Shown in pieces: positions 1-64,000 of a DNA stretch of 64,000 nucleotides. Within the stretch, counting starts at the first letter, position 1, and each line of letters begins with the position of its first letter. Position numbers and translations under genes: made by a program. A model generated the notes under the pieces. That model made no database searches and was not told the origin of the DNA. It was given only the letters and a program-made list of their open reading frames with translations. Source of the DNA: Streptomyces sp. rh34 (GTDB taxonomy: Bacteria; Actinomycetota; Actinomycetes; Streptomycetales; Streptomycetaceae); NCBI RefSeq assembly GCF_002551245.1, contig NZ_NTGZ01000003.1, positions 1 through 64,000 on the forward strand. Direction: 5' to 3'.

Positions 1-989
1 TACTCGGTGCCTCCCGTTCTCGTGAACACCGACTTCGCCTCATGACGGGCGCCTCCCAAAGACGTGAACAACCGCTGTCGTAACTCGTGAACAAAGCCAA
101 TGCCGACCTGGTCGAGGCGCTCTTCGGCCTCGCGGAGCTGGTCGATGAGGTCGGACCCGGTCTCGGCGAGGGGCTCCTCGGTGAGGTGCGCGAGGTTCGT
201 GGCGTGCCGGGCGATCAGCTCAGCGATCGAAGTGGGCGGCGTGGTCGCCATCCGGGCGAGGTGGTCGAGAGCGCGTTGCAGGAGAGGCCGGTGGGCGGCG
301 TACAGGGTGCGCCCGGCGGCGGTGATCGTCGCGTCGAGCTGCTCGATGCTGACAAAGGGCCACCACGTGGCGTCCAGCGCGTCGCTGGCACCGATGGCGG
401 TCACCGTAGTGGGGAGCTGGTAGAGCGCGGAGGTCGAGGACACCCAGGCGCAATCCGTGTTGCGCCAGTCGTCCACGACCTGTCGACCGAGGATCACCGG
501 CACGTGGTCGGAGAGGTCGACGCCGGTTTCCTCACGCAGCTCGCGAACGAGGGCGGCCGGGGCGGTCTCGCCCGGATCGACCATGCCCCCGGGGATGGCC
601 TCCACGTGGATGTCGTCGCGGGTGATCAGCAGCAGTCGGCGCTTCTGGCCGGTGCCCGCGACCACGATCGGGTCGGCGGCCGCGTTTTCGCCCCACTTGC
701 CAAGGTTTCGGCCGGTGTGGCCGGTGCGCCCGTGCGGGTTCAGCGGCCGGCCCTGCCCGTCGAGCTGGTAGGGGACGAGCGCGTCGGCCTGGCGGCGCTC
801 CCAGTCGCGTACGTCGGTCGGGCTGGGGGCGGCTTCGGCCCAGTCGGGCACGTGGCGGGCCAGAGCCGCGGGGAGCAGTGCGGGGGGTGTGACGTCGGTG
901 GGCGTGTACTGCGGCCAGCTCACCGACCAGTCGCGCAGTGCAGCGGGGACGGCCCCGACGGTCTCGGTGGTCGCGGTGGTGTTGCTCAT
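1..989 (-). CDS. NUDT9-like NUDIX hydrolase (C-terminus cut by window edge)
   Basis: The reading frame begins at the ATG at 989 and stays open to the left edge. Residues 135-157 form a perfect NUDIX box (G-x5-E-x7-REUxEExGU), which coordinates the metal for pyrophosphate hydrolysis. Upstream, NPHGRTG at about 84-90 and KWGENAAADPIV at about 98-109 match the motif preceding the NUDIX box in NUDT9/TRPM2-type ADP-ribose pyrophosphatases, so ADP-ribose is the likely substrate (inference from family resemblance). After about residue 270 there is a helical tail and then a short basic stretch. It is encoded by near-repeats (CCTCCC...CGTGAACA at 11-32 and 52-74), so the true C-terminus may lie outside the window or be altered. 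It is the last gene of the minus-strand module, 23 nt after the preceding stop. Confidence 0.85.
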   Translation of the reverse strand, partial: MSNTTATTETVGAVPAALRDWSVSWPQYTPTDVTPPALLPAALARHVPDWAEAAPSPTDVRDWERRQADALVPYQLDGQGRPLNPHGRTGHTGRNLGKWGENAAADPIVVAGTGQKRRLLLITRDDIHVEAIPGGMVDPGETAPAALVRELREETGVDLSDHVPVILGRQVVDDWRNTDCAWVSSTSALYQLPTTVTAIGASDALDATWWPFVSIEQLDATITAAGRTLYAAHRPLLQRALDHLARMATTPPTSIAELIARHATNLAHLTEEPLAETGSDLIDQLREAEERLDQVGIGFVHELRQRLFTSLGGARHEAKSVFTRTGGTE

Positions 990-1012
990 ATGGGGTTTCT
1001 CCGTCAGTTGGG

Positions 1013-1789
1013 TCAGGCGGTGACGGCCGACGCGGCGTCGAGGCGGACACCGCGCAGCGCGTCGAGGACGTACGGGCTGAGCCGGGTCTGGTGCTGGGCG
1101 GCGACGGTGAGCTCGGCGGCGCGGGAGCGGGCGTAGTCGACCGCGTCCTGACTGAAGTCGGTGGCGGCGAGAATCCGTTCGACGGTGTCGGTGGCCAGCT
1201 GCTCGGCCCAGCGCTGGGCGGCGGACTCGCGGCGGGCGTAGGAGGTCATGTCGGCCACCGCCTGCGCCCACTCCCCGCGGCCGATGTCCCGGGTCCCGCA
1301 CAGGCGCCAGTTCCAGCGCCGCTCCTCCATGCCCTCGGGGTCGGCGTCCCAGTCGGCGGCCCACCGGACGGCCCGCTCGGGGATCTGCTCGTGGATGACG
1401 TCCAGGACCTCCCGGCCGCCGGCACCGAGCGCGGGCCAGGGGTCGGTCTCCTCCAGCACGCGGATCTGGTGGGCGACCAGCCGGTAGGAGAAGTGCTGGT
1501 GGCTCCAGTTCCCGGCGTCGCCGACCGGCTCTGCGATCCAGAGCCGGACCGGCCAGATGGCGGGCCAGATGCCGGTGTCCTCCAGGACCTCGCCCACCCG
1601 CTTGACCATGCGGAAGTACGAGAAGCGGCTCTCGTCGAACCACTTGGTGCGGCAGGGGTTGGGGTGGTCGACGACCTGGCCGACGGCGTCGGCGACGCTG
1701 ACCGGCGTTCCGGCCTGGCGGGACAGTTCGATGATCCCGTCGGCGGGGGTGGCCATGTACCAGGTGACGGGCTTGGGCGTGCGTGCCAT
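1013..1789 (-). CDS. hypothetical protein, 258 aa
   Basis: I do not recognise a named family. The start at 1789 (MARTPKP...) was chosen because GGAGG lies at good spacing upstream; the frame is open further but without a better ribosome site. The protein is Trp- and Arg-rich, apparently soluble, with no signal peptide or membrane segment. It includes a central WNWRLCGTRD stretch and a helical C-terminus. It lies between the membrane protein at 1852 and the NUDIX gene and is probably co-transcribed with the latter. Confidence 0.75.
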   Translation of the reverse strand: MARTPKPVTWYMATPADGIIELSRQAGTPVSVADAVGQVVDHPNPCRTKWFDESRFSYFRMVKRVGEVLEDTGIWPAIWPVRLWIAEPVGDAGNWSHQHFSYRLVAHQIRVLEETDPWPALGAGGREVLDVIHEQIPERAVRWAADWDADPEGMEERRWNWRLCGTRDIGRGEWAQAVADMTSYARRESAAQRWAEQLATDTVERILAATDFSQDAVDYARSRAAELTVAAQHQTRLSPYVLDALRGVRLDAASAVTA

Positions 1790-1851
1790 GCGGTCCTCCA
1801 GGGACAGGTGTCGGCTGCTGAGTGCTCGTCGGTGCTTCGGGCGGGTGCGGG

Positions 1852-2433
1852 TCACCGGCGGGCGCCGGGGCGAGTGGTGAGCCAGGTGGTGACGGCGGCC
1901 GCGCCGATCCCGATAACTCGGTGGAGCGCTGCGTCCAGCTCCATCCATGCGCTGCCCGGCCCGTTCACCTCGCGGGTGAGCGTGCCCTTGTCGTCCATGC
2001 GGACGGCCTGGCAGTGCTCGATGTAGCCGGTCTTCTTGGTCCTCTTCGCCAGCCACAGCAGTAAGGCGCCACGGTCGATCGCGGCGTGCGTTCCGGCGTT
2101 GATGGCCGCCCCGGCGAGGAGGGCGGCCGGGGTGATCCGGTAGCCGAAGGCGCGGGTGATCGCGATGGTCGCCCCGAGCTGTACGGCGGTATAGGACGCG
2201 ACGTGGCAGGCGACCGCACGCCTGCCGAGGGTGCTGGTGGTCATGGTCGGCCGGGTGGAGTTCGAGGTGGCGGGGGTGCCGTCGGCGTGGACCAGGGCGG
2301 TGCCGTACTTCCGCTTCCGCGACGCGGTCTTCGATCCCTGGGCCCAGTGGTCACAGGCGGGATGCAGCTCGCCGAAGGTCGCCAGGAGGGTTCCGAAGAG
2401 GGCCAGGCGCTCGATGGTGGGGCGGTTGGGCAT
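1852..2433 (-). CDS. small integral membrane protein (DUF3307-like)
   Basis: 193 aa, start at 2433 supported by AGGAG eight bases upstream. Hydrophobic segments near residues 5-20, 75-110 and at the C-terminus, together with histidines in polar positions (ELHPACDHWAQG, NAGTHAAIDRG), resemble the DUF3307 group of phage and plasmid membrane proteins. That assignment is tentative. The very C-terminus is basic. It sits downstream of a 157-aa unknown gene, with a hairpin at 2511-2549 between them. Confidence 0.7.
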   Translation of the reverse strand: MPNRPTIERLALFGTLLATFGELHPACDHWAQGSKTASRKRKYGTALVHADGTPATSNSTRPTMTTSTLGRRAVACHVASYTAVQLGATIAITRAFGYRITPAALLAGAAINAGTHAAIDRGALLLWLAKRTKKTGYIEHCQAVRMDDKGTLTREVNGPGSAWMELDAALHRVIGIGAAAVTTWLTTRPGARR

Positions 2434-2510
2434 GCTGGTGGTTCTCCTGATCTCGAATTGCGGGTGAAGTGAGTGGGTGGCCGGCCCTTTGCCGATGCGC
2501 GGCCACCCGG

Positions 2511-2549
2511 CAGCCCTCGCTCTGGCCTGCGCGGCCGGGGCGAGGGCTG
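2511..2549 (-). terminator. intergenic hairpin
   Basis: A perfect 10-bp inverted repeat (CAGCCCTCGC / GCGAGGGCTG) with a 19-nt loop lies just after the stop of the gene ending at 2576. There is no T tract, as is usual in this GC range; a terminator is the simplest reading. Confidence 0.5.
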
Positions 2550-2575
2550 TGTCACGTTCGTCGGGTACCGGCGGC

Positions 2576-3049
2576 TCAGGCCGTCGGGGCGCTCGCGCAG
2601 TACGGGCCGCCGGTGTCGCCACGGTGTACCGCGCGCCCGCCGGTGGGGCGTAGTTCCTGGAGGAGCTCCAGGAGGTCGTTCTCGTCCTCGAGGAGCGAGG
2701 GGACGTAGCCGTGCCCGCAGTCGCACGGCACGAGCAGGGTGAGGACGTCGCGGAAGTCACCGAGGGCGGGGATGGTGTGGTGGAGCCACAGCCCGCCGTC
2801 GAGGTAGGCCACCGCGCTGAGCTGCAGGCCGTGGTCCCGCAGGGCCGGGAAGCCGGTCCACGCGTCGTGGTCGACCGCCCGGCCCAGAGTGTTCGGGTAG
2901 GCGGAGTAGACGTGGTCGGCGGCCGCGGTCGCCGCCATGTCGCGCTCCTCGTCCTGGACGATGCGGGCGGTCTGCTGCGCGGCGGTGGTGATGTCGAACA
3001 GCAGCGCCAGCGGGGAGCCGGCGGCGGGCGGGGTGAGGGTCTCGGTCAT
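2576..3049 (-). CDS. hypothetical protein, 157 aa
   Basis: Start at 3049 (MTETLTPP) with AGGAG upstream. Not recognised. A soluble protein with a CDCGHGY cysteine/histidine cluster near residue 112, which could bind a metal. It follows the RRQRL-type gene by 26 nt, suggesting co-transcription. Confidence 0.75.
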   Translation of the reverse strand: MTETLTPPAAGSPLALLFDITTAAQQTARIVQDEERDMAATAAADHVYSAYPNTLGRAVDHDAWTGFPALRDHGLQLSAVAYLDGGLWLHHTIPALGDFRDVLTLLVPCDCGHGYVPSLLEDENDLLELLQELRPTGGRAVHRGDTGGPYCASAPTA

Positions 3050-3075
3050 CGTGTGCTCCTTCGAGAAGTGGTTGC

Positions 3076-3543
3076 TCAGGCGGCGAGCCGGTGCGTGACC
3101 GGCGTGGTGGTGGTGTGGACGTAGGTGCCGGGGGTGGGTTCGTATCCCTGGGCGCAGGGGTCGCAGGAGCCCACGGTGTGTAGGGGGAGGCAGTAGTAGT
3201 ACCGGCGCGAGCACTTCGAGCAGGTGCTTCGGGCGGCCATCGCGCGGTCCAGCGCCAGTTCCTGAGCGAGCGTCGGGATCCGCTTGGGGCGGGCCAGGTC
3301 GACCCGGAGCAGGAAGCCGCGGGTGGGGTGGCGGCAGGACCAGTTCGGGCGGGTGGCGCACAGGCGGCACCGCAGGATCGCGACCGGGCCCTTGTTGTCG
3401 CCGGGGCTCAGCCCCATCTCCCGCAGAGCACGCCGTGTCACGAGGCCCTCGGGCACGGTGCCGCGGTCGTACTCGGGCAGCATCGCGTCGCTGCGGGGCA
3501 CCCGCGTCACCTCGCGGCGGCGCTTGCGGCGGGTGCGCGGCAT
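3076..3543 (-). CDS. RRQRL-motif-type zinc-binding protein
   Basis: 155 aa from the ATG at 3543, chosen for the GGAG six bases upstream; longer in-frame starts exist. It carries the features of the actinomycete 'RRQRL motif-containing zinc-binding protein' family, which is common beside Tra and Spd genes: EGLVTRRALREMGL (the RRQL-like motif, here RRAL), a VDLARPKR segment, and cysteines in the pattern CRLC...C...CSKC...CDPC. Its role in conjugation is not established; co-location with the translocase gene is the main clue. A strong hairpin at 3741-3775 separates it from that gene. Confidence 0.8.
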   Translation of the reverse strand: MPRTRRKRRREVTRVPRSDAMLPEYDRGTVPEGLVTRRALREMGLSPGDNKGPVAILRCRLCATRPNWSCRHPTRGFLLRVDLARPKRIPTLAQELALDRAMAARSTCSKCSRRYYYCLPLHTVGSCDPCAQGYEPTPGTYVHTTTTPVTHRLAA

Positions 3544-3740
3544 CACCGGCTCCAGATACCGGGAAGCCGGGCGGGGCGCTGCGGGCGGAGCCGGCCGATC
3601 CGGCGGCGCGGGCGGGGGATGAGCACGAGTGATCTCCTCCAGCAGGTGGGTGGACAGCACCGCGCCCCGCTGACGTCGATGCGTCGGCAGGGCGCGGGAG
3701 TGGCGGCCAGGCGGGCCGGGTGGTCTGCCCGGTACGGCGA

Positions 3741-3775
3741 GCACCCCGCCGGCGATGGGCTGTCCGGCGGGGTGC
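3741..3775 (-). terminator. terminator-like hairpin after the translocase gene
   Basis: Perfect 12-bp stem (GCACCCCGCCGG / CCGGCGGGGTGC) with an 11-nt loop, 86 nt past the stop of the FtsK-type gene on the minus strand. Confidence 0.6.
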
Positions 3776-3860
3776 GGGTGCGTGGTGCGGGTGCGGTACG
3801 ACTTGGAGCGGGGCGCCCGTGGGAGTGCGCGGTGATGTGACCTGTGGTCAGGGCGGCCCG

Positions 3861-6188
3861 TCAGTCGGTCTCGTCCGGTCGGCTGCCCAGGGCGACCTTC
3901 GAGGTCTTACCGTCCTTGATCCGGTGGATCTGTCCCTTCTTCTCCAGTTTGTTCAGCACGTTGGCGAAGGTCGACTCCGGTACCCCGCTGGCGGCGAGCA
4001 GGTGGCCGCGTTCGACGTAGTCGATGTCGTCGGGGGTGATGTCGTCGTCCTCGTCGAGCATGCTGACGTACAAGGGGTCGGACTCGTCGCGCAGCGCGGC
4101 CAGGACCTTCTCCTCCGACGTCCGCTCCCTGGGCTTCGGGAGGTCGACGCCTGGGAACGAGGTCCCCGCCTCACGTGTCCCGCCTTCGCCGTCCTTCTCC
4201 TCAAAGCCGGGGATAGGGGTCTGGGCCAGTTCCTCCATGTACGCCTCGTCGCCCCACCACGGCACGTCGACCGGGGCCATGACGTTCTCCGGGCGGATGT
4301 GCTCGGTGGCGTCCTCCAGGTTGTCGATCCGCATCATGCCCGCGCGGCCGCCCGGTGCGGCGACGTAGCCGAGGCCGAAGGTGCGGCGCGGGTCGGACTC
4401 CTCGACGGTCGGGTCGTAGACCAGTGAGTCGTCCTCCTCCGCCCACACCGCCGGGATGAGGGAGGGGTTCAGGCCTTCGAAGCCCGGGGGGAGGTCGCCG
4501 AGGTTCACCTGGTCGCTGTCGGTGCGCAGGATGATCCAGGTCCCTCCGGCCAGGAGGTTCGCGCGGATCGCCTGCTCGCTGCCGAGCTGGTCGAGGTTGA
4601 CGGTCTGGTTGATCAGGACCCAGGGCATGCCCAGGGAACGGGTCAGGGAGGCGCCGTCCTTGACGATCTTCACGGCCTCCTTGCGGTTCGGTGCTCCCGG
4701 GGCCAGCATCTGAGCGGCTTCGTCCAGGATGGTGGCGCAGTACGGCCGCGTCGCGGTGGGGGCGAAGTTCTTCAGCTCCAGGCGGGCGGCCTCCTCGATC
4801 CGGTGCTGGAGAACCCACCAGGACAGCCGCATGGCCCCGAGGGCGCCGAGGTTCGTCAGGCCGCTGTAGGCGGCCATCTTCGGGATCGCGGGGTTGCTGG
4901 CGCCCTTCGGGTCGCCGTAGATCTGGGCCATCATGTTCGCGTGGTACGCGAGGCTGATCATCTGGGCGGTGCCGCCCTTGCCGGAGCCGGTCGTACCGGC
5001 GATCACGACGTGGAGGGCGCCGAGCTTCGGATCGAACAGCTGGATCCGTGCGGGGAAGCCGGAGGCGATCTTCCCGATACTGACCCAGCCGCCCGGGGTC
5101 GCGACCAGGGATTCCAGGCCGGGGAAGTCGTGACCGTTCTCCAGCGGGTTGTGGTCCATGACGCGGATGATCGCGCGCCGCGGGTCGCGCCGTCCCGGCT
5201 CGTAGGAGACGAGGTCGATGGAACGGCGCAGCGCACCGGCCAGCTCCCCGAGGTTGACGACGCGGGGGAGTGCGTCGAGGTCGTCGTCGGCGATGACGCG
5301 GGCGACCTGGCCGCCGGTGTGCTCGTCCGGGCGGACCTCTTCCAGGTGGGTCTTCGGGAGGATCCGCGCCCTCACCCGCTTCCAGGCTCCTTCGAGGGTG
5401 GAGGGGTCCAGTTCGGCGCGCTGGGTGTACCAGACGGTGATGAGGGCCTCGCCGGAGTGCGTGCCGAACTTCAGGTCGATGTGATCGACGGAGCGGCCGA
5501 AGAGGCTGGAGACGGACTCCTTCGACACGTTCACGGAGTCGCCCAGGGCCGCGGTGATCCGCCCCTCCCAGCGGTCCGGGTAGATCACGACGTCGGAGAG
5601 GACCTGGTTGCGGTGGCGTCCCGTCTTCGGGTCGCTGATGACTCGGCCCCAGGCCGCGATCATCTTGTCGGCGAGCGACACCGGGGCGGGGTCACCGGTG
5701 TTCGCCGGCCCCGGTGCGGCCGGTGCCGACTGCCCCTGGACCGTGACCGTGCGGTGGCCGAAGACGCGGCGCAGGCGCCAGCCGGTGAAGCCGACCGCGG
5801 CCCACCACCCCAGCGACAGGATCCCGGGAACGGTGACCGGCTCCAGGAACCCGGCCATCAGCGCTTCGGACGCGTCGGCGCCGCCCAGCTGCCCCAGGGC
5901 CAGGCTCATCCCGGTGGTGATCGTGGAGATCCCCAGGGTGTCGCGGTGCGCCCGCGCGATGTCGATCCCGGGGAGCTGGGAGGCCCAGCGGCCCAGACGG
6001 TTCATGTAGTTAGCGCCGGTGAACGTGGCACCGGCCAGGAACCCGGCTCCGGCGTAGACCGCCGCGCTCGGGTCGAGGAGGGGGGCGAGGAGGCCCACCC
6101 CGACGGGGAGAGCGATCTGGAGTGCCGCGGCGGCCCGCTCCGCCGGCTCCGCGTTCGGCACCGTCCTGGTGAGGGTGGGCGTGGACAT
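3861..6188 (-). CDS. FtsK/SpoIIIE-type DNA translocase (conjugal transfer)
   Basis: 775 aa. Hydrophobic segments at about 22-55 and 120-137 should anchor it in the membrane. The P-loop GTTGSGKG is at 398-405 and the Walker B ATILDEA at 485-491. The C-terminal 60 residues form a winged-helix-like domain (ERGHLLAASGVPESTF...), in the position where FtsK and TraB place their DNA-reading domain. In actinomycetes one such hexameric ATPase can move double-stranded DNA between mycelial cells, so this is the probable transfer motor of the element. It follows the coiled-coil gene at 6289, separated by an 18-bp perfect hairpin. Confidence 0.9.
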   Translation of the reverse strand: MSTPTLTRTVPNAEPAERAAAALQIALPVGVGLLAPLLDPSAAVYAGAGFLAGATFTGANYMNRLGRWASQLPGIDIARAHRDTLGISTITTGMSLALGQLGGADASEALMAGFLEPVTVPGILSLGWWAAVGFTGWRLRRVFGHRTVTVQGQSAPAAPGPANTGDPAPVSLADKMIAAWGRVISDPKTGRHRNQVLSDVVIYPDRWEGRITAALGDSVNVSKESVSSLFGRSVDHIDLKFGTHSGEALITVWYTQRAELDPSTLEGAWKRVRARILPKTHLEEVRPDEHTGGQVARVIADDDLDALPRVVNLGELAGALRRSIDLVSYEPGRRDPRRAIIRVMDHNPLENGHDFPGLESLVATPGGWVSIGKIASGFPARIQLFDPKLGALHVVIAGTTGSGKGGTAQMISLAYHANMMAQIYGDPKGASNPAIPKMAAYSGLTNLGALGAMRLSWWVLQHRIEEAARLELKNFAPTATRPYCATILDEAAQMLAPGAPNRKEAVKIVKDGASLTRSLGMPWVLINQTVNLDQLGSEQAIRANLLAGGTWIILRTDSDQVNLGDLPPGFEGLNPSLIPAVWAEEDDSLVYDPTVEESDPRRTFGLGYVAAPGGRAGMMRIDNLEDATEHIRPENVMAPVDVPWWGDEAYMEELAQTPIPGFEEKDGEGGTREAGTSFPGVDLPKPRERTSEEKVLAALRDESDPLYVSMLDEDDDITPDDIDYVERGHLLAASGVPESTFANVLNKLEKKGQIHRIKDGKTSKVALGSRPDETD

Positions 6189-6225
6189 GGGGGGTCTCCT
6201 GTCTGAGTTCTGGGTGGTGCACAGG

Positions 6226-6274
6226 GGCGCGGCCGGCCCCCGGGGGTGTGATCCCTCCGGGGGCCGGCCGCGCC
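6226..6274 (-). terminator. 18-bp perfect hairpin
   Basis: Arms 6226-6243 and 6257-6274 are perfectly complementary with a 13-nt loop. It lies between the coiled-coil gene (ends 6289) and the translocase start (6188), so it would limit read-through or act as an attenuator. Confidence 0.65.
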
Positions 6275-6288
6275 GGTGATGGGTGGTG

Positions 6289-6669
6289 CTACTCCTGCTC
6301 GAACCAGTCGCGGCTGACCTGCTCCAGGTCTGTCACGTTGGAGCGGTCGAACGCCTCCTGGAAACCGGCGTGGGTGGTGCGGGCCTGATCACCGGCCGCT
6401 TTAGCGGCCTTCGCGGTGTCGGCCGTCCTCGACGCGTAGGTGATCGCGCCCTCCGACACGCCGCGGATGATCTTCGCGAGTTCCTGGCACTCGGCCAGGG
6501 AGTCGCGGTCGACGCTCTTGGCTCCGAGCGCGTCCGCGTCGGAGGCGGTGTCGTCGGCGAGCTCCTTGATGTTCTCCGCGGCCTTCTTGACGCCCTCGGC
6601 GTTGCGGGCCAGGGCCTTCTCCTTGGCCTCGGTCTTCCGGACGAGGGCCTTGTACGTCAGCTCCGCCAT
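6289..6669 (-). CDS. coiled-coil protein, 126 aa
   Basis: Start at 6669 (MAELTYK) with AGGAGA upstream. Almost entirely helical, rich in Ala, Lys and Glu, with heptad-like spacing. Its first half (TEAKEKALARNAEGVKKAAE ... ECQELAKIIRG) resembles the C-terminal region of the larger protein encoded immediately upstream (LEAKENHLVKVADACKSLEA ... DCQQLAEQAKAV), which suggests a duplicated domain. Function unknown; a structural or assembly role beside the translocase is a guess from context. Confidence 0.75.
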   Translation of the reverse strand: MAELTYKALVRKTEAKEKALARNAEGVKKAAENIKELADDTASDADALGAKSVDRDSLAECQELAKIIRGVSEGAITYASRTADTAKAAKAAGDQARTTHAGFQEAFDRSNVTDLEQVSRDWFEQE

Positions 6670-6689
6670 GATCGGCTCTCCTTCTGGTC

Positions 6690-8609
6690 CTACGCGGCGG
6701 TCGCGTAGGAGCCCTTGTCGTTGTAGAACCGGAGCTCGGCGGGCTTCGTCTCGTCGCTGTCCACCACCGCCTTGTACAGCGGCGCGTACCGGGTCCCGAT
6801 GTTCGTCAGGACGACCCTGCACATCTCCGCCGCCCGCTGCGCGCGCTTGCGGAGTTCGGCGGCCTCCGTCGCCTGGGCCTTCGCGCTGTCGGCGAGCCGC
6901 GACAGCTTCGCGGCGAGCTTCTCCCCGCCCTTGACGGCCTTCGCCTGCTCGGCGAGCTGCTGGCAGTCCCTCGACTCGTCCTCCGCGGCGGCCTCCAACG
7001 ACTTGCACGCGTCGGCCACCTTTACGAGGTGGTTCTCCTTGGCCTCCAGCTTCCGTTCGTACTGCTTGAAGTTCCGCAGCTCCTTCCGGCTGACCGACCC
7101 GGCTGCGCCCTCGGTGCCCAGGGTCAGCGTGTTCGGGTCGATCTCCTTGACCAGGAGGGGCTTCACGTCGGTGCTCATGCCGTCGTCCTTCTCATCCGGC
7201 GGGGCGATGACGAGCGTCTGACCATCGGGTCCGGCGACCTTCGTCCCCTGCTGCTGCGGGTCGTCCTTCTTCGGGTCCTGCTGCTTCGCCTTGTGCTGGT
7301 CGTGGGCCTTGTCGAGGCGGGCGTGCTCCTTGCCGTTCTCCTCGCGCTTGTCCTGGTAGCCGTCCTTCGCGCCCTTCGCGTACGCCTGCACGTGGTCGAC
7401 CACGTTCCGGACAGCGGAACCGTCGCCGTGCCCCGTCTCCCGCGACCGCTGGAGCGGAGTCCGGCTCTCCGTACCGGTCGAGCCGCCGCCGGCGGAGCCG
7501 CTCTTGCCGTCCTTGCCGCTCGTGCCGAACTTGCCGGTGCCGCCGCTGGAGCCGGACTTGCCGCCGCTTCCCGCGGAGCCCGACCCCGGGCTGCCGCCGC
7601 GCTTCTCCATGTCGGCCTTCGGGCCGCCCTTCGGACCCTTGCCCGTGCCGTCCTTCGGGCTCTGGTCCTTGCCGTCCTTGGTCTTCGAGTCGGGGGAGCG
7701 ACCGCCGGACGAGCCGCCCGATCCCGATCCGCCGCCGGTTCCGGAAGCCCCGGTCTTTCCGTTTCCCCCGGGCTTTCCGTTTCCGCCATCCTTTCCACTG
7801 ACTCCGGAATTCCCTGCGAAACCGCCCCCCTTTCCCTTGCCCGCCGATTCGTCCGGCTTTTGAGCGCCGGAATTCTTGGGCGAAACACCGCCGGAATTGC
7901 CGCCGGAGCCGCGACTCTTTGCGGATTCGCCGCCATTATTCGAACCGGAAGATCCACGACCGCCGGAGCCGTTGCCGCCATTGGATCCGGAAGAACCCCG
8001 ACCTGCGCCTCCGGGCCCGGCACCGCTTCCGCCACGCCCGGTACCTACGGAGCCGTTTCCGCCGGAATTCCTACCCGAACCACCAGTATTTTTCCCGGTA
8101 GATCCCTGACCCCCGCCTCCGGTCCCTCCGGAACTGCTTCGGGTGGGGATTCCGGAAGACTTCATGACCGTGGTGGTCCTGGTTTCCTTCACCTGATGTG
8201 CGGCAGCCTGGGCCTTTGCCACGTCGAGCCGCTTGTTGGCCGCTCCGCCACCTTTCGCCCAGCGGGTCGCACCTGCACGGAGCAGCGTTTTGATCACGCC
8301 CTCCTTGTGCCGGGCACCGGCCGCGTCGGAGTCGGCGCCGACGAGGTCCTCCGGTGCTCTGACCGCGCTGGTGAAGCCGGGGGAGGAGCGGTCCACCGCG
8401 CCGTCGGGGTCCGCCTTCGCGGCCGGGGCGTCACCCTCCGGCCGGGCCCCGGCCCCGGGCGCGGTGACGGGCCGGGCCGGTTCTACCGCGGCCATCAGGG
8501 CGGCCATGATGCCGGTGTCTCCGGCTGGTGCCGGGACGCTGCCGGCGGCGGCCGGGGCGGGCGGATCAGGGGGTCCTGCGGGTACCGGGGGCACCGTATC
8601 GGTCGCCAT
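6690..8609 (-). CDS. Gly/Ser-rich protein with C-terminal coiled coil, 639 aa
   Basis: The MATDTV start at 8609 has GAGGA just upstream; an in-frame extension to 8654 is possible. Residues about 1-120 are Pro/Ala-rich and contain a short amphipathic helix. Residues about 140-390 are a low-complexity Gly/Ser/Asn/Lys tract of GGxGxxG-type repeats. The last 170 residues are a helical Cys-containing coiled coil. No signal peptide or membrane helix is evident. Not a recognised enzyme. Its place between a two-pass membrane protein and the translocase suggests a transfer accessory or scaffold. The low-complexity section uses A/T-richer third positions (GGA, TCC, AAT) than its neighbours. Confidence 0.75.
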   Translation of the reverse strand: MATDTVPPVPAGPPDPPAPAAAGSVPAPAGDTGIMAALMAAVEPARPVTAPGAGARPEGDAPAAKADPDGAVDRSSPGFTSAVRAPEDLVGADSDAAGARHKEGVIKTLLRAGATRWAKGGGAANKRLDVAKAQAAAHQVKETRTTTVMKSSGIPTRSSSGGTGGGGQGSTGKNTGGSGRNSGGNGSVGTGRGGSGAGPGGAGRGSSGSNGGNGSGGRGSSGSNNGGESAKSRGSGGNSGGVSPKNSGAQKPDESAGKGKGGGFAGNSGVSGKDGGNGKPGGNGKTGASGTGGGSGSGGSSGGRSPDSKTKDGKDQSPKDGTGKGPKGGPKADMEKRGGSPGSGSAGSGGKSGSSGGTGKFGTSGKDGKSGSAGGGSTGTESRTPLQRSRETGHGDGSAVRNVVDHVQAYAKGAKDGYQDKREENGKEHARLDKAHDQHKAKQQDPKKDDPQQQGTKVAGPDGQTLVIAPPDEKDDGMSTDVKPLLVKEIDPNTLTLGTEGAAGSVSRKELRNFKQYERKLEAKENHLVKVADACKSLEAAAEDESRDCQQLAEQAKAVKGGEKLAAKLSRLADSAKAQATEAAELRKRAQRAAEMCRVVLTNIGTRYAPLYKAVVDSDETKPAELRFYNDKGSYATAA

Positions 8610-8653
8610 CTCTTCCTCACTTTCCGTGATCGTCGATGGTTCCTCACTCCTCA

Positions 8654-8721
8654 CTCCCTGGCGGAGAACGCCATATCCAGACCCTCACGGGGCGTCTGAA
8701 CGGCTGTTCTCCGCCAGGGAG
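8654..8721 (-). promoter_or_regulatory. long nested inverted repeat between two module genes
   Basis: Perfect 16-bp arms CTCCCTGGCGGAGAAC (8654-8669) and its complement (8706-8721) enclose a 36-nt loop that itself contains CAGAC...GTCTG. It lies after the stop of the gene ending at 8749 and overlaps the 5' region of the next gene, so it may act as a terminator or attenuator. Confidence 0.55.
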
Positions 8722-8748
8722 GAATGAGTAATTAATCACCTTGAGTGA

Positions 8749-9396
8749 CTAGGCGTCGGCCTTCTTGCCCTTGCGTGCGAACACCGCGAGGGCCAGGGCG
8801 CCGCCGGCGACGAGCCCGAGCAGGGCGGGGGAGTTGACCCCACCGCCGTCTCCCCGGCCCGCTTCGCCGCTCGTGTCGCGGGCACTGCTGGCAGCCGCCA
8901 TGTCGGAGCCGTCGGCGGTCTCGTACTGGTGCTTGCAGTCCGCCACGACCGCGCTCTTGGACGGCGTGCCGTACTTCTTGTGGACCACGGCGAAGGTGTC
9001 CTTCACGCACTGGTCCAGGGCCGCCTGGACCTTGGCGGCGGAGCTGGACGCGGCCTCCATGTCGGCGACCGCCTTGTCGTTCCGAATCTTCATTTCCTCC
9101 AGCTCCAGCCGCTTCATCTGGAGCTGGAGGGCAGCGGCCTCCTTCTCGTCCTTCGCGACAGTTGCGGAATGGACCTGGAACCAGATGGTCCCGCTGCCGA
9201 CGATCGCGACCGAGGCCACCGCGACAGCAACCTTTCCACGGCGGGTCAGACCGGCCTTCTTGTGCTTTTCCACCGGGGTGCCGTACGGCCCTTCATCGGC
9301 ATACGGAGAGGCGTCCAGATTACTGTTTCCGAAGTTCATTCCGGTCGCCAATCCGGCCTCAATTCCCTCGAAAGCTCTCTCTTCTTCCGGTGTCAT
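8749..9396 (-). CDS. membrane protein with coiled coil, 215 aa
   Basis: Start at 9396 (MTPEEER) with GGAG upstream, one base after the stop of the preceding gene, so translational coupling is likely. A transmembrane helix lies at about residues 56-76, followed by a Glu/Lys/Met-rich coiled coil (KDEKEAAALQLQMKRLELEE) and a second hydrophobic helix near the C-terminus ending in a basic tail. Two cysteines lie in the region between them. Probably part of the mating apparatus by context; no family is recognised. Confidence 0.75.
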   Translation of the reverse strand: MTPEEERAFEGIEAGLATGMNFGNSNLDASPYADEGPYGTPVEKHKKAGLTRRGKVAVAVASVAIVGSGTIWFQVHSATVAKDEKEAAALQLQMKRLELEEMKIRNDKAVADMEAASSSAAKVQAALDQCVKDTFAVVHKKYGTPSKSAVVADCKHQYETADGSDMAAASSARDTSGEAGRGDGGGVNSPALLGLVAGGALALAVFARKGKKADA

Positions 9397-9397
9397 T

Positions 9398-9913
9398 TCA
9401 GTCTCCGTTCTTTCGCGCCATGTCAGAGGCTGCAGAAATCGTAGCCTCCACACCCCGGAAGGTGTTGTGGGGGAGGTCATTCCATTCCCAGAACCGCATA
9501 GTCACGCCTTGGCGGGACAGTTGCGTCTGGAGGTAATTCACGGCCTTTCCCCGATCGATCGCGGTCACATGCCCGGTGGATTCCAGAAAGGTCTGGGCGC
9601 CCCTGAGACACATGCGTCCGGTAGGGGAGAAATCGAAGGACTGGCACCAGCCGTAGCGGGTGAGGACCTCGATCACCTGGGTCAGGTGAAACGACGGCTT
9701 CAACGGGCGCGGCTCCTGCCAGAGCCCCAGGTCAGCCATAGCGGACCGGATCCCCTTCGGGATCATGCGCTGACCCCAGGTCGGGGGCTCGGGCGCCCAG
9801 ATCTCCAGGGCCTGCGGGATCACGGCGGGCGGTGCCGGCGGGGACTCCGGCGGCGCCGTCGTGCGAGTGAAGCGCCCCGACGCCGGGGCGGCCCCGCTCG
9901 TCGTGGGTGTCAT
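9398..9913 (-). CDS. DUF6197-type protein
   Basis: 171 aa, start at 9913 with AAGGAG upstream. The C-terminal half carries the hallmarks of the actinomycete DUF6197 group: RYGWCQSFDFSPTGRMCLRG, then a helix, then FWEWNDLPHNTFRGVEATI. The function of the family is unknown; members are frequent on Streptomyces plasmids and mobile elements. The N-terminal 60 residues are Pro/Thr-rich. Confidence 0.8.
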   Translation of the reverse strand: MTPTTSGAAPASGRFTRTTAPPESPPAPPAVIPQALEIWAPEPPTWGQRMIPKGIRSAMADLGLWQEPRPLKPSFHLTQVIEVLTRYGWCQSFDFSPTGRMCLRGAQTFLESTGHVTAIDRGKAVNYLQTQLSRQGVTMRFWEWNDLPHNTFRGVEATISAASDMARKNGD

Positions 9914-9943
9914 GCTGCGCTCCTTCCGTACATCGGGGGAAGC

Positions 9944-9971
9944 CGAAGGCCCCGCGTGACGGGGGCCTTCG
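9944..9971 (-). terminator. terminator-like hairpin
   Basis: CGAAGGCCCC / GGGGCCTTCG stem with an 8-nt loop, in the 280-nt gap between the DUF2637 gene and the DUF6197 gene. It is close to the start of the latter and may be part of its 5' leader. Confidence 0.5.
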
Positions 9972-10020
9972 CGCCTGATCGGTTCAGGCGGGTGTCCGGA
10001 TGCGGATCGGGCACCTTCGT

Positions 10021-10056
10021 CTGCCACCAGGACTTCGTCAGAGGTACTGGTGGCAG
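10021..10056 (-). terminator. hairpin in the same gap
   Basis: Perfect 10-bp stem CTGCCACCAG / CTGGTGGCAG, loop 16 nt. The second of three hairpins within 10131-9944 reading leftward. Confidence 0.4.
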
Positions 10057-10130
10057 GTGAAGAAGCCGGATTCCGGCGACATGTGGAAGCGCCCCCGGGA
10101 CGGGAGCAGAGCTGCTGTGCTCGGTAGCGG

Positions 10131-10165
10131 TGAGGGCCAGCCCACTTCGGATGTGCTGGCCCTCA
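10131..10165 (-). terminator. terminator after the DUF2637 gene
   Basis: Perfect 11-bp stem TGAGGGCCAGC / GCTGGCCCTCA, loop 13 nt, 31 nt past the stop at 10196. Confidence 0.6.
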
Positions 10166-10195
10166 CTGCTGTGTGCCCGTGGACGAATGCGCAGG

Positions 10196-11971
10196 TCAGG
10201 GGCGGTAGCCGTTGGCGATGAGGATCGCGGCTTCCTGGCGGTACTTGGAGGCGGTGTCGGTGGAGGACACGTCGCACTCGCGCTGGACGTCGGTGATCGA
10301 GACACGCGCGTTCAGCTCGTCCTGCACGTCCTCCGGGGCCAGGCCGTCGGGAAGGAGGCCGGCGGTGAGGGCGAGGCGTGCGACCTTGCGCACGGAGCGC
10401 TCGCGCGGGCTGAGCTTGGCCTCGTCCTCGATTTCGACCGCGCGCCGCTCGATTTCGGCAGCAGCCCGATGCGTTTCGGCAGCAGCCTTCGCCGTTTCGG
10501 CGGCAGCCTTGCGGGCGGCCTCGGCACTGACTTCGGCGCGTGCCTTCCGCTTGATCTCCTCAGCCTCCTTCCGTTCCGTTTCGGCAGTAGCCCGACGCGT
10601 TTCGGCGGCAGCCGCTTCGATTTCGGCGGCGGCCTGGTCGGCTTCGGCTGTGGCCTGGCGAGCTTCGGCGATGGCCTGGGTCTCGACCGCCTGCGCTTCG
10701 GCCGCAGCGGCTCTGTCCGCCTCCGCCGCCTCCTTCCGCTTCTGCGCCGCCTGCCGTTCCAGCTCGGCCGTACGGAGGTCAGCGTCGGCCGTCGCCTCGC
10801 GGGCTTCGGCCTCCTCACGCTCGGCCTCGGCCACGCGTGTGCGGGCCTCGGCCTGGACCGCGGTCTCCAGCGCCGCCTCATCCTGGGCGGCAGCCTTCTC
10901 GGCGGCGCTGATCTGCGCCTTGGAGTGCGCCCGGGCCATCCCCTTCTCGCTGTCCACCCGGGCCCGGACCGATTCGAGCTGGCCGTCCGCTTCCAGGCGC
11001 TCGGCCTCGGCCCGGTTCTCCGCGAGCTTCTGGCGTGTCGTCGCCTCCCGGCGCCGCCGCTCGGCCTCCTCCGCCCGCTTCTCCGCCTCGGCTTCCTGCT
11101 GGTCAGGCATGGCGAGGGCCTCGCTGACGGTGTAGCCGTAGGGGGCCATCTTCATCGGCAGCCGCTCGTCGTCAGTGGCCTTGGACAGGTCTCCGTTGTA
11201 CTTGCGCTTGAGCCACTGCTCGTAGGCGAGGAGGTCCTGCTCGCGGCGGACCATCTCCGGGTAGGAGGACACCCCCCACAGCCGCATCCTGCGGTAGATC
11301 CGGGGAGTGGCGACCGGAGCCAGGACCCAGCGGATCAGCGGGATCGCGTCGCGGCCCTCCCGGTCGGGGCGCACGATCCGGTCGATCGCGTCACGGCCGA
11401 CCTCTACGATCATGATGAAAAGGACCGGGACGACGCCGTGCGCGAACGCGGCAACGTAGTCCAGCAGCTCCCACTGCTTGTCCTTGGGCGTGGCCGAGGC
11501 TGCGTTGAGAACGACGGTTGCGCTGGTCAGGAGCCATACCGGGTAGCGGACCCAGGTGATGGGGCGCTTGAGCCAGGCCATCAGGAGGTCGACGGCGATC
11601 ATCACCATGATGCCGACGTCGACGCCGACGGCGAACAGCTGGCCCTTGTCCAGCGAGCCGAAGCGGAGCTCCTTGTGCGCGAAGCTCGCGACGTGCGCGA
11701 ACGACAGGTACAGGCCGATCCCGGCCAGGATCAGCGCGGCGGCCACGATGCCGCCGATCGCGAGCTTCTGCAGACCCGTCAGCGGTTCGCGCCCGGAGGT
11801 GGAGCCGGTCTCGTCCGGATTCCGCTTCTGCGTCTCCGAAACGAAATCCGGCGTCTCCGAAACGGTGCCGGGTGCTGCCGAAACAGCGGCCAGTGTCTCC
11901 GAAACGACAGTCGGTGCGGGCGAAACGGGGTCGGGGACGGCCGCGGTGCGCGGCCACTCAGTGATCGTCAT
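10196..11971 (-). CDS. DUF2637-type membrane protein with long coiled coil and C-terminal HTH (spread protein candidate)
   Basis: 591 aa, start at 11971 with GGAGG upstream. Four hydrophobic helices lie at about 66-97, 109-134, 137-160 and 168-195, the layout of DUF2637 proteins of Streptomyces plasmids, some of which are called Spd (plasmid spread). Residues about 285-530 are a very long Ala/Glu/Arg coiled coil with AET heptads. The last 50 residues (ELNARVSITDVQRECDVSS...) look like a helix-turn-helix. Residues 16-47 repeat a VSET-like unit every seven residues, which at DNA level is part of a 21-bp phased hexamer array. An intercellular plasmid-spread role is inferred from family and context. 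Confidence 0.85.
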   Translation of the reverse strand: MTITEWPRTAAVPDPVSPAPTVVSETLAAVSAAPGTVSETPDFVSETQKRNPDETGSTSGREPLTGLQKLAIGGIVAAALILAGIGLYLSFAHVASFAHKELRFGSLDKGQLFAVGVDVGIMVMIAVDLLMAWLKRPITWVRYPVWLLTSATVVLNAASATPKDKQWELLDYVAAFAHGVVPVLFIMIVEVGRDAIDRIVRPDREGRDAIPLIRWVLAPVATPRIYRRMRLWGVSSYPEMVRREQDLLAYEQWLKRKYNGDLSKATDDERLPMKMAPYGYTVSEALAMPDQQEAEAEKRAEEAERRRREATTRQKLAENRAEAERLEADGQLESVRARVDSEKGMARAHSKAQISAAEKAAAQDEAALETAVQAEARTRVAEAEREEAEAREATADADLRTAELERQAAQKRKEAAEADRAAAAEAQAVETQAIAEARQATAEADQAAAEIEAAAAETRRATAETERKEAEEIKRKARAEVSAEAARKAAAETAKAAAETHRAAAEIERRAVEIEDEAKLSPRERSVRKVARLALTAGLLPDGLAPEDVQDELNARVSITDVQRECDVSSTDTASKYRQEAAILIANGYRP

Positions 11972-12223
11972 CAGGGCCTCCGGAATGAGGGGTTCAGGGC
12001 GTGAACGAAACGGCGGGCGCTGCCCCCGAAACGCGGGCGGCTGCTCCCGAAACGGGGTGCGGTGGAACCGAAACTGGGGTTCGTGCGGCTCACCGGCCGT
12101 GGTCCGGAACTCCGTCTCCGCCCGGTCCAGCGCGGCGGGAGCACCGGTGCCTGGGGGAGGGCGGCCGGTGCTCCCGAAACGCGGGCGGGCGGAGACGAAA
12201 CGCAGGCCGGGTGGAAACGAAAT
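11837..12223. repeat. CGAAAC hexamers in 21-bp phase (iteron-like)
   Basis: Plus-strand CGAAAC begins at 11837, 11858, 11879, 11900 and 11921 inside the DUF2637 gene, then at 12006, 12027, 12048 and 12069 upstream of its start, then at 12175 and 12196, with CGAAAT at 12218. Spacing is 21 bp within each run, and the gaps between runs are one base off a multiple of 21. The repeats continue through the start codon and 250 bp of non-coding DNA, so protein repetition alone does not explain them. A binding array for a replication, partition or regulatory protein is inferred. Confidence 0.6.
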
Positions 12224-12234
12224 GCTGGGCGCGG

Positions 12235-12813
12235 TCAGGCGGCACGCTCCGGCGCAGGGCCGTAGGTGCGAGCGAAAAGAGCGCCGGCGGTGAGGAGCGC
12301 GGTGATGTCCGCGAAGGTGCGGTTAAGACGCTCCGACCAGTACCCGAATCGGGCGGACGGGTGCCCGGTCAGGGCAACGACGACCAGATCCAGCACGTCA
12401 CCCGCGATGCGGCCGGTGTCGGGGTCGCCGTCCGCAGTCCTCGCGACACGGTTCAGCGCGTCACCGGCGGTGAGCCTGCCGCTGGCGGAGCGCTCTTCCT
12501 CGCGGATGTAGTCCAGGAGCTGGCGGAGCATGGTCTCGGTGGTCGCGGCGGCGTCGGCCTCGGCGAGCTGGGCGGGCGTCGGCGGGGTCCAGATGCGGTC
12601 CCAGCCGTTCGTGGCCAGCAGGTCGACGGTGGCCTCCAGGTGGCGGGCGACCGCCTCTCCGGTGGACTCCTCGCCCGAGGGCCCGGTCCAGGACATGTGC
12701 GGGGAGTCGGGCACGAGCCGCGCCGCCCGCTCCAGCATCTCCGTCGTGATGACCACGGCGGTAGCGGTGAAAGCCTGGGTCCGGGGCGGGGTATTGGTCT
12801 GGCTCTGGGGCAT
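12235..12813 (-). CDS. hypothetical protein, 192 aa
   Basis: Start at 12813 (MPQSQTN) with GAGGCC upstream. Largely helical and soluble. C-terminal segment SARFGYWSERLNRTFADITALLT is distinctive but I cannot assign it. It ends just left of the phased hexamers upstream of the DUF2637 gene. Confidence 0.75.
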   Translation of the reverse strand: MPQSQTNTPPRTQAFTATAVVITTEMLERAARLVPDSPHMSWTGPSGEESTGEAVARHLEATVDLLATNGWDRIWTPPTPAQLAEADAAATTETMLRQLLDYIREEERSASGRLTAGDALNRVARTADGDPDTGRIAGDVLDLVVVALTGHPSARFGYWSERLNRTFADITALLTAGALFARTYGPAPERAA

Positions 12814-12913
12814 GGTGGCCTCGTTCGTCGGATGGTCCGGGCTGTTCGGCTCCCTGTCAACGCCCGTCCCGGCCGCCGTGGGGGGCGGTCGGTGCGGGCG
12901 GGTCGGGCAGCCG

Positions 12914-13267
12914 TCAGACCGGCGACGAGGCGCTGGTGGACCGGGCCGTCATCGACGCGTGGAGCGCGGCCATGCCGGTCTTGCCGCGGCGGGCCGTGCC
13001 CCCGATCAGCGCGTGGCCCTCCGTGAGCCGGAGGTCCAGGGCGGCGTCGGTGGGCCGGTGCGGGGCAACGACCTGGCCGTCGGGGAGCAGTTCGCCGGTG
13101 TCCTCGAAGAGCAGGACGGCGTTGCACAACAGGTTCCAGCCCTGCTCCGGGTGGGCGGCCACGACCTTCGCGGCCTCCCGGTCGGGGCTGTCGGCGCTCG
13201 GGCACTTCTGGGTGTGCTTGCACAGCGAGTCCGGCAGCACTGTGGGGGTGTTCGTCGTCTTGGGCAT
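12914..13267 (-). CDS. DUF5999-type protein
   Basis: 117 aa, start at 13267 with GAGGAGAGG upstream. Residues about 15-80 match the small actinomycete DUF5999 proteins: C-x4-C-PSADSPDREAAKVVA, HPEQGWNLLCNAVLLFEDTG, LLPDGQVVAPHRP. The family has no known function and often occurs on mobile elements. The usual member ends soon after this core; here there is a 35-residue Thr/Ala/Ser-rich tail. Confidence 0.85.
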   Translation of the reverse strand: MPKTTNTPTVLPDSLCKHTQKCPSADSPDREAAKVVAAHPEQGWNLLCNAVLLFEDTGELLPDGQVVAPHRPTDAALDLRLTEGHALIGGTARRGKTGMAALHASMTARSTSASSPV

Positions 13268-13316
13268 GCGAGCCTCTCCTCAGGTGCGTTGGTCCGGGCT
13301 GTCCGGCTCCCCTCGG

Positions 13317-13353
13317 CCCTGCCCGTACCGGCACGCGGCCGGGACGGGCAGGG
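13317..13353 (-). terminator. terminator-like hairpin
   Basis: CCCTGCCCGT / ACGGGCAGGG stem with a partly self-complementary loop, between the gene ending at 13372 and the DUF5999 gene. Confidence 0.55.
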
Positions 13354-13371
13354 GAGGCAGCAGGCAGGCCG

Positions 13372-13635
13372 TCAGGCAGCCGACGAGTGGGGCTTCTTGC
13401 GGCAGGTCCAGGCGTGGTGCCAGGCGAAGATCTCGGTGAGTTCGAGCGTCCAGGCGTACTCGCCGCAGCCGGTGCACTCGCTGCTCAGGCTGCCGTCGGA
13501 GTCCGTGTAGACGTATACGACGGCCCCGGCCTCGGTGGGGTAGCTGCTCGTCGGAGCGAGGGGGGAGACGCATGCGGATGCCGTTCCGGTGGAACTGGCC
13601 GGGGCGGCGAAGGTGGCGATGGAGGTGACGGTCAT
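13372..13635 (-). CDS. small cysteine-containing protein, 87 aa
   Basis: The ATG at 13635 overlaps the stop of the upstream gene (ATGA), so the two are coupled. It has a SSECTGCGEYAW motif and a WHHAWTC motif, a CxxC plus H/C arrangement that could bind zinc. Not recognised. Confidence 0.7.
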   Translation of the reverse strand: MTVTSIATFAAPASSTGTASACVSPLAPTSSYPTEAGAVVYVYTDSDGSLSSECTGCGEYAWTLELTEIFAWHHAWTCRKKPHSSAA

Positions 13636-13814
13636 GACGTGCCTCTCTTGTCGCGGAGATGGTTGAGGTAGGCGTCCTGCAAGCGCTCGAATCGCTCCCA
13701 GAGCGGCGCTCCGTCCGGGCAGCGTCGCTCGGCGGTGCAGGTCGGGCAGCCCTTGAGGTGGGCGCCCCAGCTGTTGGTCGCGCTCATGTAGCGGGTGTGG
13801 AGGTCAGCGGGCAC
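13632..13814 (-). CDS. small zinc-finger-like protein, 60 aa
   Basis: GTG start at 13814 (an internal ATG lies at 13787). The core reads H-LKG-C-PT-C-x5-C-PDG, the same H-x3-C-x2-C-x(5,6)-C-x-DG pattern that occurs three times in the 343-aa protein at 15331-16362. It overlaps the upstream gene by 11 nt and the downstream one by 4. Confidence 0.7.
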   Translation of the reverse strand: MPADLHTRYMSATNSWGAHLKGCPTCTAERRCPDGAPLWERFERLQDAYLNHLRDKRGTS

Positions 13815-14001
13815 GACGGGCTCTCTGTCCGGGTGCGGTGTGGATCGCGTCCACGGGGTGGCCCCGGTCCCACGCCCTGGCGGCCGCCGTGGAGGCGGCC
13901 GCCAGGAGCGCGAAGGTCAGCGGGTGGCCCAGGCCGTGAACGGTGAGGGCCCGGACCGCGAGATACTGAGCGGTCCGGGCGGCGCGTATGAGGTGAGCCA
14001 C
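13804..14001 (-). CDS. small membrane-associated protein, 65 aa
   Basis: GTG start at 14001 shares a base with the TAG stop of the upstream gene (TAGTG), so it is translationally coupled. One hydrophobic stretch (HPLTFALLAAASTAAARAW) could be a membrane helix; the tail is basic. Too short for family assignment. Confidence 0.55.
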   Translation of the reverse strand: MAHLIRAARTAQYLAVRALTVHGLGHPLTFALLAAASTAAARAWDRGHPVDAIHTAPGQRARRAR

Positions 14002-14501
14002 TACTTCGGGCGGCTCGTGCTGCGCTTGTTGGCGTCGCGGACCTTGTCGCTCAGGTCCTTGCGCTCCTGCTCGGTCAGCGCGGTGACGCCGGGCGGGCAG
14101 TCGTGCCCGGTGCAGCCCCACCGGTGGCAGAGCCCGCAGGCGTCGTCGGCCATCGCCGGACGGTGCAGGATCAGCACGGGCTGACGCTCGTAACCGGGGT
14201 CCATCTCCTGGAGTGTGCGCCGCGCCCGGCGGCCGGCCACGGCGGCTCGGTCGTCGCCGTCGACCACCAACTGCTGCACAAGACGCTGGAAGGCGCGGTC
14301 GGTCTCGTCGCGCTCGTCGCCGCGGCCGTCGTCGCCGCTCTGGTCGTCCTGGCGGCCGATCTTGTCAGCCACTCCCGCGTGGGGGGCCAGCACGGTCAGC
14401 AGCTGCGTAACGCCGGTGCAGGTGCAGGCCTCCATGATGAGCTGGCAGGTGGGGCAGACGCCGCCCGCCAGGGCGGGGGTCGTGCGTGTCATGCTGTGCA
14501 T
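14001..14501 (-). CDS. hypothetical zinc-motif protein, 166 aa
   Basis: Start at 14501 with GGAGG six bases upstream. An N-terminal C-x2-C-x5-C-x-C cluster (CPTCQLIMEACTC) and a C-terminal CGLC...C..DC cluster suggest two metal sites. Between them is an acidic, Asp/Arg-rich linker. First gene of a tightly overlapping four-gene set (14501 to 13372). Confidence 0.7.
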   Translation of the reverse strand: MHSMTRTTPALAGGVCPTCQLIMEACTCTGVTQLLTVLAPHAGVADKIGRQDDQSGDDGRGDERDETDRAFQRLVQQLVVDGDDRAAVAGRRARRTLQEMDPGYERQPVLILHRPAMADDACGLCHRWGCTGHDCPPGVTALTEQERKDLSDKVRDANKRSTSRPK

Positions 14502-14600
14502 CAGGTCCTCCAGTCAGGCCCTGGACAGCCCCGGGGGTGCGATCCCTGGGGCTGTCGCCGTTCACTCCCCAGCGAGGGGAGTCGACTGCTGTACGAGCAG

Positions 14601-14644
14601 CCGAGGCCCGGCCGACCCGAGTTATCGGGTCGGCCGGGCCTCGG
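14601..14644 (-). terminator. 20-bp perfect hairpin terminator
   Basis: Arms 14601-14620 and 14625-14644 are perfectly complementary around a GTTA tetraloop, 21 nt beyond the stop at 14665. The flanks (GTACGAGCAGCC before, GTCGTTCGTCC after) recur around the hairpin at 15274-15315. Confidence 0.75.
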
Positions 14645-14664
14645 TCGTTCGTCCGGTCGCTGGG

Positions 14665-15222
14665 TCAGGCGGCGCCGGCGGGAAGAGGGCGAGACGCAAA
14701 GTTCTTCGCCCTCTGGAAGATCGGCGCGGGGAGGTTGTGCCTGGCTCGGAGCTCTTCGACTTCGGCCTCGGTGAGGCCGTGCCGCGAAGCGCCGTTCACG
14801 TAGATCGACAGAGCCTCGTAGTTGTTATCCGGGAGGACTCCGCCGTTTTGCGCGATGAGATCGGCGAACCGCGGAAGTACGAGGTTGAGGAGGGTGAAGG
14901 CGTAGTCCCTGTTCTCCGGCTCGGGGTCGGGCTCGTCCACGCTGGTCTCACCCGCATCAGGCAGTGCCGGGACTGTCCGAAGGCGGGTCTCCAGCTCAGC
15001 GGACTTCTCCTCGGCACGCCTGGCCCGGGAGTTGGCGATGTCGTACGCGGCCACCAGTGCCTCCCGAGCAAGGCGAGCGCCGTTCAGCTCGTCCGTCAGG
15101 CGCACCACCTCGCCGTTCTTGACCTCGATGCTCGCGGCCAGGGCAACGGCCCCTCGCTCGGCATGGGCGAGCTGGCTGCGTAATGCGTCGGCGGTTGTGC
15201 GTCGTACAAACGGCAGCTTCAT
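14665..15222 (-). CDS. coiled-coil hypothetical protein, 185 aa
   Basis: Start at 15222 (MKLPFVRRTT). The first 85 residues are a coiled coil, then an acidic linker (DEPDPEPENRD), then a globular segment (LTEAEVEELRARHNLP). No family recognised. Flanked on both sides by related hairpins, so it is probably its own transcription unit. Confidence 0.75.
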   Translation of the reverse strand: MKLPFVRRTTADALRSQLAHAERGAVALAASIEVKNGEVVRLTDELNGARLAREALVAAYDIANSRARRAEEKSAELETRLRTVPALPDAGETSVDEPDPEPENRDYAFTLLNLVLPRFADLIAQNGGVLPDNNYEALSIYVNGASRHGLTEAEVEELRARHNLPAPIFQRAKNFASRPLPAGAA

Positions 15223-15273
15223 GCGGCTGTTGTCCTTTCACGTTCCGGTCAACTTGACTGGTCGTACGAGCAG

Positions 15274-15315
15274 CCACGGCCGGTCACCCCGTTTCGTCGG
15301 GATGACCGGCCGTGG
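15274..15315 (-). terminator. hairpin terminator after the Cys/His repeat gene
   Basis: 18-bp stem CCACGGCCGGTCA(C/T)CCCG with a single mismatch and a TTTCGT-type loop, 16 nt after the stop at 15331. Shares flanking sequence with the hairpin at 14601-14644. Confidence 0.7.
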
Positions 15316-15330
15316 TCGTTCGTCCGTCGC

Positions 15331-16362
15331 CTACCAGCGGTGGGTAAGGTCCTTCTGCTGCCGCTCCACGACCGCGATGGTGGTCTCCAGCTCGGCTCGC
15401 TCCCACGTGGTGAGCGGCCGGGCGCCGGGCTTGGTCGGGACGTTGAGCATCTTGCGCAGCGCGGTCAGAACGTCGCGGACGCGCTGCTGGTCGGTCTCGT
15501 GGACCGGGCGGCCCAGCTTGTCCCACTGCTGGTCGTGCAGCAGGCGCAGCGCCCAAGCTTGGTGGGCGGCCCACTCCTCCTGCTCCGTCTGCCTCTGTCG
15601 GCGGATGGGTGCGGTCCGCTGGGTGTGGGCGGCGAGGTGGGCAAGGCGGCGGCCATCGGCGCACCGGGACCCCGTGAGCGAGCAGGTGACGCAGCTCGTG
15701 ATGTGCGAGCGGACCAGCTTCGGCGCGGCGGCGGCAATGCGGCGGGCCCCCGCGCAGCGGGACTTCGGCGGGGCGCAGGTGGTGCAGGCCGTGACATGCG
15801 CGGCGACGAGCTTCGGTGCGGCTTCGGCGAGGCGGCGGCCGTCCGCGCAGCGGGGGGTGGTTGCGGAGCAGGTCGTGCAGCTCTTGACGTGGGCCTCGTG
15901 CAGCTTGCGGGCCGTGCGTTCGTCGACGAGGCCGCCGACGATCTGCATGACGGCGGGGGTGGGCATCGGCTGGGGCTTGCGGACGACGCGGTCGGCGCGG
16001 CGGCCGCTGGTCTCCGCGACACCCTGCTCCAGGCGGCGGGACCACTTGGCGATGTTGACGTCGATCGTGACGAGGCGGTGGCTGCCGAGGAGGCACCGGA
16101 CCGGGTCTTCGGTGCCGGCGGGCTCATTGTGGTGGGGGACCAGCTTGGCCGTGGCCCGCTCCGTGTCGGCGACGCGGATCGGGACCCAGGTGCGGCAGGT
16201 CGGGCACACGAGGGAGATGGAGGCGGGGTCGAGGTCGTACTCGTGCGGGGGGAGCTTGGAAACGACGATCGGGTCGAGGTGGCTGATCGTGCGCGACCTC
16301 GTCCTCCGCTTGCGCTTCTGACTGACGGTCTGGACCTCACGCTCACGGACGGGTGCGGTCAT
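15331..16362 (-). CDS. protein with three tandem His/Cys (zinc-finger-like) repeats, 343 aa
   Basis: Start at 16362 (MTAPVRE) with GAGGAG seven bases upstream. The basic N-terminus (SQKRKRRTRSR) is followed by a C-x2-C site, then three repeats of about 28 residues at roughly 165-250, each reading H-x3-C-x2-C-x6-C-x2-(G/A)RR(L/I)A. The C-terminal third is helical and basic. Such repeats suggest nucleic-acid or protein binding through zinc. It is the first gene of the minus-strand module and divergent from the GntR-family gene, so it is a likely target of that repressor. Confidence 0.75.
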   Translation of the reverse strand: MTAPVREREVQTVSQKRKRRTRSRTISHLDPIVVSKLPPHEYDLDPASISLVCPTCRTWVPIRVADTERATAKLVPHHNEPAGTEDPVRCLLGSHRLVTIDVNIAKWSRRLEQGVAETSGRRADRVVRKPQPMPTPAVMQIVGGLVDERTARKLHEAHVKSCTTCSATTPRCADGRRLAEAAPKLVAAHVTACTTCAPPKSRCAGARRIAAAAPKLVRSHITSCVTCSLTGSRCADGRRLAHLAAHTQRTAPIRRQRQTEQEEWAAHQAWALRLLHDQQWDKLGRPVHETDQQRVRDVLTALRKMLNVPTKPGARPLTTWERAELETTIAVVERQQKDLTHRW

Positions 16363-16416
16363 GGGACAACTCCTCACGATGGCAGGGGGTGGGCGTCGCG
16401 GGTGCCCTCTCGGCCG

Positions 16417-16451
16417 CGTCAGGACCCACCGGAAAACCGGGCGTCCTGACG
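16417..16451 (-). promoter_or_regulatory. hairpin in the 5' region of the first module gene
   Basis: CGTCAGGAC / GTCCTGACG arms enclose an inner CCGG-AAAA-CCGG loop. It is 55 nt upstream of the start at 16362 and could be a leader attenuator. Confidence 0.45.
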
Positions 16452-16638
16452 GACCGACAGCGCATACGCGCTGCGACGTTTATGCAGCAGTCACGGGCAC
16501 GAGGAGGAGTTGGTTGCCTCAGACTCCTCGCGGCCACCGAAGTGGCGACTGGTTGTGCAGTGGTGCAGTCGGCGCTGGGCAGAACCGCCTAAGGACAGTG
16601 CCTCCGGTGATTCAGCAGCGCCACGACATCAATGTAGA

Positions 16639-16671
16639 CCACTAGCGCTCCCTAACGCTAGTGGTAGCGCT
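16639..16671. promoter_or_regulatory. operator: inverted repeat CCACTAGCG-N8-CGCTAGTGG plus half-site
   Basis: Nine-bp perfect arms at 16639-16647 and 16656-16664, followed by another TAGCGCT at 16665-16671. It lies between the divergent GntR-type gene and the minus-strand module and directly upstream of the regulator's probable promoter. This fits an autoregulatory KorSA-like operator. Confidence 0.75.
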
Positions 16672-16677
16672 GGAAGT

Positions 16678-16705
16678 TTGCGTGGCGTACCCTCTGACGT
16701 ATAGA
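16678..16705 (+). promoter_or_regulatory. promoter of the GntR-type gene
   Basis: TTGCGT (16678-16683) and TATAGA (16700-16705) with 16-bp spacing, immediately after the operator, 48 nt upstream of the start codon. Confidence 0.5.
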
Positions 16706-16753
16706 GCTGCACCAATGGAGGTGGGGCGCGTGAATCAGAGAGAGGAGACCGGT

Positions 16754-17494
16754 ATGCCCAATACAGTCGGATATGCAGAGATCGCCGCGAACTATCGCAA
16801 GCAGATTCAGGACGGGGTGCTTGAGCCAGGCACCACGATGCCGTCGCTGCGGCAGGTCTGTGAGCGTTATGGCGTGGCTCAGACGACCGCGAACAGGGCC
16901 TACCGAGTCCTCAAGATGGAAGGCCTGACCATGGCCAAGCCGGGCGTGGGCACGGTTGTGGTTGGGCCAGCCAGCAACAACATCGGCACCCGCGTCCGGC
17001 TCTACGAGGAGACGGGAAAGGCGCTGGACGGCGGCGAGAGCTCTCGGATTTTCGAGGTAGGCACCGTCGGAGCGGACGAGTTGGTTGCACCGCGCCTTGA
17101 CGTCACGCCTGGCACGCCTGTCCATGTCCGCCACCGTGTGGTCAGCCGCAATGGTGTCCCCGTACACCTGAGCAGCTCCTACTACCCCGCCTTCGTGGTC
17201 GCTGCGGCGCCCGAGCTGGCTGAGCCTGTTTCGACCGGCGGCTCTCGCGAGCTGGCAGCGGCGCGTCTTGGCGTTGCTCAGCATCGCGTTCTGGAGGAAG
17301 TGACGTCGCGTCTTGCCACCAGCGCGGAAAAGGAGCATTTGGGCCTGACGGCTGGAGATGTGGTCGTAAGCCAAATCGTCCGGACGGTAACGCTGGCCGA
17401 CGATCGTGTCGTTGAAGTAGCGGTGAAGATCACCGGCGGAGCGACCATCCTCCGATGGAGCACATCTCTGGCAGTCGACGCTCTCAAGAAATGA
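16754..17494 (+). CDS. GntR-family regulator (HutC/KorSA type)
   Basis: 246 aa, start at 16754 preceded by AGAGGAG at six-base spacing. Residues about 5-68 are a GntR winged helix (GYAEIAANYRKQI ... SLRQVCERYGVAQTTANRAY ... PGVGTVV). Residues about 85-245 match a UTRA ligand-binding domain. In pSAM2-type elements KorSA, a GntR regulator, represses the activator/transfer genes and itself. The position here, divergent from a transfer module with an inverted-repeat operator in between, fits that role. Confidence 0.9.
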   Translation: MPNTVGYAEIAANYRKQIQDGVLEPGTTMPSLRQVCERYGVAQTTANRAYRVLKMEGLTMAKPGVGTVVVGPASNNIGTRVRLYEETGKALDGGESSRIFEVGTVGADELVAPRLDVTPGTPVHVRHRVVSRNGVPVHLSSSYYPAFVVAAAPELAEPVSTGGSRELAAARLGVAQHRVLEEVTSRLATSAEKEHLGLTAGDVVVSQIVRTVTLADDRVVEVAVKITGGATILRWSTSLAVDALKK

Positions 17495-17556
17495 CACGGG
17501 GCCTCGGAACAAGCTGCTTGGACAGCGCACACTGCATCCGGAAGGCAGCTCCCAAA

Positions 17557-17601
17557 GTGACGAGTGGGGATGACATCTTGAATGTCACCCCCACTTGTCA
17601 C
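17557..17601 (+). terminator. 20-bp near-perfect hairpin after the GntR gene
   Basis: Arms 17557-17576 and 17582-17601 pair over 20 positions with one G-U and one mismatch and a 5-nt loop, 63 nt beyond the stop. Likely the terminator of the regulator. Confidence 0.65.
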
Positions 17602-18070
17602 CTCCGCGCGATCAAGAGGTCGCGCCAAGCTCGGCCGCACCAGGCTCAGTCCTCCGTCCCGCAGACTTCGAGCCGGTGGGGCCCGGGCCGCGCCTCCGCA
17701 CCGTATGGGGAAGGGGATCGGCGAAGGAGGCCGGAAGGTCGAAATGACAGATGACTTCAGCTGGGAACCGTTGACTGCTCCTGCGCGGATGGTTGGTGGC
17801 CGCCTGGTGTGGCGAGCAGCTGGCCTTGCACCTGGTGCCTGCGAGATCGTGAAGTGCCGTCAGTGGGCGCTGCGAGCAGTGGAATCGACACGTTGCGCCC
17901 AAGGTCTCTTCAGGGCAGACCTCGGCGGTATGGTGGCGTCTGACGTAGATCGAAAATGCGAGTGGCCCCGTCGACCGGCTTGGCAACCGGGAGGGGCCAC
18001 TCGGGCCAACGACCTTGTGATGGAGGTCGGTTGGCCGGCCGCTTACTCCTACAAACCAGGAGGTGGCGAC
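17602..18070. other. intergenic stretch without a supported gene
   Basis: Several frames are open on both strands but none has a convincing start, codon bias or recognisable product. A hairpin with 10-bp arms (GAGTGGCCCC at 17960-17969 and GGGGCCACTC at 17993-18002) is the only clear structure. A weak ATG with GGAAGG upstream at about 17743 opens a frame with unremarkable composition. Confidence 0.4.
17960..18002 (+). terminator. hairpin
   Basis: Perfect 10-bp arms with an inner CCGG...CCGG pairing. Could terminate transcripts from the left or belong to a small RNA. Confidence 0.4.
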
Positions 18071-18220
18071 GTGATCAGGGTACCCGTACCCGCACGCGCA
18101 CACACTGCACCCCGCCGTGGGGTCAGCGACCTCGCAGGTCGCTGGTCCTTCGACGGGGTGTTCGTGCTGCCTGGATATGCCCCGACCCGCGCCTCTGTCG
18201 AGGGGGTTGAGGTGACATAG
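18071..18220 (+). CDS. possible small protein, 49 aa
   Basis: GTG start with a consensus AGGAGG seven bases upstream, ending just before a strong hairpin at 18228-18259. Product is basic at the N-terminus, with DLAGRWSFDGVFVLPGYAP. No family recognised; the ribosome site and following terminator are the support. Confidence 0.4.
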   Translation: MIRVPVPARAHTAPRRGVSDLAGRWSFDGVFVLPGYAPTRASVEGVEVT

Positions 18221-18227
18221 TCCTTCT

Positions 18228-18259
18228 GGGGCGGCACCCATATGGGTCTGCCGCCCCGG
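18228..18259 (+). terminator. terminator-like hairpin
   Basis: GGGGCGGC-ACCCAT / ATGGGT-CTGCCGCCCC stem with a 2-nt bulge, directly after the 49-codon frame. Confidence 0.55.
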
Positions 18260-18728
18260 GCCTCCGAGCCGCGAAGCGATTGCCGTCGCCTCAGCTGGAG
18301 CGCCCTTCTGACACCGGAGGAGCTTTGCCGAGCTCCCCCGAAGGGGTTGCCCGTCCGGTTGGCGCCGGTCGAGCGGTTCAACATCAGGTTTCTCTCCAGA
18401 AACCGAAGCCCTTTCGGGGCTTCGTCGTGCCACGAGGCGGGCCCCGCGTCACGGGAGTCATTGTGCACGACGTTTCGTGCGACGGCCAGCTTCGGCATGC
18501 CCGCACACCCCTTTCCAGCCCCGATTTCGCGCCGCGGACCAGATCCGGCGTGACGGAGATCACCGCCGGGTTCCTGCTCAGTGGGCGTGACGGGCACGTT
18601 CGCTTCGTCCTTTCGAGGGCTGTCCTCTCCCTCGTGCTGCGCCGCGGTGGTGCGCCGGTGAGCTGCCTGGCTCCTGCGGACACACAGTTGCTTCTTCGTG
18701 CGCTGGCGTCCGCCAGGTCGGTGGGCCG
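18260..18728. other. intergenic region upstream of the large HTH gene
   Basis: No supported gene. Contains a short hairpin CGAAGCCC-TTTC-GGGGCTTCG at 18404-18424. It probably carries the promoter of the 732-aa gene, but no hexamers stand out. It contains no obvious tRNA or attachment-site core. Confidence 0.4.
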
Positions 18729-20927
18729 ATGAGCGCCGTGGCGGCACCGGCCGCCGCGTTCACTCGCCCTCGTACAAATGTCGCCCGCCGGGCGTCGCGT
18801 CGTCGACTGCGGTCCGTCCAGGCCGGCCCGGTGCCGGAGCGCGCCGCGGGTCACCCGCTGTCGCTCGGTCGGGACGCCCGTGCCCGGTTGAGTGGCGCGG
18901 TGCGGGCGCTGCTGAACTCGGACGGCCTGGAAGGTGCGTCGAACGCGGTGCGCCTGGCGGTGCTGGTGCTCGCGTCACGGACGCGGTCGGAGACCGGGGT
19001 AGTGGAGATCCGCACCTCGGAGCTGGGGCGGTGGATCGGCGTGTCCGTGTCGTACATGGCCTCCAACGTCCTGCCGGAGCTGCGCCGCTCGGGCATGGTC
19101 TCCGTCGGCACGGCGGAGGGCGACTACGGCCAGGACGACGGGCTGGAGTGCAAGGTAGAGCAACTGTGGACCGCTCAGGGTGTGGTCGGGCACCCGCTGA
19201 ACCTGACGAAGAAGGAGTACGCCACCTTGTGGCGGCTGCTGCAGGCCGTGATGGGGCCGGGCTGGACGCACCGGGACGGGCGGGTGACGCCTGCCGGGCT
19301 GATCGGTACGCGTACCGGCCGGGGCGCGGCGACGGACCGTCTGGCGCTGCTGCTGCTGGTGCTGGAGGCGCGGGAGGCCGGGCGGGTTCGGCTGTGCGGT
19401 GGGAGCGTGGACACCAAGCGTGGCCGGGCGGCGGCGACGCTGGCCCGGCTGATGGGGTGCACGGCGGCTGCGGCGGCGGGGATCCTCGGACGGCTGGAGG
19501 GCCGGGAGTTGGTGTCCCGGGTGCGTCTGGAGACGGCGTCCGGGCTCGCGAACCGGTCGCGGCTGCTGGTGCCGGCGGTCGCCGCTGCGCACGGCCGTGG
19601 TGGTGCTGACGTGGTCCGGGAGGACCGTGCGGAGGCCGTGCAGTCCGTGTTTTCAGAGCACGGTGTTGCAGCAGGGCGTAGTGAGCCCTCGCAGTCGGAT
19701 GAGGATCCGCAGGTCAACGGCGTGCCTGTTGCGAATGAGGCGGATGTTGCAGACCCCGGTGTTGCGGCAGGCCTTCACCCTTACCACCCTCCCCTGGTTA
19801 CTCCCGGCTCTCCTCTCTCGCTCTCTGATGGCTTTTCCGGCCACGGCCGTGGTGGGTTCGGTGATCTGCCGGACCGTGCGTGCGAGCGCGAGGACCAGGC
19901 CGTGGACGGCGAAGGTGGCCCGCTTCGCGGGGAACAGCCGAAGAACCCCCCGTCCATCGAAGGCGGAAAGGGCAGCTGCGGGCCGGTGGCCGGTGGCAGC
20001 CTGCGGGTCCTGGAGAGCGAAGGTCAGGGCAGGCAGCAGCAGGGGCGGGCGGCCCTGCCGTCGCTGGATCTGCGGGCAGTCCTGACCCCGGTCAAGCTGG
20101 TCTGGGCTCGCCTGGAGCGTCCGGCCGTCCGGCGCCTGGTGGAGGCCAAGGCCCGTACCGAGCTTGCCCGGCTGGTCGGATTCGCTGGTCCCACAGATGC
20201 GCCGCAGATCCTCGCCGACCGGCTCGCCCGGCGCCTGGAAACCCAGATGCGGCTGGGCAGTCCGATCACGGACCCGGTGGGCTGGCTGATCGGCCGGGGC
20301 CTGCCACAGATCCGGCTGTGCGCGGAGCCCCGGTGCGACGAGGGCTCGCTGCTCGACTCCGGCCAGGACTGCCCGCGCTGCGAAGACCGGCAAGTCAACA
20401 GCCGTGCCACCCGCCACGCGGTCGCGACCGCCATCGAAGCCGCGATGCCCGAAGCCTCCGAGACCGAGCGGCGGGCAGCCACCGACCGGCAACTGCACGA
20501 AACCGTGACCGCCAGGGCGTGGGCGCAGGCGTCCGAGTGGGAGCAGTACCGCGCCCGGAAGGCCGAAGCGAAGGCGGCTCGCACCGAGGCCGTCGCCGCG
20601 CAGCCGGACGACGACGTCCCGGCCGCGCCGGTCGCCCCGGTCGTGCTGCCCACACCGCGCCCGGCCGCCGCCGCTCCGGCCTTGGAGCCGGAGACCGCCG
20701 ACGTCGACAACGACCAGGAGCTAGTCCTCGAGGACCTGACCCCCGACCAGGTGCGCGACTGGCGGGTGCGGGCGATGAAGGACCACAGCGTCGTCTTCGA
20801 CCACATCGACCGCTACGGCGAGCCGTCAGCGAGGCGACTGTTCAGCAACCAACTGGTCGACCAGGCGCAGCACCTATCCGGGCTCGGGCACCTGAACCTC
20901 AGCTACTCCACCTGGGGGCAGTCGTGA
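18729..20927 (+). CDS. large helix-turn-helix protein of a Streptomyces plasmid/element type, 732 aa
   Basis: The basic N-terminus is followed by a winged-helix region (about 55-125: RTSELGRWIGVSVSYMASNV) and a second helical DNA-binding-like region (about 150-270). Then come a long low-complexity acidic linker (about 290-440), a C-x4-C...C-x2-C zinc-ribbon-like site near 540-560, an Ala/Glu coiled coil, and a conserved-looking C-terminus (LEDLTPDQVRDWRVRAM...HIDRYGE). I recognise the architecture as a recurring Streptomyces family without a demonstrated function; a role in element replication or its control is a guess from context. It ends 30 bp before the decayed edge of CRISPR array A. Confidence 0.75.
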   Translation: MSAVAAPAAAFTRPRTNVARRASRRRLRSVQAGPVPERAAGHPLSLGRDARARLSGAVRALLNSDGLEGASNAVRLAVLVLASRTRSETGVVEIRTSELGRWIGVSVSYMASNVLPELRRSGMVSVGTAEGDYGQDDGLECKVEQLWTAQGVVGHPLNLTKKEYATLWRLLQAVMGPGWTHRDGRVTPAGLIGTRTGRGAATDRLALLLLVLEAREAGRVRLCGGSVDTKRGRAAATLARLMGCTAAAAAGILGRLEGRELVSRVRLETASGLANRSRLLVPAVAAAHGRGGADVVREDRAEAVQSVFSEHGVAAGRSEPSQSDEDPQVNGVPVANEADVADPGVAAGLHPYHPPLVTPGSPLSLSDGFSGHGRGGFGDLPDRACEREDQAVDGEGGPLRGEQPKNPPSIEGGKGSCGPVAGGSLRVLESEGQGRQQQGRAALPSLDLRAVLTPVKLVWARLERPAVRRLVEAKARTELARLVGFAGPTDAPQILADRLARRLETQMRLGSPITDPVGWLIGRGLPQIRLCAEPRCDEGSLLDSGQDCPRCEDRQVNSRATRHAVATAIEAAMPEASETERRAATDRQLHETVTARAWAQASEWEQYRARKAEAKAARTEAVAAQPDDDVPAAPVAPVVLPTPRPAAAAPALEPETADVDNDQELVLEDLTPDQVRDWRVRAMKDHSVVFDHIDRYGEPSARRLFSNQLVDQAQHLSGLGHLNLSYSTWGQS

Positions 20928-20957
20928 GCGGCGGCGAGGTGTCCGGTGTCGACTTGG

Positions 20958-23469
20958 CCCGCCAGGCCCACGTGCGCGGGGAGCAGGTCGTCGTCTCCCT
21001 CCCGCTCCAGGTCATGGCGGGGCCATCCCCGCACGTGCGGGGAGCAGGCGGCCCGCCGTTCGGCGACCTGCGCGGCGTTGGGACCATCCCCGCGGGCGCA
21101 GGGAGCAGCGGACCAGCTTCTTGACCGCCCGCTCCACCTCGGGACCATCCCCGCGGGCGCGGGGAGCAGGAGCCGTACGGGACCTGGACCACGCGCGGGT
21201 AGGGGCCATCCCCGCGGGCACGGGGGGGGCAGATCCTGTCCCGAACCGGGGCGGTGCCGCCGTCGGGGCCATCCCCGCGGGCGCGGGGAGCAGGTCCGGA
21301 CCAGGAACACCAACCGCCGTGCACCGGGACCATCCCCGCACGCGCGGGGAGCAGGACGCACTCCTCGACGGTGCCGAACCGAAGCCGGGACCATCCCCGC
21401 ACTCGCGGGAAGCAGGGTGGGGACGGCGTCTTCGGGGGTCATGCTGCGGGACCATCCCTGCGGGTGCGGGGAGCAGACGAGCACCGACGACCAGTCGGTG
21501 GCCAGGGAGGGACCATTCCCGCGGGTGCGGGGAGCAGCCGGGTCGCGAGGCCGAGGCAGGACAGCAGGCGGGGCCATCCCCGCAGGTGCGGGGAGCAGAG
21601 CGACCGCACGTCGGCAAGGCCCGGCGTGGCGGGGCCATCCCCGCGGGCGCGGGGAGCAGCCGGACGGAGATTCCCGGTCGCGATGGTGGGACCATCCCCG
21701 CGGGTGCAGGGAGCAGCGGCAGCTGAAATGCCGAGGACTCGGGGGGCCGGGACCATCCCCACGGGTGCAGGGAGCAGTTCGTCCTCGTCCACGGTCGCGG
21801 CGCCGCTTCGGGACCATCCCCGCGGGCGCGGGGAGCAGGACCCCCGACGACCCGTGCCCGTGGTCACGGGACCATCCCCGCGGGTGCGGGGAGCAGCGGC
21901 CCACCAACCGTACCGACCACCTGGAGCCGGGACTATCCCCGCGGGTGCGGGGAGCAGGGGTGCCAACGGGTCTGGATGCCCACCACGGCGGGACCATCCC
22001 CGCGGGTGCGGGGAGCAGCCGGTCCGGGTCATCAGGAGCTTGATCGTCTCGGGACCATCCCCGCGCGTGCGGGGAGCAGACGCGCATGCTGTTCGTGGCC
22101 GCGCCCCTGGAGGGACCATCCCCGCACGCGCGGGGAGTAGCGACGCCTTCCAGGTGTCGACGGCGACGGACCGGCGCCATCCCTACGTACGTGGGGAGCA
22201 GGAGTGCTGTGGCGGCGGGGGGACCTGACGGAGGCGTTGGTACGGGCCGCCGGGAACAGCGCCCAGGAACTGCCAAACCGTCGGGACCATACCGCAGGCG
22301 CGGAAGCAGCCGGCGAACCCAACTTCCACACATCCACGCCGGGCTCGTCCTCACCTGCGTGGGGAACAGGCACCGCTGTCCCGTTCGGTGGACGCCCCCC
22401 TGGGACTATCCCCGCGGGCGCGGGGAGCAGACCGACGTGTGGCCGGTCCAGATGACCTTCACGGGACCATCCCCGCACGTGCGGGGAGCAGAACGGCTCC
22501 AGGCCGTTGCCGTCGCGGCCCTTGGGACCATCCCCGCACGCGCGGGGAGCAGCTGATGTGGACGCCCAGTGGAGTGTCCTCGTCGGGACCATCCCCGCAC
22601 GCGCGGGGAGCAGCAGATCTCCGCCTTCGCGTCCCAGACCCGGCTGGGACCATCCCCGCACGCGCGGGGAGCAGTTCTGACGGCGGCGCGTCAGGTTCTT
22701 GTTGTCGGGACCATCCCCGCACGCGCGGGGAGCAGACTGCTGATCTCGTCCTCCCCGTGGATCGATGGGGACCATCCCCGCACGCGCGGGGAGCAGCCGG
22801 TCGACCCATGCGACGCACACGATGCCGCGGGACCATCCCCGCACGCGCGGGGAGCAGCGTACGCGTAGGGCCCCCCTCCGTCCGGTCGAGGGACCATCCC
22901 CGCACGCGCGGGGAGCAGGCCGCACGGGCCCGGCGTGCGATCGACCGCAGGGGACCATCCCCGCACGCGCGGGGAGCAGTCAAAGAGGTTGACGAGAACG
23001 GGCTCCGGCTCGGGACCATCCCCGCACGCGCGGGGAGCAGCCTGAATAGTCCCGAGCGGCGGCACCCTCAAGGGGACCATCCCCGCACGCGCGGGGAGCA
23101 GCAATGTCATCGCGTGGGGAGCCCTGCCGAATGGGGACCATCCCCGCACGCGCCGGGAGCAGCCGCCGACCAACTGCGCGCCGCCGCCGTCTGGGGGACC
23201 ATCCCCGCACGCGCCGGGAGCAGTCGCCGAAGAGGCGAGCGTCAGCCTCGCCAGCGGGACCATCCCCGCACGCGCCGGGAGCAGGTGGTGTCGGGCTTGC
23301 TGAGGCGGCTCATCGGGGGGACCATCCCCGCACGCGCCGGGAGCAGACCGCGTCGCCCACGCCCAGCCGATCCCGATGGGGACCATCCCCGCACGCGCCG
23401 GGAGCAGAGCGCCGTCGGGGAACAGGCGAGCGAACTCCTTGGGACCATCCCCGCACGCGCCGGGAGCAG
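20958..23469 (-). CRISPR. CRISPR array A (type I-E, about 42 repeats)
   Basis: 29-nt repeats of the type GGGACCATCC-CCGC...GGGGAGCAG recur every 61 nt (32-nt spacers). Repeat ends fall at 21047, 21108, 21169 and so on to 23469. Leader is on the right, so transcription is leftward. The repeats fall in blocks: leader-distal ones are mixed and degenerate (20986, 21232, 22201-22369), the middle ones (22552-23101) carry GCACGCGCGGGG, and the six leader-proximal ones (23162-23469) carry GCACGCGCCGGG. Two spacers are short (28 nt at 21660-21687, 29 nt at 21839-21867). Confidence 0.97.
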
Positions 23470-23545
23470 ACTTCTTGACCTGCAGCTTTACAGCGGGTTG
23501 GTGCACTTCTCGAGCACTTTCACCGAATGCGACATATCGGTCATG
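23470..23545 (-). promoter_or_regulatory. leader of array A
   Basis: Begins ACTTCTTGACCTGCAGC next to the last repeat and contains GCACTTTCACCGAATGCGAC. The same block borders arrays B, D, E and F, which marks it as the leader carrying the promoter and integration signals. Confidence 0.85.
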
Positions 23546-23626
23546 AAGTTGACTCCGCCTCCGTGTGGCTGATGCCGTGGCATCGAGCTTATAGCCCGCG
23601 GATCGTGGTGGAGCACCTCGACAGCA

Positions 23627-25423
23627 CGGACGCCAACCGCGGGTGCGGGGAACAGCACGTTGGTCGGCTGTCCGCGACCACGGAGGGACCACATGCTCGC
23701 GGCGCGGAGCAGCGTACCGGCCCGTCCCACGCCTACACCGACGTGGGGCCACCCCCGCACGGGCGGGGAGCAGGCGGCGGTCGACATCGTCCCGACCATC
23801 CCCCAGGGGCCATCCCCGCGGGTGCGGGGAGCAGGGGGCCGTGTCCGGCACCCCGTCCCAGATCCGGGGACCATCCCCGCGGGTGCGGGGAGCAGGAGGC
23901 GCGGAAGCGTGAGGAGGACTCCTGCCTGGGACCATCCCCGCGGGTGCGGGGAGCAGGCCACGCGGCACCCGACAACTCCGGGTTGTCAGGGACCATCCCC
24001 GCGGGTGCGGGGAGCAGGCCATGGCTACGGGGACGCACCACATGATGTCGACGGGACCATCCCCGCACGCGCGGGGAGCAGTCGAACGCGGTGAGGTCGA
24101 GGGTGACGGTCTGGGGACCATCCCCGCGGGCGCGGGGAGCAGCCTCCGGCGCCCGGCGTTCGGCGGGAGCCGACGGGACCATCCCCGCGGGCGCGGGGAG
24201 CAGTGCCACGGTCCGAGACGCCCGGGTCCGCGACCGGGACCATCCCCGCGGGCGCGGGGAGCAGGGGATGGGGCGTTCGCCGCCGTCCCAGTCGCAGGGA
24301 CCATCCCCGCGGGCGCGGGGAGCAGTGTTCAAGAAGTGGTGCGCCGAGCAAGGGCGCGGGACCATCCCCGCGGGCGCGGGGAGCAGTGTTCAAGAAGTGG
24401 TGCGCCGAGCAAGGGCGCGGGACCATCCCCGCGGGCGCGGGGAGCAGCGACGCCGCACTCCTGGTCCGCGACGGCACCGGGGACCATCCCCGCGGGCGCG
24501 GGGAGCAGGAGCTGCGCCGGGCGGTCGACAAGCGGTTGCGGGGACCATCCCCGCGGGCGCGGGGAGCAGGGAGAGCACGCCTTCGAGGAAGCCCGTGCCG
24601 AGGGACCATCCCCGCGGGCGCGGGGAGCAGGCTGTCCGGAGGGGGTGTCGCCGACACGCAGGGGGACCATCCCCGCGGGCGCGGGGAGCAGGTAACCACC
24701 TGCCTCACCCGACACCTCTCCGTGGGACCATCCCCGCGGGCGCGGGGAGCAGTTCCAGCCGGAGAGGTCGGCGTCCTCGGCCGCGGGACCATCCCCGCGG
24801 GCGCGGGGAGCAGGTCGAGACATACTGTGGAGCTCTGGTAAGGGAGGGACCATCCCCGCGGGCGCGGGGAGCAGTCCGTCGGTGACCCGTCGGAGTCCCC
24901 GACCAAGGGACCATCCCCGCGGGCGCGGGGAGCAGTTCTGTTTCACGGTGTCCTCGATTTCTGAGTGAGGACCATCCCCGCGGGCGCGGGGAGCAGCGGA
25001 CCGCGGCGAAGGCGGCGAGCAAGAACCCGGGACCATCCCCGCGGGCGCGGGGAGCAGCGAGGAAGCCGGCTGCTCCCCCGTAGGCGAGGGGGACCATCCC
25101 CGCGGGCGCGGGGAGCAGTCCAGGGCATGTCGGGGCTCCAGAAGGCTGCCGGGACCATCCCCGCGGGCGCGGGGAGCAGACGTCGCTGATCGCGACGCTG
25201 ATCGCGGCGCTGGGACCATCCCCGCGGGCGCGGGGAGCAGTCCGGTGCCTTGTATGCCATGGCTTCTCCCTGTGGACCATCCCCGCGGGCGCGGGGAGCA
25301 GGAGGCCCAGCCGAAGGCGGAGACGATGTTGCGGGGACCATCCCCGCGGGCGCGGGGAGCAGGAGTGGAACCGTCCTGACGACAGCCTCCACTGGGGACC
25401 ATCCCCGCGGGCGCGGGGAGCAG
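23627..25423 (-). CRISPR. CRISPR array B (type I-E, about 30 repeats)
   Basis: Repeat ends run from 23655 (degenerate) and 23712 (degenerate) to 25423 at 61-nt steps. The older repeats 23834-24017 carry GCGGGTGCGGGG and those from 24142 onward carry GCGGGCGCGGGG. The spacers at 24326-24357 and 24387-24418 are identical. The spacer at 24018-24052 is 35 nt. The first spacer next to the leader (25363-25394) is identical to spacer 15 of array F. Confidence 0.97.
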
Positions 25424-25576
25424 ACTTCCTGACCTGCAGCGTTACAGCGGGAAAGCGTGATTTACAAGCACTTTCACCGAATCCGACATATCGACCATCA
25501 GCTTTCTCCTGCCGTGACGACAAGGCTATCCCCAGCACTCGGCGAACAGTTCTGGTCCCGCCAGGTAATCGCGCCT
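25424..25576 (-). promoter_or_regulatory. leader of array B
   Basis: About 150 bp nearly identical, in inverted orientation, to 52985-53140 beside array F. The identity ends abruptly near 25576, where the sequence runs into decayed repeats of an older array. Confidence 0.85.
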
Positions 25577-25593
25577 CTTGGCCGGCGATCACG

Positions 25594-25750
25594 GAGGGGC
25601 CATCATCCCCACGTATATGAGGGGAGAAGTGCGGAGAGCACCAGCCCGCCCGTACCCGCCCAGGGCCATCCCCACCTGGTGGGGAGCAGGTGAGGGCGAG
25701 CGCGACCGCGCCCATGCCGATGGGACCATCCTCACGTGCGTGGGGAGCAG
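25594..25750 (-). repeat. three decayed CRISPR repeats
   Basis: Degenerate repeats end near 25628, 25689 and 25750, with the stem changed to forms such as CACGTGCGTGGGGAGCAG. They lie outside the leader of array B and in the same orientation, so they are remnants of an older array. Confidence 0.7.
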
Positions 25751-25827
25751 ACTTCCGCATCAGCACGGGTGGCGCCAGCGCTGATGGGACTTCAGGACCT
25801 CGTAGCTCCAGGTGGAGCGCTGCTGCG

Positions 25828-26499
25828 TCAGATAGCGTCCGGCGGTACGCCGAGCTGCTCAGCGATGGTGGGGAATCGCGGGTGCATCTGCCGGTCGCCG
25901 ACCGTGACCAGGGCTGACAGCAGAGGATCTCCCTGATCGCGTTCGTCGTCGACGAGCCACAGCAGGACGCTCTCGTCATCGCGGTGTAGACGAGCCAGGG
26001 CGGGCTGACGCTTGCGGATCGCCTTCCAAGTAGTGGTCGTTCCGGCCCGAGCGGTCTGCTCCAGCAGCGGCCGCAGGTCCGTCGCGAGCTCTGCGAGCGG
26101 TCCCGCCCCCAGATACCCCGACGCCCGAACGTCCTTAAGAACCGGATGCGCTTCCGTAACGGGCACAGGCACCTGCACTGGGGCTGGGGCTGGAACGTTG
26201 GCCCGAGATGTGTCGGAGGACCACACCGTCCTCGGCCGTACGACGGGAACCTGTGCGGAGGACGGCCGCTTCGCGACTTTCCAACCAGGCGCAGGCATGC
26301 CCTCCACCGGCCGCGAAGTCAGCTCCTGCGCGGCCAGGCGACGCTCCTCCTCTCGCCACCGGCGTGATCCCAACACTTCCTTAAGATCCCTGAGCTGCAC
26401 CCGCTGCTCCCGGGTCTCGCGCGGCGGAGCCTGGGAAGCTTGGTGCCAGGCCCACTCGAAGAGATCCGCCGCCTTGACCACGTCAAAGCGATCGATCAC
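25828..26499 (-). CDS. hypothetical protein between arrays, 223 aa
   Basis: GTG start at 26499 (MIDRFDVVKAADLFEW). A helical, basic N-terminus is followed by a Pro/Val-rich linker near residues 100-115. The C-terminal domain (TTTWKAIRKRQPALARLHRDD, then LLWLVDDERDQGDPLLSALV, then HPRFPTIAEQLG) resembles a domain I have seen in Streptomyces proteins of unknown function. No catalytic motif is apparent. Its place inside a CRISPR cluster may be incidental. Confidence 0.65.
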   Translation of the reverse strand: MIDRFDVVKAADLFEWAWHQASQAPPRETREQRVQLRDLKEVLGSRRWREEERRLAAQELTSRPVEGMPAPGWKVAKRPSSAQVPVVRPRTVWSSDTSRANVPAPAPVQVPVPVTEAHPVLKDVRASGYLGAGPLAELATDLRPLLEQTARAGTTTTWKAIRKRQPALARLHRDDESVLLWLVDDERDQGDPLLSALVTVGDRQMHPRFPTIAEQLGVPPDAI

Positions 26500-26700
26500 G
26501 CTGCAGTTCGGTGAGCGTGCCGTTCAGCGAGCGACGGATCATCGCGATATCCATAGCGCTCAGAACCGGGCGGCCTGTTGTTCGCCGCCGGAAATCGGTC
26601 TGCCACGCTGTTCCGCCACTGAGCCGCACGCGCCCGTTCGCCAAGAGCCGCCCCCAACCCGCAGGCACGACGCCGTGCCTTGATCTGTCACTACCCACCC
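26483..26700 (-). pseudogene. remnant of a coding region ending at 26483
   Basis: A minus-strand frame with plausible composition (RVRLSGGTAWQTDFRRRT ... MDIAMIRRSLNGTLTELQRD) ends 17 nt inside the next gene. Upstream it runs into decayed repeats of array C and has no start or ribosome site. Probably the tail of a gene destroyed by rearrangement. Confidence 0.35.
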
Positions 26701-26767
26701 AAGGTGGCTCACAACTCCGCTGCGCACAAGAGCGCTTCGCAACGCGATCCGCATGTTGCTCGGAGGT

Positions 26768-27395
26768 GGGAACAACCCCGCGAGAACGCGGAGCAGTCCA
26801 CGACAAGCCCTGGCAAACCGGCCCACGGAGGGCCATCCCCCCAGGTGCGGGAAGCAGCTTCCGGTGCGTACGGAGTACTTCAACGGTAGGGGCCATCCCT
26901 GCGCGCGGGGAGCAGGCCGCCCACGTCTCGAAGGGGTGCCGGGCGTCTGAACCATCCCCGCAGGCGCGGGGAGCAGAGGACCACGGCGACGACCAGGAGG
27001 AGCGCGACGGGACCATCCCCGCGGGCGCTGGGGAGCAGTACGGGCCCGCGGGCCCTCGAGCTGGCCGTGCGGGGACCATCCTCGCAGGCGCGGGGAGCAG
27101 CAGGGAACCGAGGACGGTCACCCTGAGAAGTGGGGACCATCCCCGCAGGTGCGGGGAGCAGCGAAGACTTTCGGGTGTCGATGGCGACGGACCGGGACCA
27201 TCCCTACGTACATGGGGAGCAGCCGCCTCCCTCTACGTCGGCATCAACGGCATCCAGGGACCATCCCCGCGGGTGCGGGGAGCAGGGAAGCCCACGCGGC
27301 GTGCATGGCCGCAGCCTGGGACCATCCCCGCGGGTGCGGGGAGCAGATCCGGCTCATGTGGGCGTACAGGGTCACCACAGGACCATCCCCGCGGG
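26768..27395 (-). CRISPR. CRISPR array C (10 repeats plus a broken one, no leader)
   Basis: Repeats end at 26796, 26857, 26915, 26976, 27038, 27100, 27161, 27222, 27285 and 27346. The next repeat is cut after TCCCCGCGGG at 27395. Many repeats are degenerate. The two on the right carry GCGGGTGCGGGG, the same variant as the first repeat of array D. There is no leader on the right, where one would be expected. Confidence 0.9.
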
Positions 27396-27537
27396 ACACA
27401 TGGATCCGGCACTGGGACTGACACGAGAGACACTTCACACCACGGAATAGCTGACGTCTAGGACACTAGACCGTGGCCTACAAGCCGTCGGCCGCACCAC
27501 CGTGATCGCCGACGGTGCTACCGAGGCACCGGCCTGC

Positions 27538-27771
27538 TCATCCCGCACCGCCACGAGTACGGACAGAACGAACGCCCGCCCGGCCCTCCAGCCATCCCGC
27601 CACCGGCAGCAGACCCCGCACCAGGGCCCACTCCGCATCAGTCTTGTCCGAGCCGTGCCGGGGCTGGTGCTCCGGCCGGTCGGCCGCGTTCCCGAACCTG
27701 TGGGCGGGACAGTCACACCCAGGAGTGAACGGACTGGGCCAGGCCACCGTGACCACGCAACACTTCGACAA
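27538..27771 (-). pseudogene. transposase N-terminal fragment (IS5-like)
   Basis: The translated stretch at 27574-27651 (SDKTDAEWALVRGLLP) is the typical N-terminus of IS5-family transposases (SDLTDAEWALIEPLLP). The catalytic part is absent and the reading frame is lost on both sides. It lies 180 bp inside the left end of the island that interrupts arrays C and D. Confidence 0.6.
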
Positions 27772-28273
27772 CAGGGCCTTTTGCTTCCCGCTGGACTCGA
27801 CAACCGCGAGCTACCAAGAGGCCCTTCTCTTCATGCCCTGACGTCAGCCAACTCACCCGATCCAGCATCCCGTTCGAACCAGACCGAGCACACGAACGGA
27901 TAGAGAACGGGCAGTTAGTGGATGAGTTCCGCGAGGGCGGCGCAGGCGTGGAAGATCCAGATGGCCCGGAGGCGGGCGTTTCTGGACTGTTTACCTTGCG
28001 AAATCGGAGATGACGGAGTGAGTGCAGACGCTCGGCTCTCAGCAGTCGCTGCTACGCATCAACTGCGCCTTGCTACACAGTAGTTGATATGCTTTTCCGG
28101 GCGCGCGGTCCGCTTTTGCTGGCGGGTGGCGGTCGCCCGCTTCAGGTTGAAACTCCCGGATTCGCAATCGCCACTTTCCATGCCTGTGCCCTAGATCACT
28201 CTTGACGTGCCCCTTGGGGGCCTCGATATTTGGCTGACTTTTGTGAAGGCCATGTGGAAAACGGGGCGGGTCT
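27772..28273. other. non-coding stretch upstream of the LamG gene
   Basis: No supported gene. The base composition around 27990-28270 is A/T-richer than the surroundings, consistent with promoter DNA for the LamG and RHS genes, but no clear hexamers could be fixed. Confidence 0.4.
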
Positions 28274-31200
28274 GTGACTGGTGGCATGTGGCGTCGAGCG
28301 CGTCACGGTGTGTGCGTGACGGCTGTGCTGTCCGCTATGTTGAGCGTGGTTCCAGCGCTGAACTCGCAGGCAGCGGCGTCGCCTTCCCTTCCGGCCCCCT
28401 TGGGTTCGCCGGAGCTCCGGGCTTCGGCCGCCGCTGTGGCGTCGGGCGAACGTGTGGAAGTGGTGGAGGAGCGCTCCGAGCGGGAAACGGTCTTCGCCAA
28501 CCCGGACGGGACGACGTTCACGATGGAGAAATCCATCGCTCCGGTCCGCGTGGCTCGCCAAGGGAAGTGGGTGGAACCCGACCCGACCCTGGTGCGACAT
28601 ACAGACGGGTCGGTCGGTCCTGCGGCGGCCGCTGTGGACCTCTCATTCTCCGGCGGGGGTGATGGAGCGGACCTCGTCACCATCGCCGAGGGCAGACAAT
28701 CCGTATCGCTCGGCTGGCCCGGTGCACTGCCCGCGCCGCGCCTCGACGGAGAACACGCGGTCTACGAGAACGTACTGCCGGACGTGAACCTGGTCCTCAC
28801 CGCGACGGTCGAGGGCTTCAGGCAGGTGCTGGAGGTGGAGACGCCCGAAGCAGCAGCGAACCCGGCACTCAAGGCAATTGAGTACCGATTCGGCGCGGAG
28901 GGCCTGAAGATTCGCGCCGGCGTCGGCGGGGGAGCGGACGCGTTGGACGGCAACGGCCGACCGGTCTTCCGTTCGCCCGCTGCCCGGATGTGGGACTCCG
29001 CTGGTGACAGCGCTGCCTCCGCTCCTGTCCAGCGGTCGCTCCAGCGTGCCACTCCCGTCGGACCCGGTACGGGTGAGCCCGTACCGGTCGGTCCCGTGGA
29101 GGAGACGGACCGATTGTCCGGCCCGGGGCCTGGTGATGCGTCCTCGGTGATGGATCTTCGCTTCACGGACTCGACGATGACGGTTGAGCCCGACGCCGAG
29201 ATGCTGTCCAGCACCGAAGAGAAGGACTTCCCGCTCTACATCGACCCGCCGGTTGATCTGGAGGACTCCGAGCGCACGGTGCTCTCGTCGGACGGTGATG
29301 TGTTCTGGAACTTCTCCGGTGGCAAGAACGGCATGAGCGTCGGCAAGTGCGGTTCGGCGGTCATCGGAGGCGTCTCGTACTACTGTGGCAACGGCTATGT
29401 GAACCGCATGTACTTCGAGTTTTCTCCTGGAAAGCTGAAGGGCAAGCACGTCCTGGACGCCACCTTCGCCGTCACGGAGACGTGGTCGTTCTCGTGCGAC
29501 GCGCGCTGGGTCGATTTGGAGCGTACGAACAACATCTCCTCGTCGTCGAAGTGGCCCGGCCCGAAGAAGCTGGACCAGATGGGGGACCGTAAGGTGTCGG
29601 CGGGCCGTGGCACCCACTGCTCACCGTCCCAGCCGCGCGCGCCCATCGAGTTCCACGACTACGCGCCGGAGCCCGACGAGAACCTGACGCCGACCGTCCG
29701 CAGTTTCGCCGACGGGAAGATCTCCCGGCTGACGCTCATGCTGATGGCCAAGGATGAGTCCGACACGATCGCGTGGAAGCGGTTCGACGACGATGCCGTC
29801 CTGAGCGTCGACTATGTGGGCAAGCCGGCCAAGCCCAGCAACATCGGTCCTGTGGTGGGCGCGTCCCACGACTGCAACACGGTCGAGTCCGCTCCGGCGA
29901 TCGTCACCGACGCCACTCCGGACCTGACGGCGACACCTCAGACGGCGTCCGGCGGCGAGTCCGGCGCGAAGCTGCGCGTGGCCATGGACGTGGACAAGAA
30001 GCAGAGCGACGGCACCTGGGTCAACGCGATGAGCGAGGCCGTCCGTCCCAGCAGCGGATACGTCGGCGACAACGTGAAGGTCACGTACACAGCCCCGACC
30101 CTGCCGGAGAACACACTCCTGCGTATGCGTGCCTGGACACGGTCCCACTACGGTTCCGAGTGGCTGGCCGGGCCTTCCAACGGCTCCACCACGGGTTGGT
30201 GCTACTTCAAGATCGATAGTCAGGCGCCGAAGCCGCCGACCATCACGTTCAACAGCACCGGGACGGACTCCTACACACCCTGCACGCCGAACGACTGCGT
30301 CCCCCACGGAAAACCGGGCAAGGCAGGCTCCTTCACGCTCGGCCCGGCGCCCGGCGACGTGAACATCGCCTACCGCTACAAGCTGACCAGCGGTTCCTAC
30401 AGCTCGGGTTGGTCCTCCTACTTGCCGGGAGCCACCGCGAAGATCTTCCCGGTACCTCCTGTCTCCGGCACGATGACCCTGCATGCCGAAGCGAAGGACA
30501 ACTACCTCCCCGGCGCCGGCAACTCCGTCGAATTCGTGGTCAAGGAAGGCGACGGGCCCGTCGCCCGCTGGAACTTCGCCGAGGCGTCCGGCGCAGCCCT
30601 GGACACCTCTACCGCTGATCCGAGCCTGGGCGACAACGCCGACCTGACCGGTGGAGCGACCCGCACCGACCAGGGACGCCGGGGCGAGGTCACTGTCACC
30701 CCCGCGACCGAGACCGCGCCTGCCGTCAAGACCACCGACAGCGGCCTCAAGCTGAACGGCACCACGTCCTACGCGGCCACCACCGGACCAGTCATCGACA
30801 CCCGAGCCTCCTACACCGTCGCCGCATGGGTCCGAATGGACAACCCGACGCGCAACGCCACCGTGATGGGCCAAGACGGCGTCAACCGCAGCCCCTTCCT
30901 ATTGGGCTACGAGCACAGCCTCAAGAAGTGGACTTTCCGCGAGGCCACCGTGGATGCACCTGCGGGAGGAAGCTGGCCGTACGAGCGTGTGGTCTCCAAG
31001 AACGAGGCGGTGCCGAAGGTCTGGACTCATCTCGCGGGCGTCTTCAACGCCGTCGACAACACCATCAGCCTCTACGTCAACGGCGAGCTGCAGGCCTCCA
31101 CCGCCTTCACCACGCCCTGGGCCGCCAACGGCCCCTTGCAGATCGGCCGCGTCCACTGGTCGGGCGTCTACACGGACTACTTCCCCGGAGTGATCGACGA

Positions 31201-32008
31201 GGCAGCCGTGTGGCAGGAGGCCCTGACCGGGCCGCAGGTGGCGCAGGAAAGCGCTCTGCTAGCCGCCGACGGCAAGGCCTCGGTCGAACTCGTCGCCGCG
31301 TGGGAACCCGCCGGAGCGCAGGGAACGTCCCTGACGGACAGTGTCTCGGGTTACGGCCGTGCCCTGGCCCTTTCTTCGGGCGCTTCGCTGACCGATGAGG
31401 GACTGGAGCTGGACGGCACCGCCGGAGCGGGTACGACACCCGGGCCGGTGGTGGACGACTCAGGGTCCTTCACCGTCACCGCACAGGCCGTGGTCGACGG
31501 GGCGAAGATCCTGACGAAGCCGAACGGCTACAAGGCACAGGTTCTGGGCCAGCGCACCGCGACCGGCTCCTCCTGGAGCCTGTGGTTCGAGAAGACCGGC
31601 ACGAGGCAGGAACCGGAATACGACGAGAACGGCGATCCGGTCGTCGACGAGAACGGCAACTTCAAGACCGTCACCGTTCCCGTCGGCCGCTGGAACTTCG
31701 GGCGCCTGACCGCGGACGGCAGCGGCACATCCGTGCAGAGCATGGAAGAAGCCCTGGTGGATTCGGAGACCCGCCTCACCGGCGTCTACAACGCGCAGGA
31801 CCGGACGATCCAGCTGTATCTCACGTCCGACCAGCAGACCAGCGACGGCGTCGCCTACTCCGCACAGATCGGAACCGGCGAACTCGCGGCCGGCAAGGGC
31901 TATCTCGGATCCTGGGGCAACTTCCTCCCCGGCCGGCTCAACGACATCCGCCTCTGGGCGGGAGCGCTGAGCGACAGCGAGCAGGTCTCCGACGTCGTCG
32001 GAACCTGA
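28274..32008 (+). CDS. secreted LamG-domain protein, 1244 aa
   Basis: GTG start; an in-frame ATG 12 nt later is possible. Residues 1-35 form a signal peptide (basic start, hydrophobic core, then NSQAAASPS). The next 300 residues are beta-rich. Residues about 765-985 and 1010-1240 are two LamG/concanavalin-like modules (VARWNFAEASG ... YTVAAWVRMDN ... VWTHLAGVFNAVDNTISLYV ... IDEAAVWQEAL). Such proteins are often encoded just before large RHS proteins in Streptomyces and probably help display or bind them. It ends 135 nt before the RHS gene with a hairpin in between. Confidence 0.9.
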   Translation: MTGGMWRRARHGVCVTAVLSAMLSVVPALNSQAAASPSLPAPLGSPELRASAAAVASGERVEVVEERSERETVFANPDGTTFTMEKSIAPVRVARQGKWVEPDPTLVRHTDGSVGPAAAAVDLSFSGGGDGADLVTIAEGRQSVSLGWPGALPAPRLDGEHAVYENVLPDVNLVLTATVEGFRQVLEVETPEAAANPALKAIEYRFGAEGLKIRAGVGGGADALDGNGRPVFRSPAARMWDSAGDSAASAPVQRSLQRATPVGPGTGEPVPVGPVEETDRLSGPGPGDASSVMDLRFTDSTMTVEPDAEMLSSTEEKDFPLYIDPPVDLEDSERTVLSSDGDVFWNFSGGKNGMSVGKCGSAVIGGVSYYCGNGYVNRMYFEFSPGKLKGKHVLDATFAVTETWSFSCDARWVDLERTNNISSSSKWPGPKKLDQMGDRKVSAGRGTHCSPSQPRAPIEFHDYAPEPDENLTPTVRSFADGKISRLTLMLMAKDESDTIAWKRFDDDAVLSVDYVGKPAKPSNIGPVVGASHDCNTVESAPAIVTDATPDLTATPQTASGGESGAKLRVAMDVDKKQSDGTWVNAMSEAVRPSSGYVGDNVKVTYTAPTLPENTLLRMRAWTRSHYGSEWLAGPSNGSTTGWCYFKIDSQAPKPPTITFNSTGTDSYTPCTPNDCVPHGKPGKAGSFTLGPAPGDVNIAYRYKLTSGSYSSGWSSYLPGATAKIFPVPPVSGTMTLHAEAKDNYLPGAGNSVEFVVKEGDGPVARWNFAEASGAALDTSTADPSLGDNADLTGGATRTDQGRRGEVTVTPATETAPAVKTTDSGLKLNGTTSYAATTGPVIDTRASYTVAAWVRMDNPTRNATVMGQDGVNRSPFLLGYEHSLKKWTFREATVDAPAGGSWPYERVVSKNEAVPKVWTHLAGVFNAVDNTISLYVNGELQASTAFTTPWAANGPLQIGRVHWSGVYTDYFPGVIDEAAVWQEALTGPQVAQESALLAADGKASVELVAAWEPAGAQGTSLTDSVSGYGRALALSSGASLTDEGLELDGTAGAGTTPGPVVDDSGSFTVTAQAVVDGAKILTKPNGYKAQVLGQRTATGSSWSLWFEKTGTRQEPEYDENGDPVVDENGNFKTVTVPVGRWNFGRLTADGSGTSVQSMEEALVDSETRLTGVYNAQDRTIQLYLTSDQQTSDGVAYSAQIGTGELAAGKGYLGSWGNFLPGRLNDIRLWAGALSDSEQVSDVVGT

Positions 32009-32040
32009 GCTCCACCAGCGCACCCCGCACTCCGCACTCT

Positions 32041-32077
32041 CGGGCGTGACCGGCTCCGTACGCGCCGGTCACGCCCG
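32041..32077 (+). terminator. 13-bp perfect hairpin between LamG and RHS genes
   Basis: CGGGCGTGACCGG / CCGGTCACGCCCG with an 11-nt loop, 33 nt after the LamG stop. It would attenuate read-through into the RHS gene. Confidence 0.65.
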
Positions 32078-32143
32078 CACCCCCGCACTCCACCCTGCTG
32101 TCCCGCCCGCGAGCGGTTCGGCTGCCGCTCCCGGAGAGAAGAC

Positions 32144-35100
32144 GTGTCCGTGTCCCGATCCCTTCCCGCCTTCCTGAGGCGCACCACGCCAGGCCGCTTC
32201 GGCTCCGGTGGCACTCGGCGGTTCCGCGTACCCCTGGTCGGGGCATTGGCGCTCGCCCTCTCCGTACCCGCCGGCCTCGCCCCGATGGCGATGGCCGCGG
32301 ACCCCCTGGGACGTCCCGACGTTCCGGCGCCCCGGATCAGCAAAGTCAAGGCCGTCCCGGCCCTGGGGACGAGCAAGGCGCGCGAGCGGGCGGCGGAGAA
32401 CAAGGCCCTTAACGCCCGGCAGGCGGCACAGGCCCGCAGCGAGCACGCGGCCCGCTGGCCCAAGCCGTCACGGAGCGACCAGGAGATATCCGGGAAGCGG
32501 GGAACGGCGGGCGCCGGACCCGTGTCCCTGTTCGCGCCTCGCCCTTCGAAGGCCTCCTCCCGTGCCGCGAAGCCCGCACCGGCCGCCGCCGGCACCGCCA
32601 GCGTGAACGTCCTCGACCAGAAGACCGCTCGCGGCGCGGGCGTCACCGGTGTGGTGTTCACCGCCGCGGTCGACTCGCCGGGCAAGGCCGGGCTGACCGT
32701 CGACTACTCCTCCTTCGCCGACGCGATCGGCGGAAACTGGGGCTCGCGCCTCGGTCTAGTGTCACTGCCCGCCTGTGCGCTGACCAGCCCGCAGAAGCGG
32801 GAGTGCCGTACACAGACCGCCGTGCCGTCCCGGAACGACACCGTCGCGCAGACCCTCTCCGCACAGGTGGTCGTACCCCGGGCTGCCGCCAGGAGCGGCA
32901 CGTCCTCGGCGGCCGTCTTCGCCGTGACGGCGTCCGCCACCCCGGCGTCCGGCGCGGGCGACTACAAGGCGACGCCACTGGCCGCGTCCTCCAGCTGGGA
33001 GGCCGGCGGCTCGTCGGGAGCGTTCAGTTGGTCCTACCCCCTCAGCGTGCCGCCCGCCGCCGCGGGACCGGCGCCCTCGCTGTCGGTCTCCTACGACACG
33101 GCCAGCACCGACGGCCGGACCTCGAACACCAACAACCAGGGCTCCATGCTGGGTGAGGGATTCGATCTCACTTCTTCCTACATCGAGCGCAAGTACGGCT
33201 CGTGTGATGGTGACGGCCAGGATGACAAGGTCGACCAGTGCTGGAAGTACGAGAACGCTACTTTGGTCCTTAGTGGCAAGGCCAATGAGCTGGTCAAAGA
33301 TGACACCACTGGCGTGTGGCGCTTGAAGAACGACGACGCCTCCCAGGTCACCCACGAGACCGGTGCCGCCAACGACGACGACGGCGACGACATCGCCGGT
33401 GGCAAGGGCGACGGCAAGGGCGAGTACTGGAAGGTCACCACCGGCGACGGTACGGTCTACACCTTCGGTCTGAACAAGCTGCCCGGCGCGGGGACGGAGC
33501 GGACCAACTCCGTTTGGACGGTCCCCGTCTTCGGCGACGACTCCGGCGAGCCCGGATACTCCTCCGGCACCGGCTTCTCCGGCCGTGCCAAGACCCAGGC
33601 GTGGCGCTGGAACCTCGACCTGGTCACCGACGTCCACGGCAACGCCTCCACCTACTGGTACAAGGCGGACACGAACCACTACGCCAAGAACGGCGACAAG
33701 ACCGAGCTCGCCGAGTACACCCGCGGCGGCTACCTCCAGGAGATCAGGTACGGCCTCCGCTCGGACACCCTGTTCACCGGCAACGCATCCGGGAAGGTCT
33801 CCTTCACCTACAGCGAGCGCTGCACCGCCGACGACTGCTCCGCACTGACCGAGGACACCGCCAAAAGATGGCCTGATGTCCCCTTCGATGCTATCTGTAC
33901 GGCCAATGAGACTGACTGCCTCGCCACGGGGCCGTCCTTCTTTACCCGCAAGATGCTCACTTCCATCGAGACGCAGGTGTGGTCCACGGCCGCCGAGCCC
34001 GACGCGTACAAGCCGGTGGACAGCTACGCGCTCGCCTACCAGTTCCTGGACGGCGGGGACATCGGCAACCCCTCGGACAAGACGCTCGTCCTCAAGTCGC
34101 TCCAGCGGACCGGTCAGAACGGCGGATCCGTCACCGTGCCGCCGGTCGAATTCGGCTACCACATGCGGCCCAACCGGGTCGACGCCACGGACAACATCCG
34201 CCCGCTGACCCGCCCGCGCATCAACACGGTCACCACGGAGACCGGCGCGATCACCACGGTTACCCTCTCCGACCCGCAGTGCGTCCGGGGCAGCAAGATG
34301 CCCAAGGCGGAGGACGACAACAACCTCTCGTGCTATCCGGTCTACTGGCCGGCCAACGGCGGCGAACCGATACTGGACTGGTTCCACAAGTACAACGTCC
34401 TCGCCGTCACCACCTCCGACCCCGCGGGCCAGAACCCCGCGGTGGAGAACTCGTACACCTACGAGAACCCCGGCTGGCACTACAACAACGACCCCTTCAC
34501 CCCACAGGACGAGCGGACCTGGTCCAGCTGGCGCGGATACCAGAAGGTCACCACGTACACAGGGGACACCGACCACCCGCAGTCCAAGACGGTGCGCCTG
34601 TACATGCAGGGCATGCACGGGGACAAGCGCCTCGACGGCACGACCCGCAGCGCCCAGGTCCTGGGGATCGACGTCGCGGGCCTGAACGCGTCCGACGCCA
34701 CCGACCTGGACGTCTACTCCGGGTTCCTGCGCCAGGAGATCACCTACAACGCCGCGGAGCCCGTCTCCGTGTCCTTCAGCAACATCTGGTACCAGCAGAC
34801 GGCGAGCCAGCAGCGTTCGTACGCCAACACCAAGGCGAACTTCGTCCGCACCGCGCGGACGTACCAGAACACCTACCTGCCCGTCAGCAACACCTGGCGG
34901 CGCACCAGCACCACGCACACGTACGACACCACCTACGGCATGGTCACCCGGACCGACTCGAGCGGCGACATGGCCAAGTCCGGCGACGAAACCTGCGCAC
35001 GCACCTGGTACGCCCGTAACCCCGCCAAGGGGCTGACCAACCTCGTCTCCCGTACGCGCGTCGTCGGCTCCGCCTGCCTCGACTCGGCTGGGGCGACTAT

Positions 35101-38100
35101 CACCGACGACAAGCTCAGCCTCCCGGCGAGCTCCGCGGTTCGGGGAGACGTGCTGTCCGACACCGCGGCCGTCTACGACAACGCTTCCGCGACCGGCTGG
35201 ACCGCTTCCCAGACCCCGACGCGCGGGCTCGCGACCTGGGCAGGCAGAGCCAAGGCGTACCCGGTAGTCGCCGGAACCAATGACCGTCATCCGGCCGCCA
35301 ACGGTGGCTGGCAGACCGTCACGAAAGCCACCCATGACACCCTCGGCCGCCCGCTCGCGATCACCGATGCCAAGGGCTACATCACTTCCACCGCGTACTA
35401 CCCAGCGACGGCCGGCCCGCTGACCTCGACTATTATCTCGGCACCAAAACTGACCTCCAATGGACAGGTCCACAAGGCGTATTCGTACCTGGATCCGGCG
35501 CGCGGATCGGTCACCAGTACGCTCGACGCCAACCTGAAGAAGACCGAGAACACCTACGACGCACTCGGCCGCCTCATCGCCACCTGGGCGCCGAACCGGA
35601 CCAAGGGCATCGACACACCCACGGCGAAGTACGACTACAACTTCGCGCGAGGCAGCCAGCCCTGGACCTCCGTCAGCACGCTCAGGGCCGACGGCCAGAC
35701 CTACCGGACCAGCTACGCCATCGCCGACGCCCTGCTGCGTCCGCTCCAGTCCCAGACCGAATCCCCGCTCGGCGGCCGGATCCTCACCGACACCCGTTAC
35801 GACGCGCGCGGACTCGCCTACGAGACGTACGCGGACATCTACGACAACCTCAAGGCCCCGAACGGCACCTACACTCGCGCCTCCTACGCCCACACCCCGG
35901 CGCTGACCCGGACGACGTTCGACGCGGCGGCCCGGCCCACGAAGACCACGCTCACCGTGTTCGGAGCGGACCGCTGGTCGACCACCACCAGCTACACCGG
36001 CGACTCGACCGCCACCACCGCGCCCCAGGGCGGAAACGCCTCGCGCACCATCACCGACGCGCTGGGCCGCACCGCGGAGACCCGCACCTACGGGGGCGCC
36101 ACCCCGACGGACACGGCGTACGGGGCCGCGACCGGTACCCCTTACACCCGGGTGAAGTACGACTACACCCGGGACGGCAAGCCGTCCGTGATCACCGGCA
36201 TCGACGATGCCAAGTGGAGCTACACCTACGACCTGTTCGGCCGCGAGGTCACCGCGACCGACCCGGACAAGGGCAGCACCAGCACCCAGTACACCGACCT
36301 GGACCAGGTCGGCCTCACCAAGGACGCGCGCAACTCGAAGCTGCTGTACGCGTACGACGAACTGGGCCGCAAGACCGGCCTGTGGCAGTCCGAAAAGTCG
36401 GACGCGAACAAGCTCGCCGACTGGACCTACGACACGCTCCTGAAGGGCCAGCCCGACGCCTCCACCCGCTACGTGGGCGGAGCCACAGGAAAGAAGTACA
36501 AGAAGCAGGTCACCGCATACGACACGCTCGGCCGCGCCACCAGCACCGACGTCGTGCTGCCAGCCGATGACCCGCTGGTCACCTCCGGGGCCGTCACCTC
36601 CACCCTCACGTTCGGAACGGCGTACCTCCCGGACGGGAGCATCGCCAACACCAAGGAGCCGGGAGCCGGCGGCCTCGCCGCTGAGATCGTCTCGCCCAAG
36701 TACAACTCCACCGGCCTGGTCACGGAGCTCTCGGGCACCAGCACCTACCTGCTCGGCGTCTCGTACTCCGCCATCGGCCAGGTCGAACAGCTCTCGCTGG
36801 GAGCGGGCGCGAAGAACACCTACATCACCAACAAGTACGAGCCGGGTACCGGCCGACTCACCCGCAGCCATGTCACGGACCAGACCCACCCGTACATGCT
36901 CCAGGACCTCAACTTCGCCCGGGACGACGCCGGCAACGTGTTGTCGATCCTCGACCCCACGACGCTCGGCGGCACGGCCGAGGCCGACAACCAGTGCTTC
37001 GCCTACGACGAACACCGCCGCATGACCGATGCCTGGACCCCGAAGTCCGCCGACTGCGCCGCCTCCGGCCGCACCACGGCCAACCTCGACGGCGCGGCAC
37101 CGTACTGGACGAGCTACACGTACAACAGCGCGGGCCAGCGCAGCACCGAGACCACCCACACCGCGACCGGTGATGCGACCACCGGCTACGAGTACAAGAC
37201 GCCGGCCGGCCAGCCCCACCCCCTGGTGAAGACCACCGGGGCGAAGGCCGCCACGTACGGCTACGACCTGGCGGGCAACACGACCACCCGCCCCGGCACC
37301 CAGGCCACCCAGACCCTGGCCTGGAACTCCGAGGGCGAACTGGCCTCCACCACCGAACCGGCTACCGGGACCAAGCCCGCGCTGGGTACCGGCTACCTCT
37401 ACGACGCGGACGGGGAACTGCTAATCCGCCGCGCGACCGGCGACGGGGACACCGTCCTCTACCTCGGCTCGACCGAGGTACGCCTCACCGTCAAGGGCAC
37501 CGCGAAGACGGTCACCGGCACCCGCTACTACAGCGCCGCGGGTCAGACGCTCGCCGTCCGCACGGCCACGTCGGGCACGGTCGGCACCAAGCTCAGCTTC
37601 CTGGCCGCCGACCACCACGGCACGAGCAGCGTCGCCACCGACGCCACCACCCAGGCCGTCACCAAGCGCTACAGCACACCGTTCGGCGCACCGCGCGGCA
37701 CCAAGCAGACTTCCTGGCCGGACGACAAGGGGTTCCTTGGTAAACCCATTGATGCGACAACAGGCCTGACTCACATCGGAGCACGCGAGTACGACCCAAA
37801 TATTGGCCAGTTCATCAGCATTGACCCGATCCTTTCACTCGATCAGCACCAATCGCTGAATGGCTACGTTTACGCTAACGGAAATCCCGTCTCTCTGACG
37901 GACCCGTCGGGGCTCAGGCCTGACGGAGCCTGCGGAGGAAGTAGTTCATCGTGTAACGGCGGGACCGAGAGCTGGTCTAAGACGGATACTTCTTGGACCG
38001 TTGACTACTCGAAGCCGGTGAGTAATAACACGGATGGTTCTACTACCTATTACAACAGCAGTTACACCATCGGAAAGGGAGGGTGGTCTGGAAATTCGAA

Positions 38101-38719
38101 ATCGGGAGGCCCTTCGCTGATGGCGGGCTCGCTGAGTGCGGGAATGGTGGCCCCACCACTGGCGCGACCGGCAATGAAGATAATTCCGGCGATCCTGGGC
38201 AAAATGACACAAGATATCAGTGTCGACATGGATGAAGTGTGGAAGAAGTTCTACGATGTCCCGGAAGGGTTGACCGAAGGTCAATGGGATGAGGTGGTTG
38301 ACAGCTGCAAAACGTCTCAAGGCCTCAGCGAGGGTGGCTGCAGAAGGCTGCCTGTTTTCGTTGTCGACGGAAAGCGCACGCCTAAGATCGCCATAAATGA
38401 CAAGTCTGCGATCGATAGCGGCCACCCCTTCCTGCTACACTATCTTGCCGATAAGAACAAAACTGCACAAAATCGAGAATTTGCTGGCTGTCGAAGTTCG
38501 TGGCAAGGTCCGCAGAGCTGTGACGAGTACCCCTTCGCGAGCACCAAGGAGGGCGGAATTGGCGCGCAGACAATGCCCGTCCCATTTAAGCCCGAACAGA
38601 TCATTCAGAGGAATGACCTGGCGCGTTTCTATAAGATCAACCGAATGGGCAAGGGTGACCCCTTCCTCGTGACGGTTATCAATGTGAAGAACAAGCACGG
38701 AATTTATGTAGCAGGATGA
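32144..38719 (+). CDS. secreted RHS/YD-repeat polymorphic toxin with C-terminal NucA/NucB-type nuclease, 2191 aa
   Basis: GTG start with GGAG seven bases upstream. A signal sequence spans about 1-50. YD-type repeats (for example YDALGRLIATW, YDTLGRPLAITDA, YDLFGREV) fill about 950-1850. The RHS core at about 1860-1925 (IGAREYDPNIGQFISIDPI ... GYVYANGNPVSLTDPSGL) marks the end of the cage. The following 260 residues are the variable toxin and end in a SCDEYPFASTKEGG motif, the signature of NucA/NucB deoxyribonucleases. DNA cleavage in competitor cells is the inferred activity. Codon use turns markedly A/T-richer after about 37720, right at the core-toxin junction, a sign of tip exchange. Confidence 0.92.
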   Translation: MSVSRSLPAFLRRTTPGRFGSGGTRRFRVPLVGALALALSVPAGLAPMAMAADPLGRPDVPAPRISKVKAVPALGTSKARERAAENKALNARQAAQARSEHAARWPKPSRSDQEISGKRGTAGAGPVSLFAPRPSKASSRAAKPAPAAAGTASVNVLDQKTARGAGVTGVVFTAAVDSPGKAGLTVDYSSFADAIGGNWGSRLGLVSLPACALTSPQKRECRTQTAVPSRNDTVAQTLSAQVVVPRAAARSGTSSAAVFAVTASATPASGAGDYKATPLAASSSWEAGGSSGAFSWSYPLSVPPAAAGPAPSLSVSYDTASTDGRTSNTNNQGSMLGEGFDLTSSYIERKYGSCDGDGQDDKVDQCWKYENATLVLSGKANELVKDDTTGVWRLKNDDASQVTHETGAANDDDGDDIAGGKGDGKGEYWKVTTGDGTVYTFGLNKLPGAGTERTNSVWTVPVFGDDSGEPGYSSGTGFSGRAKTQAWRWNLDLVTDVHGNASTYWYKADTNHYAKNGDKTELAEYTRGGYLQEIRYGLRSDTLFTGNASGKVSFTYSERCTADDCSALTEDTAKRWPDVPFDAICTANETDCLATGPSFFTRKMLTSIETQVWSTAAEPDAYKPVDSYALAYQFLDGGDIGNPSDKTLVLKSLQRTGQNGGSVTVPPVEFGYHMRPNRVDATDNIRPLTRPRINTVTTETGAITTVTLSDPQCVRGSKMPKAEDDNNLSCYPVYWPANGGEPILDWFHKYNVLAVTTSDPAGQNPAVENSYTYENPGWHYNNDPFTPQDERTWSSWRGYQKVTTYTGDTDHPQSKTVRLYMQGMHGDKRLDGTTRSAQVLGIDVAGLNASDATDLDVYSGFLRQEITYNAAEPVSVSFSNIWYQQTASQQRSYANTKANFVRTARTYQNTYLPVSNTWRRTSTTHTYDTTYGMVTRTDSSGDMAKSGDETCARTWYARNPAKGLTNLVSRTRVVGSACLDSAGATITDDKLSLPASSAVRGDVLSDTAAVYDNASATGWTASQTPTRGLATWAGRAKAYPVVAGTNDRHPAANGGWQTVTKATHDTLGRPLAITDAKGYITSTAYYPATAGPLTSTIISAPKLTSNGQVHKAYSYLDPARGSVTSTLDANLKKTENTYDALGRLIATWAPNRTKGIDTPTAKYDYNFARGSQPWTSVSTLRADGQTYRTSYAIADALLRPLQSQTESPLGGRILTDTRYDARGLAYETYADIYDNLKAPNGTYTRASYAHTPALTRTTFDAAARPTKTTLTVFGADRWSTTTSYTGDSTATTAPQGGNASRTITDALGRTAETRTYGGATPTDTAYGAATGTPYTRVKYDYTRDGKPSVITGIDDAKWSYTYDLFGREVTATDPDKGSTSTQYTDLDQVGLTKDARNSKLLYAYDELGRKTGLWQSEKSDANKLADWTYDTLLKGQPDASTRYVGGATGKKYKKQVTAYDTLGRATSTDVVLPADDPLVTSGAVTSTLTFGTAYLPDGSIANTKEPGAGGLAAEIVSPKYNSTGLVTELSGTSTYLLGVSYSAIGQVEQLSLGAGAKNTYITNKYEPGTGRLTRSHVTDQTHPYMLQDLNFARDDAGNVLSILDPTTLGGTAEADNQCFAYDEHRRMTDAWTPKSADCAASGRTTANLDGAAPYWTSYTYNSAGQRSTETTHTATGDATTGYEYKTPAGQPHPLVKTTGAKAATYGYDLAGNTTTRPGTQATQTLAWNSEGELASTTEPATGTKPALGTGYLYDADGELLIRRATGDGDTVLYLGSTEVRLTVKGTAKTVTGTRYYSAAGQTLAVRTATSGTVGTKLSFLAADHHGTSSVATDATTQAVTKRYSTPFGAPRGTKQTSWPDDKGFLGKPIDATTGLTHIGAREYDPNIGQFISIDPILSLDQHQSLNGYVYANGNPVSLTDPSGLRPDGACGGSSSSCNGGTESWSKTDTSWTVDYSKPVSNNTDGSTTYYNSSYTIGKGGWSGNSKSGGPSLMAGSLSAGMVAPPLARPAMKIIPAILGKMTQDISVDMDEVWKKFYDVPEGLTEGQWDEVVDSCKTSQGLSEGGCRRLPVFVVDGKRTPKIAINDKSAIDSGHPFLLHYLADKNKTAQNREFAGCRSSWQGPQSCDEYPFASTKEGGIGAQTMPVPFKPEQIIQRNDLARFYKINRMGKGDPFLVTVINVKNKHGIYVAG

Positions 38720-38729
38720 GGTGCTCCTC

Positions 38730-39119
38730 GTGAGTGAACTAGCGTTTCAGGCAACAATTCAGGCCGGGATCGTGTCTTTTCGAGACTTCGGCACCGACGA
38801 CTATCCTGTCATCGAAACTGGAGAGGAGGATTTTCTTTTCCTTCCAGGCAGTCTCACCGTCATGGGGGAGAGTGACGCAGATGTCAATGTCGAAGTTCAT
38901 ACGGGCTGGAAAGCAGTTCCAGGCGCAGAGCTCCTCTTTGACGGAACAATGATTTTTGCCTCAGGCGTGCTTAGCGTTTCCGAGCCGGAGGATCCTGACG
39001 AAGTCTCACTGCAGCTTCCGCGGGCGGGGGAGTGGAAGGTTCGGGTTTATCGCCGGCAGCAACTGGATAGCCAAGACGTGTATTACGTCTTTGACCGAAA
39101 TCAGTGGCAGAAAGGTTAG
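38730..39119 (+). CDS. probable immunity protein for the NucA/NucB-type toxin
   Basis: 129 aa from the GTG at 38730, supported by GAGG eight bases upstream; a GTG at 38721 is also possible. It begins 10 nt after the toxin stop and shares its low-GC composition. The protein is acidic and predicted beta-rich (TDDYPVIETGEEDFLFLPGS ... LPRAGEWKVRVYRR) without signal peptide, as expected for a cytosolic inhibitor of a basic nuclease. No family recognised; the assignment rests on position. Confidence 0.7.
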   Translation: MSELAFQATIQAGIVSFRDFGTDDYPVIETGEEDFLFLPGSLTVMGESDADVNVEVHTGWKAVPGAELLFDGTMIFASGVLSVSEPEDPDEVSLQLPRAGEWKVRVYRRQQLDSQDVYYVFDRNQWQKG

Positions 39120-39380
39120 AGTAGGGATCTACGATGGGAAACCCGCAATCTCTGCCCGCCGCCCGTGCAAGGCGTCCAAGGCCCGGAGTTGCGCAGGGCG
39201 GTGAGCGTCGCACGGAACCGGTCGACGGCGGCCCTGTCTATGGGGGATGGTGCCGGGGCGCCGCAGCGGCGGATCATCGGGGGCCCTCCTGCTCGGTTCT
39301 GGAGCTGGCCGGGCGGAGGTAATGGTCGGTGGTGTTCACGAAGGTGCCGTGGACTGAACTCGCGGGTCGCGGTGAGCTCC

Positions 39381-39769
39381 TCAGTGGTGGCGTAGGTCAC
39401 GCACCGTGCAGGCCAACGTGACCCATACGGTCGGCAGCGGGCGATCGTATGGGTCGTCGGGCTCGGGGACGGGCAGCTGCTGGAGCGGGGACGGCGAGGG
39501 CGAGTGAGCGGGTGCCCCGCTGGTGGCTGTGGTCGATGCGCAGGTGGCAGAGCTGGTGGGCGACGAGCCGGTTTTCGTCTCGCACGTCTTTGGGGGTGTG
39601 GTTGAGCTGGGCGGTGGTGAGCCCGACCACGGCCCCATTGTCCGGGTGGATCTCCTCGTGGTCGGCGGGCAGCGGCCGCCCGCACGCTGGAATCGGATCC
39701 GCGCTGATCTGGGGCCAGTCGTGCGCGTAGCGGTGCAGGCTCTCGGGACGGATGGGCAGGGCGGATCCG
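39381..39769 (-). pseudogene. frameshifted gene remnant
   Basis: Two pieces with gene-like composition lie in different minus-strand frames: SLHRYAHDWPQISADP ... HPDNGAVVGLTTAQLNHT and, downstream, PVPEPDDPYDRPLPTVWVTL ending at 39381. They probably belonged to one protein before a frameshift near 39500. Family unknown. Confidence 0.35.
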
Positions 39770-39940
39770 CTATTCGCCGCTGGCGGCCTGGCGGTGCTCG
39801 AAGGCTTCCAGCAGTGCGCCCAGGTCGTTCGGATCGGGCGCGGCGCCGACCCACGTGCCACCCTCGATGAACACCTCCACGCCGGTGGTATCGGCGTCGA
39901 AGTAGCAGACATACGACCCGTAGCGCTCGATGACGGCCAT
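39770..39940 (-). pseudogene. short coding remnant, 56 codons
   Basis: A clean frame (MAVIERYGSYVCYFDADTTG ... APDPNDLGALLEAFEHRQAA) ends at 39770. The 5' extension is in other frames and contains HTH-like pieces (LQELIDGRPGT). It looks like the 3' end of a decayed regulator or antitoxin-like gene. Confidence 0.35.
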
Positions 39941-40381
39941 GGCCGACGGCGGCCGACTCGGACAGCTCCGGCGCGGTCTCCAGCACGGCGGAGCTCGGTG
40001 ACGACCAGCCATATCGGCTTGCCCAGCGTGTGGGCAGCCGGTGACGCGGAGCATGTCACCGGGAACCAGGTCATGGATGTGGTGCGAGTCCCGGCCCTGA
40101 CGGTGCACAGTTCCTCCTGCGCCTCGCGCTGCGCGGGCTTCGAGTCGCGGCGCTCGGACAGCTCGGAGAGGTCGGCGGTGATACGGGCGGCTGCGGACCG
40201 AGGCGGTCGGGTGCCCGGCCGCCCGTCGATCAGCTCCTGGAGCGAGCCTGTGTCGAGCCCAGGAGCACGGTGCCTGCACAGTGAGACGGACTCTGGGGCG
40301 TTTCGAGAAGGGGAGAATACGTTTCGGGGCTTCGAAGCCCGTGCCTGTGACCTGCGGCTTTGGGGTTTTAGACAGATCCCT
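39941..40381. other. decayed sequence up to array D
   Basis: No intact gene. Contains fragments in shifting minus-strand frames that continue the remnant above. The segment ends at the precise border with the first repeat of array D. Confidence 0.4.
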
Positions 40382-42242
40382 CCCCGCGGGTGCGGGGAGC
40401 AGGGACCGGTCGGTCAAAGCCACCCGGAGTCTGCGGGACCATCCCCGCGGGCGCGGGGAGCAGGAGCCTTCACGCCCTCGGCAGGGGAGCGGTCCAGGAC
40501 CATCCCCGCGGGCGCGGGGAGCAGCGCCCCGGACCCTGCGGTCTGGAGACGCTCGGGGGCGAAATCGGACCATCCCCGCGGGCGCGGGGAGCAGACCGGC
40601 CCCCACGCGCCTTTGTGGTTCCGGTTGGGACCATCCCCGCGGGCGCGGGGAGCAGGACGGCGCCCGCCGGCCTTTTGGTCGGCGGGCGGGACCATCCCCG
40701 CGGGCGCGGGGAGCAGCTCGACCGGGCCGACCGGCCTCACCGGTCCTGGGGACCATCCCCGCGGGCGCGGGGAGCAGTTGCTCAGCTGGGACGGCTTGGT
40801 GCGCGGGGCGGGACCATCCCCGCGGGCGCGGGGAGCAGTCGACGGGTTCACCCTCGGCATCGACGAAGACGGGACCATCCCCGCGGGCGCGGGGAGCAGG
40901 GACGCGGCGCGCCGTCACCGGGCTGACCCCGGGGACCATCCCCGCGGGCGCGGGGAGCAGGGTCCTCCGTAGGGCGGCGATCTGTCGGTCACGGGACCAT
41001 CCCCGCGGGCGCGGGGAGCAGCTGCTCGGCGGTCCGGTGGTACCTACGCTTGTGGGACCATCCCCGCGGGCGCGGGGAGCAGGTCCACGCCTCGACGGAC
41101 CCCGGATTCGTCCCGGGACCATCCCCGCGGGCGCGGGGAGCAGTTCCCTGCCGCCTCGTTCGCGACCTTGTTCAGGGGACCATCCCCGCGGGCGCGGGGA
41201 GCAGCCCTTTTTGCCGTGCGGCTGCCCGGGTTGTCCGGGACCATCCCCGCGGGCGCGGGGAGCAGTCCGCGTGCTCTGCCGCATCGGCGATTAGCGCGGG
41301 ACCATCCCCGCGGGCGCGGGGAGCAGGACAACGAGGCGTTGCTCATCGAGGGCGCCGAGGGACCATCCCCGCGGGCGCGGGGAGCAGACCCTCGCGAGCC
41401 GTGCGCAGAAGGGGCAGACGGGACCATCCCCGCGGGCGCGGGGAGCAGGGCACCCATGCAGTCACCCGCTCGTCTGCCTCCGGGACCATCCCCGCGGGCG
41501 CGGGGAGCAGTCCCGCTTTAGCCAGCCGCCGTCCTCCAGCTTGGGACCATCCCCGCGGGCGCGGGGAGCAGCGGCCCGACTTGAGGTCGCCGCGGGCCAG
41601 CTCGGGACCATCCCCGCGGGCGCGGGGAGCAGCGCCGCGCCATGTCCCCGCCGGTCCGCAGGTTGGGACCATCCCCGCGGGCGCGGGGAGCAGGGATACG
41701 TACAGATCGGCGTCGGCGTCTCCGGAGGACCATCCCCGCGGGCGCGGGGAGCAGGCATACGGGGCGGCCGTCCGGGATGGATCCGGGGGACCATCCCCGC
41801 GGGCGCGGGGAGCAGTGCGTACGGCGTGGGCGTGGCAGGCCGGTGGCGGGACCATCCCCGCGGGCGCGGGGAGCAGCCTGCGTGAATGCCTTGACGTGAC
41901 CTCTAGAAGGGACCATCCCCGCGGGCGCGGGGAGCAGTCCGGCTCGACGAGGTGCTCGACCTGCCGGCCGGGACCATCCCCGCGGGCGCGGGGAGCAGAA
42001 CCGGACACAGCTCCGGCCGTAACGGCGTTCGGGACCATCCCCGCGGGCGCGGGGAGCAGGCTACTGCTCGGTTACGAGGAGGGCGGCAGGGGGGACCATC
42101 CCCGCGGGCGCGGGGAGCAGGACGGCTCGCGACACACTGAACCGTTCCGCGAGGGACCATCCCCGCGGGCGCGGGGAGCAGTCCGGCTTCGGGTCGTCCA
42201 TGGGCTCGGGGTCGGGACCATCCCCGCGGGCGCGGGGAGCAG
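40382..42242 (-). CRISPR. CRISPR array D (type I-E, about 31 repeats)
   Basis: Repeat ends run from 40403 to 42242 at 61-nt steps, leader on the right next to cas2. All repeats are GGGACCATCC-CCGCGGGCGCGGGGAGCAG type except the oldest, which is the GGGTG variant and has lost its first bases. The spacer at 40525-40565 is about 41 nt, far longer than the usual 32. Confidence 0.97.
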
Positions 42243-42322
42243 ACTCGATGACCTGCAGGTTTACCGTGGGTTCATCAGTTTCTCAAGCACTTTCACTGAT
42301 TCCGACATATAAGACATTCCGC
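42243..42322 (-). promoter_or_regulatory. leader of array D
   Basis: Eighty bases between the newest repeat and the cas2 stop codon, sharing the GACCTGCAGG and CAAGCACTTTCACTGATTCC blocks with the other leaders but more diverged than those of B and F. Confidence 0.8.
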
Positions 42323-42673
42323 CTACCTCTTTCCGAAGCGGCGGCGCTTGGATGCTGCGCTCCACCCTGTCTTCTTAGCGCTACTCGTTGAGCCCTTGCT
42401 GTCGTTGGGGCGCTGGATCAGAGTGAGGCCTTCGTGGTCGGTGGGGTGCCAGGAGTGGTCGTGGGTACGGAACGTGAAGCCCTGCTCGTTGTTGGTTGTG
42501 TGGGCGAGAAGCGCACGCCCTTGTCCGGCGTACTGCTGGACTTCGTCCCACAGCACGTCTCGGATGCGGGATGAAGGATTGCCGATGAACACGCCGGCGG
42601 AGATCTCCAGGAGCCATCGGGTGAGGAAGCCCCGCAGGCCTGGAGGGCAGTTGGTGAGGACGATCACGGTCAC
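42323..42673 (-). CDS. cas2: Cas2, type I-E
   Basis: 116 aa from GTG at 42673, overlapping the cas1 stop by GTGA. The N-terminus VTVIVLTNCPPGLRGFLTRW and the GVFIGNPSSRIRDVLWDEV segment are diagnostic of the CasB/Cse-type Cas2 of I-E systems. It pairs with Cas1 to integrate new spacers. A basic tail (SKRRRFGKR) ends the protein 80 nt from array D's newest repeat. Confidence 0.95.
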   Translation of the reverse strand: MTVIVLTNCPPGLRGFLTRWLLEISAGVFIGNPSSRIRDVLWDEVQQYAGQGRALLAHTTNNEQGFTFRTHDHSWHPTDHEGLTLIQRPNDSKGSTSSAKKTGWSAASKRRRFGKR

Positions 42674-43632
42674 CAGATTGCTGCCTCTTGCTCGTCCGTT
42701 CCGTAGTTCACCCCGGACGCCACATTCAGCCCTCTGTCGCTCTGAAGTGTTACGCGGTCCATGTTTTCCCCTGCGTCGCTTGAGCGATCGTCGGGAAGGA
42801 GCAGCCCCTTGATGTCTCTGACGCAGCGATCGAGGAGCCTCGTCTCGTTGATCCTGTCCCGGAGGGCTCGGCGTGTGCGTGATCCGACGTCCTCTTCCGC
42901 TTCGGCTGCGACGTCGAAGGCGAGGGGGATTCCAATGTCGGTCTTGTACAGGTCGGCGATGTCCAGGACGAAGGAGAGCTCGTGTCCGGAGTGGACAAAG
43001 CCGAGGCCGGGGCTGCAGCCGAGTGAGGCGACGACGGCGTGTGCGACGCCGTACATGCACTGTGCGGCGGCGGTGATCGCCTGGTTGACCGGGTCGCCGC
43101 TGGTGAAGTCGCCGGGAGTGTATTTGCGTCCGTTCCAGGGAACGCCGGTGCGGGCGGCCTGGGCTCGGTAGCAGTCCCTGACCCGTGTGCCTTCTCTGCC
43201 GAGGAGTTCGTGGCGGGTGAGGCGGGCCGGGTCTTCGTCGGGGAACCGCAGGCGGTACATGGCGCGGGCGACGGCGATGCGGCTGCGGACGTTGGCCCAT
43301 TGGGTGGCCTGGGCTTCGAGGAGGGCTGCGGAGCGGCTGAGGGCGCGCCCTCCTGCGTAGTAGCGGACGCCGTGTTCGCCGACCCAGATGACGCAGGCTC
43401 CTGTTTCGCCGAGGACGCTCATCGCCTGGTGGGTGATGCGGGTGCCCGGGCCGAGGAGGAGGGTGCCGATGGTGGCGGAGGGGATGTGGGTGGTCCCGTC
43501 GGCGTCTTCGGCGGTGATGGCGTTGGCGTCCCGGTGAACGGTGCACCGTTCCAGGTAGATGAAGGAGAGGCGGTCCGCGGTCCGGGTGAGGTGGCGGGGG
43601 GTGAGGGCGGGGCGTTTGCCGACGGTCGTCAT
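42670..43632 (-). CDS. cas1: Cas1, type I-E integrase
   Basis: 320 aa. Contains the expected acidic and histidine residues of the Cas1 active site (GREGTRVRDCY for the Glu, HSGHELSFVLDIADLYK for the His and Asp). With Cas2 it captures and inserts spacers at the leader end. It starts 4 nt after the cas6e stop. Confidence 0.96.
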   Translation of the reverse strand: MTTVGKRPALTPRHLTRTADRLSFIYLERCTVHRDANAITAEDADGTTHIPSATIGTLLLGPGTRITHQAMSVLGETGACVIWVGEHGVRYYAGGRALSRSAALLEAQATQWANVRSRIAVARAMYRLRFPDEDPARLTRHELLGREGTRVRDCYRAQAARTGVPWNGRKYTPGDFTSGDPVNQAITAAAQCMYGVAHAVVASLGCSPGLGFVHSGHELSFVLDIADLYKTDIGIPLAFDVAAEAEEDVGSRTRRALRDRINETRLLDRCVRDIKGLLLPDDRSSDAGENMDRVTLQSDRGLNVASGVNYGTDEQEAAIW

Positions 43633-43636
43633 GGTG

Positions 43637-44404
43637 TCAGCCGGCGGGTACGGGGGCGAGGGTCAAGAGTCCGCAGCCGTAGGCCTTGGCACGGCCGATG
43701 CCCTGGGTGAGGGTGCGGCGCAGTGCGTGGGGGTCGGTCACGGTGAGGTGGCCGTCGTAGGTGACGGTGACGACCTTGACCTTGGGGCTGGCTGGGCGGG
43801 TGTCGCGGCTCTTCGCGAAGGAGAGGGTGCGTTCGTCGCGGACCGTGAGGGTGTAGCGGTCGCCGTGGTGGGGGTGGTGTTGGTCGGTGAGCCCGGCGGG
43901 GAGGAGGCGCTGGTCGTGGGGCTTCTCGTTGATGTGGAAGCCGGCGCGTTCTTGCCTCTCGGGTTTCAGGAGCCAGTTCATCTGATGGCTGGGGGTCAGG
44001 TGGGCGGTGGCTTTGGTGGGTTCGCCGTCCTTGCGCCGGATGTAGTGGACGGGGTTGGCGGTGAGGCGGAAGGCGAAGGTGTCGCCTTGGGCGAGGCGGT
44101 CGAGGAAGGGGGCATAGGGGCGGGTGTGCCAGCCGGGGGTTTCGGAACTGTGGGCGGCGGGCCAGCCGGCCTGTTCGACGAGATGGGTGAGGTCGGGGCG
44201 GTCGGGGCTGACGATGTAGAGGAGCACTTCGGCGCGCGCGTTGTGGTCGAGGCGCCAGAGCACGCGGGGGCCCTGGGTTGTGTTGTCGGTGGGCAGGAGG
44301 TGGGGGTAGGAGGCCATGACCGCTGCGTGGAGGGACTGGGGGGAGGCGAGCAGGCGGCGGGCGCCGGGGCGTGCGGTGTTCAGGCGGAATCGGGTCAGGT
44401 GCAT
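43637..44404 (-). CDS. cas6e: Cas6e, crRNA endonuclease
   Basis: 255 aa. The N-terminal ferredoxin-like fold includes the SLHAAVMASYP segment, where Cas6e places its catalytic histidine. The Gly-rich loop GIGRAKAYGCGLLTLAP near the C-terminus is diagnostic. It cuts each repeat at the base of its hairpin and stays bound to the crRNA 3' handle. Start overlaps the cas5 stop by one base (TGATG). Confidence 0.96.
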   Translation of the reverse strand: MHLTRFRLNTARPGARRLLASPQSLHAAVMASYPHLLPTDNTTQGPRVLWRLDHNARAEVLLYIVSPDRPDLTHLVEQAGWPAAHSSETPGWHTRPYAPFLDRLAQGDTFAFRLTANPVHYIRRKDGEPTKATAHLTPSHQMNWLLKPERQERAGFHINEKPHDQRLLPAGLTDQHHPHHGDRYTLTVRDERTLSFAKSRDTRPASPKVKVVTVTYDGHLTVTDPHALRRTLTQGIGRAKAYGCGLLTLAPVPAG

Positions 44405-45141
44405 CAGAGGGTGTCCTCCAGCGGACCGAACGGGTCGTGGTGCGGTGCGGGCTGCCGTCGGGCCGGCAGGCGGGTGGTGGCACGCGGGTTGGGGATGTCG
44501 ACGGTTTCGGTGACGACGGTCCGCAGGGCGTGGCGGCGGTGCTCGGAGGCGTAGCTGAGGGGGTGGTCGCGCAGGGTGTCGCCGTTGTGGTCGCCTGGGT
44601 CGGCGTCGCGGAGGATCACGAGGGGGACGGTGAGGGTGGTGCGGTGGAGTTTCTGGTACCAGCCGGCGGCGTGCCAGGGCTCTTCGCCCAGGGCGTGGGG
44701 CAGGGTGCTGTCGTGGACAGCGAGCTCGACCGGGCGGGCGGGCAGGCAGGAGCGGCGTCCCAGGAACGGCGGGTAGACGGGGTTGCGCAGGGCGTTGTGG
44801 AGGGCGGTCAGGAGGGTGTGGTCGCCTTCGACGGCTGCGGTGAAGACGGCGTCGGCGAGGTAGAACCGTTCGGAGAGCGGCATCGATTTCTCGGTGACGC
44901 GGTGGTGGGCGGTCTGGAAGTCGCGGACGCGGGTGCCGGGCTGGTCGATCCGGACGCCGAAGCGCAGGGCTGCGAGTTCGGCGACGCGGTCGTCGTCGCC
45001 GCGCTGGATGCCCTGGGCTGCGGCGAGGATGCCGAGGACCCCGCTTTTGGTGGGGGCTGCTTCGGTGGTGCGCCGGGTGAAACGGGCGGAGGCCCCCCAG
45101 GATTGCAGGGGGCCGGCCAGCAGCAGGGTGAGGACGCTCAT
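44404..45141 (-). CDS. cas5: Cas5e, Cascade subunit
   Basis: 245 aa beginning MSVLTLLLAGPLQSWG, the I-E Cas5 signature, followed by TEAAPTKSGVLGILAAAQG. It binds the 5' handle of the crRNA in Cascade. ATGA overlap with cas7. Confidence 0.96.
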   Translation of the reverse strand: MSVLTLLLAGPLQSWGASARFTRRTTEAAPTKSGVLGILAAAQGIQRGDDDRVAELAALRFGVRIDQPGTRVRDFQTAHHRVTEKSMPLSERFYLADAVFTAAVEGDHTLLTALHNALRNPVYPPFLGRRSCLPARPVELAVHDSTLPHALGEEPWHAAGWYQKLHRTTLTVPLVILRDADPGDHNGDTLRDHPLSYASEHRRHALRTVVTETVDIPNPRATTRLPARRQPAPHHDPFGPLEDTL

Positions 45142-46340
45142 GCGGGCTTGTCCAGGTGGTCGGCGACGGCCTGGCCGACGTGGGAGACGAGGGAGGTCAG
45201 GTTGGTGGCCTCCTCACCGATCCCGGTGAGCTTTTCCGTGTTCGGGCCGACACGCAGGACCCAGGTGAGGGTGGATTCCTCGTCTCCGTAAGCGCGTTCG
45301 ATGTCGGGGATGTACTCGGCCAGGCGGGCGGAAGCCTCCTTGACGTGGCCGCTCCGGTGGTCTGCTCGTACGGGTTCCTCGAACGCGGCGACGAAGCTGA
45401 CCGGGCGGGTGGTGCGGAGTTTCACGATGACCGCGTCGGGCAGCGTGTGGTGCCCGAACGTGTTGATCTTCCCGGTGGGCAGGGAAGCGACGAAGCCGTG
45501 GACGAACGCCTCCACGGCGCGGCGCACCGGGGTGGTGAGGGGCTCGTCCTCACGCAGCCCTTGGCCGAGGTTGTCGGTGAGCTGGTGGACGCCGAGTGCG
45601 GCGTAGCGGTAGAGGGTGGCGGAGTTGAAGTCGACCGTTCCGATCATTCCGGCGCCGGGCTCGGCGTCCGTGTTCCGGTCGTCGACGGCGGTGTAGTAGT
45701 CGGACTCGTTCTCGACCCGGTGGACGCTGATCGCGTGGGCGACCTGGACGGCGGCGTCGACGTTGATGTCGGCGGAGTCGGCGACCATCCGTCCGAACAG
45801 GGCGATGTCGACGGAGTGCCGGGTGTCGGCGATCTCCTTGGCCCGGGCCTTGTTCGCCTTGTCCTTGAGGTATCCCTTGATGTCCGGTGAGCCTTCGACG
45901 GCGAGTGCGGCCAGGCTGTCGAGCTGGCGCGCGCTGAGGAACATCAGGTACTTCGACTGCGGGGCCGGCTGCTCCTCGCCTTCCTTCGCGGCGTCCGCGT
46001 TCCGCTTGGGGACCTCGATCTTCGAACCGGTGGCGGTCTCGATCACCACGGCCGCGGTCTGCAGGGCCTCGGCCCGCTCGATGGCGGGGTCGAGGGCGCT
46101 GATGCGTTCGGCGAGGACCTCGGCGACCTTCTTCGTCCGCACGCCGAGCTCGTTCGGCTCCAGCAGGTGCTCGTCGCTGAAGTAGGCGCGCGTGGCCCTC
46201 TTCCACGCCTGGCTGGAGACCCGGGCGCGGGGGACCCCGCCGTAGACGGCGGACTTCGGAGCCCCGGTGTCGTCGCGGTTCAGGTTGCTGGGAGGCACGG
46301 TCTGCAGGGCGTGCACGTCAAGGTAGATACGGGTCGTCAC
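45138..46340 (-). CDS. cas7: Cas7e (Cse4), Cascade backbone
   Basis: 400 aa from GTG at 46340, overlapping the cse2 stop by GTGA. Starts TRIYLDVHALQTVPPSNLNRDD, with SSQAWKRATR following, both typical. Six copies coat the crRNA guide. Slightly longer than the E. coli protein because of a Lys/Glu-rich insert (AKEGEEQPAPQSK). Confidence 0.96.
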   Translation of the reverse strand: MTTRIYLDVHALQTVPPSNLNRDDTGAPKSAVYGGVPRARVSSQAWKRATRAYFSDEHLLEPNELGVRTKKVAEVLAERISALDPAIERAEALQTAAVVIETATGSKIEVPKRNADAAKEGEEQPAPQSKYLMFLSARQLDSLAALAVEGSPDIKGYLKDKANKARAKEIADTRHSVDIALFGRMVADSADINVDAAVQVAHAISVHRVENESDYYTAVDDRNTDAEPGAGMIGTVDFNSATLYRYAALGVHQLTDNLGQGLREDEPLTTPVRRAVEAFVHGFVASLPTGKINTFGHHTLPDAVIVKLRTTRPVSFVAAFEEPVRADHRSGHVKEASARLAEYIPDIERAYGDEESTLTWVLRVGPNTEKLTGIGEEATNLTSLVSHVGQAVADHLDKPA

Positions 46341-47029
46341 GAGGCGTCCTTGTCAGCAGTGAGGTCGTTGTCCGGGGCAGCCGCGGGCGCCGGAATACCG
46401 GTCGTGGAGGTGTTCTGCGCGGTGCGGTGGGCGTGGAAGGAGCGGCCCCATGCTCGGCGGACCGTGTCCCGGCCGCCGGGGGCCTGCCATTGGTACAGCT
46501 GTGCCGCGAGGAGCCCGTAGTCCAGGGGGATGTCCTGCTGGCGCAGCAGAAGCACGATGTCGCGCAGCCGTTGAGCCAGGTGCGGCAGGTCGGGGGCGGT
46601 ACCGGCCCTCACCAGGCGTTTACGGACAGGCTCGGCGATCTCGCCGGGCGGCATCAGCTGACGTACTGCTGCTCCGAGTCCGTGGTGGGTGGGGTGGTGG
46701 CCGCTCTGGTGCATGCCGTGTCCGCGGGACTGCTGATGCAGGGCCCACAGGGTCAGTGCGGTGTGCACCGCGTCCTCGGCGTGGACGAGTTCGCCTTCGG
46801 TGAGGGGCCGGCCGCCGTCTTGGGGCCGGTCGTGGAGAGGGCCGATGTCGACCAGGCCCCACAGGTCCGGGACCTGGGAGGTGTCCTTGCCCGCGCCACG
46901 GCGCAGGCGGGCCAGGGCGGCGACGGCCTGTGGCCGGTCCCCGAGCAGGTCGCGCTGCAGAGGGCGGATCAGGGCGTCGGTGGTTTCCCGTACCCGTTGC
47001 CGGGCGGTCAGCGGGATAGCGGTGGTCAT
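46337..47029 (-). CDS. cse2: Cse2 (CasB), Cascade small subunit
   Basis: 230 aa; the ATG at 47029 overlaps the cas8e stop (ATGA). Helical protein with conserved-type ALARLRRGAGKD near residue 40 and a C-terminal VQLY-like segment LLAAQLYQWQAPGGRD. It stabilises the R-loop on the non-target strand. Confidence 0.92.
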   Translation of the reverse strand: MTTAIPLTARQRVRETTDALIRPLQRDLLGDRPQAVAALARLRRGAGKDTSQVPDLWGLVDIGPLHDRPQDGGRPLTEGELVHAEDAVHTALTLWALHQQSRGHGMHQSGHHPTHHGLGAAVRQLMPPGEIAEPVRKRLVRAGTAPDLPHLAQRLRDIVLLLRQQDIPLDYGLLAAQLYQWQAPGGRDTVRRAWGRSFHAHRTAQNTSTTGIPAPAAAPDNDLTADKDAS

Positions 47030-48726
47030 GCAGTCACCTTCGGAAGGAGGTCGTCGGAGGGCGCGGTCTTGCCGGCCGTCGGGGTCGCGGCCTGGGGGGT
47101 GCCGAGGACCTTGGTGAGGCGGGCTCGGAACCAGGCGTCGGCGAGGCCGGAGTTGAGCCACTGGGTGCCCTGCTTGGCGGGCACGGTCCGCCCGGCCCAC
47201 GCGGCCTCCCCGGCCGTCTCGAGGAGCTGGCGGCCCAGCTGCTCGACGATGCGGCGGACGTCCCGCTTCCACCCCTCCCGTGCCAGGTATGGGTCCTGGG
47301 CTTCGGCAAGGTCTGACAGCCATGCACGGTAGGGGCCGTCCAGGGCTCCGAAGCCCTGGTCGCGGGCCGTGCCACGGGGCCCGTCGGACTCCGCGCCGGC
47401 CGCGCGGGCCAGATCAGTGGCCAGGTCACCCAGAGCGGTGACCGCACCCTCCGCGTCGGAAACCGCATCGATGGCCTGCGTCCCGTACGCCCGGTCCCGC
47501 TCGTGGAGCAGCACCACGCCCATGGACAGGCGGTCGTCGACGATCTCGTCGATCACGGACTGCTGCGTCCCGTACACCGCGCCGATCACCCGCGCGCGGA
47601 TCAGGAAACTGCGCTCCAGCACACCCTCGGTGGCCAGCCGCGACACCCACTCCAGGACCCCAGGCCTCAGGAACGGCGCCGCCTCCGCTCCCTGCGAGGA
47701 TTCGGTGCGCCCGGTGATCAGCGAGGCGAGCCCACGCCACGCGGCCCGCGAAGGATCGTGGTCCCGGGGCAGATACACCACCGGCTCGCCGCGCTTCTTC
47801 TCCTGCGCCGGGCTCCGCCGCCAGGCAGTCATCGGCTCGCGGGTGTGCATGTTGTGGGCGCCCAGCGGGTCCCCGTAGCCGAGGACGACGCCGTGAACCC
47901 CGCTCTCGTCGAAGTGCAGCCGCAGCCGGCGCGTCGGCCACGTGTACAGGTCGCGCACTCCGCTCGGCTGCCGCCCGTCCAGCACACCGGGCCCGTCGGG
48001 GTTCCGCCGCCACGCGGGACGGTCACCGGAATCGAAACGGATCCCGCCCGTGTCCGCGGCGACCAGGTTCAGCAGCAGCGTCTCGCGCAGCGTGCTCCCC
48101 TCGGCGAACACACCGCCCAGGGCGCCGGCCCAGCCCACACCGAGCGGGTAGACCTTGGCGCCCTTGACCCGGGCGTCGCCTTCGACCCCGCTCTTGATGC
48201 CGGAGGTGTCGAACGCGTGAGCATGCACGACCCACCGGGCGGCTTCGGCGAATCCGAGACGCTCCACCCCGGGCATCCGCGAGGTGAAGAACGGGTCCCC
48301 GTTCGGAACATCCGCGACGATTCGGTTGAGGGAAGCCACCTCGCCCTTACCTGTCTGCAGACCGGAGACCTGGAAGAACGGGGCCTGGGCGTCCAGCAGG
48401 TCCAGCCGGCCCCGGTGCTCGGCCAGGTAGGCGTCAACAGGGGCGAAGCACCCTTCGTCGTCCCACAGATCCGCCCAGTGATCGATGTCGCGGGGTCCGT
48501 CCAGGGCGTCGTGCGCGACCGCGAGAAGTAACCGCAGCAGAGCAAACTCCTGCGTGGGCAGATCCCCCACCAGCCGCCGCACCCGCCCCGCCTCGGCGAA
48601 CACCGTGCGCAGCGACATCTCCTCCTGCACACCGTCGCAGCGCAGGACCCCGATCCACGGACGGCCGGTCAGATCGAACGATAACGGGCCGCTGCCGGCC
48701 AACTGTCCCGGCGGTGATTCAGCCAC
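47026..48726 (-). CDS. cas8e: Cas8e (Cse1/CasA), Cascade large subunit
   Basis: 566 aa. N-terminus SFDLTGRPWIGVLRCDG with LRTVFAEAGRVRRLVGDLP is the Cse1 signature; TQEFALLRLLLAVAH follows. It recognises the PAM and recruits Cas3. It overlaps the cas3 stop by 8 nt, so translation is coupled. Confidence 0.95.
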   Translation of the reverse strand: MAESPPGQLAGSGPLSFDLTGRPWIGVLRCDGVQEEMSLRTVFAEAGRVRRLVGDLPTQEFALLRLLLAVAHDALDGPRDIDHWADLWDDEGCFAPVDAYLAEHRGRLDLLDAQAPFFQVSGLQTGKGEVASLNRIVADVPNGDPFFTSRMPGVERLGFAEAARWVVHAHAFDTSGIKSGVEGDARVKGAKVYPLGVGWAGALGGVFAEGSTLRETLLLNLVAADTGGIRFDSGDRPAWRRNPDGPGVLDGRQPSGVRDLYTWPTRRLRLHFDESGVHGVVLGYGDPLGAHNMHTREPMTAWRRSPAQEKKRGEPVVYLPRDHDPSRAAWRGLASLITGRTESSQGAEAAPFLRPGVLEWVSRLATEGVLERSFLIRARVIGAVYGTQQSVIDEIVDDRLSMGVVLLHERDRAYGTQAIDAVSDAEGAVTALGDLATDLARAAGAESDGPRGTARDQGFGALDGPYRAWLSDLAEAQDPYLAREGWKRDVRRIVEQLGRQLLETAGEAAWAGRTVPAKQGTQWLNSGLADAWFRARLTKVLGTPQAATPTAGKTAPSDDLLPKVTA

Positions 48727-51640
48727 GGGTCACCTCAAGTCCATCACTTTCGCTGTATCGGAGGGCAAAGCCTGCCAGTTGGGTCTGACAATCGGCGTCC
48801 AGAACGAGAATCAGCTGCCCGGCCAGCCAAGGACTGTCCTTCGCCTGCCACGCCGGCACGAAGAACTCCTCCAGCTCGCCGATCGCCCGGTCCATCACCT
48901 CGGGCGCCGAAAACTGCACCGGGAGCCGAAGACCACTGCTCGCCGCAGCCCGCGCCGCCGCAGGAGACGGACACCGGTCCACCGGCAGATCCAGGCCGCC
49001 GCGCACCCGCCCGCGGCCGTCCTCGGCCAGCCACGGCAACGTGACCAGCCGCCCATCCGCCAGCCGCTGCACGACGACGACTTCCAGCGTCTCCTGGCTG
49101 TCACGGACCTGAGCTCGGCCGGCCCGCGTATCGTCCGCATCCCCGGCACCCCCGGACACCCAGCCGATCAGCGGCCGCCCCGCCCGCCCCGCCGCATCGA
49201 GCCGGAACCGGCCGGCCCGCTCCGCCTGGTCCGCCCGGTGCTTCTCGTGCCGCACCAGAGCCCGCTCCCACTCCTCCTCCCACCCGCCGGGTACGTATGC
49301 CTGCTGCGCGTACGCCGCCTGCACCAGCACGCTGATGTCCTGCGGCAGGCACACCGCACGGCCGCCCTTCTCCAAATGCGGGCGGAGCACGGCCAGCGAC
49401 CGAAGCAGGCTGTACCGGCCGTACACCGCGACGGAACCCCGCACCGCAGCCGGAACCGGACCGGACCAGTCCACCCCTGTCACCAGACACCGCGCCACCC
49501 GCATCCCCGCCGGCCGGTGTGCCTGACCATCGCCCCGCTGATGGCGGTGCAGGCGCCCCACCCGCTGCAGCAGCAGGTCAACAGGACACAGATCGCTGAC
49601 CAGGAGATCGAAATCCACGTCCAGGGACTGCTCGGCCACCTGGCTCGCCACCACGATGTGCGGCCCCACCGGCCGCCCGGCCCCCGACCTGCCGGGAGGT
49701 CCGAACCGGTCAAGCAGACCGGCATCCTTCATCGCACGGTCCACATCGACGAACCGGGAATGCGCGACCGTCACCAGTTCCTCGCCGAACCGCTCGCGCA
49801 GCGCCTTCGCCGTATCCAGGACCCGCTGCACCGTGTTGCGGACGACCAGCACACATCCGCCGTCGACGAGTTCCGCACCGAGCCGCTCCACGAGCACGTC
49901 CAGCCCATCCTCCAACGGCTCCAGCAGCACCTGGCCACCCCGCCCCGACACCGCCGGATCCTCGACGACCGGAGCCAGGCCGGGCGCCACGCAGGTCACC
50001 AGCGGGTAGCCCGAGGCATCCTCCACCTCGCCGAAACCCTCCGCCTCCGGACCGGCACCCGCGTAGGCGACCGCCAGCTCACGGCGCCGACGGGCCGGCA
50101 GGGTCGCCGACAGCACCACCACCGGAACCCCGTACGCGCCCAGCCACTCCAGCACCCGGTCCAGATAGACACTCATATACGTGTCGTACGCGTGCGCCTC
50201 ATCGATCACGACGACCTTGCCCGCCACCGCAAGATGACGCAGCGCCAGGTGACGGCTCTTGAGCCCGGCGAACAGCAACTGGTCCACCGTGCCCGCCACG
50301 AACGAGGACAACAGCGCCTTCTTCCGCCCGCGCAGCCACGCGTGCGCCACCAACACGGCCGGCGCCGTCCGACCCACATCCGAGGGACGCCACCGCGGAA
50401 CGTCCTCGTCGACATCCACCGCCACGATCGGCTGACGGCTGTTGTGCATCAACTCGGCGAAGTCGTCGTTCAGCGCGGCCTTCGAATGCGCCAGCAGCAC
50501 CGACAACGGGGTCCCGCCCCGGACCGGCAGCCGCTCCAGCCAGTCAAGCAGCCGCGGGAACATGGCGTTGCCCGTCGCCATCGTCGGCAGCGCGAAAAGG
50601 ACCCCGCCAGCTCCGGTACGCGCGGCGAAGATCTCCGCCACCGCCAGCGCGGCCTCGGTCTTCCCCTCCCCCATCGGCGCCTCGATCACCATCAGCCCGG
50701 GCTTCTGCACCGCATGCGCCAACCGCACCGCGACCTCCTGCACCGGCCGCACCACCGCCCCGGCAGGAAGATCGAACCGGGCAGCGAACAACTCCCCCGC
50801 ATCCACCGCAGCAGGCCGCGGCTCCCACCGCGGCGGCAGACGCAGCCCGCGCCAGGCGGCCGCAACTCGCTCCTCACCGGAACGCGGCGTCTCCTGCGGA
50901 AAGTACGGAAACAGCTCCGGGTTACTCGCGATCCAGTCCGAAACGATCACGACCGCGCTCAGCAGCACCTGCACCGGCTGCGGCAGCCGCACCGAACGCC
51001 ACACACCGAGCCGCTCCCGGACACCGAACACGTCCGCGCACCCGTCGAGGAGCTCGTCCTGGACCCGCCGCCAGACCGTCTGGCTGGGGCCCGGCGTACG
51101 CAGCAGATGCGGCCGGTCGTACAGCGCCTTGATCTGCCCGTGCTCCGGCGGCACACCATGGTGACCACCCACCACGACCGCGAACTGCCCCGACTGCCTC
51201 CCGGACCAGCCGTGCCGCTCCTCCAGCCACTCCTCCAGCAGCAACTGCCCGGCCAGACCATGCGGAGCGACCTTCCGGTCCGGCCCGAACTGCCCCTGCG
51301 TCCGCATATCCAGACCTGCATTCCGCATCCGGTCGGCGAGCTGATCGACCTGACACGCGAAAGCCGGCGTCGCCTTCCCGATGTCATGCACCCCAGCCAG
51401 CCACACCACCAGCTGCCGGGCATCCTCCACCCCGCCGGGCAACGGCCCCGCGATCACATCCCGAACCTGCTCAGGGAGCCACTCGTCCCACAACAGCGCC
51501 GCCACAGCGGCGCTGTCCTCCATGTGCCGCCACAACGGCAGCCAACCCTCCGTATCCCGGTCGTGCTTCGCCCACACTCGCCGAACAGCACCCTGGAGCC
51601 GCCCCCCAAGGCCCGAACAGGCCCCACCCTCATCAGCCAT
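48719..51640 (-). CDS. cas3: Cas3, HD nuclease-helicase
   Basis: 973 aa from the ATG at 51640. HD nuclease residues: H39, HD 85-86, HH 160-161 and D235 in the expected order. Helicase motifs: APMGEGKTE (321-329), DEAH (480-483), SATLP (511-515), and QVAEQSLDVDFD with LLQRVGRLHRH further on. It degrades DNA marked by Cascade. The start has no clear ribosome site, so the mRNA may be leaderless or start elsewhere. First gene of the overlapping eight-gene operon. Confidence 0.95.
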   Translation of the reverse strand: MADEGGACSGLGGRLQGAVRRVWAKHDRDTEGWLPLWRHMEDSAAVAALLWDEWLPEQVRDVIAGPLPGGVEDARQLVVWLAGVHDIGKATPAFACQVDQLADRMRNAGLDMRTQGQFGPDRKVAPHGLAGQLLLEEWLEERHGWSGRQSGQFAVVVGGHHGVPPEHGQIKALYDRPHLLRTPGPSQTVWRRVQDELLDGCADVFGVRERLGVWRSVRLPQPVQVLLSAVVIVSDWIASNPELFPYFPQETPRSGEERVAAAWRGLRLPPRWEPRPAAVDAGELFAARFDLPAGAVVRPVQEVAVRLAHAVQKPGLMVIEAPMGEGKTEAALAVAEIFAARTGAGGVLFALPTMATGNAMFPRLLDWLERLPVRGGTPLSVLLAHSKAALNDDFAELMHNSRQPIVAVDVDEDVPRWRPSDVGRTAPAVLVAHAWLRGRKKALLSSFVAGTVDQLLFAGLKSRHLALRHLAVAGKVVVIDEAHAYDTYMSVYLDRVLEWLGAYGVPVVVLSATLPARRRRELAVAYAGAGPEAEGFGEVEDASGYPLVTCVAPGLAPVVEDPAVSGRGGQVLLEPLEDGLDVLVERLGAELVDGGCVLVVRNTVQRVLDTAKALRERFGEELVTVAHSRFVDVDRAMKDAGLLDRFGPPGRSGAGRPVGPHIVVASQVAEQSLDVDFDLLVSDLCPVDLLLQRVGRLHRHQRGDGQAHRPAGMRVARCLVTGVDWSGPVPAAVRGSVAVYGRYSLLRSLAVLRPHLEKGGRAVCLPQDISVLVQAAYAQQAYVPGGWEEEWERALVRHEKHRADQAERAGRFRLDAAGRAGRPLIGWVSGGAGDADDTRAGRAQVRDSQETLEVVVVQRLADGRLVTLPWLAEDGRGRVRGGLDLPVDRCPSPAAARAAASSGLRLPVQFSAPEVMDRAIGELEEFFVPAWQAKDSPWLAGQLILVLDADCQTQLAGFALRYSESDGLEVTRG

Positions 51641-51680
51641 GTCAGATGAATACAGGCAAGCAACTGAACAACACGCCCTG

Positions 51681-51695
51681 ATCAGAAAATCTGAT
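51681..51695. promoter_or_regulatory. palindrome ATCAGAAAATCTGAT in the cas3 promoter region
   Basis: Perfect 6-bp arms around AAA, about 41 bp upstream of the cas3 start, in an A/T-rich segment unlike the surroundings. It is a candidate operator for cas operon control. Confidence 0.5.
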
Positions 51696-51774
51696 GCTTT
51701 TCGATCGACAACATCACGTCGACCGACAACTCGCCGTAAAATCCGCCCGACGTAATCCGCGACCCAGCACAACA

Positions 51775-51869
51775 GGCAACAGGAAGATGGCGAAATGACC
51801 AATATGTCGGAATCGATGAAAGTGTGTGAGATCTCGACCCTCCCGCTGTAACGCTGCAGGTCAGGAAGG
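51775..51869 (+). promoter_or_regulatory. leader of array E
   Basis: Contains ATATGTCGGAATCGATGAAAG and CCGCTGTAACGCTGCAGGTC-type blocks shared with the leaders of B and F. It lies back to back with the cas3 promoter region. Confidence 0.8.
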
Positions 51870-52368
51870 CTGCGGGGATGGTCCGTCGACCCCGCCGAAC
51901 ATCGACAAGATGACCAGCTGCTCCCCGCACCCGCGGGGATGGTCCCGCCGGGGGTCAGAAATTTCTGACCTGCGTCGTCTGCTCCCCGCGCCCGCGGGGA
52001 TGGTCCCTTCGCCAGGTACTGAGCCACTTCCTGCGGCGACTGCTCCCCGCACCCGCGGGGATGATCCCTGCTGGAGATCTCCGAAGAAATGCCGGTGCTT
52101 CTGCTCCCCGCGCCCGCAGGGATGGTCCCACCACCGCCTCCACCGAGGTTCTTCCCAAGCTCTGCTCCCCGCGCCCGGGGATGGTCCCTGCACGCGGCCG
52201 GCGTCGCCGGTGCCGGACAGCTGCTCCCCGCGCCCGCGGGGATGGCCCGTCTGCAATCCCGGATGGTTGTACGGACCGACTGCTCCCGGCGCGTGCGGGA
52301 TGGTCCTCCCGCCGGGTTTACCTGCCTTCGGCCTGGTCCTTGCTCCCCGCGCGTGCAGGGATGGGCCC
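51870..52368 (+). CRISPR. CRISPR array E (about 9 repeats, decayed)
   Basis: Repeat starts at 51870 (truncated), 51918, 51979, 52040, 52101, 52162, 52221, 52280 and about 52340, orientation CTGCTCCCC...GGGGATGGTCCC, rightward. The leader-proximal repeat is only 16 nt (CTG then CGGGGATGGTCC), lacking 13 internal bases. Repeats beyond 52162 are increasingly degenerate; a further trace lies near 52396. Confidence 0.92.
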
Positions 52369-52480
52369 ACCCGACCCAGCCCGAGTACGAAACGCCCTGC
52401 CCCCGCGTGCCCTCGGCCTGCGTCGCGCAGGCCCGCTCACGGACCGCACTAGGGAGTAGAGCCTGATGGATTCCCGCGTT

Positions 52481-52951
52481 CTACAGGTCGAGTACGGCCC
52501 ACATTCTGCGGCCGTCTTCTGCGGTGTCCGTTCCGCACGAGATCGCGCCCAGGCTGGTCAGTTCCGCCAGGACGGCGGTGTCCGCGACCGCGAGACCTGG
52601 CCGGTGGGACAGGGCGACGATCAGCGCCTGCCGGTTCTGGTCCGCGAGGTGCAGGGACACCCGCCGGCCGCCATCGGCGACCGCGGCCCGCACCAACGCC
52701 TCCGTCAGATCCTCCGCAGCTTGGTCGGCCTCTCGGTATCCCCAATCGTGCAGCTGGCGCACGACATTGGTGCAGGCCTTCTTCGGCGACCAGGCAGCTG
52801 CCTCGAGCGACCAGTTCGCCGACCGCCGGTTCCGTACCAGCATCCGAGCCCGCGCCGTTCCTTCCAGGCTCGTTTCAGGACGCGGCGGCTGTACAGGTCG
52901 CTTCGGCGGTGGTGGAGTCTTCGGCGGGTAGTCCGGGGTGTGATCCAGCAC
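52481..52951 (-). CDS. HATPase-like (anti-sigma-fold) protein, 156 aa
   Basis: GTG start at 52951 with GGGAG upstream. After a Pro-rich N-terminus, residues about 50-156 follow the layout of Streptomyces RsbW-like ATP-binding proteins (KKACTNVVRQLHDWGY ... AAEDLTEALVRAAV ... RRVSLHLADQNRQALIVALS). However, the N-box Asn and the G-box are not evident, so ATP binding is doubtful. It sits between array E and the leader of array F, transcribed away from F. A fragment of its DLTEALVRAA region recurs inside array A. Confidence 0.65.
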   Translation of the reverse strand: MLDHTPDYPPKTPPPPKRPVQPPRPETSLEGTARARMLVRNRRSANWSLEAAAWSPKKACTNVVRQLHDWGYREADQAAEDLTEALVRAAVADGGRRVSLHLADQNRQALIVALSHRPGLAVADTAVLAELTSLGAISCGTDTAEDGRRMWAVLDL

Positions 52952-52984
52952 GAGTGCTCCCAGGATCGGCGCGGGTACCCATCG

Positions 52985-53140
52985 TAGAGGCGCGATTACC
53001 TGGCGGGACCAGAACTGTTCGCCGGGTGCTGGGGAGAGCCTTGTAGTCACGGCAGGAGAAAGCTGATGGTCGATATGTCGGATTCGGTGAAAGTGCTCGA
53101 GAATCACGCTTTCCCGCTGTAACGCTGCAGGTCAGGAAGT
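52985..53140 (+). promoter_or_regulatory. leader of array F
   Basis: About 150 bp nearly identical, inverted, to the leader of array B (25424-25576). Ends GCTGCAGGTCAGGAAGT directly before the first repeat. Confidence 0.88.
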
Positions 53141-55663
53141 CTGCTCCCCGCGCCCGCGGGGATGGTCCCTGGGTTCAGGCAGCCGAGCAGCGAGGAGACC
53201 TCTGCTCCCCGCGCCCGCGGGGATGGTCCCTGGGTGATGGCCGCGTCGCATGGGTGGGAGCCCTGCTCCCCGCGCCCGCGGGGATGGTCCCTCCACCCCG
53301 GCCTGCCGCTGGACCGGAAGCTCCTGCTCCCCGCGCCCGCGGGGATGGTCCCAGGGTGGAGCTGGCGGCCCGCGCCGACGTGTGCTGCTCCCCGCGCCCG
53401 CGGGGATGGTCCATCCCGCGGCGCTTCATGTCCGCCTTCCGGCGGCTGCTCCCCGCGCCCGCGGGGATGGTCCCGCGGTCGGCCTCCGTGGCGTCGGGCG
53501 CGGGCGCTGCTCCCCGCGCCCGCGGGGATGGTCCCCAGACCATGGGCCCGCAGGGCGGCGGCGCGGGCTGCTCCCCGCGCCCGCGGGGATGGTCCCCGGG
53601 CGTACTTCTCGTGCTCCCCCTGCGAGATCTGCTCCCCGCGCCCGCGGGGATGGTCCCCGCGGTGACGGGCACGCGTGATACTGCGGGGCCTGCTCCCCGC
53701 GCCCGCGGGGATGGTCCCAGACTCGGCATCCGGGCGCTGGGAGGCGAAGTCTGCTCCCCGCGCCCGCGGGGATGGTCCCGGCGGAGGCGGCGAGCTGCTG
53801 GGCTGCGGTGTCTGCTCCCCGCGCCCGCGGGGATGGTCCCGCGATGTCGTCGGCGTACTCGGCGATGAGGCTCTGCTCCCCGCGCCCGCGGGGATGGTCC
53901 CGGCAACGCCACGAAACGTGAGGGAACGTGAGACTGCTCCCCGCGCCCGCGGGGATGGTCCCTGGCCATGCGTCTCCAACTCGCGCACGCCTCCCTGCTC
54001 CCCGCGCCCGCGGGGATGGTCCCCAGTGGAGGCTGTCGTCAGGACGGTTCCACTCCTGCTCCCCGCGCCCGCGGGGATGGTCCCATCTGCCGGTCACGGC
54101 GAGGGTTCGCGATCGTCTGCTCCCCGCGCCCGCGGGGATGGTCCCCAGGCGTCGCAGCAGAAGCGGGCCGCCGAGAACTGCTCCCCGCGCCCGCGGGGAT
54201 GGTCCCGACGAGCGGCAGGATCGGGGCGGACCACTTTCCTGCTCCCCGCGCCCGCGGGGATGGTCCCGGTGAGCCACCTGGTCCAGGCTGTAGTAGCCCC
54301 TGCTCCCCGCGCCCGCGGGGATGGTCCCGGGGTCTGACCTGCACAAACGCCGAATCGGACCTGCTCCCCGCGCCCGCGGGGATGGTCCCGACGCGCTGTC
54401 GGACCAGGACGCCCGTATCTCCTGCTCCCCGCGCCCGCGGGGATGGTCCCGACGACGACCAGGACGACGAGGACGCTGGGCTCTGCTCCCCGCGCCCGCG
54501 GGGATGGTCCCGCCTGGGAGGCCAACCGATGAACGCCCGCAAGCTGCTCCCCGCGCCCGCGGGGATGGTCCCGCGCACCCAGGCGGCGGCCCGTGCGGTG
54601 AGACCTGCTCCCCGCGCCCGCGGGGATGGTCCCGGGGCCGGGGAGATCGTGCAGCTGTGGCCGATCTGCTCCCCGCGCCCGCGGGGATGGTCCCCTTGGC
54701 GGGCCGTCCGTCCTGCGGATCCTGGACTGCTCCCCGCGCCCGCGGGGATGGTCCCCAGTTCGGCACGATCGCCCAGCGCCTCAACGACTGCTCCCCGCGC
54801 CCGCGGGGATGGTCCCACCATCACCACAGCGAAGCTCGCCGCCGGGTCCTGCTCCCCGCGCCCGCGGGGATGGTCCCCGTCCCGGGTGGGCCATCAACGC
54901 GGGGACCGGCTGCTCCCCGCGCCCGCGGGGATGGTCCCGTCTCCGGGGGCAAGGTTCGACAGGCCCTCCAGCTGCTCCCCGCGCCCGCGGGGATGGTCCC
55001 GGGCCGGTGCGGACAGCGTCGACTCCCAGTACCTGCTCCCCGCGCCCGCGGGGATGGTCCCCGCAGCCTTACCCCCCGCCGGGAGCAGGAAATCTGCTCC
55101 CCGCGCCCGCGGGGATGGTCCCGCACGCCTGTACTCGGCGTTGGCTGCCAGCAGCTGCTCCCCGCGCCCGCGGGGATGGTCCCTGCTCAGCCTCGCTGAA
55201 GGCACGCTCCAGGTACTGCTCCCCGCGCCCGCGGGGATGGTCCGTACGGGGGGACGACGTTGGGCGGCTTGCTGCCCTGCTCCCCGCGCCCGCGGGGATG
55301 GTCCCCGCGTCCTGGTATTTCGTCTCGGCCTCGGACGCTGCTCCCCGCGCCCGCGGGGATGGTCCCAACGGCTGGGTGCGCGACTCCGAGGCCGGTACCT
55401 GCTCCCCGCGCCCGCGGGGATGGTCCCGACCTCACCCTCCGCGCCTACGTCAAGCTCCACTGCTCCCCGCGCCCGCGGGGATGGTCCCGCCGCCGCACGA
55501 GCAGCCGGGCCGGTCGCACGCTGCTCCCCGCGCCCGCGGGGATGGTCCCTGAGCCCACGCCAAAGCCCCGCCGGGACCTCACTGCTCCCCGCGCCCGCGG
55601 GGATGGTCCCTCGACGAGCCGTACGGAAAGGCGTACGTGGACCTGCTCCCCGCGCCCGCGGGG
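53141..55663 (+). CRISPR. CRISPR array F (type I-E, 41 full repeats plus a broken one)
   Basis: CTGCTCCCCG-CGCCCGCGGGGATGGTCCC repeats begin at 53141 and recur at a net 61-nt step to 55642, where the last is cut after GCGGGGA. Repeats are highly uniform, consistent with recent and continuing use. A further degenerate copy is visible at about 55700-55728. Spacer 15 (54024-54055) is identical to the first spacer of array B. Confidence 0.98.
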
Positions 55664-55728
55664 ACCGGCGGTTCGTGAACTGGGCTTCACCGTGTGCGTG
55701 TGCTCTCCGTGCGAGCGGAGGTGAGCCG

Positions 55729-56290
55729 CCGGGTCCCCGCGACCACCCGAGGGCCCGGAGCCGCCGTGGCAGGCGGCTACCTCACCGCACGACGCCTGAA
55801 GCGCGGATCAACGTCGTGATCACACCGCCTGGTGCTGCCTGACCGGCATCCTGCCCCGCACCACCAGTTCACGACTGTGACCCCGGCATCTGGGCCACGA
55901 AGCGGCGTGAGCCGTCGGTTTCGATCCGCCGTTCGCCTCAGCGAGCACGTCGCCCGTACGCGCCCGTGCGCTTACGCGAAGTGCCGGGGTGTCCGGCCGG
56001 GGGAGGTGGGTGGAGCTCCCGGGCGGGCGGCGTGACGGCGGAAGCCCGGGAACTCCCCCTTGCGGCGCCAAGCTGCGCCGGATCAAAGCGCCATTGAAAC
56101 CAGACCTTTCACCGGGTCGGGGTCTCCGGCCCGGGCGGCGCACCGCCCCGTGTGCCGGGTTCACTCCGGCGGTCCCGTCGAACAAGGCTCTGCAGTCGGG
56201 CAGGGCCGAAAGCAACGCCGATGTACTCCGGCCGGATCACGGCCAGCTTCTTCGTCAGCGGCGACATCGAGCAGGACCAGGCGCGAGCCG
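55729..56290. other. region without a supported gene
   Basis: Frames are open in several phases but none has consistent codon bias, start site or recognisable product. It may contain decayed DNA at the old end of array F. No clear repeats or terminators. Confidence 0.4.
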
Positions 56291-56614
56291 TCAGGCTGGC
56301 CGGCCGGTCGTGCGGTGGTGTTCCGCGTTGATGCGCTGGGCTTCTTCGAGCTGGTCCTCGAGGATGACGATGCGGCAGGCGGCCTCGATGGGGGTGCCCT
56401 GGTCGACGAGCTCACGGGCGCGGGCGGCGATGCGCAGCTGGTAGCGGGAGTAGCGGCGGTGGCCGCCCTCGGAGCGCAGGGGGGTGATGAGGCGGGCTTC
56501 GCCGATCGCCCGGAGGAAGCCGTGGGTGGTGCCGAGCATCTCGGCGGCCCGGCCCATGGTGTAGGCGGGGTAGTCGTCGTCATCGAGACGGCCGAACGAA
56601 TCGTTAGCTGTCAC
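56291..56614 (-). CDS. MerR-family transcriptional regulator, 107 aa
   Basis: Winged-helix MerR domain at about 17-80 (YTMGRAAEMLGTTHGFLRAI ... GHRRYSRYQLRIA), then a helix for dimerisation (ILEDQLEEAQRIN). Short form without an effector domain, typical of Streptomyces small MerR proteins. It is divergent from the gene remnant at 56608 with almost no space, so its promoter overlaps that remnant. Confidence 0.85.
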   Translation of the reverse strand: MTANDSFGRLDDDDYPAYTMGRAAEMLGTTHGFLRAIGEARLITPLRSEGGHRRYSRYQLRIAARARELVDQGTPIEAACRIVILEDQLEEAQRINAEHHRTTGRPA

Positions 56615-56862
56615 CGCTCAACGACGCTGGTGCCCGCCCGGGGGCACGGGCAGGAGCGCTGCACCGGCTGGCCGCGCTCAACGAGGAGATCGCCGCCCTG
56701 TACGAGGAGCTGACCGGCGCCGAGCCGGAACTTGGCGACGAGCACCGCAACAGCGCCGAACGAGCCCGCAGCAGCGTTACCACCAACCGTCAGTACGCCG
56801 AACTGCTTGCCGCCTCGGCCGAAGCGGCGTCGGCGAACACCTCCTCGGAAGGAACCCGATGA
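56608..56862 (+). pseudogene. coiled-coil coding region lacking a usable start
   Basis: The frame (LHRLAALNEEIAALYEELTG ... ATG overlap at the end) has good codon bias and its TGA overlaps the next gene's ATG, as in a true operon. Yet a stop at 56605 and the absence of ATG, GTG or TTG leave no start. Probably the 3' part of a gene truncated when the MerR gene was joined here; a CTG start at 56608 cannot be excluded. Confidence 0.5.
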
Positions 56863-57335
56863 CCCGTTACGTCACCCCCGGCCGCGCTGCCTTCCTCGCC
56901 CCGGCAGCGATCCTGGAGTTCGCCGACGACCTCCGTCCCGCCGACGTCGGGCCGCTGCAGGACTTCCTCGCCGCGCGCCTCGGCGAGATCGCCCGGGCGC
57001 AGCCGGAGGGAACCGAGGCCCGCTGGGTCGCCGAGCAGCTCGCCCGGACCATCGACGCCGACTGCCGCGATCTCGACAACGCCCTGGTCTCCTGGGAGGT
57101 CGAGCTCACCGAGGGGAACATCGACCGGGTGGGGCTCGTGCAGACCCTTCGCCAGAGTCTGCCGACCGAGTGGAACCGGCTCGTGGAGATCGCTCAGCGC
57201 TTCGCCGACCACCCCGACCACCTCCCTCGCTGGCTCCGCCTGCGCTACAGCTGCGCCGAGCACGCTGAGTTCGTGGAGCAGCGCACCGGCGACGCGAGCG
57301 ATGGCGGCATCTCGCACACCACCGCCGAGGGATGA
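56859..57335 (+). CDS. hypothetical protein, 158 aa
   Basis: ATGA overlap with the preceding frame. Helical soluble protein, acidic overall, with ADVGPLQDFLAARLGEIARA and a TEWNRLVEIAQRF segment. Not recognised. Confidence 0.75.
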   Translation: MTRYVTPGRAAFLAPAAILEFADDLRPADVGPLQDFLAARLGEIARAQPEGTEARWVAEQLARTIDADCRDLDNALVSWEVELTEGNIDRVGLVQTLRQSLPTEWNRLVEIAQRFADHPDHLPRWLRLRYSCAEHAEFVEQRTGDASDGGISHTTAEG

Positions 57336-57413
57336 GACAGCAGAAGCGGGAACAGAGGAACCGGTCGGCCGGGGGCTGAATCGTCCGCGACAACCAGAGG
57401 AGGGCACCCACTC

Positions 57414-57920
57414 GTGAGCAACAACTACCAGCCGGACGGTCAGGACGGCCTGCCCGGCATCGACACCGTCGTGCCGGTCGGCCTGCACCAGATCTGGCGT
57501 GAGTGCGAGAGCCGTTCCCTCCTGCGTACGAACCGGTACGACCCGCCCGAGGCGTCCACCGACCCGGCCACAGCGGTCGGCGTCGAGGTCGTCCGCGTAC
57601 GCGTGGACGACGAGGGCATGGAGTGGCCCTCCCCCTCCACCGCCCGCACCGTCACCCACGCCTGGCTGCGCACCCACTGCACCTACCTGCCCCCGTCCCA
57701 GCCCCCGTCGGCGGACGACGGCGGGCGCCTGGAGCAACTGCGCCGCGCCCTGGACGAACTGGCCGAGGCCGCAGGTCCCGAGGGGGCGACGGCCGCCGCC
57801 GCCGCCCGCGAGGCCCTGGCCGAACTGGCCGACCACCACCACCGCGAGGGCCGCCGACTGCGCGGCGCCCGCCACCAGGCCCACCGACAGGGCTTCCACC
57901 GGGGACGGAGGACACGGTGA
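57414..57920 (+). CDS. hypothetical protein, 168 aa
   Basis: GTG start with GGAGGG upstream at rather long spacing. The N-terminal half is beta-like, the C-terminal half is an Ala/Glu coiled coil ending in a very basic Arg/His tail (HHHREGRRLRGARHQAHRQ), suggesting nucleic-acid contact. No family recognised. Coupled by GTGA to the next small gene. Confidence 0.7.
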   Translation: MSNNYQPDGQDGLPGIDTVVPVGLHQIWRECESRSLLRTNRYDPPEASTDPATAVGVEVVRVRVDDEGMEWPSPSTARTVTHAWLRTHCTYLPPSQPPSADDGGRLEQLRRALDELAEAAGPEGATAAAAAREALAELADHHHREGRRLRGARHQAHRQGFHRGRRTR

Positions 57921-58063
57921 ACACACATCCCCCGGCCCTGGACCCGGCGGCCGCCGAGCGCCAGGAACTCATCGAGCGGTGGGCCGAGCGCCACGGCTTC
58001 GACGCCGCCCGCCGCTTGCTGCGGGCAGTCAGGAAGGACGTCGCTGCGGTTCCACAGCCCTGA
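57917..58063 (+). CDS. small protein, 48 aa
   Basis: GTG start overlapping the preceding stop (GTGA). Short helical product (ERQELIERWAERHGFDAARR). Its 3' end overlaps the convergent gene at 58029 by 35 nt. Confidence 0.6.
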   Translation: MNTHPPALDPAAAERQELIERWAERHGFDAARRLLRAVRKDVAAVPQP

Positions 58064-58598
58064 GCAGGCACTCGCGGTCATCCACGCTGATCAGTCCGTC
58101 CCGAAGGGCCCCGTCCTCCAGCAATGCGCGCAGGGCGGAAGCGTGTGCGGCGAAGGCGGCCCTGCACCACTCGCGTTCCGGGTGATCGGAGTCCTTGCCG
58201 AACAGCAGCACCTGGAGTTCATCGTCGGCATCGACGGACGAAGACAGATCCGCGGCGACGACCAGGAAGTCGACCAATCCGGACCGCACCGCGATGTCAG
58301 GGACGGCTGCCAGGCGAATCAGGAAGGGCAGGACGGCCGGCATCACGGCGCTCACGTGAAAGACACTGTTCATCAGGACGTTCTCCAGCACGGGCAGAGC
58401 CGCAGGGCCGGCTACCTCATCCAGGAGACCGCGGAGCAGGACCGGGACCCCGGCAGGGCACCCGGGAATCTGCGACCAACCGACGTCAGCGCAGCCCAGC
58501 AGCGCGGGGTGGTCGCCTGCAGCCTGCTCCATCTGCGGATACTCGCGGAGGAACCGGGCAACGGCAGCCTCTTTGACCGCCGCGTCCATCACACACAT
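58029..58598 (-). CDS. HEAT-like helical protein, 189 aa
   Basis: Start at 58598 or the Met three codons in (58589). All-helical, with PVLENVLMNSVFHVSAVMP and AVLPFLIRLAAVPDIAVRSG resembling HEAT-type repeats seen in Streptomyces immunity-like and unknown proteins. No catalytic motif. Convergent with the 48-aa gene. Confidence 0.7.
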   Translation of the reverse strand: MCVMDAAVKEAAVARFLREYPQMEQAAGDHPALLGCADVGWSQIPGCPAGVPVLLRGLLDEVAGPAALPVLENVLMNSVFHVSAVMPAVLPFLIRLAAVPDIAVRSGLVDFLVVAADLSSSVDADDELQVLLFGKDSDHPEREWCRAAFAAHASALRALLEDGALRDGLISVDDRECLLRAVEPQRRPS

Positions 58599-58781
58599 CT
58601 CTCACCCCTGCTCCCACGCCCCGCCCCGAACGACGTCCGCAGGACGGAACTCTTCCCGGGGCGGGCGCCCGACGCAAGCGTCAGGTCAGTAGCCGCCACC
58701 TCCCGCTCCGGGGTAACGGCGCCCCAGCCCGGCACTGGATTCCGGGACAGCCTTTAGCCAGATCGGCGGCTGGCCTGCCGG

Positions 58782-59309
58782 CTACCCGGCGTGTGCTGGG
58801 CAAAGGTTGAACACTGGTGGATTCTCGAAGAGATCCCGCTGGGCGTTGTAGACCGCCTCCCAGAGCTCGGGCTCGTACGGGTGGACGACGACAGGCTCCT
58901 CGGCGCTCATCCCGCCCTCGGCGGGTTGGATGTACGGGAACCTGTGCCGGGCCGCCGCTACCCGTGGATCCGTGCCTGGAAAGAACCCGACTGAGGGATT
59001 CACCCAGACGCGCGCTACCCCGTCGACATTTCCGTCGAGCGCCAGGAATTCGTGCTCGACGAACCAGTCCACCTCGGCGCGCAACTGCTCGACGCTCACC
59101 TCGATTTCCATCGCCTTTTCGGTGAAGTCGAGTTGGATCGGCTTGTCGCCTTCGAGGTCGGTACAGATCATCACGAGAATCCGCAGCGTGTCGGGACGCT
59201 TGCGACTCCCTCTCTTGCCGCCGCTCTGGTGCAGACGCAGGTGTGAGGCGGCCATAAGGCCCGGACCAGTAGAGATGCCAAAATCGCATCCGCAGGAGCT
59301 CATATCCAT
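58782..59309 (-). CDS. winged-helix-like hypothetical protein, 175 aa
   Basis: Start uncertain (ATG at 59309 or 59303; later in-frame ATGs exist) with weak ribosome sites. The middle (VSVEQLRAEVDWFVEHEFLA followed by RVWVNPSVGFFPG) resembles the last helix and wing of RepL-like winged-helix proteins. This is suggestive, not proven. Confidence 0.55.
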   Translation of the reverse strand: MDMSSCGCDFGISTGPGLMAASHLRLHQSGGKRGSRKRPDTLRILVMICTDLEGDKPIQLDFTEKAMEIEVSVEQLRAEVDWFVEHEFLALDGNVDGVARVWVNPSVGFFPGTDPRVAAARHRFPYIQPAEGGMSAEEPVVVHPYEPELWEAVYNAQRDLFENPPVFNLCPAHAG

Positions 59310-59622
59310 CAACCAAGCTCAGCCGCACCCTTCGTTGCTACCGCCATTCGTGCCCACTCCAGCAGTCCGCAGGCGAGATGTGAGCCTCGCACTGCCCGCG
59401 CAACCTCCTCGACTAGTGCGCTGGGACAGACGGGTGGTGGGCAAGCGTTGGTCTCGACGAGGAGGACGTTGTGCCGTGTGGGTGCAGCTCCACGGCGGTG
59501 GTCACGCCGGCTGCGGCGGGCCCGCTGGGGAACCGAGGGCTCACCCCAAAGTTCGGGCCCGGCAACCTTTGGTGCAGCACGTCGTTATCACCGTAATTCG
59601 GGTGATTCGGATAGGGGGCAAC
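59310..59622. other. intergenic region
   Basis: No supported gene or hairpin; probably contains divergent promoters for the flanking genes. Confidence 0.35.
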
Positions 59623-60159
59623 GTGCCGAAGTCGCGGAGCGGCAGGGTGCCGAGGGCCCGGAAGCGGCGCGCACGGGACCGTGGCCCACGGAGGGAAGTG
59701 CATCGCCGGCTCGCGGCTCCCCGACGTGAGCCGCGACCGAGGCACCCGGACTACGGGAAAGTGTGTCCTGCCTCCGTCCTTTTCGACGAGTTCGGGGAGG
59801 ACGGTGCCGAGTGGCTGCAGGAAGAGTACGAGCGGCCCTTGACGATCCCGGAGTTCAAGCTGGAACGCGGTATCCGCCGGGACGAGTTCCTGATGGACGA
59901 TCCGTTCACCGGGCCGAGGGTCGAGACCGCCGAAATGCTCAGCAGGGTGATCGTGATGACGTCTGACGTCATTCTGACGCTGGCAGAGAATCAGAACGTG
60001 CTCAGCGTGGAGGCGGCCCGCGAGGTCGCGGAGATGAGAGCGCTGCCCCCTGTCGACCATGCCGCCGAGGGATTCGACATCGTACGGGAAGCCTTTGCTG
60101 TCGGGGCCATCTTCCTCAACGACCGCGACATGTGGGACTTCGGCGAGTACGGGTTGTAG
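59623..60159 (+). CDS. hypothetical protein, 178 aa
   Basis: GTG start with AGGGGGC upstream. Very basic first 45 residues (PKSRSGRVPRARKRRARDRG) then an acidic globular region (LFDEFGEDGAEWLQEEYERP ... DDPFTGPRVETAEMLSRV). Not recognised; the abrupt change suggests the true start could be further in. Confidence 0.5.
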   Translation: MPKSRSGRVPRARKRRARDRGPRREVHRRLAAPRREPRPRHPDYGKVCPASVLFDEFGEDGAEWLQEEYERPLTIPEFKLERGIRRDEFLMDDPFTGPRVETAEMLSRVIVMTSDVILTLAENQNVLSVEAAREVAEMRALPPVDHAAEGFDIVREAFAVGAIFLNDRDMWDFGEYGL

Positions 60160-60164
60160 CGGGA

Positions 60165-60824
60165 TCAGGTTCTCGCCTGCGGAATCGAAGGGCGGCAGAT
60201 CTTGCACAGCTTGTACTGCGCGCCGCCGCGTGGCCCGGTACGAGTGGCGATCCACTGCGCCACGTCCTCGGGAGTGAGCATCGTCATGTGGGTTGCCCAG
60301 CCGGAGTTGGTCACGTGCTCGTGAGCGAAGGACCGCAGGTCCTGTGCCTCGTTTCGCGTCCAGTCGGGGCTTCGAGAGCCGATTCCCCGCTGCGCTTCGG
60401 AGCACGCCGCCCTGTGCAGGGTGTGCTTGCCGCGGACATACGGGTAGTTGTCCGGGTCCTGGAACCGTTGCCGTTCCACGTGGGTCCGTGCGGCGAGCGC
60501 GGCGAATTCCTCCTTCGCTCCGTCACACACGGTGCAACCTTCGGATGGGCAGTCCGCACCCCAAGGGGTTTCGCCTTCCTCATCCTCTCCGTAATCCGTG
60601 CGGATGTTCTCGGCCACGCTTTCCAGAAGCCGCACCAGCCGATCTGCAGATGTCTTCCCCTCGTCTACAAGGCGGATCATTTCAATGACTGCGGGAACCT
60701 CGATGGCCATCCCCCAACCGGTCTTGCCGCGCCGGACCGGGCTGTAAATTGCTTCCCCGAAGTACTCCACCTCTTTCAGCTGAGTTTCACCGATAGTGAC
60801 ATTGATGCGTCCGCTGTACGGCAC
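60165..60824 (-). CDS. hypothetical protein, 219 aa, with Cys motif
   Basis: GTG start at 60824 with AAGG upstream. Contains CPSEGCTVCDG and C-terminal YKLCKIC motifs (possible metal site) plus a HTLHRAACSEAQRG segment. Soluble; lower GC than the following genes. Convergent with the gene at 59623. Confidence 0.65.
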   Translation of the reverse strand: MPYSGRINVTIGETQLKEVEYFGEAIYSPVRRGKTGWGMAIEVPAVIEMIRLVDEGKTSADRLVRLLESVAENIRTDYGEDEEGETPWGADCPSEGCTVCDGAKEEFAALAARTHVERQRFQDPDNYPYVRGKHTLHRAACSEAQRGIGSRSPDWTRNEAQDLRSFAHEHVTNSGWATHMTMLTPEDVAQWIATRTGPRGGAQYKLCKICRPSIPQART

Positions 60825-60937
60825 GGGACCTTCGCCTTCCTGATCTGTGGAGCAGTCGCGGAACGAATCCTGCCCGGCCCGATCGTTCAGTCGGACCGGA
60901 GGACGAAGCGGGCAGGGGGTGAGTCCCGGGTGATCCT

Positions 60938-62854
60938 CTACACGAAAACGCGCCGCGGTCGGCGGGACAGCAGAGTCGGCCCAGGGGTCTGGCGGAGCAT
61001 GTCCTCCCGCCACTCGTACTGGAACCGGTAGCCGCCCGGGTTCAGCAGCGCAGGGTCGTCCCACTCGGCGAAGTGCTGCACCACCGCAGCCAGGACCTCG
61101 CCGGACCGCGCCACCGTGTCGCTGAGCGCCCCGGCGTGCAGGACCTCGGCCACCGCCCGAGCGTGCAGGAAGGACAGCAGTTCCTTCGCGGATCCGGAGT
61201 CGACGGCACGGTGAAGGACCACGAGAGCGTCGCAGTACGCCGGCTCCAGCCCGGACACCAGACCCGGTGGCGCCTCGCGGGGCAGAAGTTGCAGCAGTCC
61301 CTCCGCCTCGCGGGCGTTGAGCTGCGCCCACCCGGTGGCGAGGACACCGTGGAACAGGCGCAGAACCAGGTCGACCGGGCGCGGTTTGGTCCGCCGGTCG
61401 CGCAGGCAGTGCCCGCACAGTGGGCCGAGCCGGGGGCCTTTCCACGACTGCGGAATGTGCAGTCGCCCGGCGGTCTCCCCGGCCGCGATCGTGTCGGTGC
61501 ACAACGAGCAGGTGACCCTCGTGCGGAGGACCCGAGTGCTCATCACCGGGGGCAGGTCGTCGGGCTCGACCCCTTCGACACCCTCCACGTACATGCGCAG
61601 GGCCATGGGGTCGGAGTTCCAGAGCTGGGCCTGCCCGACGGCCTCGCGGAGCGCCTCGCCGTCGGCCTCGCCCCGCTGGTGGACTCCCATCAGCTCGTTG
61701 AGCTTCACCTGGACGTGGGCGATCGGCATCCGGGTCTTTCCGGACAGCCGGGCGGCCAGACTGTTCAGCAGCGGCCGCAGCGCGTCCGCCTCCAGGTCGT
61801 CGAGTTCCTCCTCGGTCAACGGGGTGGCGCTGGCCGGGCGGGGAATCGTCGCGGGGTCGGCGGCCCACGCCTCGGCGAGGGTCAGGGCCTCGGCCAGGTC
61901 GTACAGGGTGAACTGGGCACGGTTGCGTAGCCGCCTCGCGCGGTTCAGGAGGGTGTTGATCTCTCGTGCGGGAAGACCCGCGGCGCTGCCGGCCTGCCCG
62001 GCAAGGTCATTGAGGACCTGTCGTGCACGGGTCTTCGACAGGGCGGGAACGGGCGCGCAGTGCAGGCACCGCTCTCCGGCGTCGGTGGCCGGCCGGCTGC
62101 CGCATGCGTCGCAGATCGGGTGGGGGCACTGGACGCACGTGGTGTTGAGCCGCGGATCCAGGTCGTGGTGGACCCACGCGGGCAGCTCGTCCCGCAGGGC
62201 GTTGCCCAGGGATCGGCAGCCGTCCTCGCAGGGCTCAGCCGCCCGGGCTCCCACGGGCGTGATCATGTTCAGGTGGAAGGAGGCGCTCGCGGTCCCGGGC
62301 GCGGCGTCGGCGGTGCCGACTGCCTGCTGCGTCGCCCAGTGGGCTGCTTCGTCCAGCCGGGGATCGTCGTCCGCGCCCTCGGGGCAGCCGCAGGGCGGCT
62401 CCTGTCCGTACGCGCTGCAGACGAACCGGCCGCAGCCCTGGCAGCGCAGCCAGGTGAGAACCTCCCCGCCGGGGGTGACCAGATCTTCCGAGCCGGCCCG
62501 CGAACACCCGTGGTACGCGGCCTCGGGACGCTTGCAGGTGGGCACGAAGAGCGGCGAACCGTGCCATTCTTCCCGCACGGCGGTCGCGTTCCGGAGCAGC
62601 CCCTCCTCCTTGCCGGGGCCGGCCGCTCCGACCGTCTGCACGAAGGCCTCCCACCAGCCGGGTCGCCCGTCAGAGGAGAGGACCAGCCAGATCCGGTCCT
62701 CCGGCAGCCAGAACGACGGGGCGAAGGCCTCGCCCGCCGCCGTGACGAACCGGCGCGGAGCATAGAGGTACGGCACCTCCAGGGCGTCGAGGAACACGCT
62801 CCACCGTGCTTCGGCATCCGTACGGAAGTGCCGGGTGACTACCTCATACGCCAT
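60938..62854 (-). CDS. large zinc-finger-like protein, 638 aa
   Basis: Start at 62854 (MAYEVVTRHFRTDAE). The first 170 residues resemble a PD-(D/E)xK-like beta-alpha region (WSVFLDALEVPYLYAPRRF ... APSFWLPEDRIWLVLSSD) seen in Streptomyces zinc-motif proteins. There follow several CxxC pairs (CQGCGRFVC, CVQCPHPICDACG, CSLCTDTI, CGHCLRDR) and a C-terminal helical domain shared with the next upstream gene. A DNA-processing role is possible but unproven. Overlaps the upstream gene by 11 nt. Confidence 0.7.
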   Translation of the reverse strand: MAYEVVTRHFRTDAEARWSVFLDALEVPYLYAPRRFVTAAGEAFAPSFWLPEDRIWLVLSSDGRPGWWEAFVQTVGAAGPGKEEGLLRNATAVREEWHGSPLFVPTCKRPEAAYHGCSRAGSEDLVTPGGEVLTWLRCQGCGRFVCSAYGQEPPCGCPEGADDDPRLDEAAHWATQQAVGTADAAPGTASASFHLNMITPVGARAAEPCEDGCRSLGNALRDELPAWVHHDLDPRLNTTCVQCPHPICDACGSRPATDAGERCLHCAPVPALSKTRARQVLNDLAGQAGSAAGLPAREINTLLNRARRLRNRAQFTLYDLAEALTLAEAWAADPATIPRPASATPLTEEELDDLEADALRPLLNSLAARLSGKTRMPIAHVQVKLNELMGVHQRGEADGEALREAVGQAQLWNSDPMALRMYVEGVEGVEPDDLPPVMSTRVLRTRVTCSLCTDTIAAGETAGRLHIPQSWKGPRLGPLCGHCLRDRRTKPRPVDLVLRLFHGVLATGWAQLNAREAEGLLQLLPREAPPGLVSGLEPAYCDALVVLHRAVDSGSAKELLSFLHARAVAEVLHAGALSDTVARSGEVLAAVVQHFAEWDDPALLNPGGYRFQYEWREDMLRQTPGPTLLSRRPRRVFV

Positions 62855-63869
62855 GGTCGGCCGCCTCTGCCTCTGCTTCGGGTGAGGTGGTGTCGGGTTC
62901 GGCGGCGCCGGCTGGGGTCTGATGGAGGTCGAACGGGCCGCCCCGTGCTGAGAGCTGGGTCGGGCGGGGAGTCGTCCTGAGGACCTGGGCCCGGTAGCGA
63001 GGGCCGGTGCCGAACCGGCGGTGGTCGACACCGGCCGGGTTGGTCGCCCACTCCTCGATGTGCTGCGTGATGGCGCCCAGGAGAGCGGACTCCGCGGGTG
63101 AAGCGGTGGAAGAGCTCGTCAGCACCGTGGCGATCGTGTGCGCGGTGGGGGTGGCGATCCAGGTAGTGCCTTTGTTCTCCTGGACGCTGGTGCGCAGACG
63201 GGCGAGCGTCGCCTCCAGCGGATCGGCGGTCCAGGCAGGTGTTCCGGACAGCGCGGTGTTCTCCGTGAGCCAGGTGTGCAGGACCCCGCACTCGTACGCG
63301 TTGAGGCCGAAGGCGCTGCCGGCGAACAGGTGATGGTGCAAGCGCAGCAGCACGTCGCGTCGCCGCGGCTCTTCTCGGCGCCGGTACAGGCAGTGCGCGC
63401 ACAGCCAGCCCATCGCCACGAACTCCCGCCCCTTCGGGTCCTTCGCCCGGCCGATCAGCTCCCCGGCCTTGACCGGGTCACCGCACAGCCCGCAGGAAAC
63501 CGGCAGGTGGGCGGCTTTGATGGTCCGGGGGACCGGGAGCTGACCGATACCTTCGGGGCGAGTCACCTTCGGGCGCCGCGCGGGGGGAGCGTACGCCGCA
63601 GGGTCGTTGATCCACACACGCAGCACCCGGAGGCACTCCCGGAGATCATCATCGTCGGGTACCCGCTTCGGCTTGATGTCCACGGCCTTGACCAGCCGGG
63701 ACCGCACCCTCTCTACGGGCTTGCCCACGGAGGCGGCCACGGCCGAAACACCGGACTCGACCCACCCGGTCAGGGAACCGCCGCGCAGCTCCCCGATCTC
63801 CTCGGAGGTGGGGAAATCCAGCGTGGCCATGTCGAGCGTGACCGTTTCGAAAGAGACCACGTGCTGCAC
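62844..63869 (-). CDS. paralogous zinc-motif protein, 341 aa
   Basis: GTG at 63869 or ATG at 63830; neither has a strong ribosome site. After a helical N-terminus it has CGLCGDPVKAGELIGRAKDP and WLCAHCLYRRREEPRRRD, then a domain matching the C-terminal part of the downstream 638-aa protein: GLNAYECGVLHTWL versus ARLNAREAEGLLQLL, and a final LRTTPRPTQLSARGG versus LRQTPGPTLLSRRP. The pair probably arose by duplication and may act together. Confidence 0.7.
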   Translation of the reverse strand: MQHVVSFETVTLDMATLDFPTSEEIGELRGGSLTGWVESGVSAVAASVGKPVERVRSRLVKAVDIKPKRVPDDDDLRECLRVLRVWINDPAAYAPPARRPKVTRPEGIGQLPVPRTIKAAHLPVSCGLCGDPVKAGELIGRAKDPKGREFVAMGWLCAHCLYRRREEPRRRDVLLRLHHHLFAGSAFGLNAYECGVLHTWLTENTALSGTPAWTADPLEATLARLRTSVQENKGTTWIATPTAHTIATVLTSSSTASPAESALLGAITQHIEEWATNPAGVDHRRFGTGPRYRAQVLRTTPRPTQLSARGGPFDLHQTPAGAAEPDTTSPEAEAEAADHGV

Positions 63870-64000
63870 TCCCGCTATCGAGCCGTCCGTCCCATCACTC
63901 TGACGACGCTCTCAACGATCACCACGGCCCGTTCACCGGTCCAGCAGGGTGAATCCACCCGCAAGGACTCCACGGCCCACAGGCGTTGACCGTGACGTCA

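Follow-up and report, generated by a model that had tools for sequence, protein, structure and literature searches.

A helically phased hexamer array flanking the start codon of a Streptomyces DUF2637 gene varies together with the C-terminal HTH of the encoded protein and may serve as its address

The DUF2637 gene and its surroundings

The window (the whole stretch of DNA analysed here, 64,000 nucleotides) carries on its minus strand a gene whose product matches the Pfam family PF10935 (DUF2637) with an E-value of 9e-22 and 78.1 bits, against a curated cut-off of 22.8, and falls in PHROGs into two families with no function assigned. The domain order of the protein is N-terminal VS heptads, membrane-like stretches within residues 64–193 (64–98, 109–135 and 169–193 by hydropathy), a coiled coil and a C-terminal HTH. 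The features of the locus are the following.

10196–11971, minus strand: DUF2637 gene, 591 aa, ATG at 11971 (Pfam PF10935, hydropathy, C-terminal model)
10199–10429, minus strand: HTH at the C-terminus, with TDTASKYRQEAAILIA as its last helix, proposed to read the array (profile A2, AlphaFold2 model)
10473–10604, plus strand: 3' array in the coiled-coil codons, four GTTTCG at 10473, 10494, 10578 and 10599 (CGAAAC in gene sense, codons A-E-T)
11837–11926, minus strand: coding run of the 5' array, with five GTTTCG copies 21 bp apart in codons 16–45
12006–12074, minus strand: proximal upstream run of the 5' array, with four GTTTCG copies at -40, -61, -82 and -103 from the ATG
12175–12223, minus strand: distal upstream run of the 5' array, with GTTTCG copies at -209 and -230 and one ATTTCG at -252
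12127–12185, minus strand: inverted repeat between the distal and proximal runs, 21-nt arms, 81% complementary, 17 nt apart, covarying little across 22 sequences
3861–6188, minus strand: 775-aa ORF, presumed translocase, at the downstream end of the gene order (ORF list)
16661–17494, plus strand: GntR/UTRA regulator in divergent orientation, bounding the gene order on its upstream side (Pfam)

The last 109 residues of the protein were modelled with AlphaFold2 at a mean pLDDT of 84 and a pTM of 0.72, giving helices at model positions 40–54, 64–74, 77–84 and 89–104 and an HTH-like end closed by the last helix, TDTASKYRQEAAILIA. This HTH matches profile A2 with an E-value of 6.9e-28 by construction, being one of the seeds of that profile. 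Searched by sequence against the PDB, the fold gave three matches only, all with E-values of 0.29 or worse, while the best Foldseek match of the model to known structures had an E-value of 1.2, and VIA-align reached Z scores of 4.9 (AddAB) and then 4.8 (the DeoR DNA-binding domain), matches that reflect only a common HTH-like arrangement. A Pfam search with HTHs of the family returned scattered, mostly weak HTH families, the best being LexA_DNA_bind (E 0.0004), and no match for the window member.

A 263-bp intergenic gap separates the DUF2637 gene from the next minus-strand ORF (12235–12813), which matches DUF6197, and a GGAGG resembling a ribosome-binding site stands shortly before the ATG. 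The gene order runs from GntR, after intervening genes, to DUF6197, DUF2637, p209, p243, p654 (visibly Gly-rich) and the presumed translocase. The names of the presumed translocase (775 aa) and of the presumed rep protein (732 aa) are provisional, neither matching a Pfam or PHROGs family, and no ParA or ParB match in Pfam was found among the 10 window proteins scanned, a set outside which the ORFs at 9398–10027 and 14665–15222 lay. Just downstream of the presumed translocase, where a separate clt was considered, there are several inverted repeats and nothing decisive. No sigma-70-like promoter was found in 11700–12400 by scans of a kind that miss many Streptomyces promoters, and terminator-like sites in the same promoter and terminator scan numbered 1 against 0.6 expected.

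An array of hexamers across the start codon

The initial annotation had reported eleven copies of CGAAAC and one of CGAAAT running across the start codon of this gene, and our count bears this out, far beyond chance. On the plus strand CGAAAC occurs at 11837, 11858, 11879, 11900 and 11921, at 12006, 12027, 12048 and 12069, and at 12175 and 12196, followed by CGAAAT at 12218; the spacing is 21 bp within runs, 85 and 106 bp between runs and 22 bp to the last copy. In the sense of the DUF2637 gene the word reads GTTTCG. Five copies lie in codons, where they encode the series VSPAPTV, VSETLAA, VSAAPGT, VSETPDF and VSETQ, and seven lie in the intergenic gap, the runs differing in reading frame relative to the gene. 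CGAAAC occurs 40 times in the window against 23.2 ± 5.3 expected, a count reached in 0 of 100 shuffles, and elsewhere on the 116.8-kb contig the only other pair of CGAAAC or GTTTCG copies 20–22 or 42 bp apart is that at 40300 and 40321.

When the sites of 37 genes are stacked, the conserved unit exceeds the hexamer and reads GTTTCG-N4-C-N2-C, the C at +10 being found at 99% of the upstream sites (154), 97% of the coding sites (127) and 96% of the coil sites (119). This longer word occurs 14 times in the window against 2.5 expected, and 12 of the 14 copies fall in the DUF2637 gene region. An RNA element was considered and rejected: there is no Rfam match in 9800–13300, and when 22 upstream regions are folded to a consensus the covariation is slight, any two-sided change being seen in 4 of 24 pairs.

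Constraint on the DNA among orthologs

Every one of the 36 orthologs with a known start keeps at least three upstream hexamers (3–7 each), at a density of 15.2 per kb compared with 0.046 per kb in the flanks on one strand; L071, whose match begins at residue 30, is left out of these start-based counts. The pattern that the initial annotation had set against its own reading, in which related elements keep the protein repeat and lose the upstream hexamers, is seen in 0 of 36. Within a tolerance of 2 bp, the proximal slots at -40, -61, -82 and -103 are occupied in 34, 36, 20 and 8 of the 36 orthologs, and of the distal slots that at -209 is occupied in 29 and those at -230 and -252 in 3 each. Upstream hexamer columns hold 1.56 bits against 1.04 outside them (37 sequences, p = 3e-8), the spacers having diverged. 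All three frames are used by the upstream hexamers (26, 85 and 37), where "upstream" means non-coding in the window and, in the orthologs, a region in which the ends of upstream genes are unmapped and in which stops occur within -270 to 0 in all three gene-sense frames in 15 of 36 and in one or two frames in 21 of 36.

The distances among upstream hexamers agree with a period of 10.55–10.6 bp at 0.93 when weighted and at 0.85 when each distinct distance is taken once (the 99.9% point of the null lies at 0.34), compared with 0.62 and 0.08 for a period of 21.0 bp. The shorter period fits better because spacings of 31–32, 51–53, 72–75 and 95–96 bp, which are odd numbers of helical turns, also occur. 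When only neighbouring distances are used, the 25 distinct layouts yield 0.95 weighted and 0.88–0.89 once each, as high a value being found in 0 of 5000 random sets; these nulls ignore kinship among the sequences. The 21-bp phase described earlier holds within the runs of the window; upstream, the conserved spacing follows the helical repeat and is not strictly 21 bp.

In the coding part, the valine of the array is written with the rare codon GTT in 128 of 128 cases from 37 genes, against 47 of 1229 elsewhere, and the serine with TCG in 157 of 159 against 128 of 689. Since GTT is always chosen for the array valine, and since the upstream hexamers are conserved with helical spacing, the constraint acts on the DNA. 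These comparisons show the array to be a set of putative sites, helically phased and constrained as DNA, on both sides of the start codon. The proposal that it is a cooperative protein-binding array is strongly supported by the upstream conservation, the same-face phasing and the constraint at silent sites, all of which are read from comparison of sequences.

Distribution and the link with the C-terminal HTH

The initial annotation had recommended looking for the same array in related plasmids, and arrays were found there, including pSV2 with GTTTCG and SCP2 with a changed word. A search for three hexamers with gaps of 15–16 bases matched 19 of 295 genomes of the same genus (a reversed control gave one match, G217), and a DUF2637-HTH gene lies at or near the match in 15 of the 19; the four without one at the match are G008, G205, G228 and G280, and in G256 the HTH is on another contig. 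Conversely, the HTH profile matches 30 of the 295 same-genus genomes, and in a survey across the phylum 2 of 296, both of the same genus and one of them the window's own. Several HTH matches are on plasmid-sized replicons (the second to fifth contigs, 17–308 kb, of near-complete genomes) and one (G055) is on a first contig.

Among 53 loci found by protein profile, 41 have the GTTTCG array. In eight of the other 12 (L074–L076, L078–L081 and L089) a different hexamer recurs at 21 bp within the gene or close to it, the first such match in L089 lying in coil codons; L077 shows an excess of repeats at lag 21; and L083, L084 and L086, which are without the HTH, show neither a 21-bp hexamer nor a lag-21 excess. 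A count that names no word was made in the 153 DUF2637 genes with enough upstream sequence, six having been dropped for too little, with HTH presence called by profile A2. Lag-21 repeats stand above every other lag and number at least 20 in 53 of 66 genes with the HTH compared with 1 of 87 without, where the cut locus L024, which carries the array, is left out of the no-HTH group and L228 (HTH frame interrupted) and two L127 entries are counted in it. A looser test gives 61 of 66 against 10 of 87, with L066, L215, L220, L222 and L225 the five HTH genes that fail even this; the window gene (L001) has the lag-21 array around its start codon. The mean number of exact 6-mer repeats at lag 21 is 15.7 with the HTH and 2.1 without. 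Dereplicated at 70% identity, the first no-HTH group comes down to six clusters, and the loose criterion then holds for 17 of 19 against 3 of 6 (p = 0.07). In 16 further plasmids, picked by hand (13 and 3 from two 40-row listings) and not dereplicated against the earlier genomes, lag 21 ranks first in 10 of the 11 that have the HTH, the exception being L248, and in 0 of the 5 that lack it; 9 of the 11 HTH genes also reach 20 repeats. On these comparisons the phased array is a feature of a family, namely of DUF2637 proteins with a particular C-terminal HTH.

The word follows the HTH

The repeated word differs among HTH classes, being GTTTCG, CTTCGG..ACTC, GCTCCG, CGTTCC and others. The HTH and the array are parts of a single gene, so that joint descent through linkage would by itself produce covariation between them. 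Over 62 genes, of which 23 had their word class assigned by hand, the labels CGCTCC, GCTCCGG and GCTCCG overlap, and the HTH genes without a clear word (L215, L220, L222 and L225) are left out, the sharing of a word is predicted by HTH identity with an AUC of 0.98 and by DUF2637 domain identity with an AUC of 0.75; for pairs whose DUF2637 domains are less than 50% identical the values are 0.98 and 0.64. In L088 the DUF2637 domain is only about 31% identical to that of some members of the clade, yet the HTH is similar and the word the same. The further plasmids, judged by eye, show the expected pairs of helix and word, TASEYR with GTTTCG (L242 and L243), TASNYR with TTCCCG or CGTTCC (L256 and L257) and AAGDIRK with GCTCCG (L245). 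The helix of SCP2, TASEYR, comes with GCTTCG, whereas the window clade, with TASEYR or TASKYR, has GTTTCG. As far as such comparisons can tell, the hexamer is shown to change together with the C-terminal HTH of the protein.

The neighbouring genes behave differently. The window GntR is 73–78% identical to the GntR of seven of the nine loci with other words (L074–L081 and L089, of which L079 and L080 are near duplicates) and 42% and 28% identical to those of the other two, while in the 37 GTTTCG loci it finds a relative of 27–38% identity in 29 and none in 8. Relatives of the presumed translocase, at 26–33% identity, were detected by tblastn (E 1e-5) in 10 of the 37 GTTTCG loci, of p732 in 18 and of p348 in 33, some loci being cut short. 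The DUF2637-HTH protein is the sole one always present, the loci having been found through it. GntR does not track the word, and the neighbours track it less well than the HTH does. Of the three readers that the initial annotation had named, the C-terminal HTH of the DUF2637 protein is favoured, and the translocase and the 732-aa protein are disfavoured, their relatives having been detected in 10 and 18 of the 37 loci, some of which are truncated.

An inverted array in the coiled-coil codons

The hexamer had also been noticed in the codons of the coiled coil, and there are indeed four copies there, on the opposite strand. The Glu of the coil triplet A-E-T is written GAA in 114 of 142 cases compared with 401 of 1596 for other coil Glu residues. 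We tested the coil array against synonymous shuffles in 26 genes. The window gene has 4 copies against 1.29 (p = 0.016; p = 0.002 for phased copies), and of six GTTTCG genes all exceed the shuffles in phased copies (p = 0.002–0.016) and two in the plain count. The five CTTCGG..ACTC genes have a strong excess of the reverse complement of their own word in the coil (18 against 5.1 in L074), as have L079 (4 against 1.0) and L214 (4 against 1.3). The signal is mixed or weak in GCTCCG, CGCTCC and CTTCGA genes, and in CGTTCC, CTCCGG, CGTCAC and CATTTC genes the shuffles revealed no coil array. Several word classes, then, have their own word in reverse complement in the coil.

SCP2 and other known plasmids

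In SCP2 the HTH is carried by SCP2.27c (E 2.7e-25), annotated as a "putative multidomain membrane protein". Its word, GCTTCG, stands at -60, -39, +66, +87 and +108, and the reverse complement lies in the coil in eight phased copies; the only phased copies of this word in SCP2 are in the SCP2.27c region. The SCP2 order is GntR (SCP2.35, divergent), 32c, 31c, 30c, 28c, 27c, 25c, 24c, 23c (Gly-rich), traB, traX and traA, and it is similar to that of the window, where beyond the Pfam domains the neighbours are matched by order only. Partition in SCP2 is separate from SCP2.27c, according to the available part of the source, ParT being SCP2.04c and parS lying inside parT (PMC12260392). In pFP4 the HTH (E 3.8e-25) is likewise accompanied by lag 21 as the top lag. 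In pSV2, which has a GTTTCG array, the HTH (E 6.5e-25) is encoded in a frame other than that of the annotated protein, which ends ahead of it.

Proposed mechanism and alternatives

We propose that the DUF2637 protein encoded at this place has its address in the hexamers, and it is very probable that the HTH of this protein binds its own hexamers. The C-terminal HTH would probably do so cooperatively along one face of the DNA, and the binding might in turn tie the array region of the plasmid to the membrane, a tether being suggested by the membrane-like stretches and the long coiled coil of the protein. The presence of two opposed arrays suggests looping, so that the 5' array and the coil array may be brought together. 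Within a tra-type gene order, such binding would single out the plasmid to be transferred by conjugation or spread through the mycelium, and it would also dampen expression of the DUF2637 gene. We consider it reasonably probable that a membrane-anchored protein cooperatively binds its own array, that the array addresses the plasmid for transfer or spread, and that autoregulation accompanies this; the suggestion of a transfer-recognition site made in the initial annotation fits the gene order. More tentatively, these genes could form a family of self-addressing, membrane-anchored plasmid proteins, each with an evolving address before the start codon and within its own codons, in two opposed and helically phased arrays that are possibly closed into a membrane-bound loop.

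An autoregulatory operator, by which the HTH would repress its own gene by coating the start region and no DNA would be moved or anchored, shares the well-supported self-recognition and suits an array that straddles the GGAGG and the start codon. We regard this as unlikely on the whole, for the sites extend past -200 and recur inverted in coil codons 1.2–1.6 kb downstream, the promoter scan of 11700–12400 (subject to the misses noted above) was negative, and the membrane stretches would be superfluous in a soluble repressor. That the array is a partition or centromere-like site, at which a one-protein stability system tethers the plasmid to the membrane in the manner of RocS and possibly of pSK1 Par, seems to us decidedly unlikely. 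By analogy the same types of part are present (a DNA-binding domain, a coiled coil and a membrane anchor), and membrane tethering has been proposed for RocS and possibly Par in the part of PMC11500499 available. A ParA-family or partition gene lies near the DUF2637 gene in 4 of the 16 further plasmids, one of which (L253) has the HTH and a lag-21 array, but the other three have neither, SCP2 already has its parATS away from SCP2.27c, and the gene sits in a tra-type order.

It is very improbable that the array is the recognition sequence (clt or TRS) of the FtsK-like translocase, even though Streptomyces clt loci, such as that of pWTY27, are described in the accessible portion of PMC3583192 as repeat-rich and translocase-bound, and the DUF2637 gene shares a gene order with the presumed translocase; relatives of the latter were detected in 10 of 37 loci with the same array, some of these loci being cut short, and the word tracks the HTH of the DUF2637 protein. 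Direct repeats beside the rep gene do occur in other Streptomyces theta plasmids (PMC3583192, in part), but that these are replication iterons has only a slight chance of being right, given that the presumed rep gene starts about 6.5 kb away and has relatives in 18 of 37 loci, and that RepI of SCP2, in the passages available, binds non-coding sequence adjoining repI, the SCP2 array being upstream of the tra genes. The suggestions of replication iterons or of a ParABS-type partition site have gained no support. A by-product of a repeated protein segment or of a slipping minisatellite, for which the coincidence of heptads with the 21-bp period in the coding part might speak, is contradicted by the use of all three frames upstream, by the 10.55–10.6 bp period with its odd numbers of turns, by hexamers that stay while spacers diverge and by the invariant GTT, and has next to no probability.

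Significance and relation to known systems

The way in which Streptomyces plasmids are selected and carried through hyphae as double-stranded DNA is not fully understood, and the available text of PMC4170104 states that most such plasmid proteins have no known function. A frequent, unnamed plasmid protein is now paired with probable binding sites. If our reading is true, it would provide a private tether for the transfer or spread of double-stranded DNA, separate from translocase recognition and from ParABS, and new specificities would arise by joint change of helix and word. Several word and helix pairs are suited to specificity swaps, with the classic laboratory plasmid SCP2 as the test case.

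In the portions of the open-licence PubMed Central literature available, we found no description of a DUF2637 protein gene whose start codon is flanked by an array of an evolving word. Sites inside the binder's own gene and proteins proposed to tether DNA to the membrane are already known, as the available parts of PMC4170104, PMC12260392 and PMC11500499 record. SpdA2 of pIJ101 is a DNA-binding protein that recognises a site, sps, within the region that encodes it and influences the stability of the plasmid (PMC4170104, in part), but sps is a short palindrome, in contrast to the long array across a start codon, the inverted coil set and the membrane-like stretches of the window. SpdB2 of pSVH1 is an integral membrane, oligomeric, DNA-binding spread protein (PMC4170104, in part, citing Tiffert 2007); its binding is described as non-specific, and it is compared with the DUF2637 protein by description only. 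RocS and pSK1 Par combine a DNA-binding domain with a coiled coil, RocS differing in its amphipathic-helix anchor, and the likeness of both to the DUF2637 protein is an analogy of parts only (PMC11500499, in part). The clt of pWTY27 and its relatives, as far as the accessible text of PMC3583192 goes, is a repeat-rich cis transfer site that lies partly within a coding region and is bound by the TraA translocase, unlike the window array, whose word tracks the HTH of the DUF2637 protein. In SCP2 the site bound by ParT also lies inside the binder's own gene, on a plasmid that has a DUF2637-HTH array as well; this parS, in the available part of PMC12260392, is a single 18-bp inverted repeat, and ParT is a sliding clamp that works with ParA.

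Repeats and proteins at the DUF2637 loci

Between the two hexamer runs upstream of the DUF2637 gene, part of the GTTTCG array with its spacing of about 21 bp, lies an inverted repeat that is itself enclosed by a second pair of arms. Two other DUF2637 loci (L226 and L227), both plasmid-type, carry an extra phased array about 1.7 kb past the gene end.

Window 12127-12185, 21-nt inverted repeat between the hexamer runs
Window 12113-12124 and 12186-12197, second arm pair, 12 nt, enclosing this repeat
L226 1707-1796, extra phased hexamer array, inverted orientation
L227 5357-5467, extra phased hexamer array, inverted orientation
Window 15331-16377, protein of 348 aa in which CxxC-type segments recur

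The gene for the 348-aa protein contains a 93-bp tandem repeat, and relatives of the protein are found at 33 of the 37 loci compared that have the GTTTCG array. In pSV2 (L238 5998-7494), the DUF2637 protein as annotated stops just short of the C-terminal helix-turn-helix (HTH), which is encoded in a different frame of the record. ParA-family or partition genes lie near the plasmid DUF2637 genes of L246, L247, L250 and L253, three of which have neither the array nor the HTH associated with it.

Other repeats in the window

A lone GTTTCG pair with 21 bp spacing (window 40300-40326), close to where a CRISPR-like array begins, is probably due to chance; both copies lack the C at +10 of the larger site unit GTTTCG-N4-C-N2-C. 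Three long CRISPR-like arrays (window 21141-25179, 40567-42252 and 53141-55664), with a period of about 61 bp and the repeat GGGACCATCCCCGCGGGCGCGGGGAGCAG together with close variants, share one contig with plasmid-type genes.
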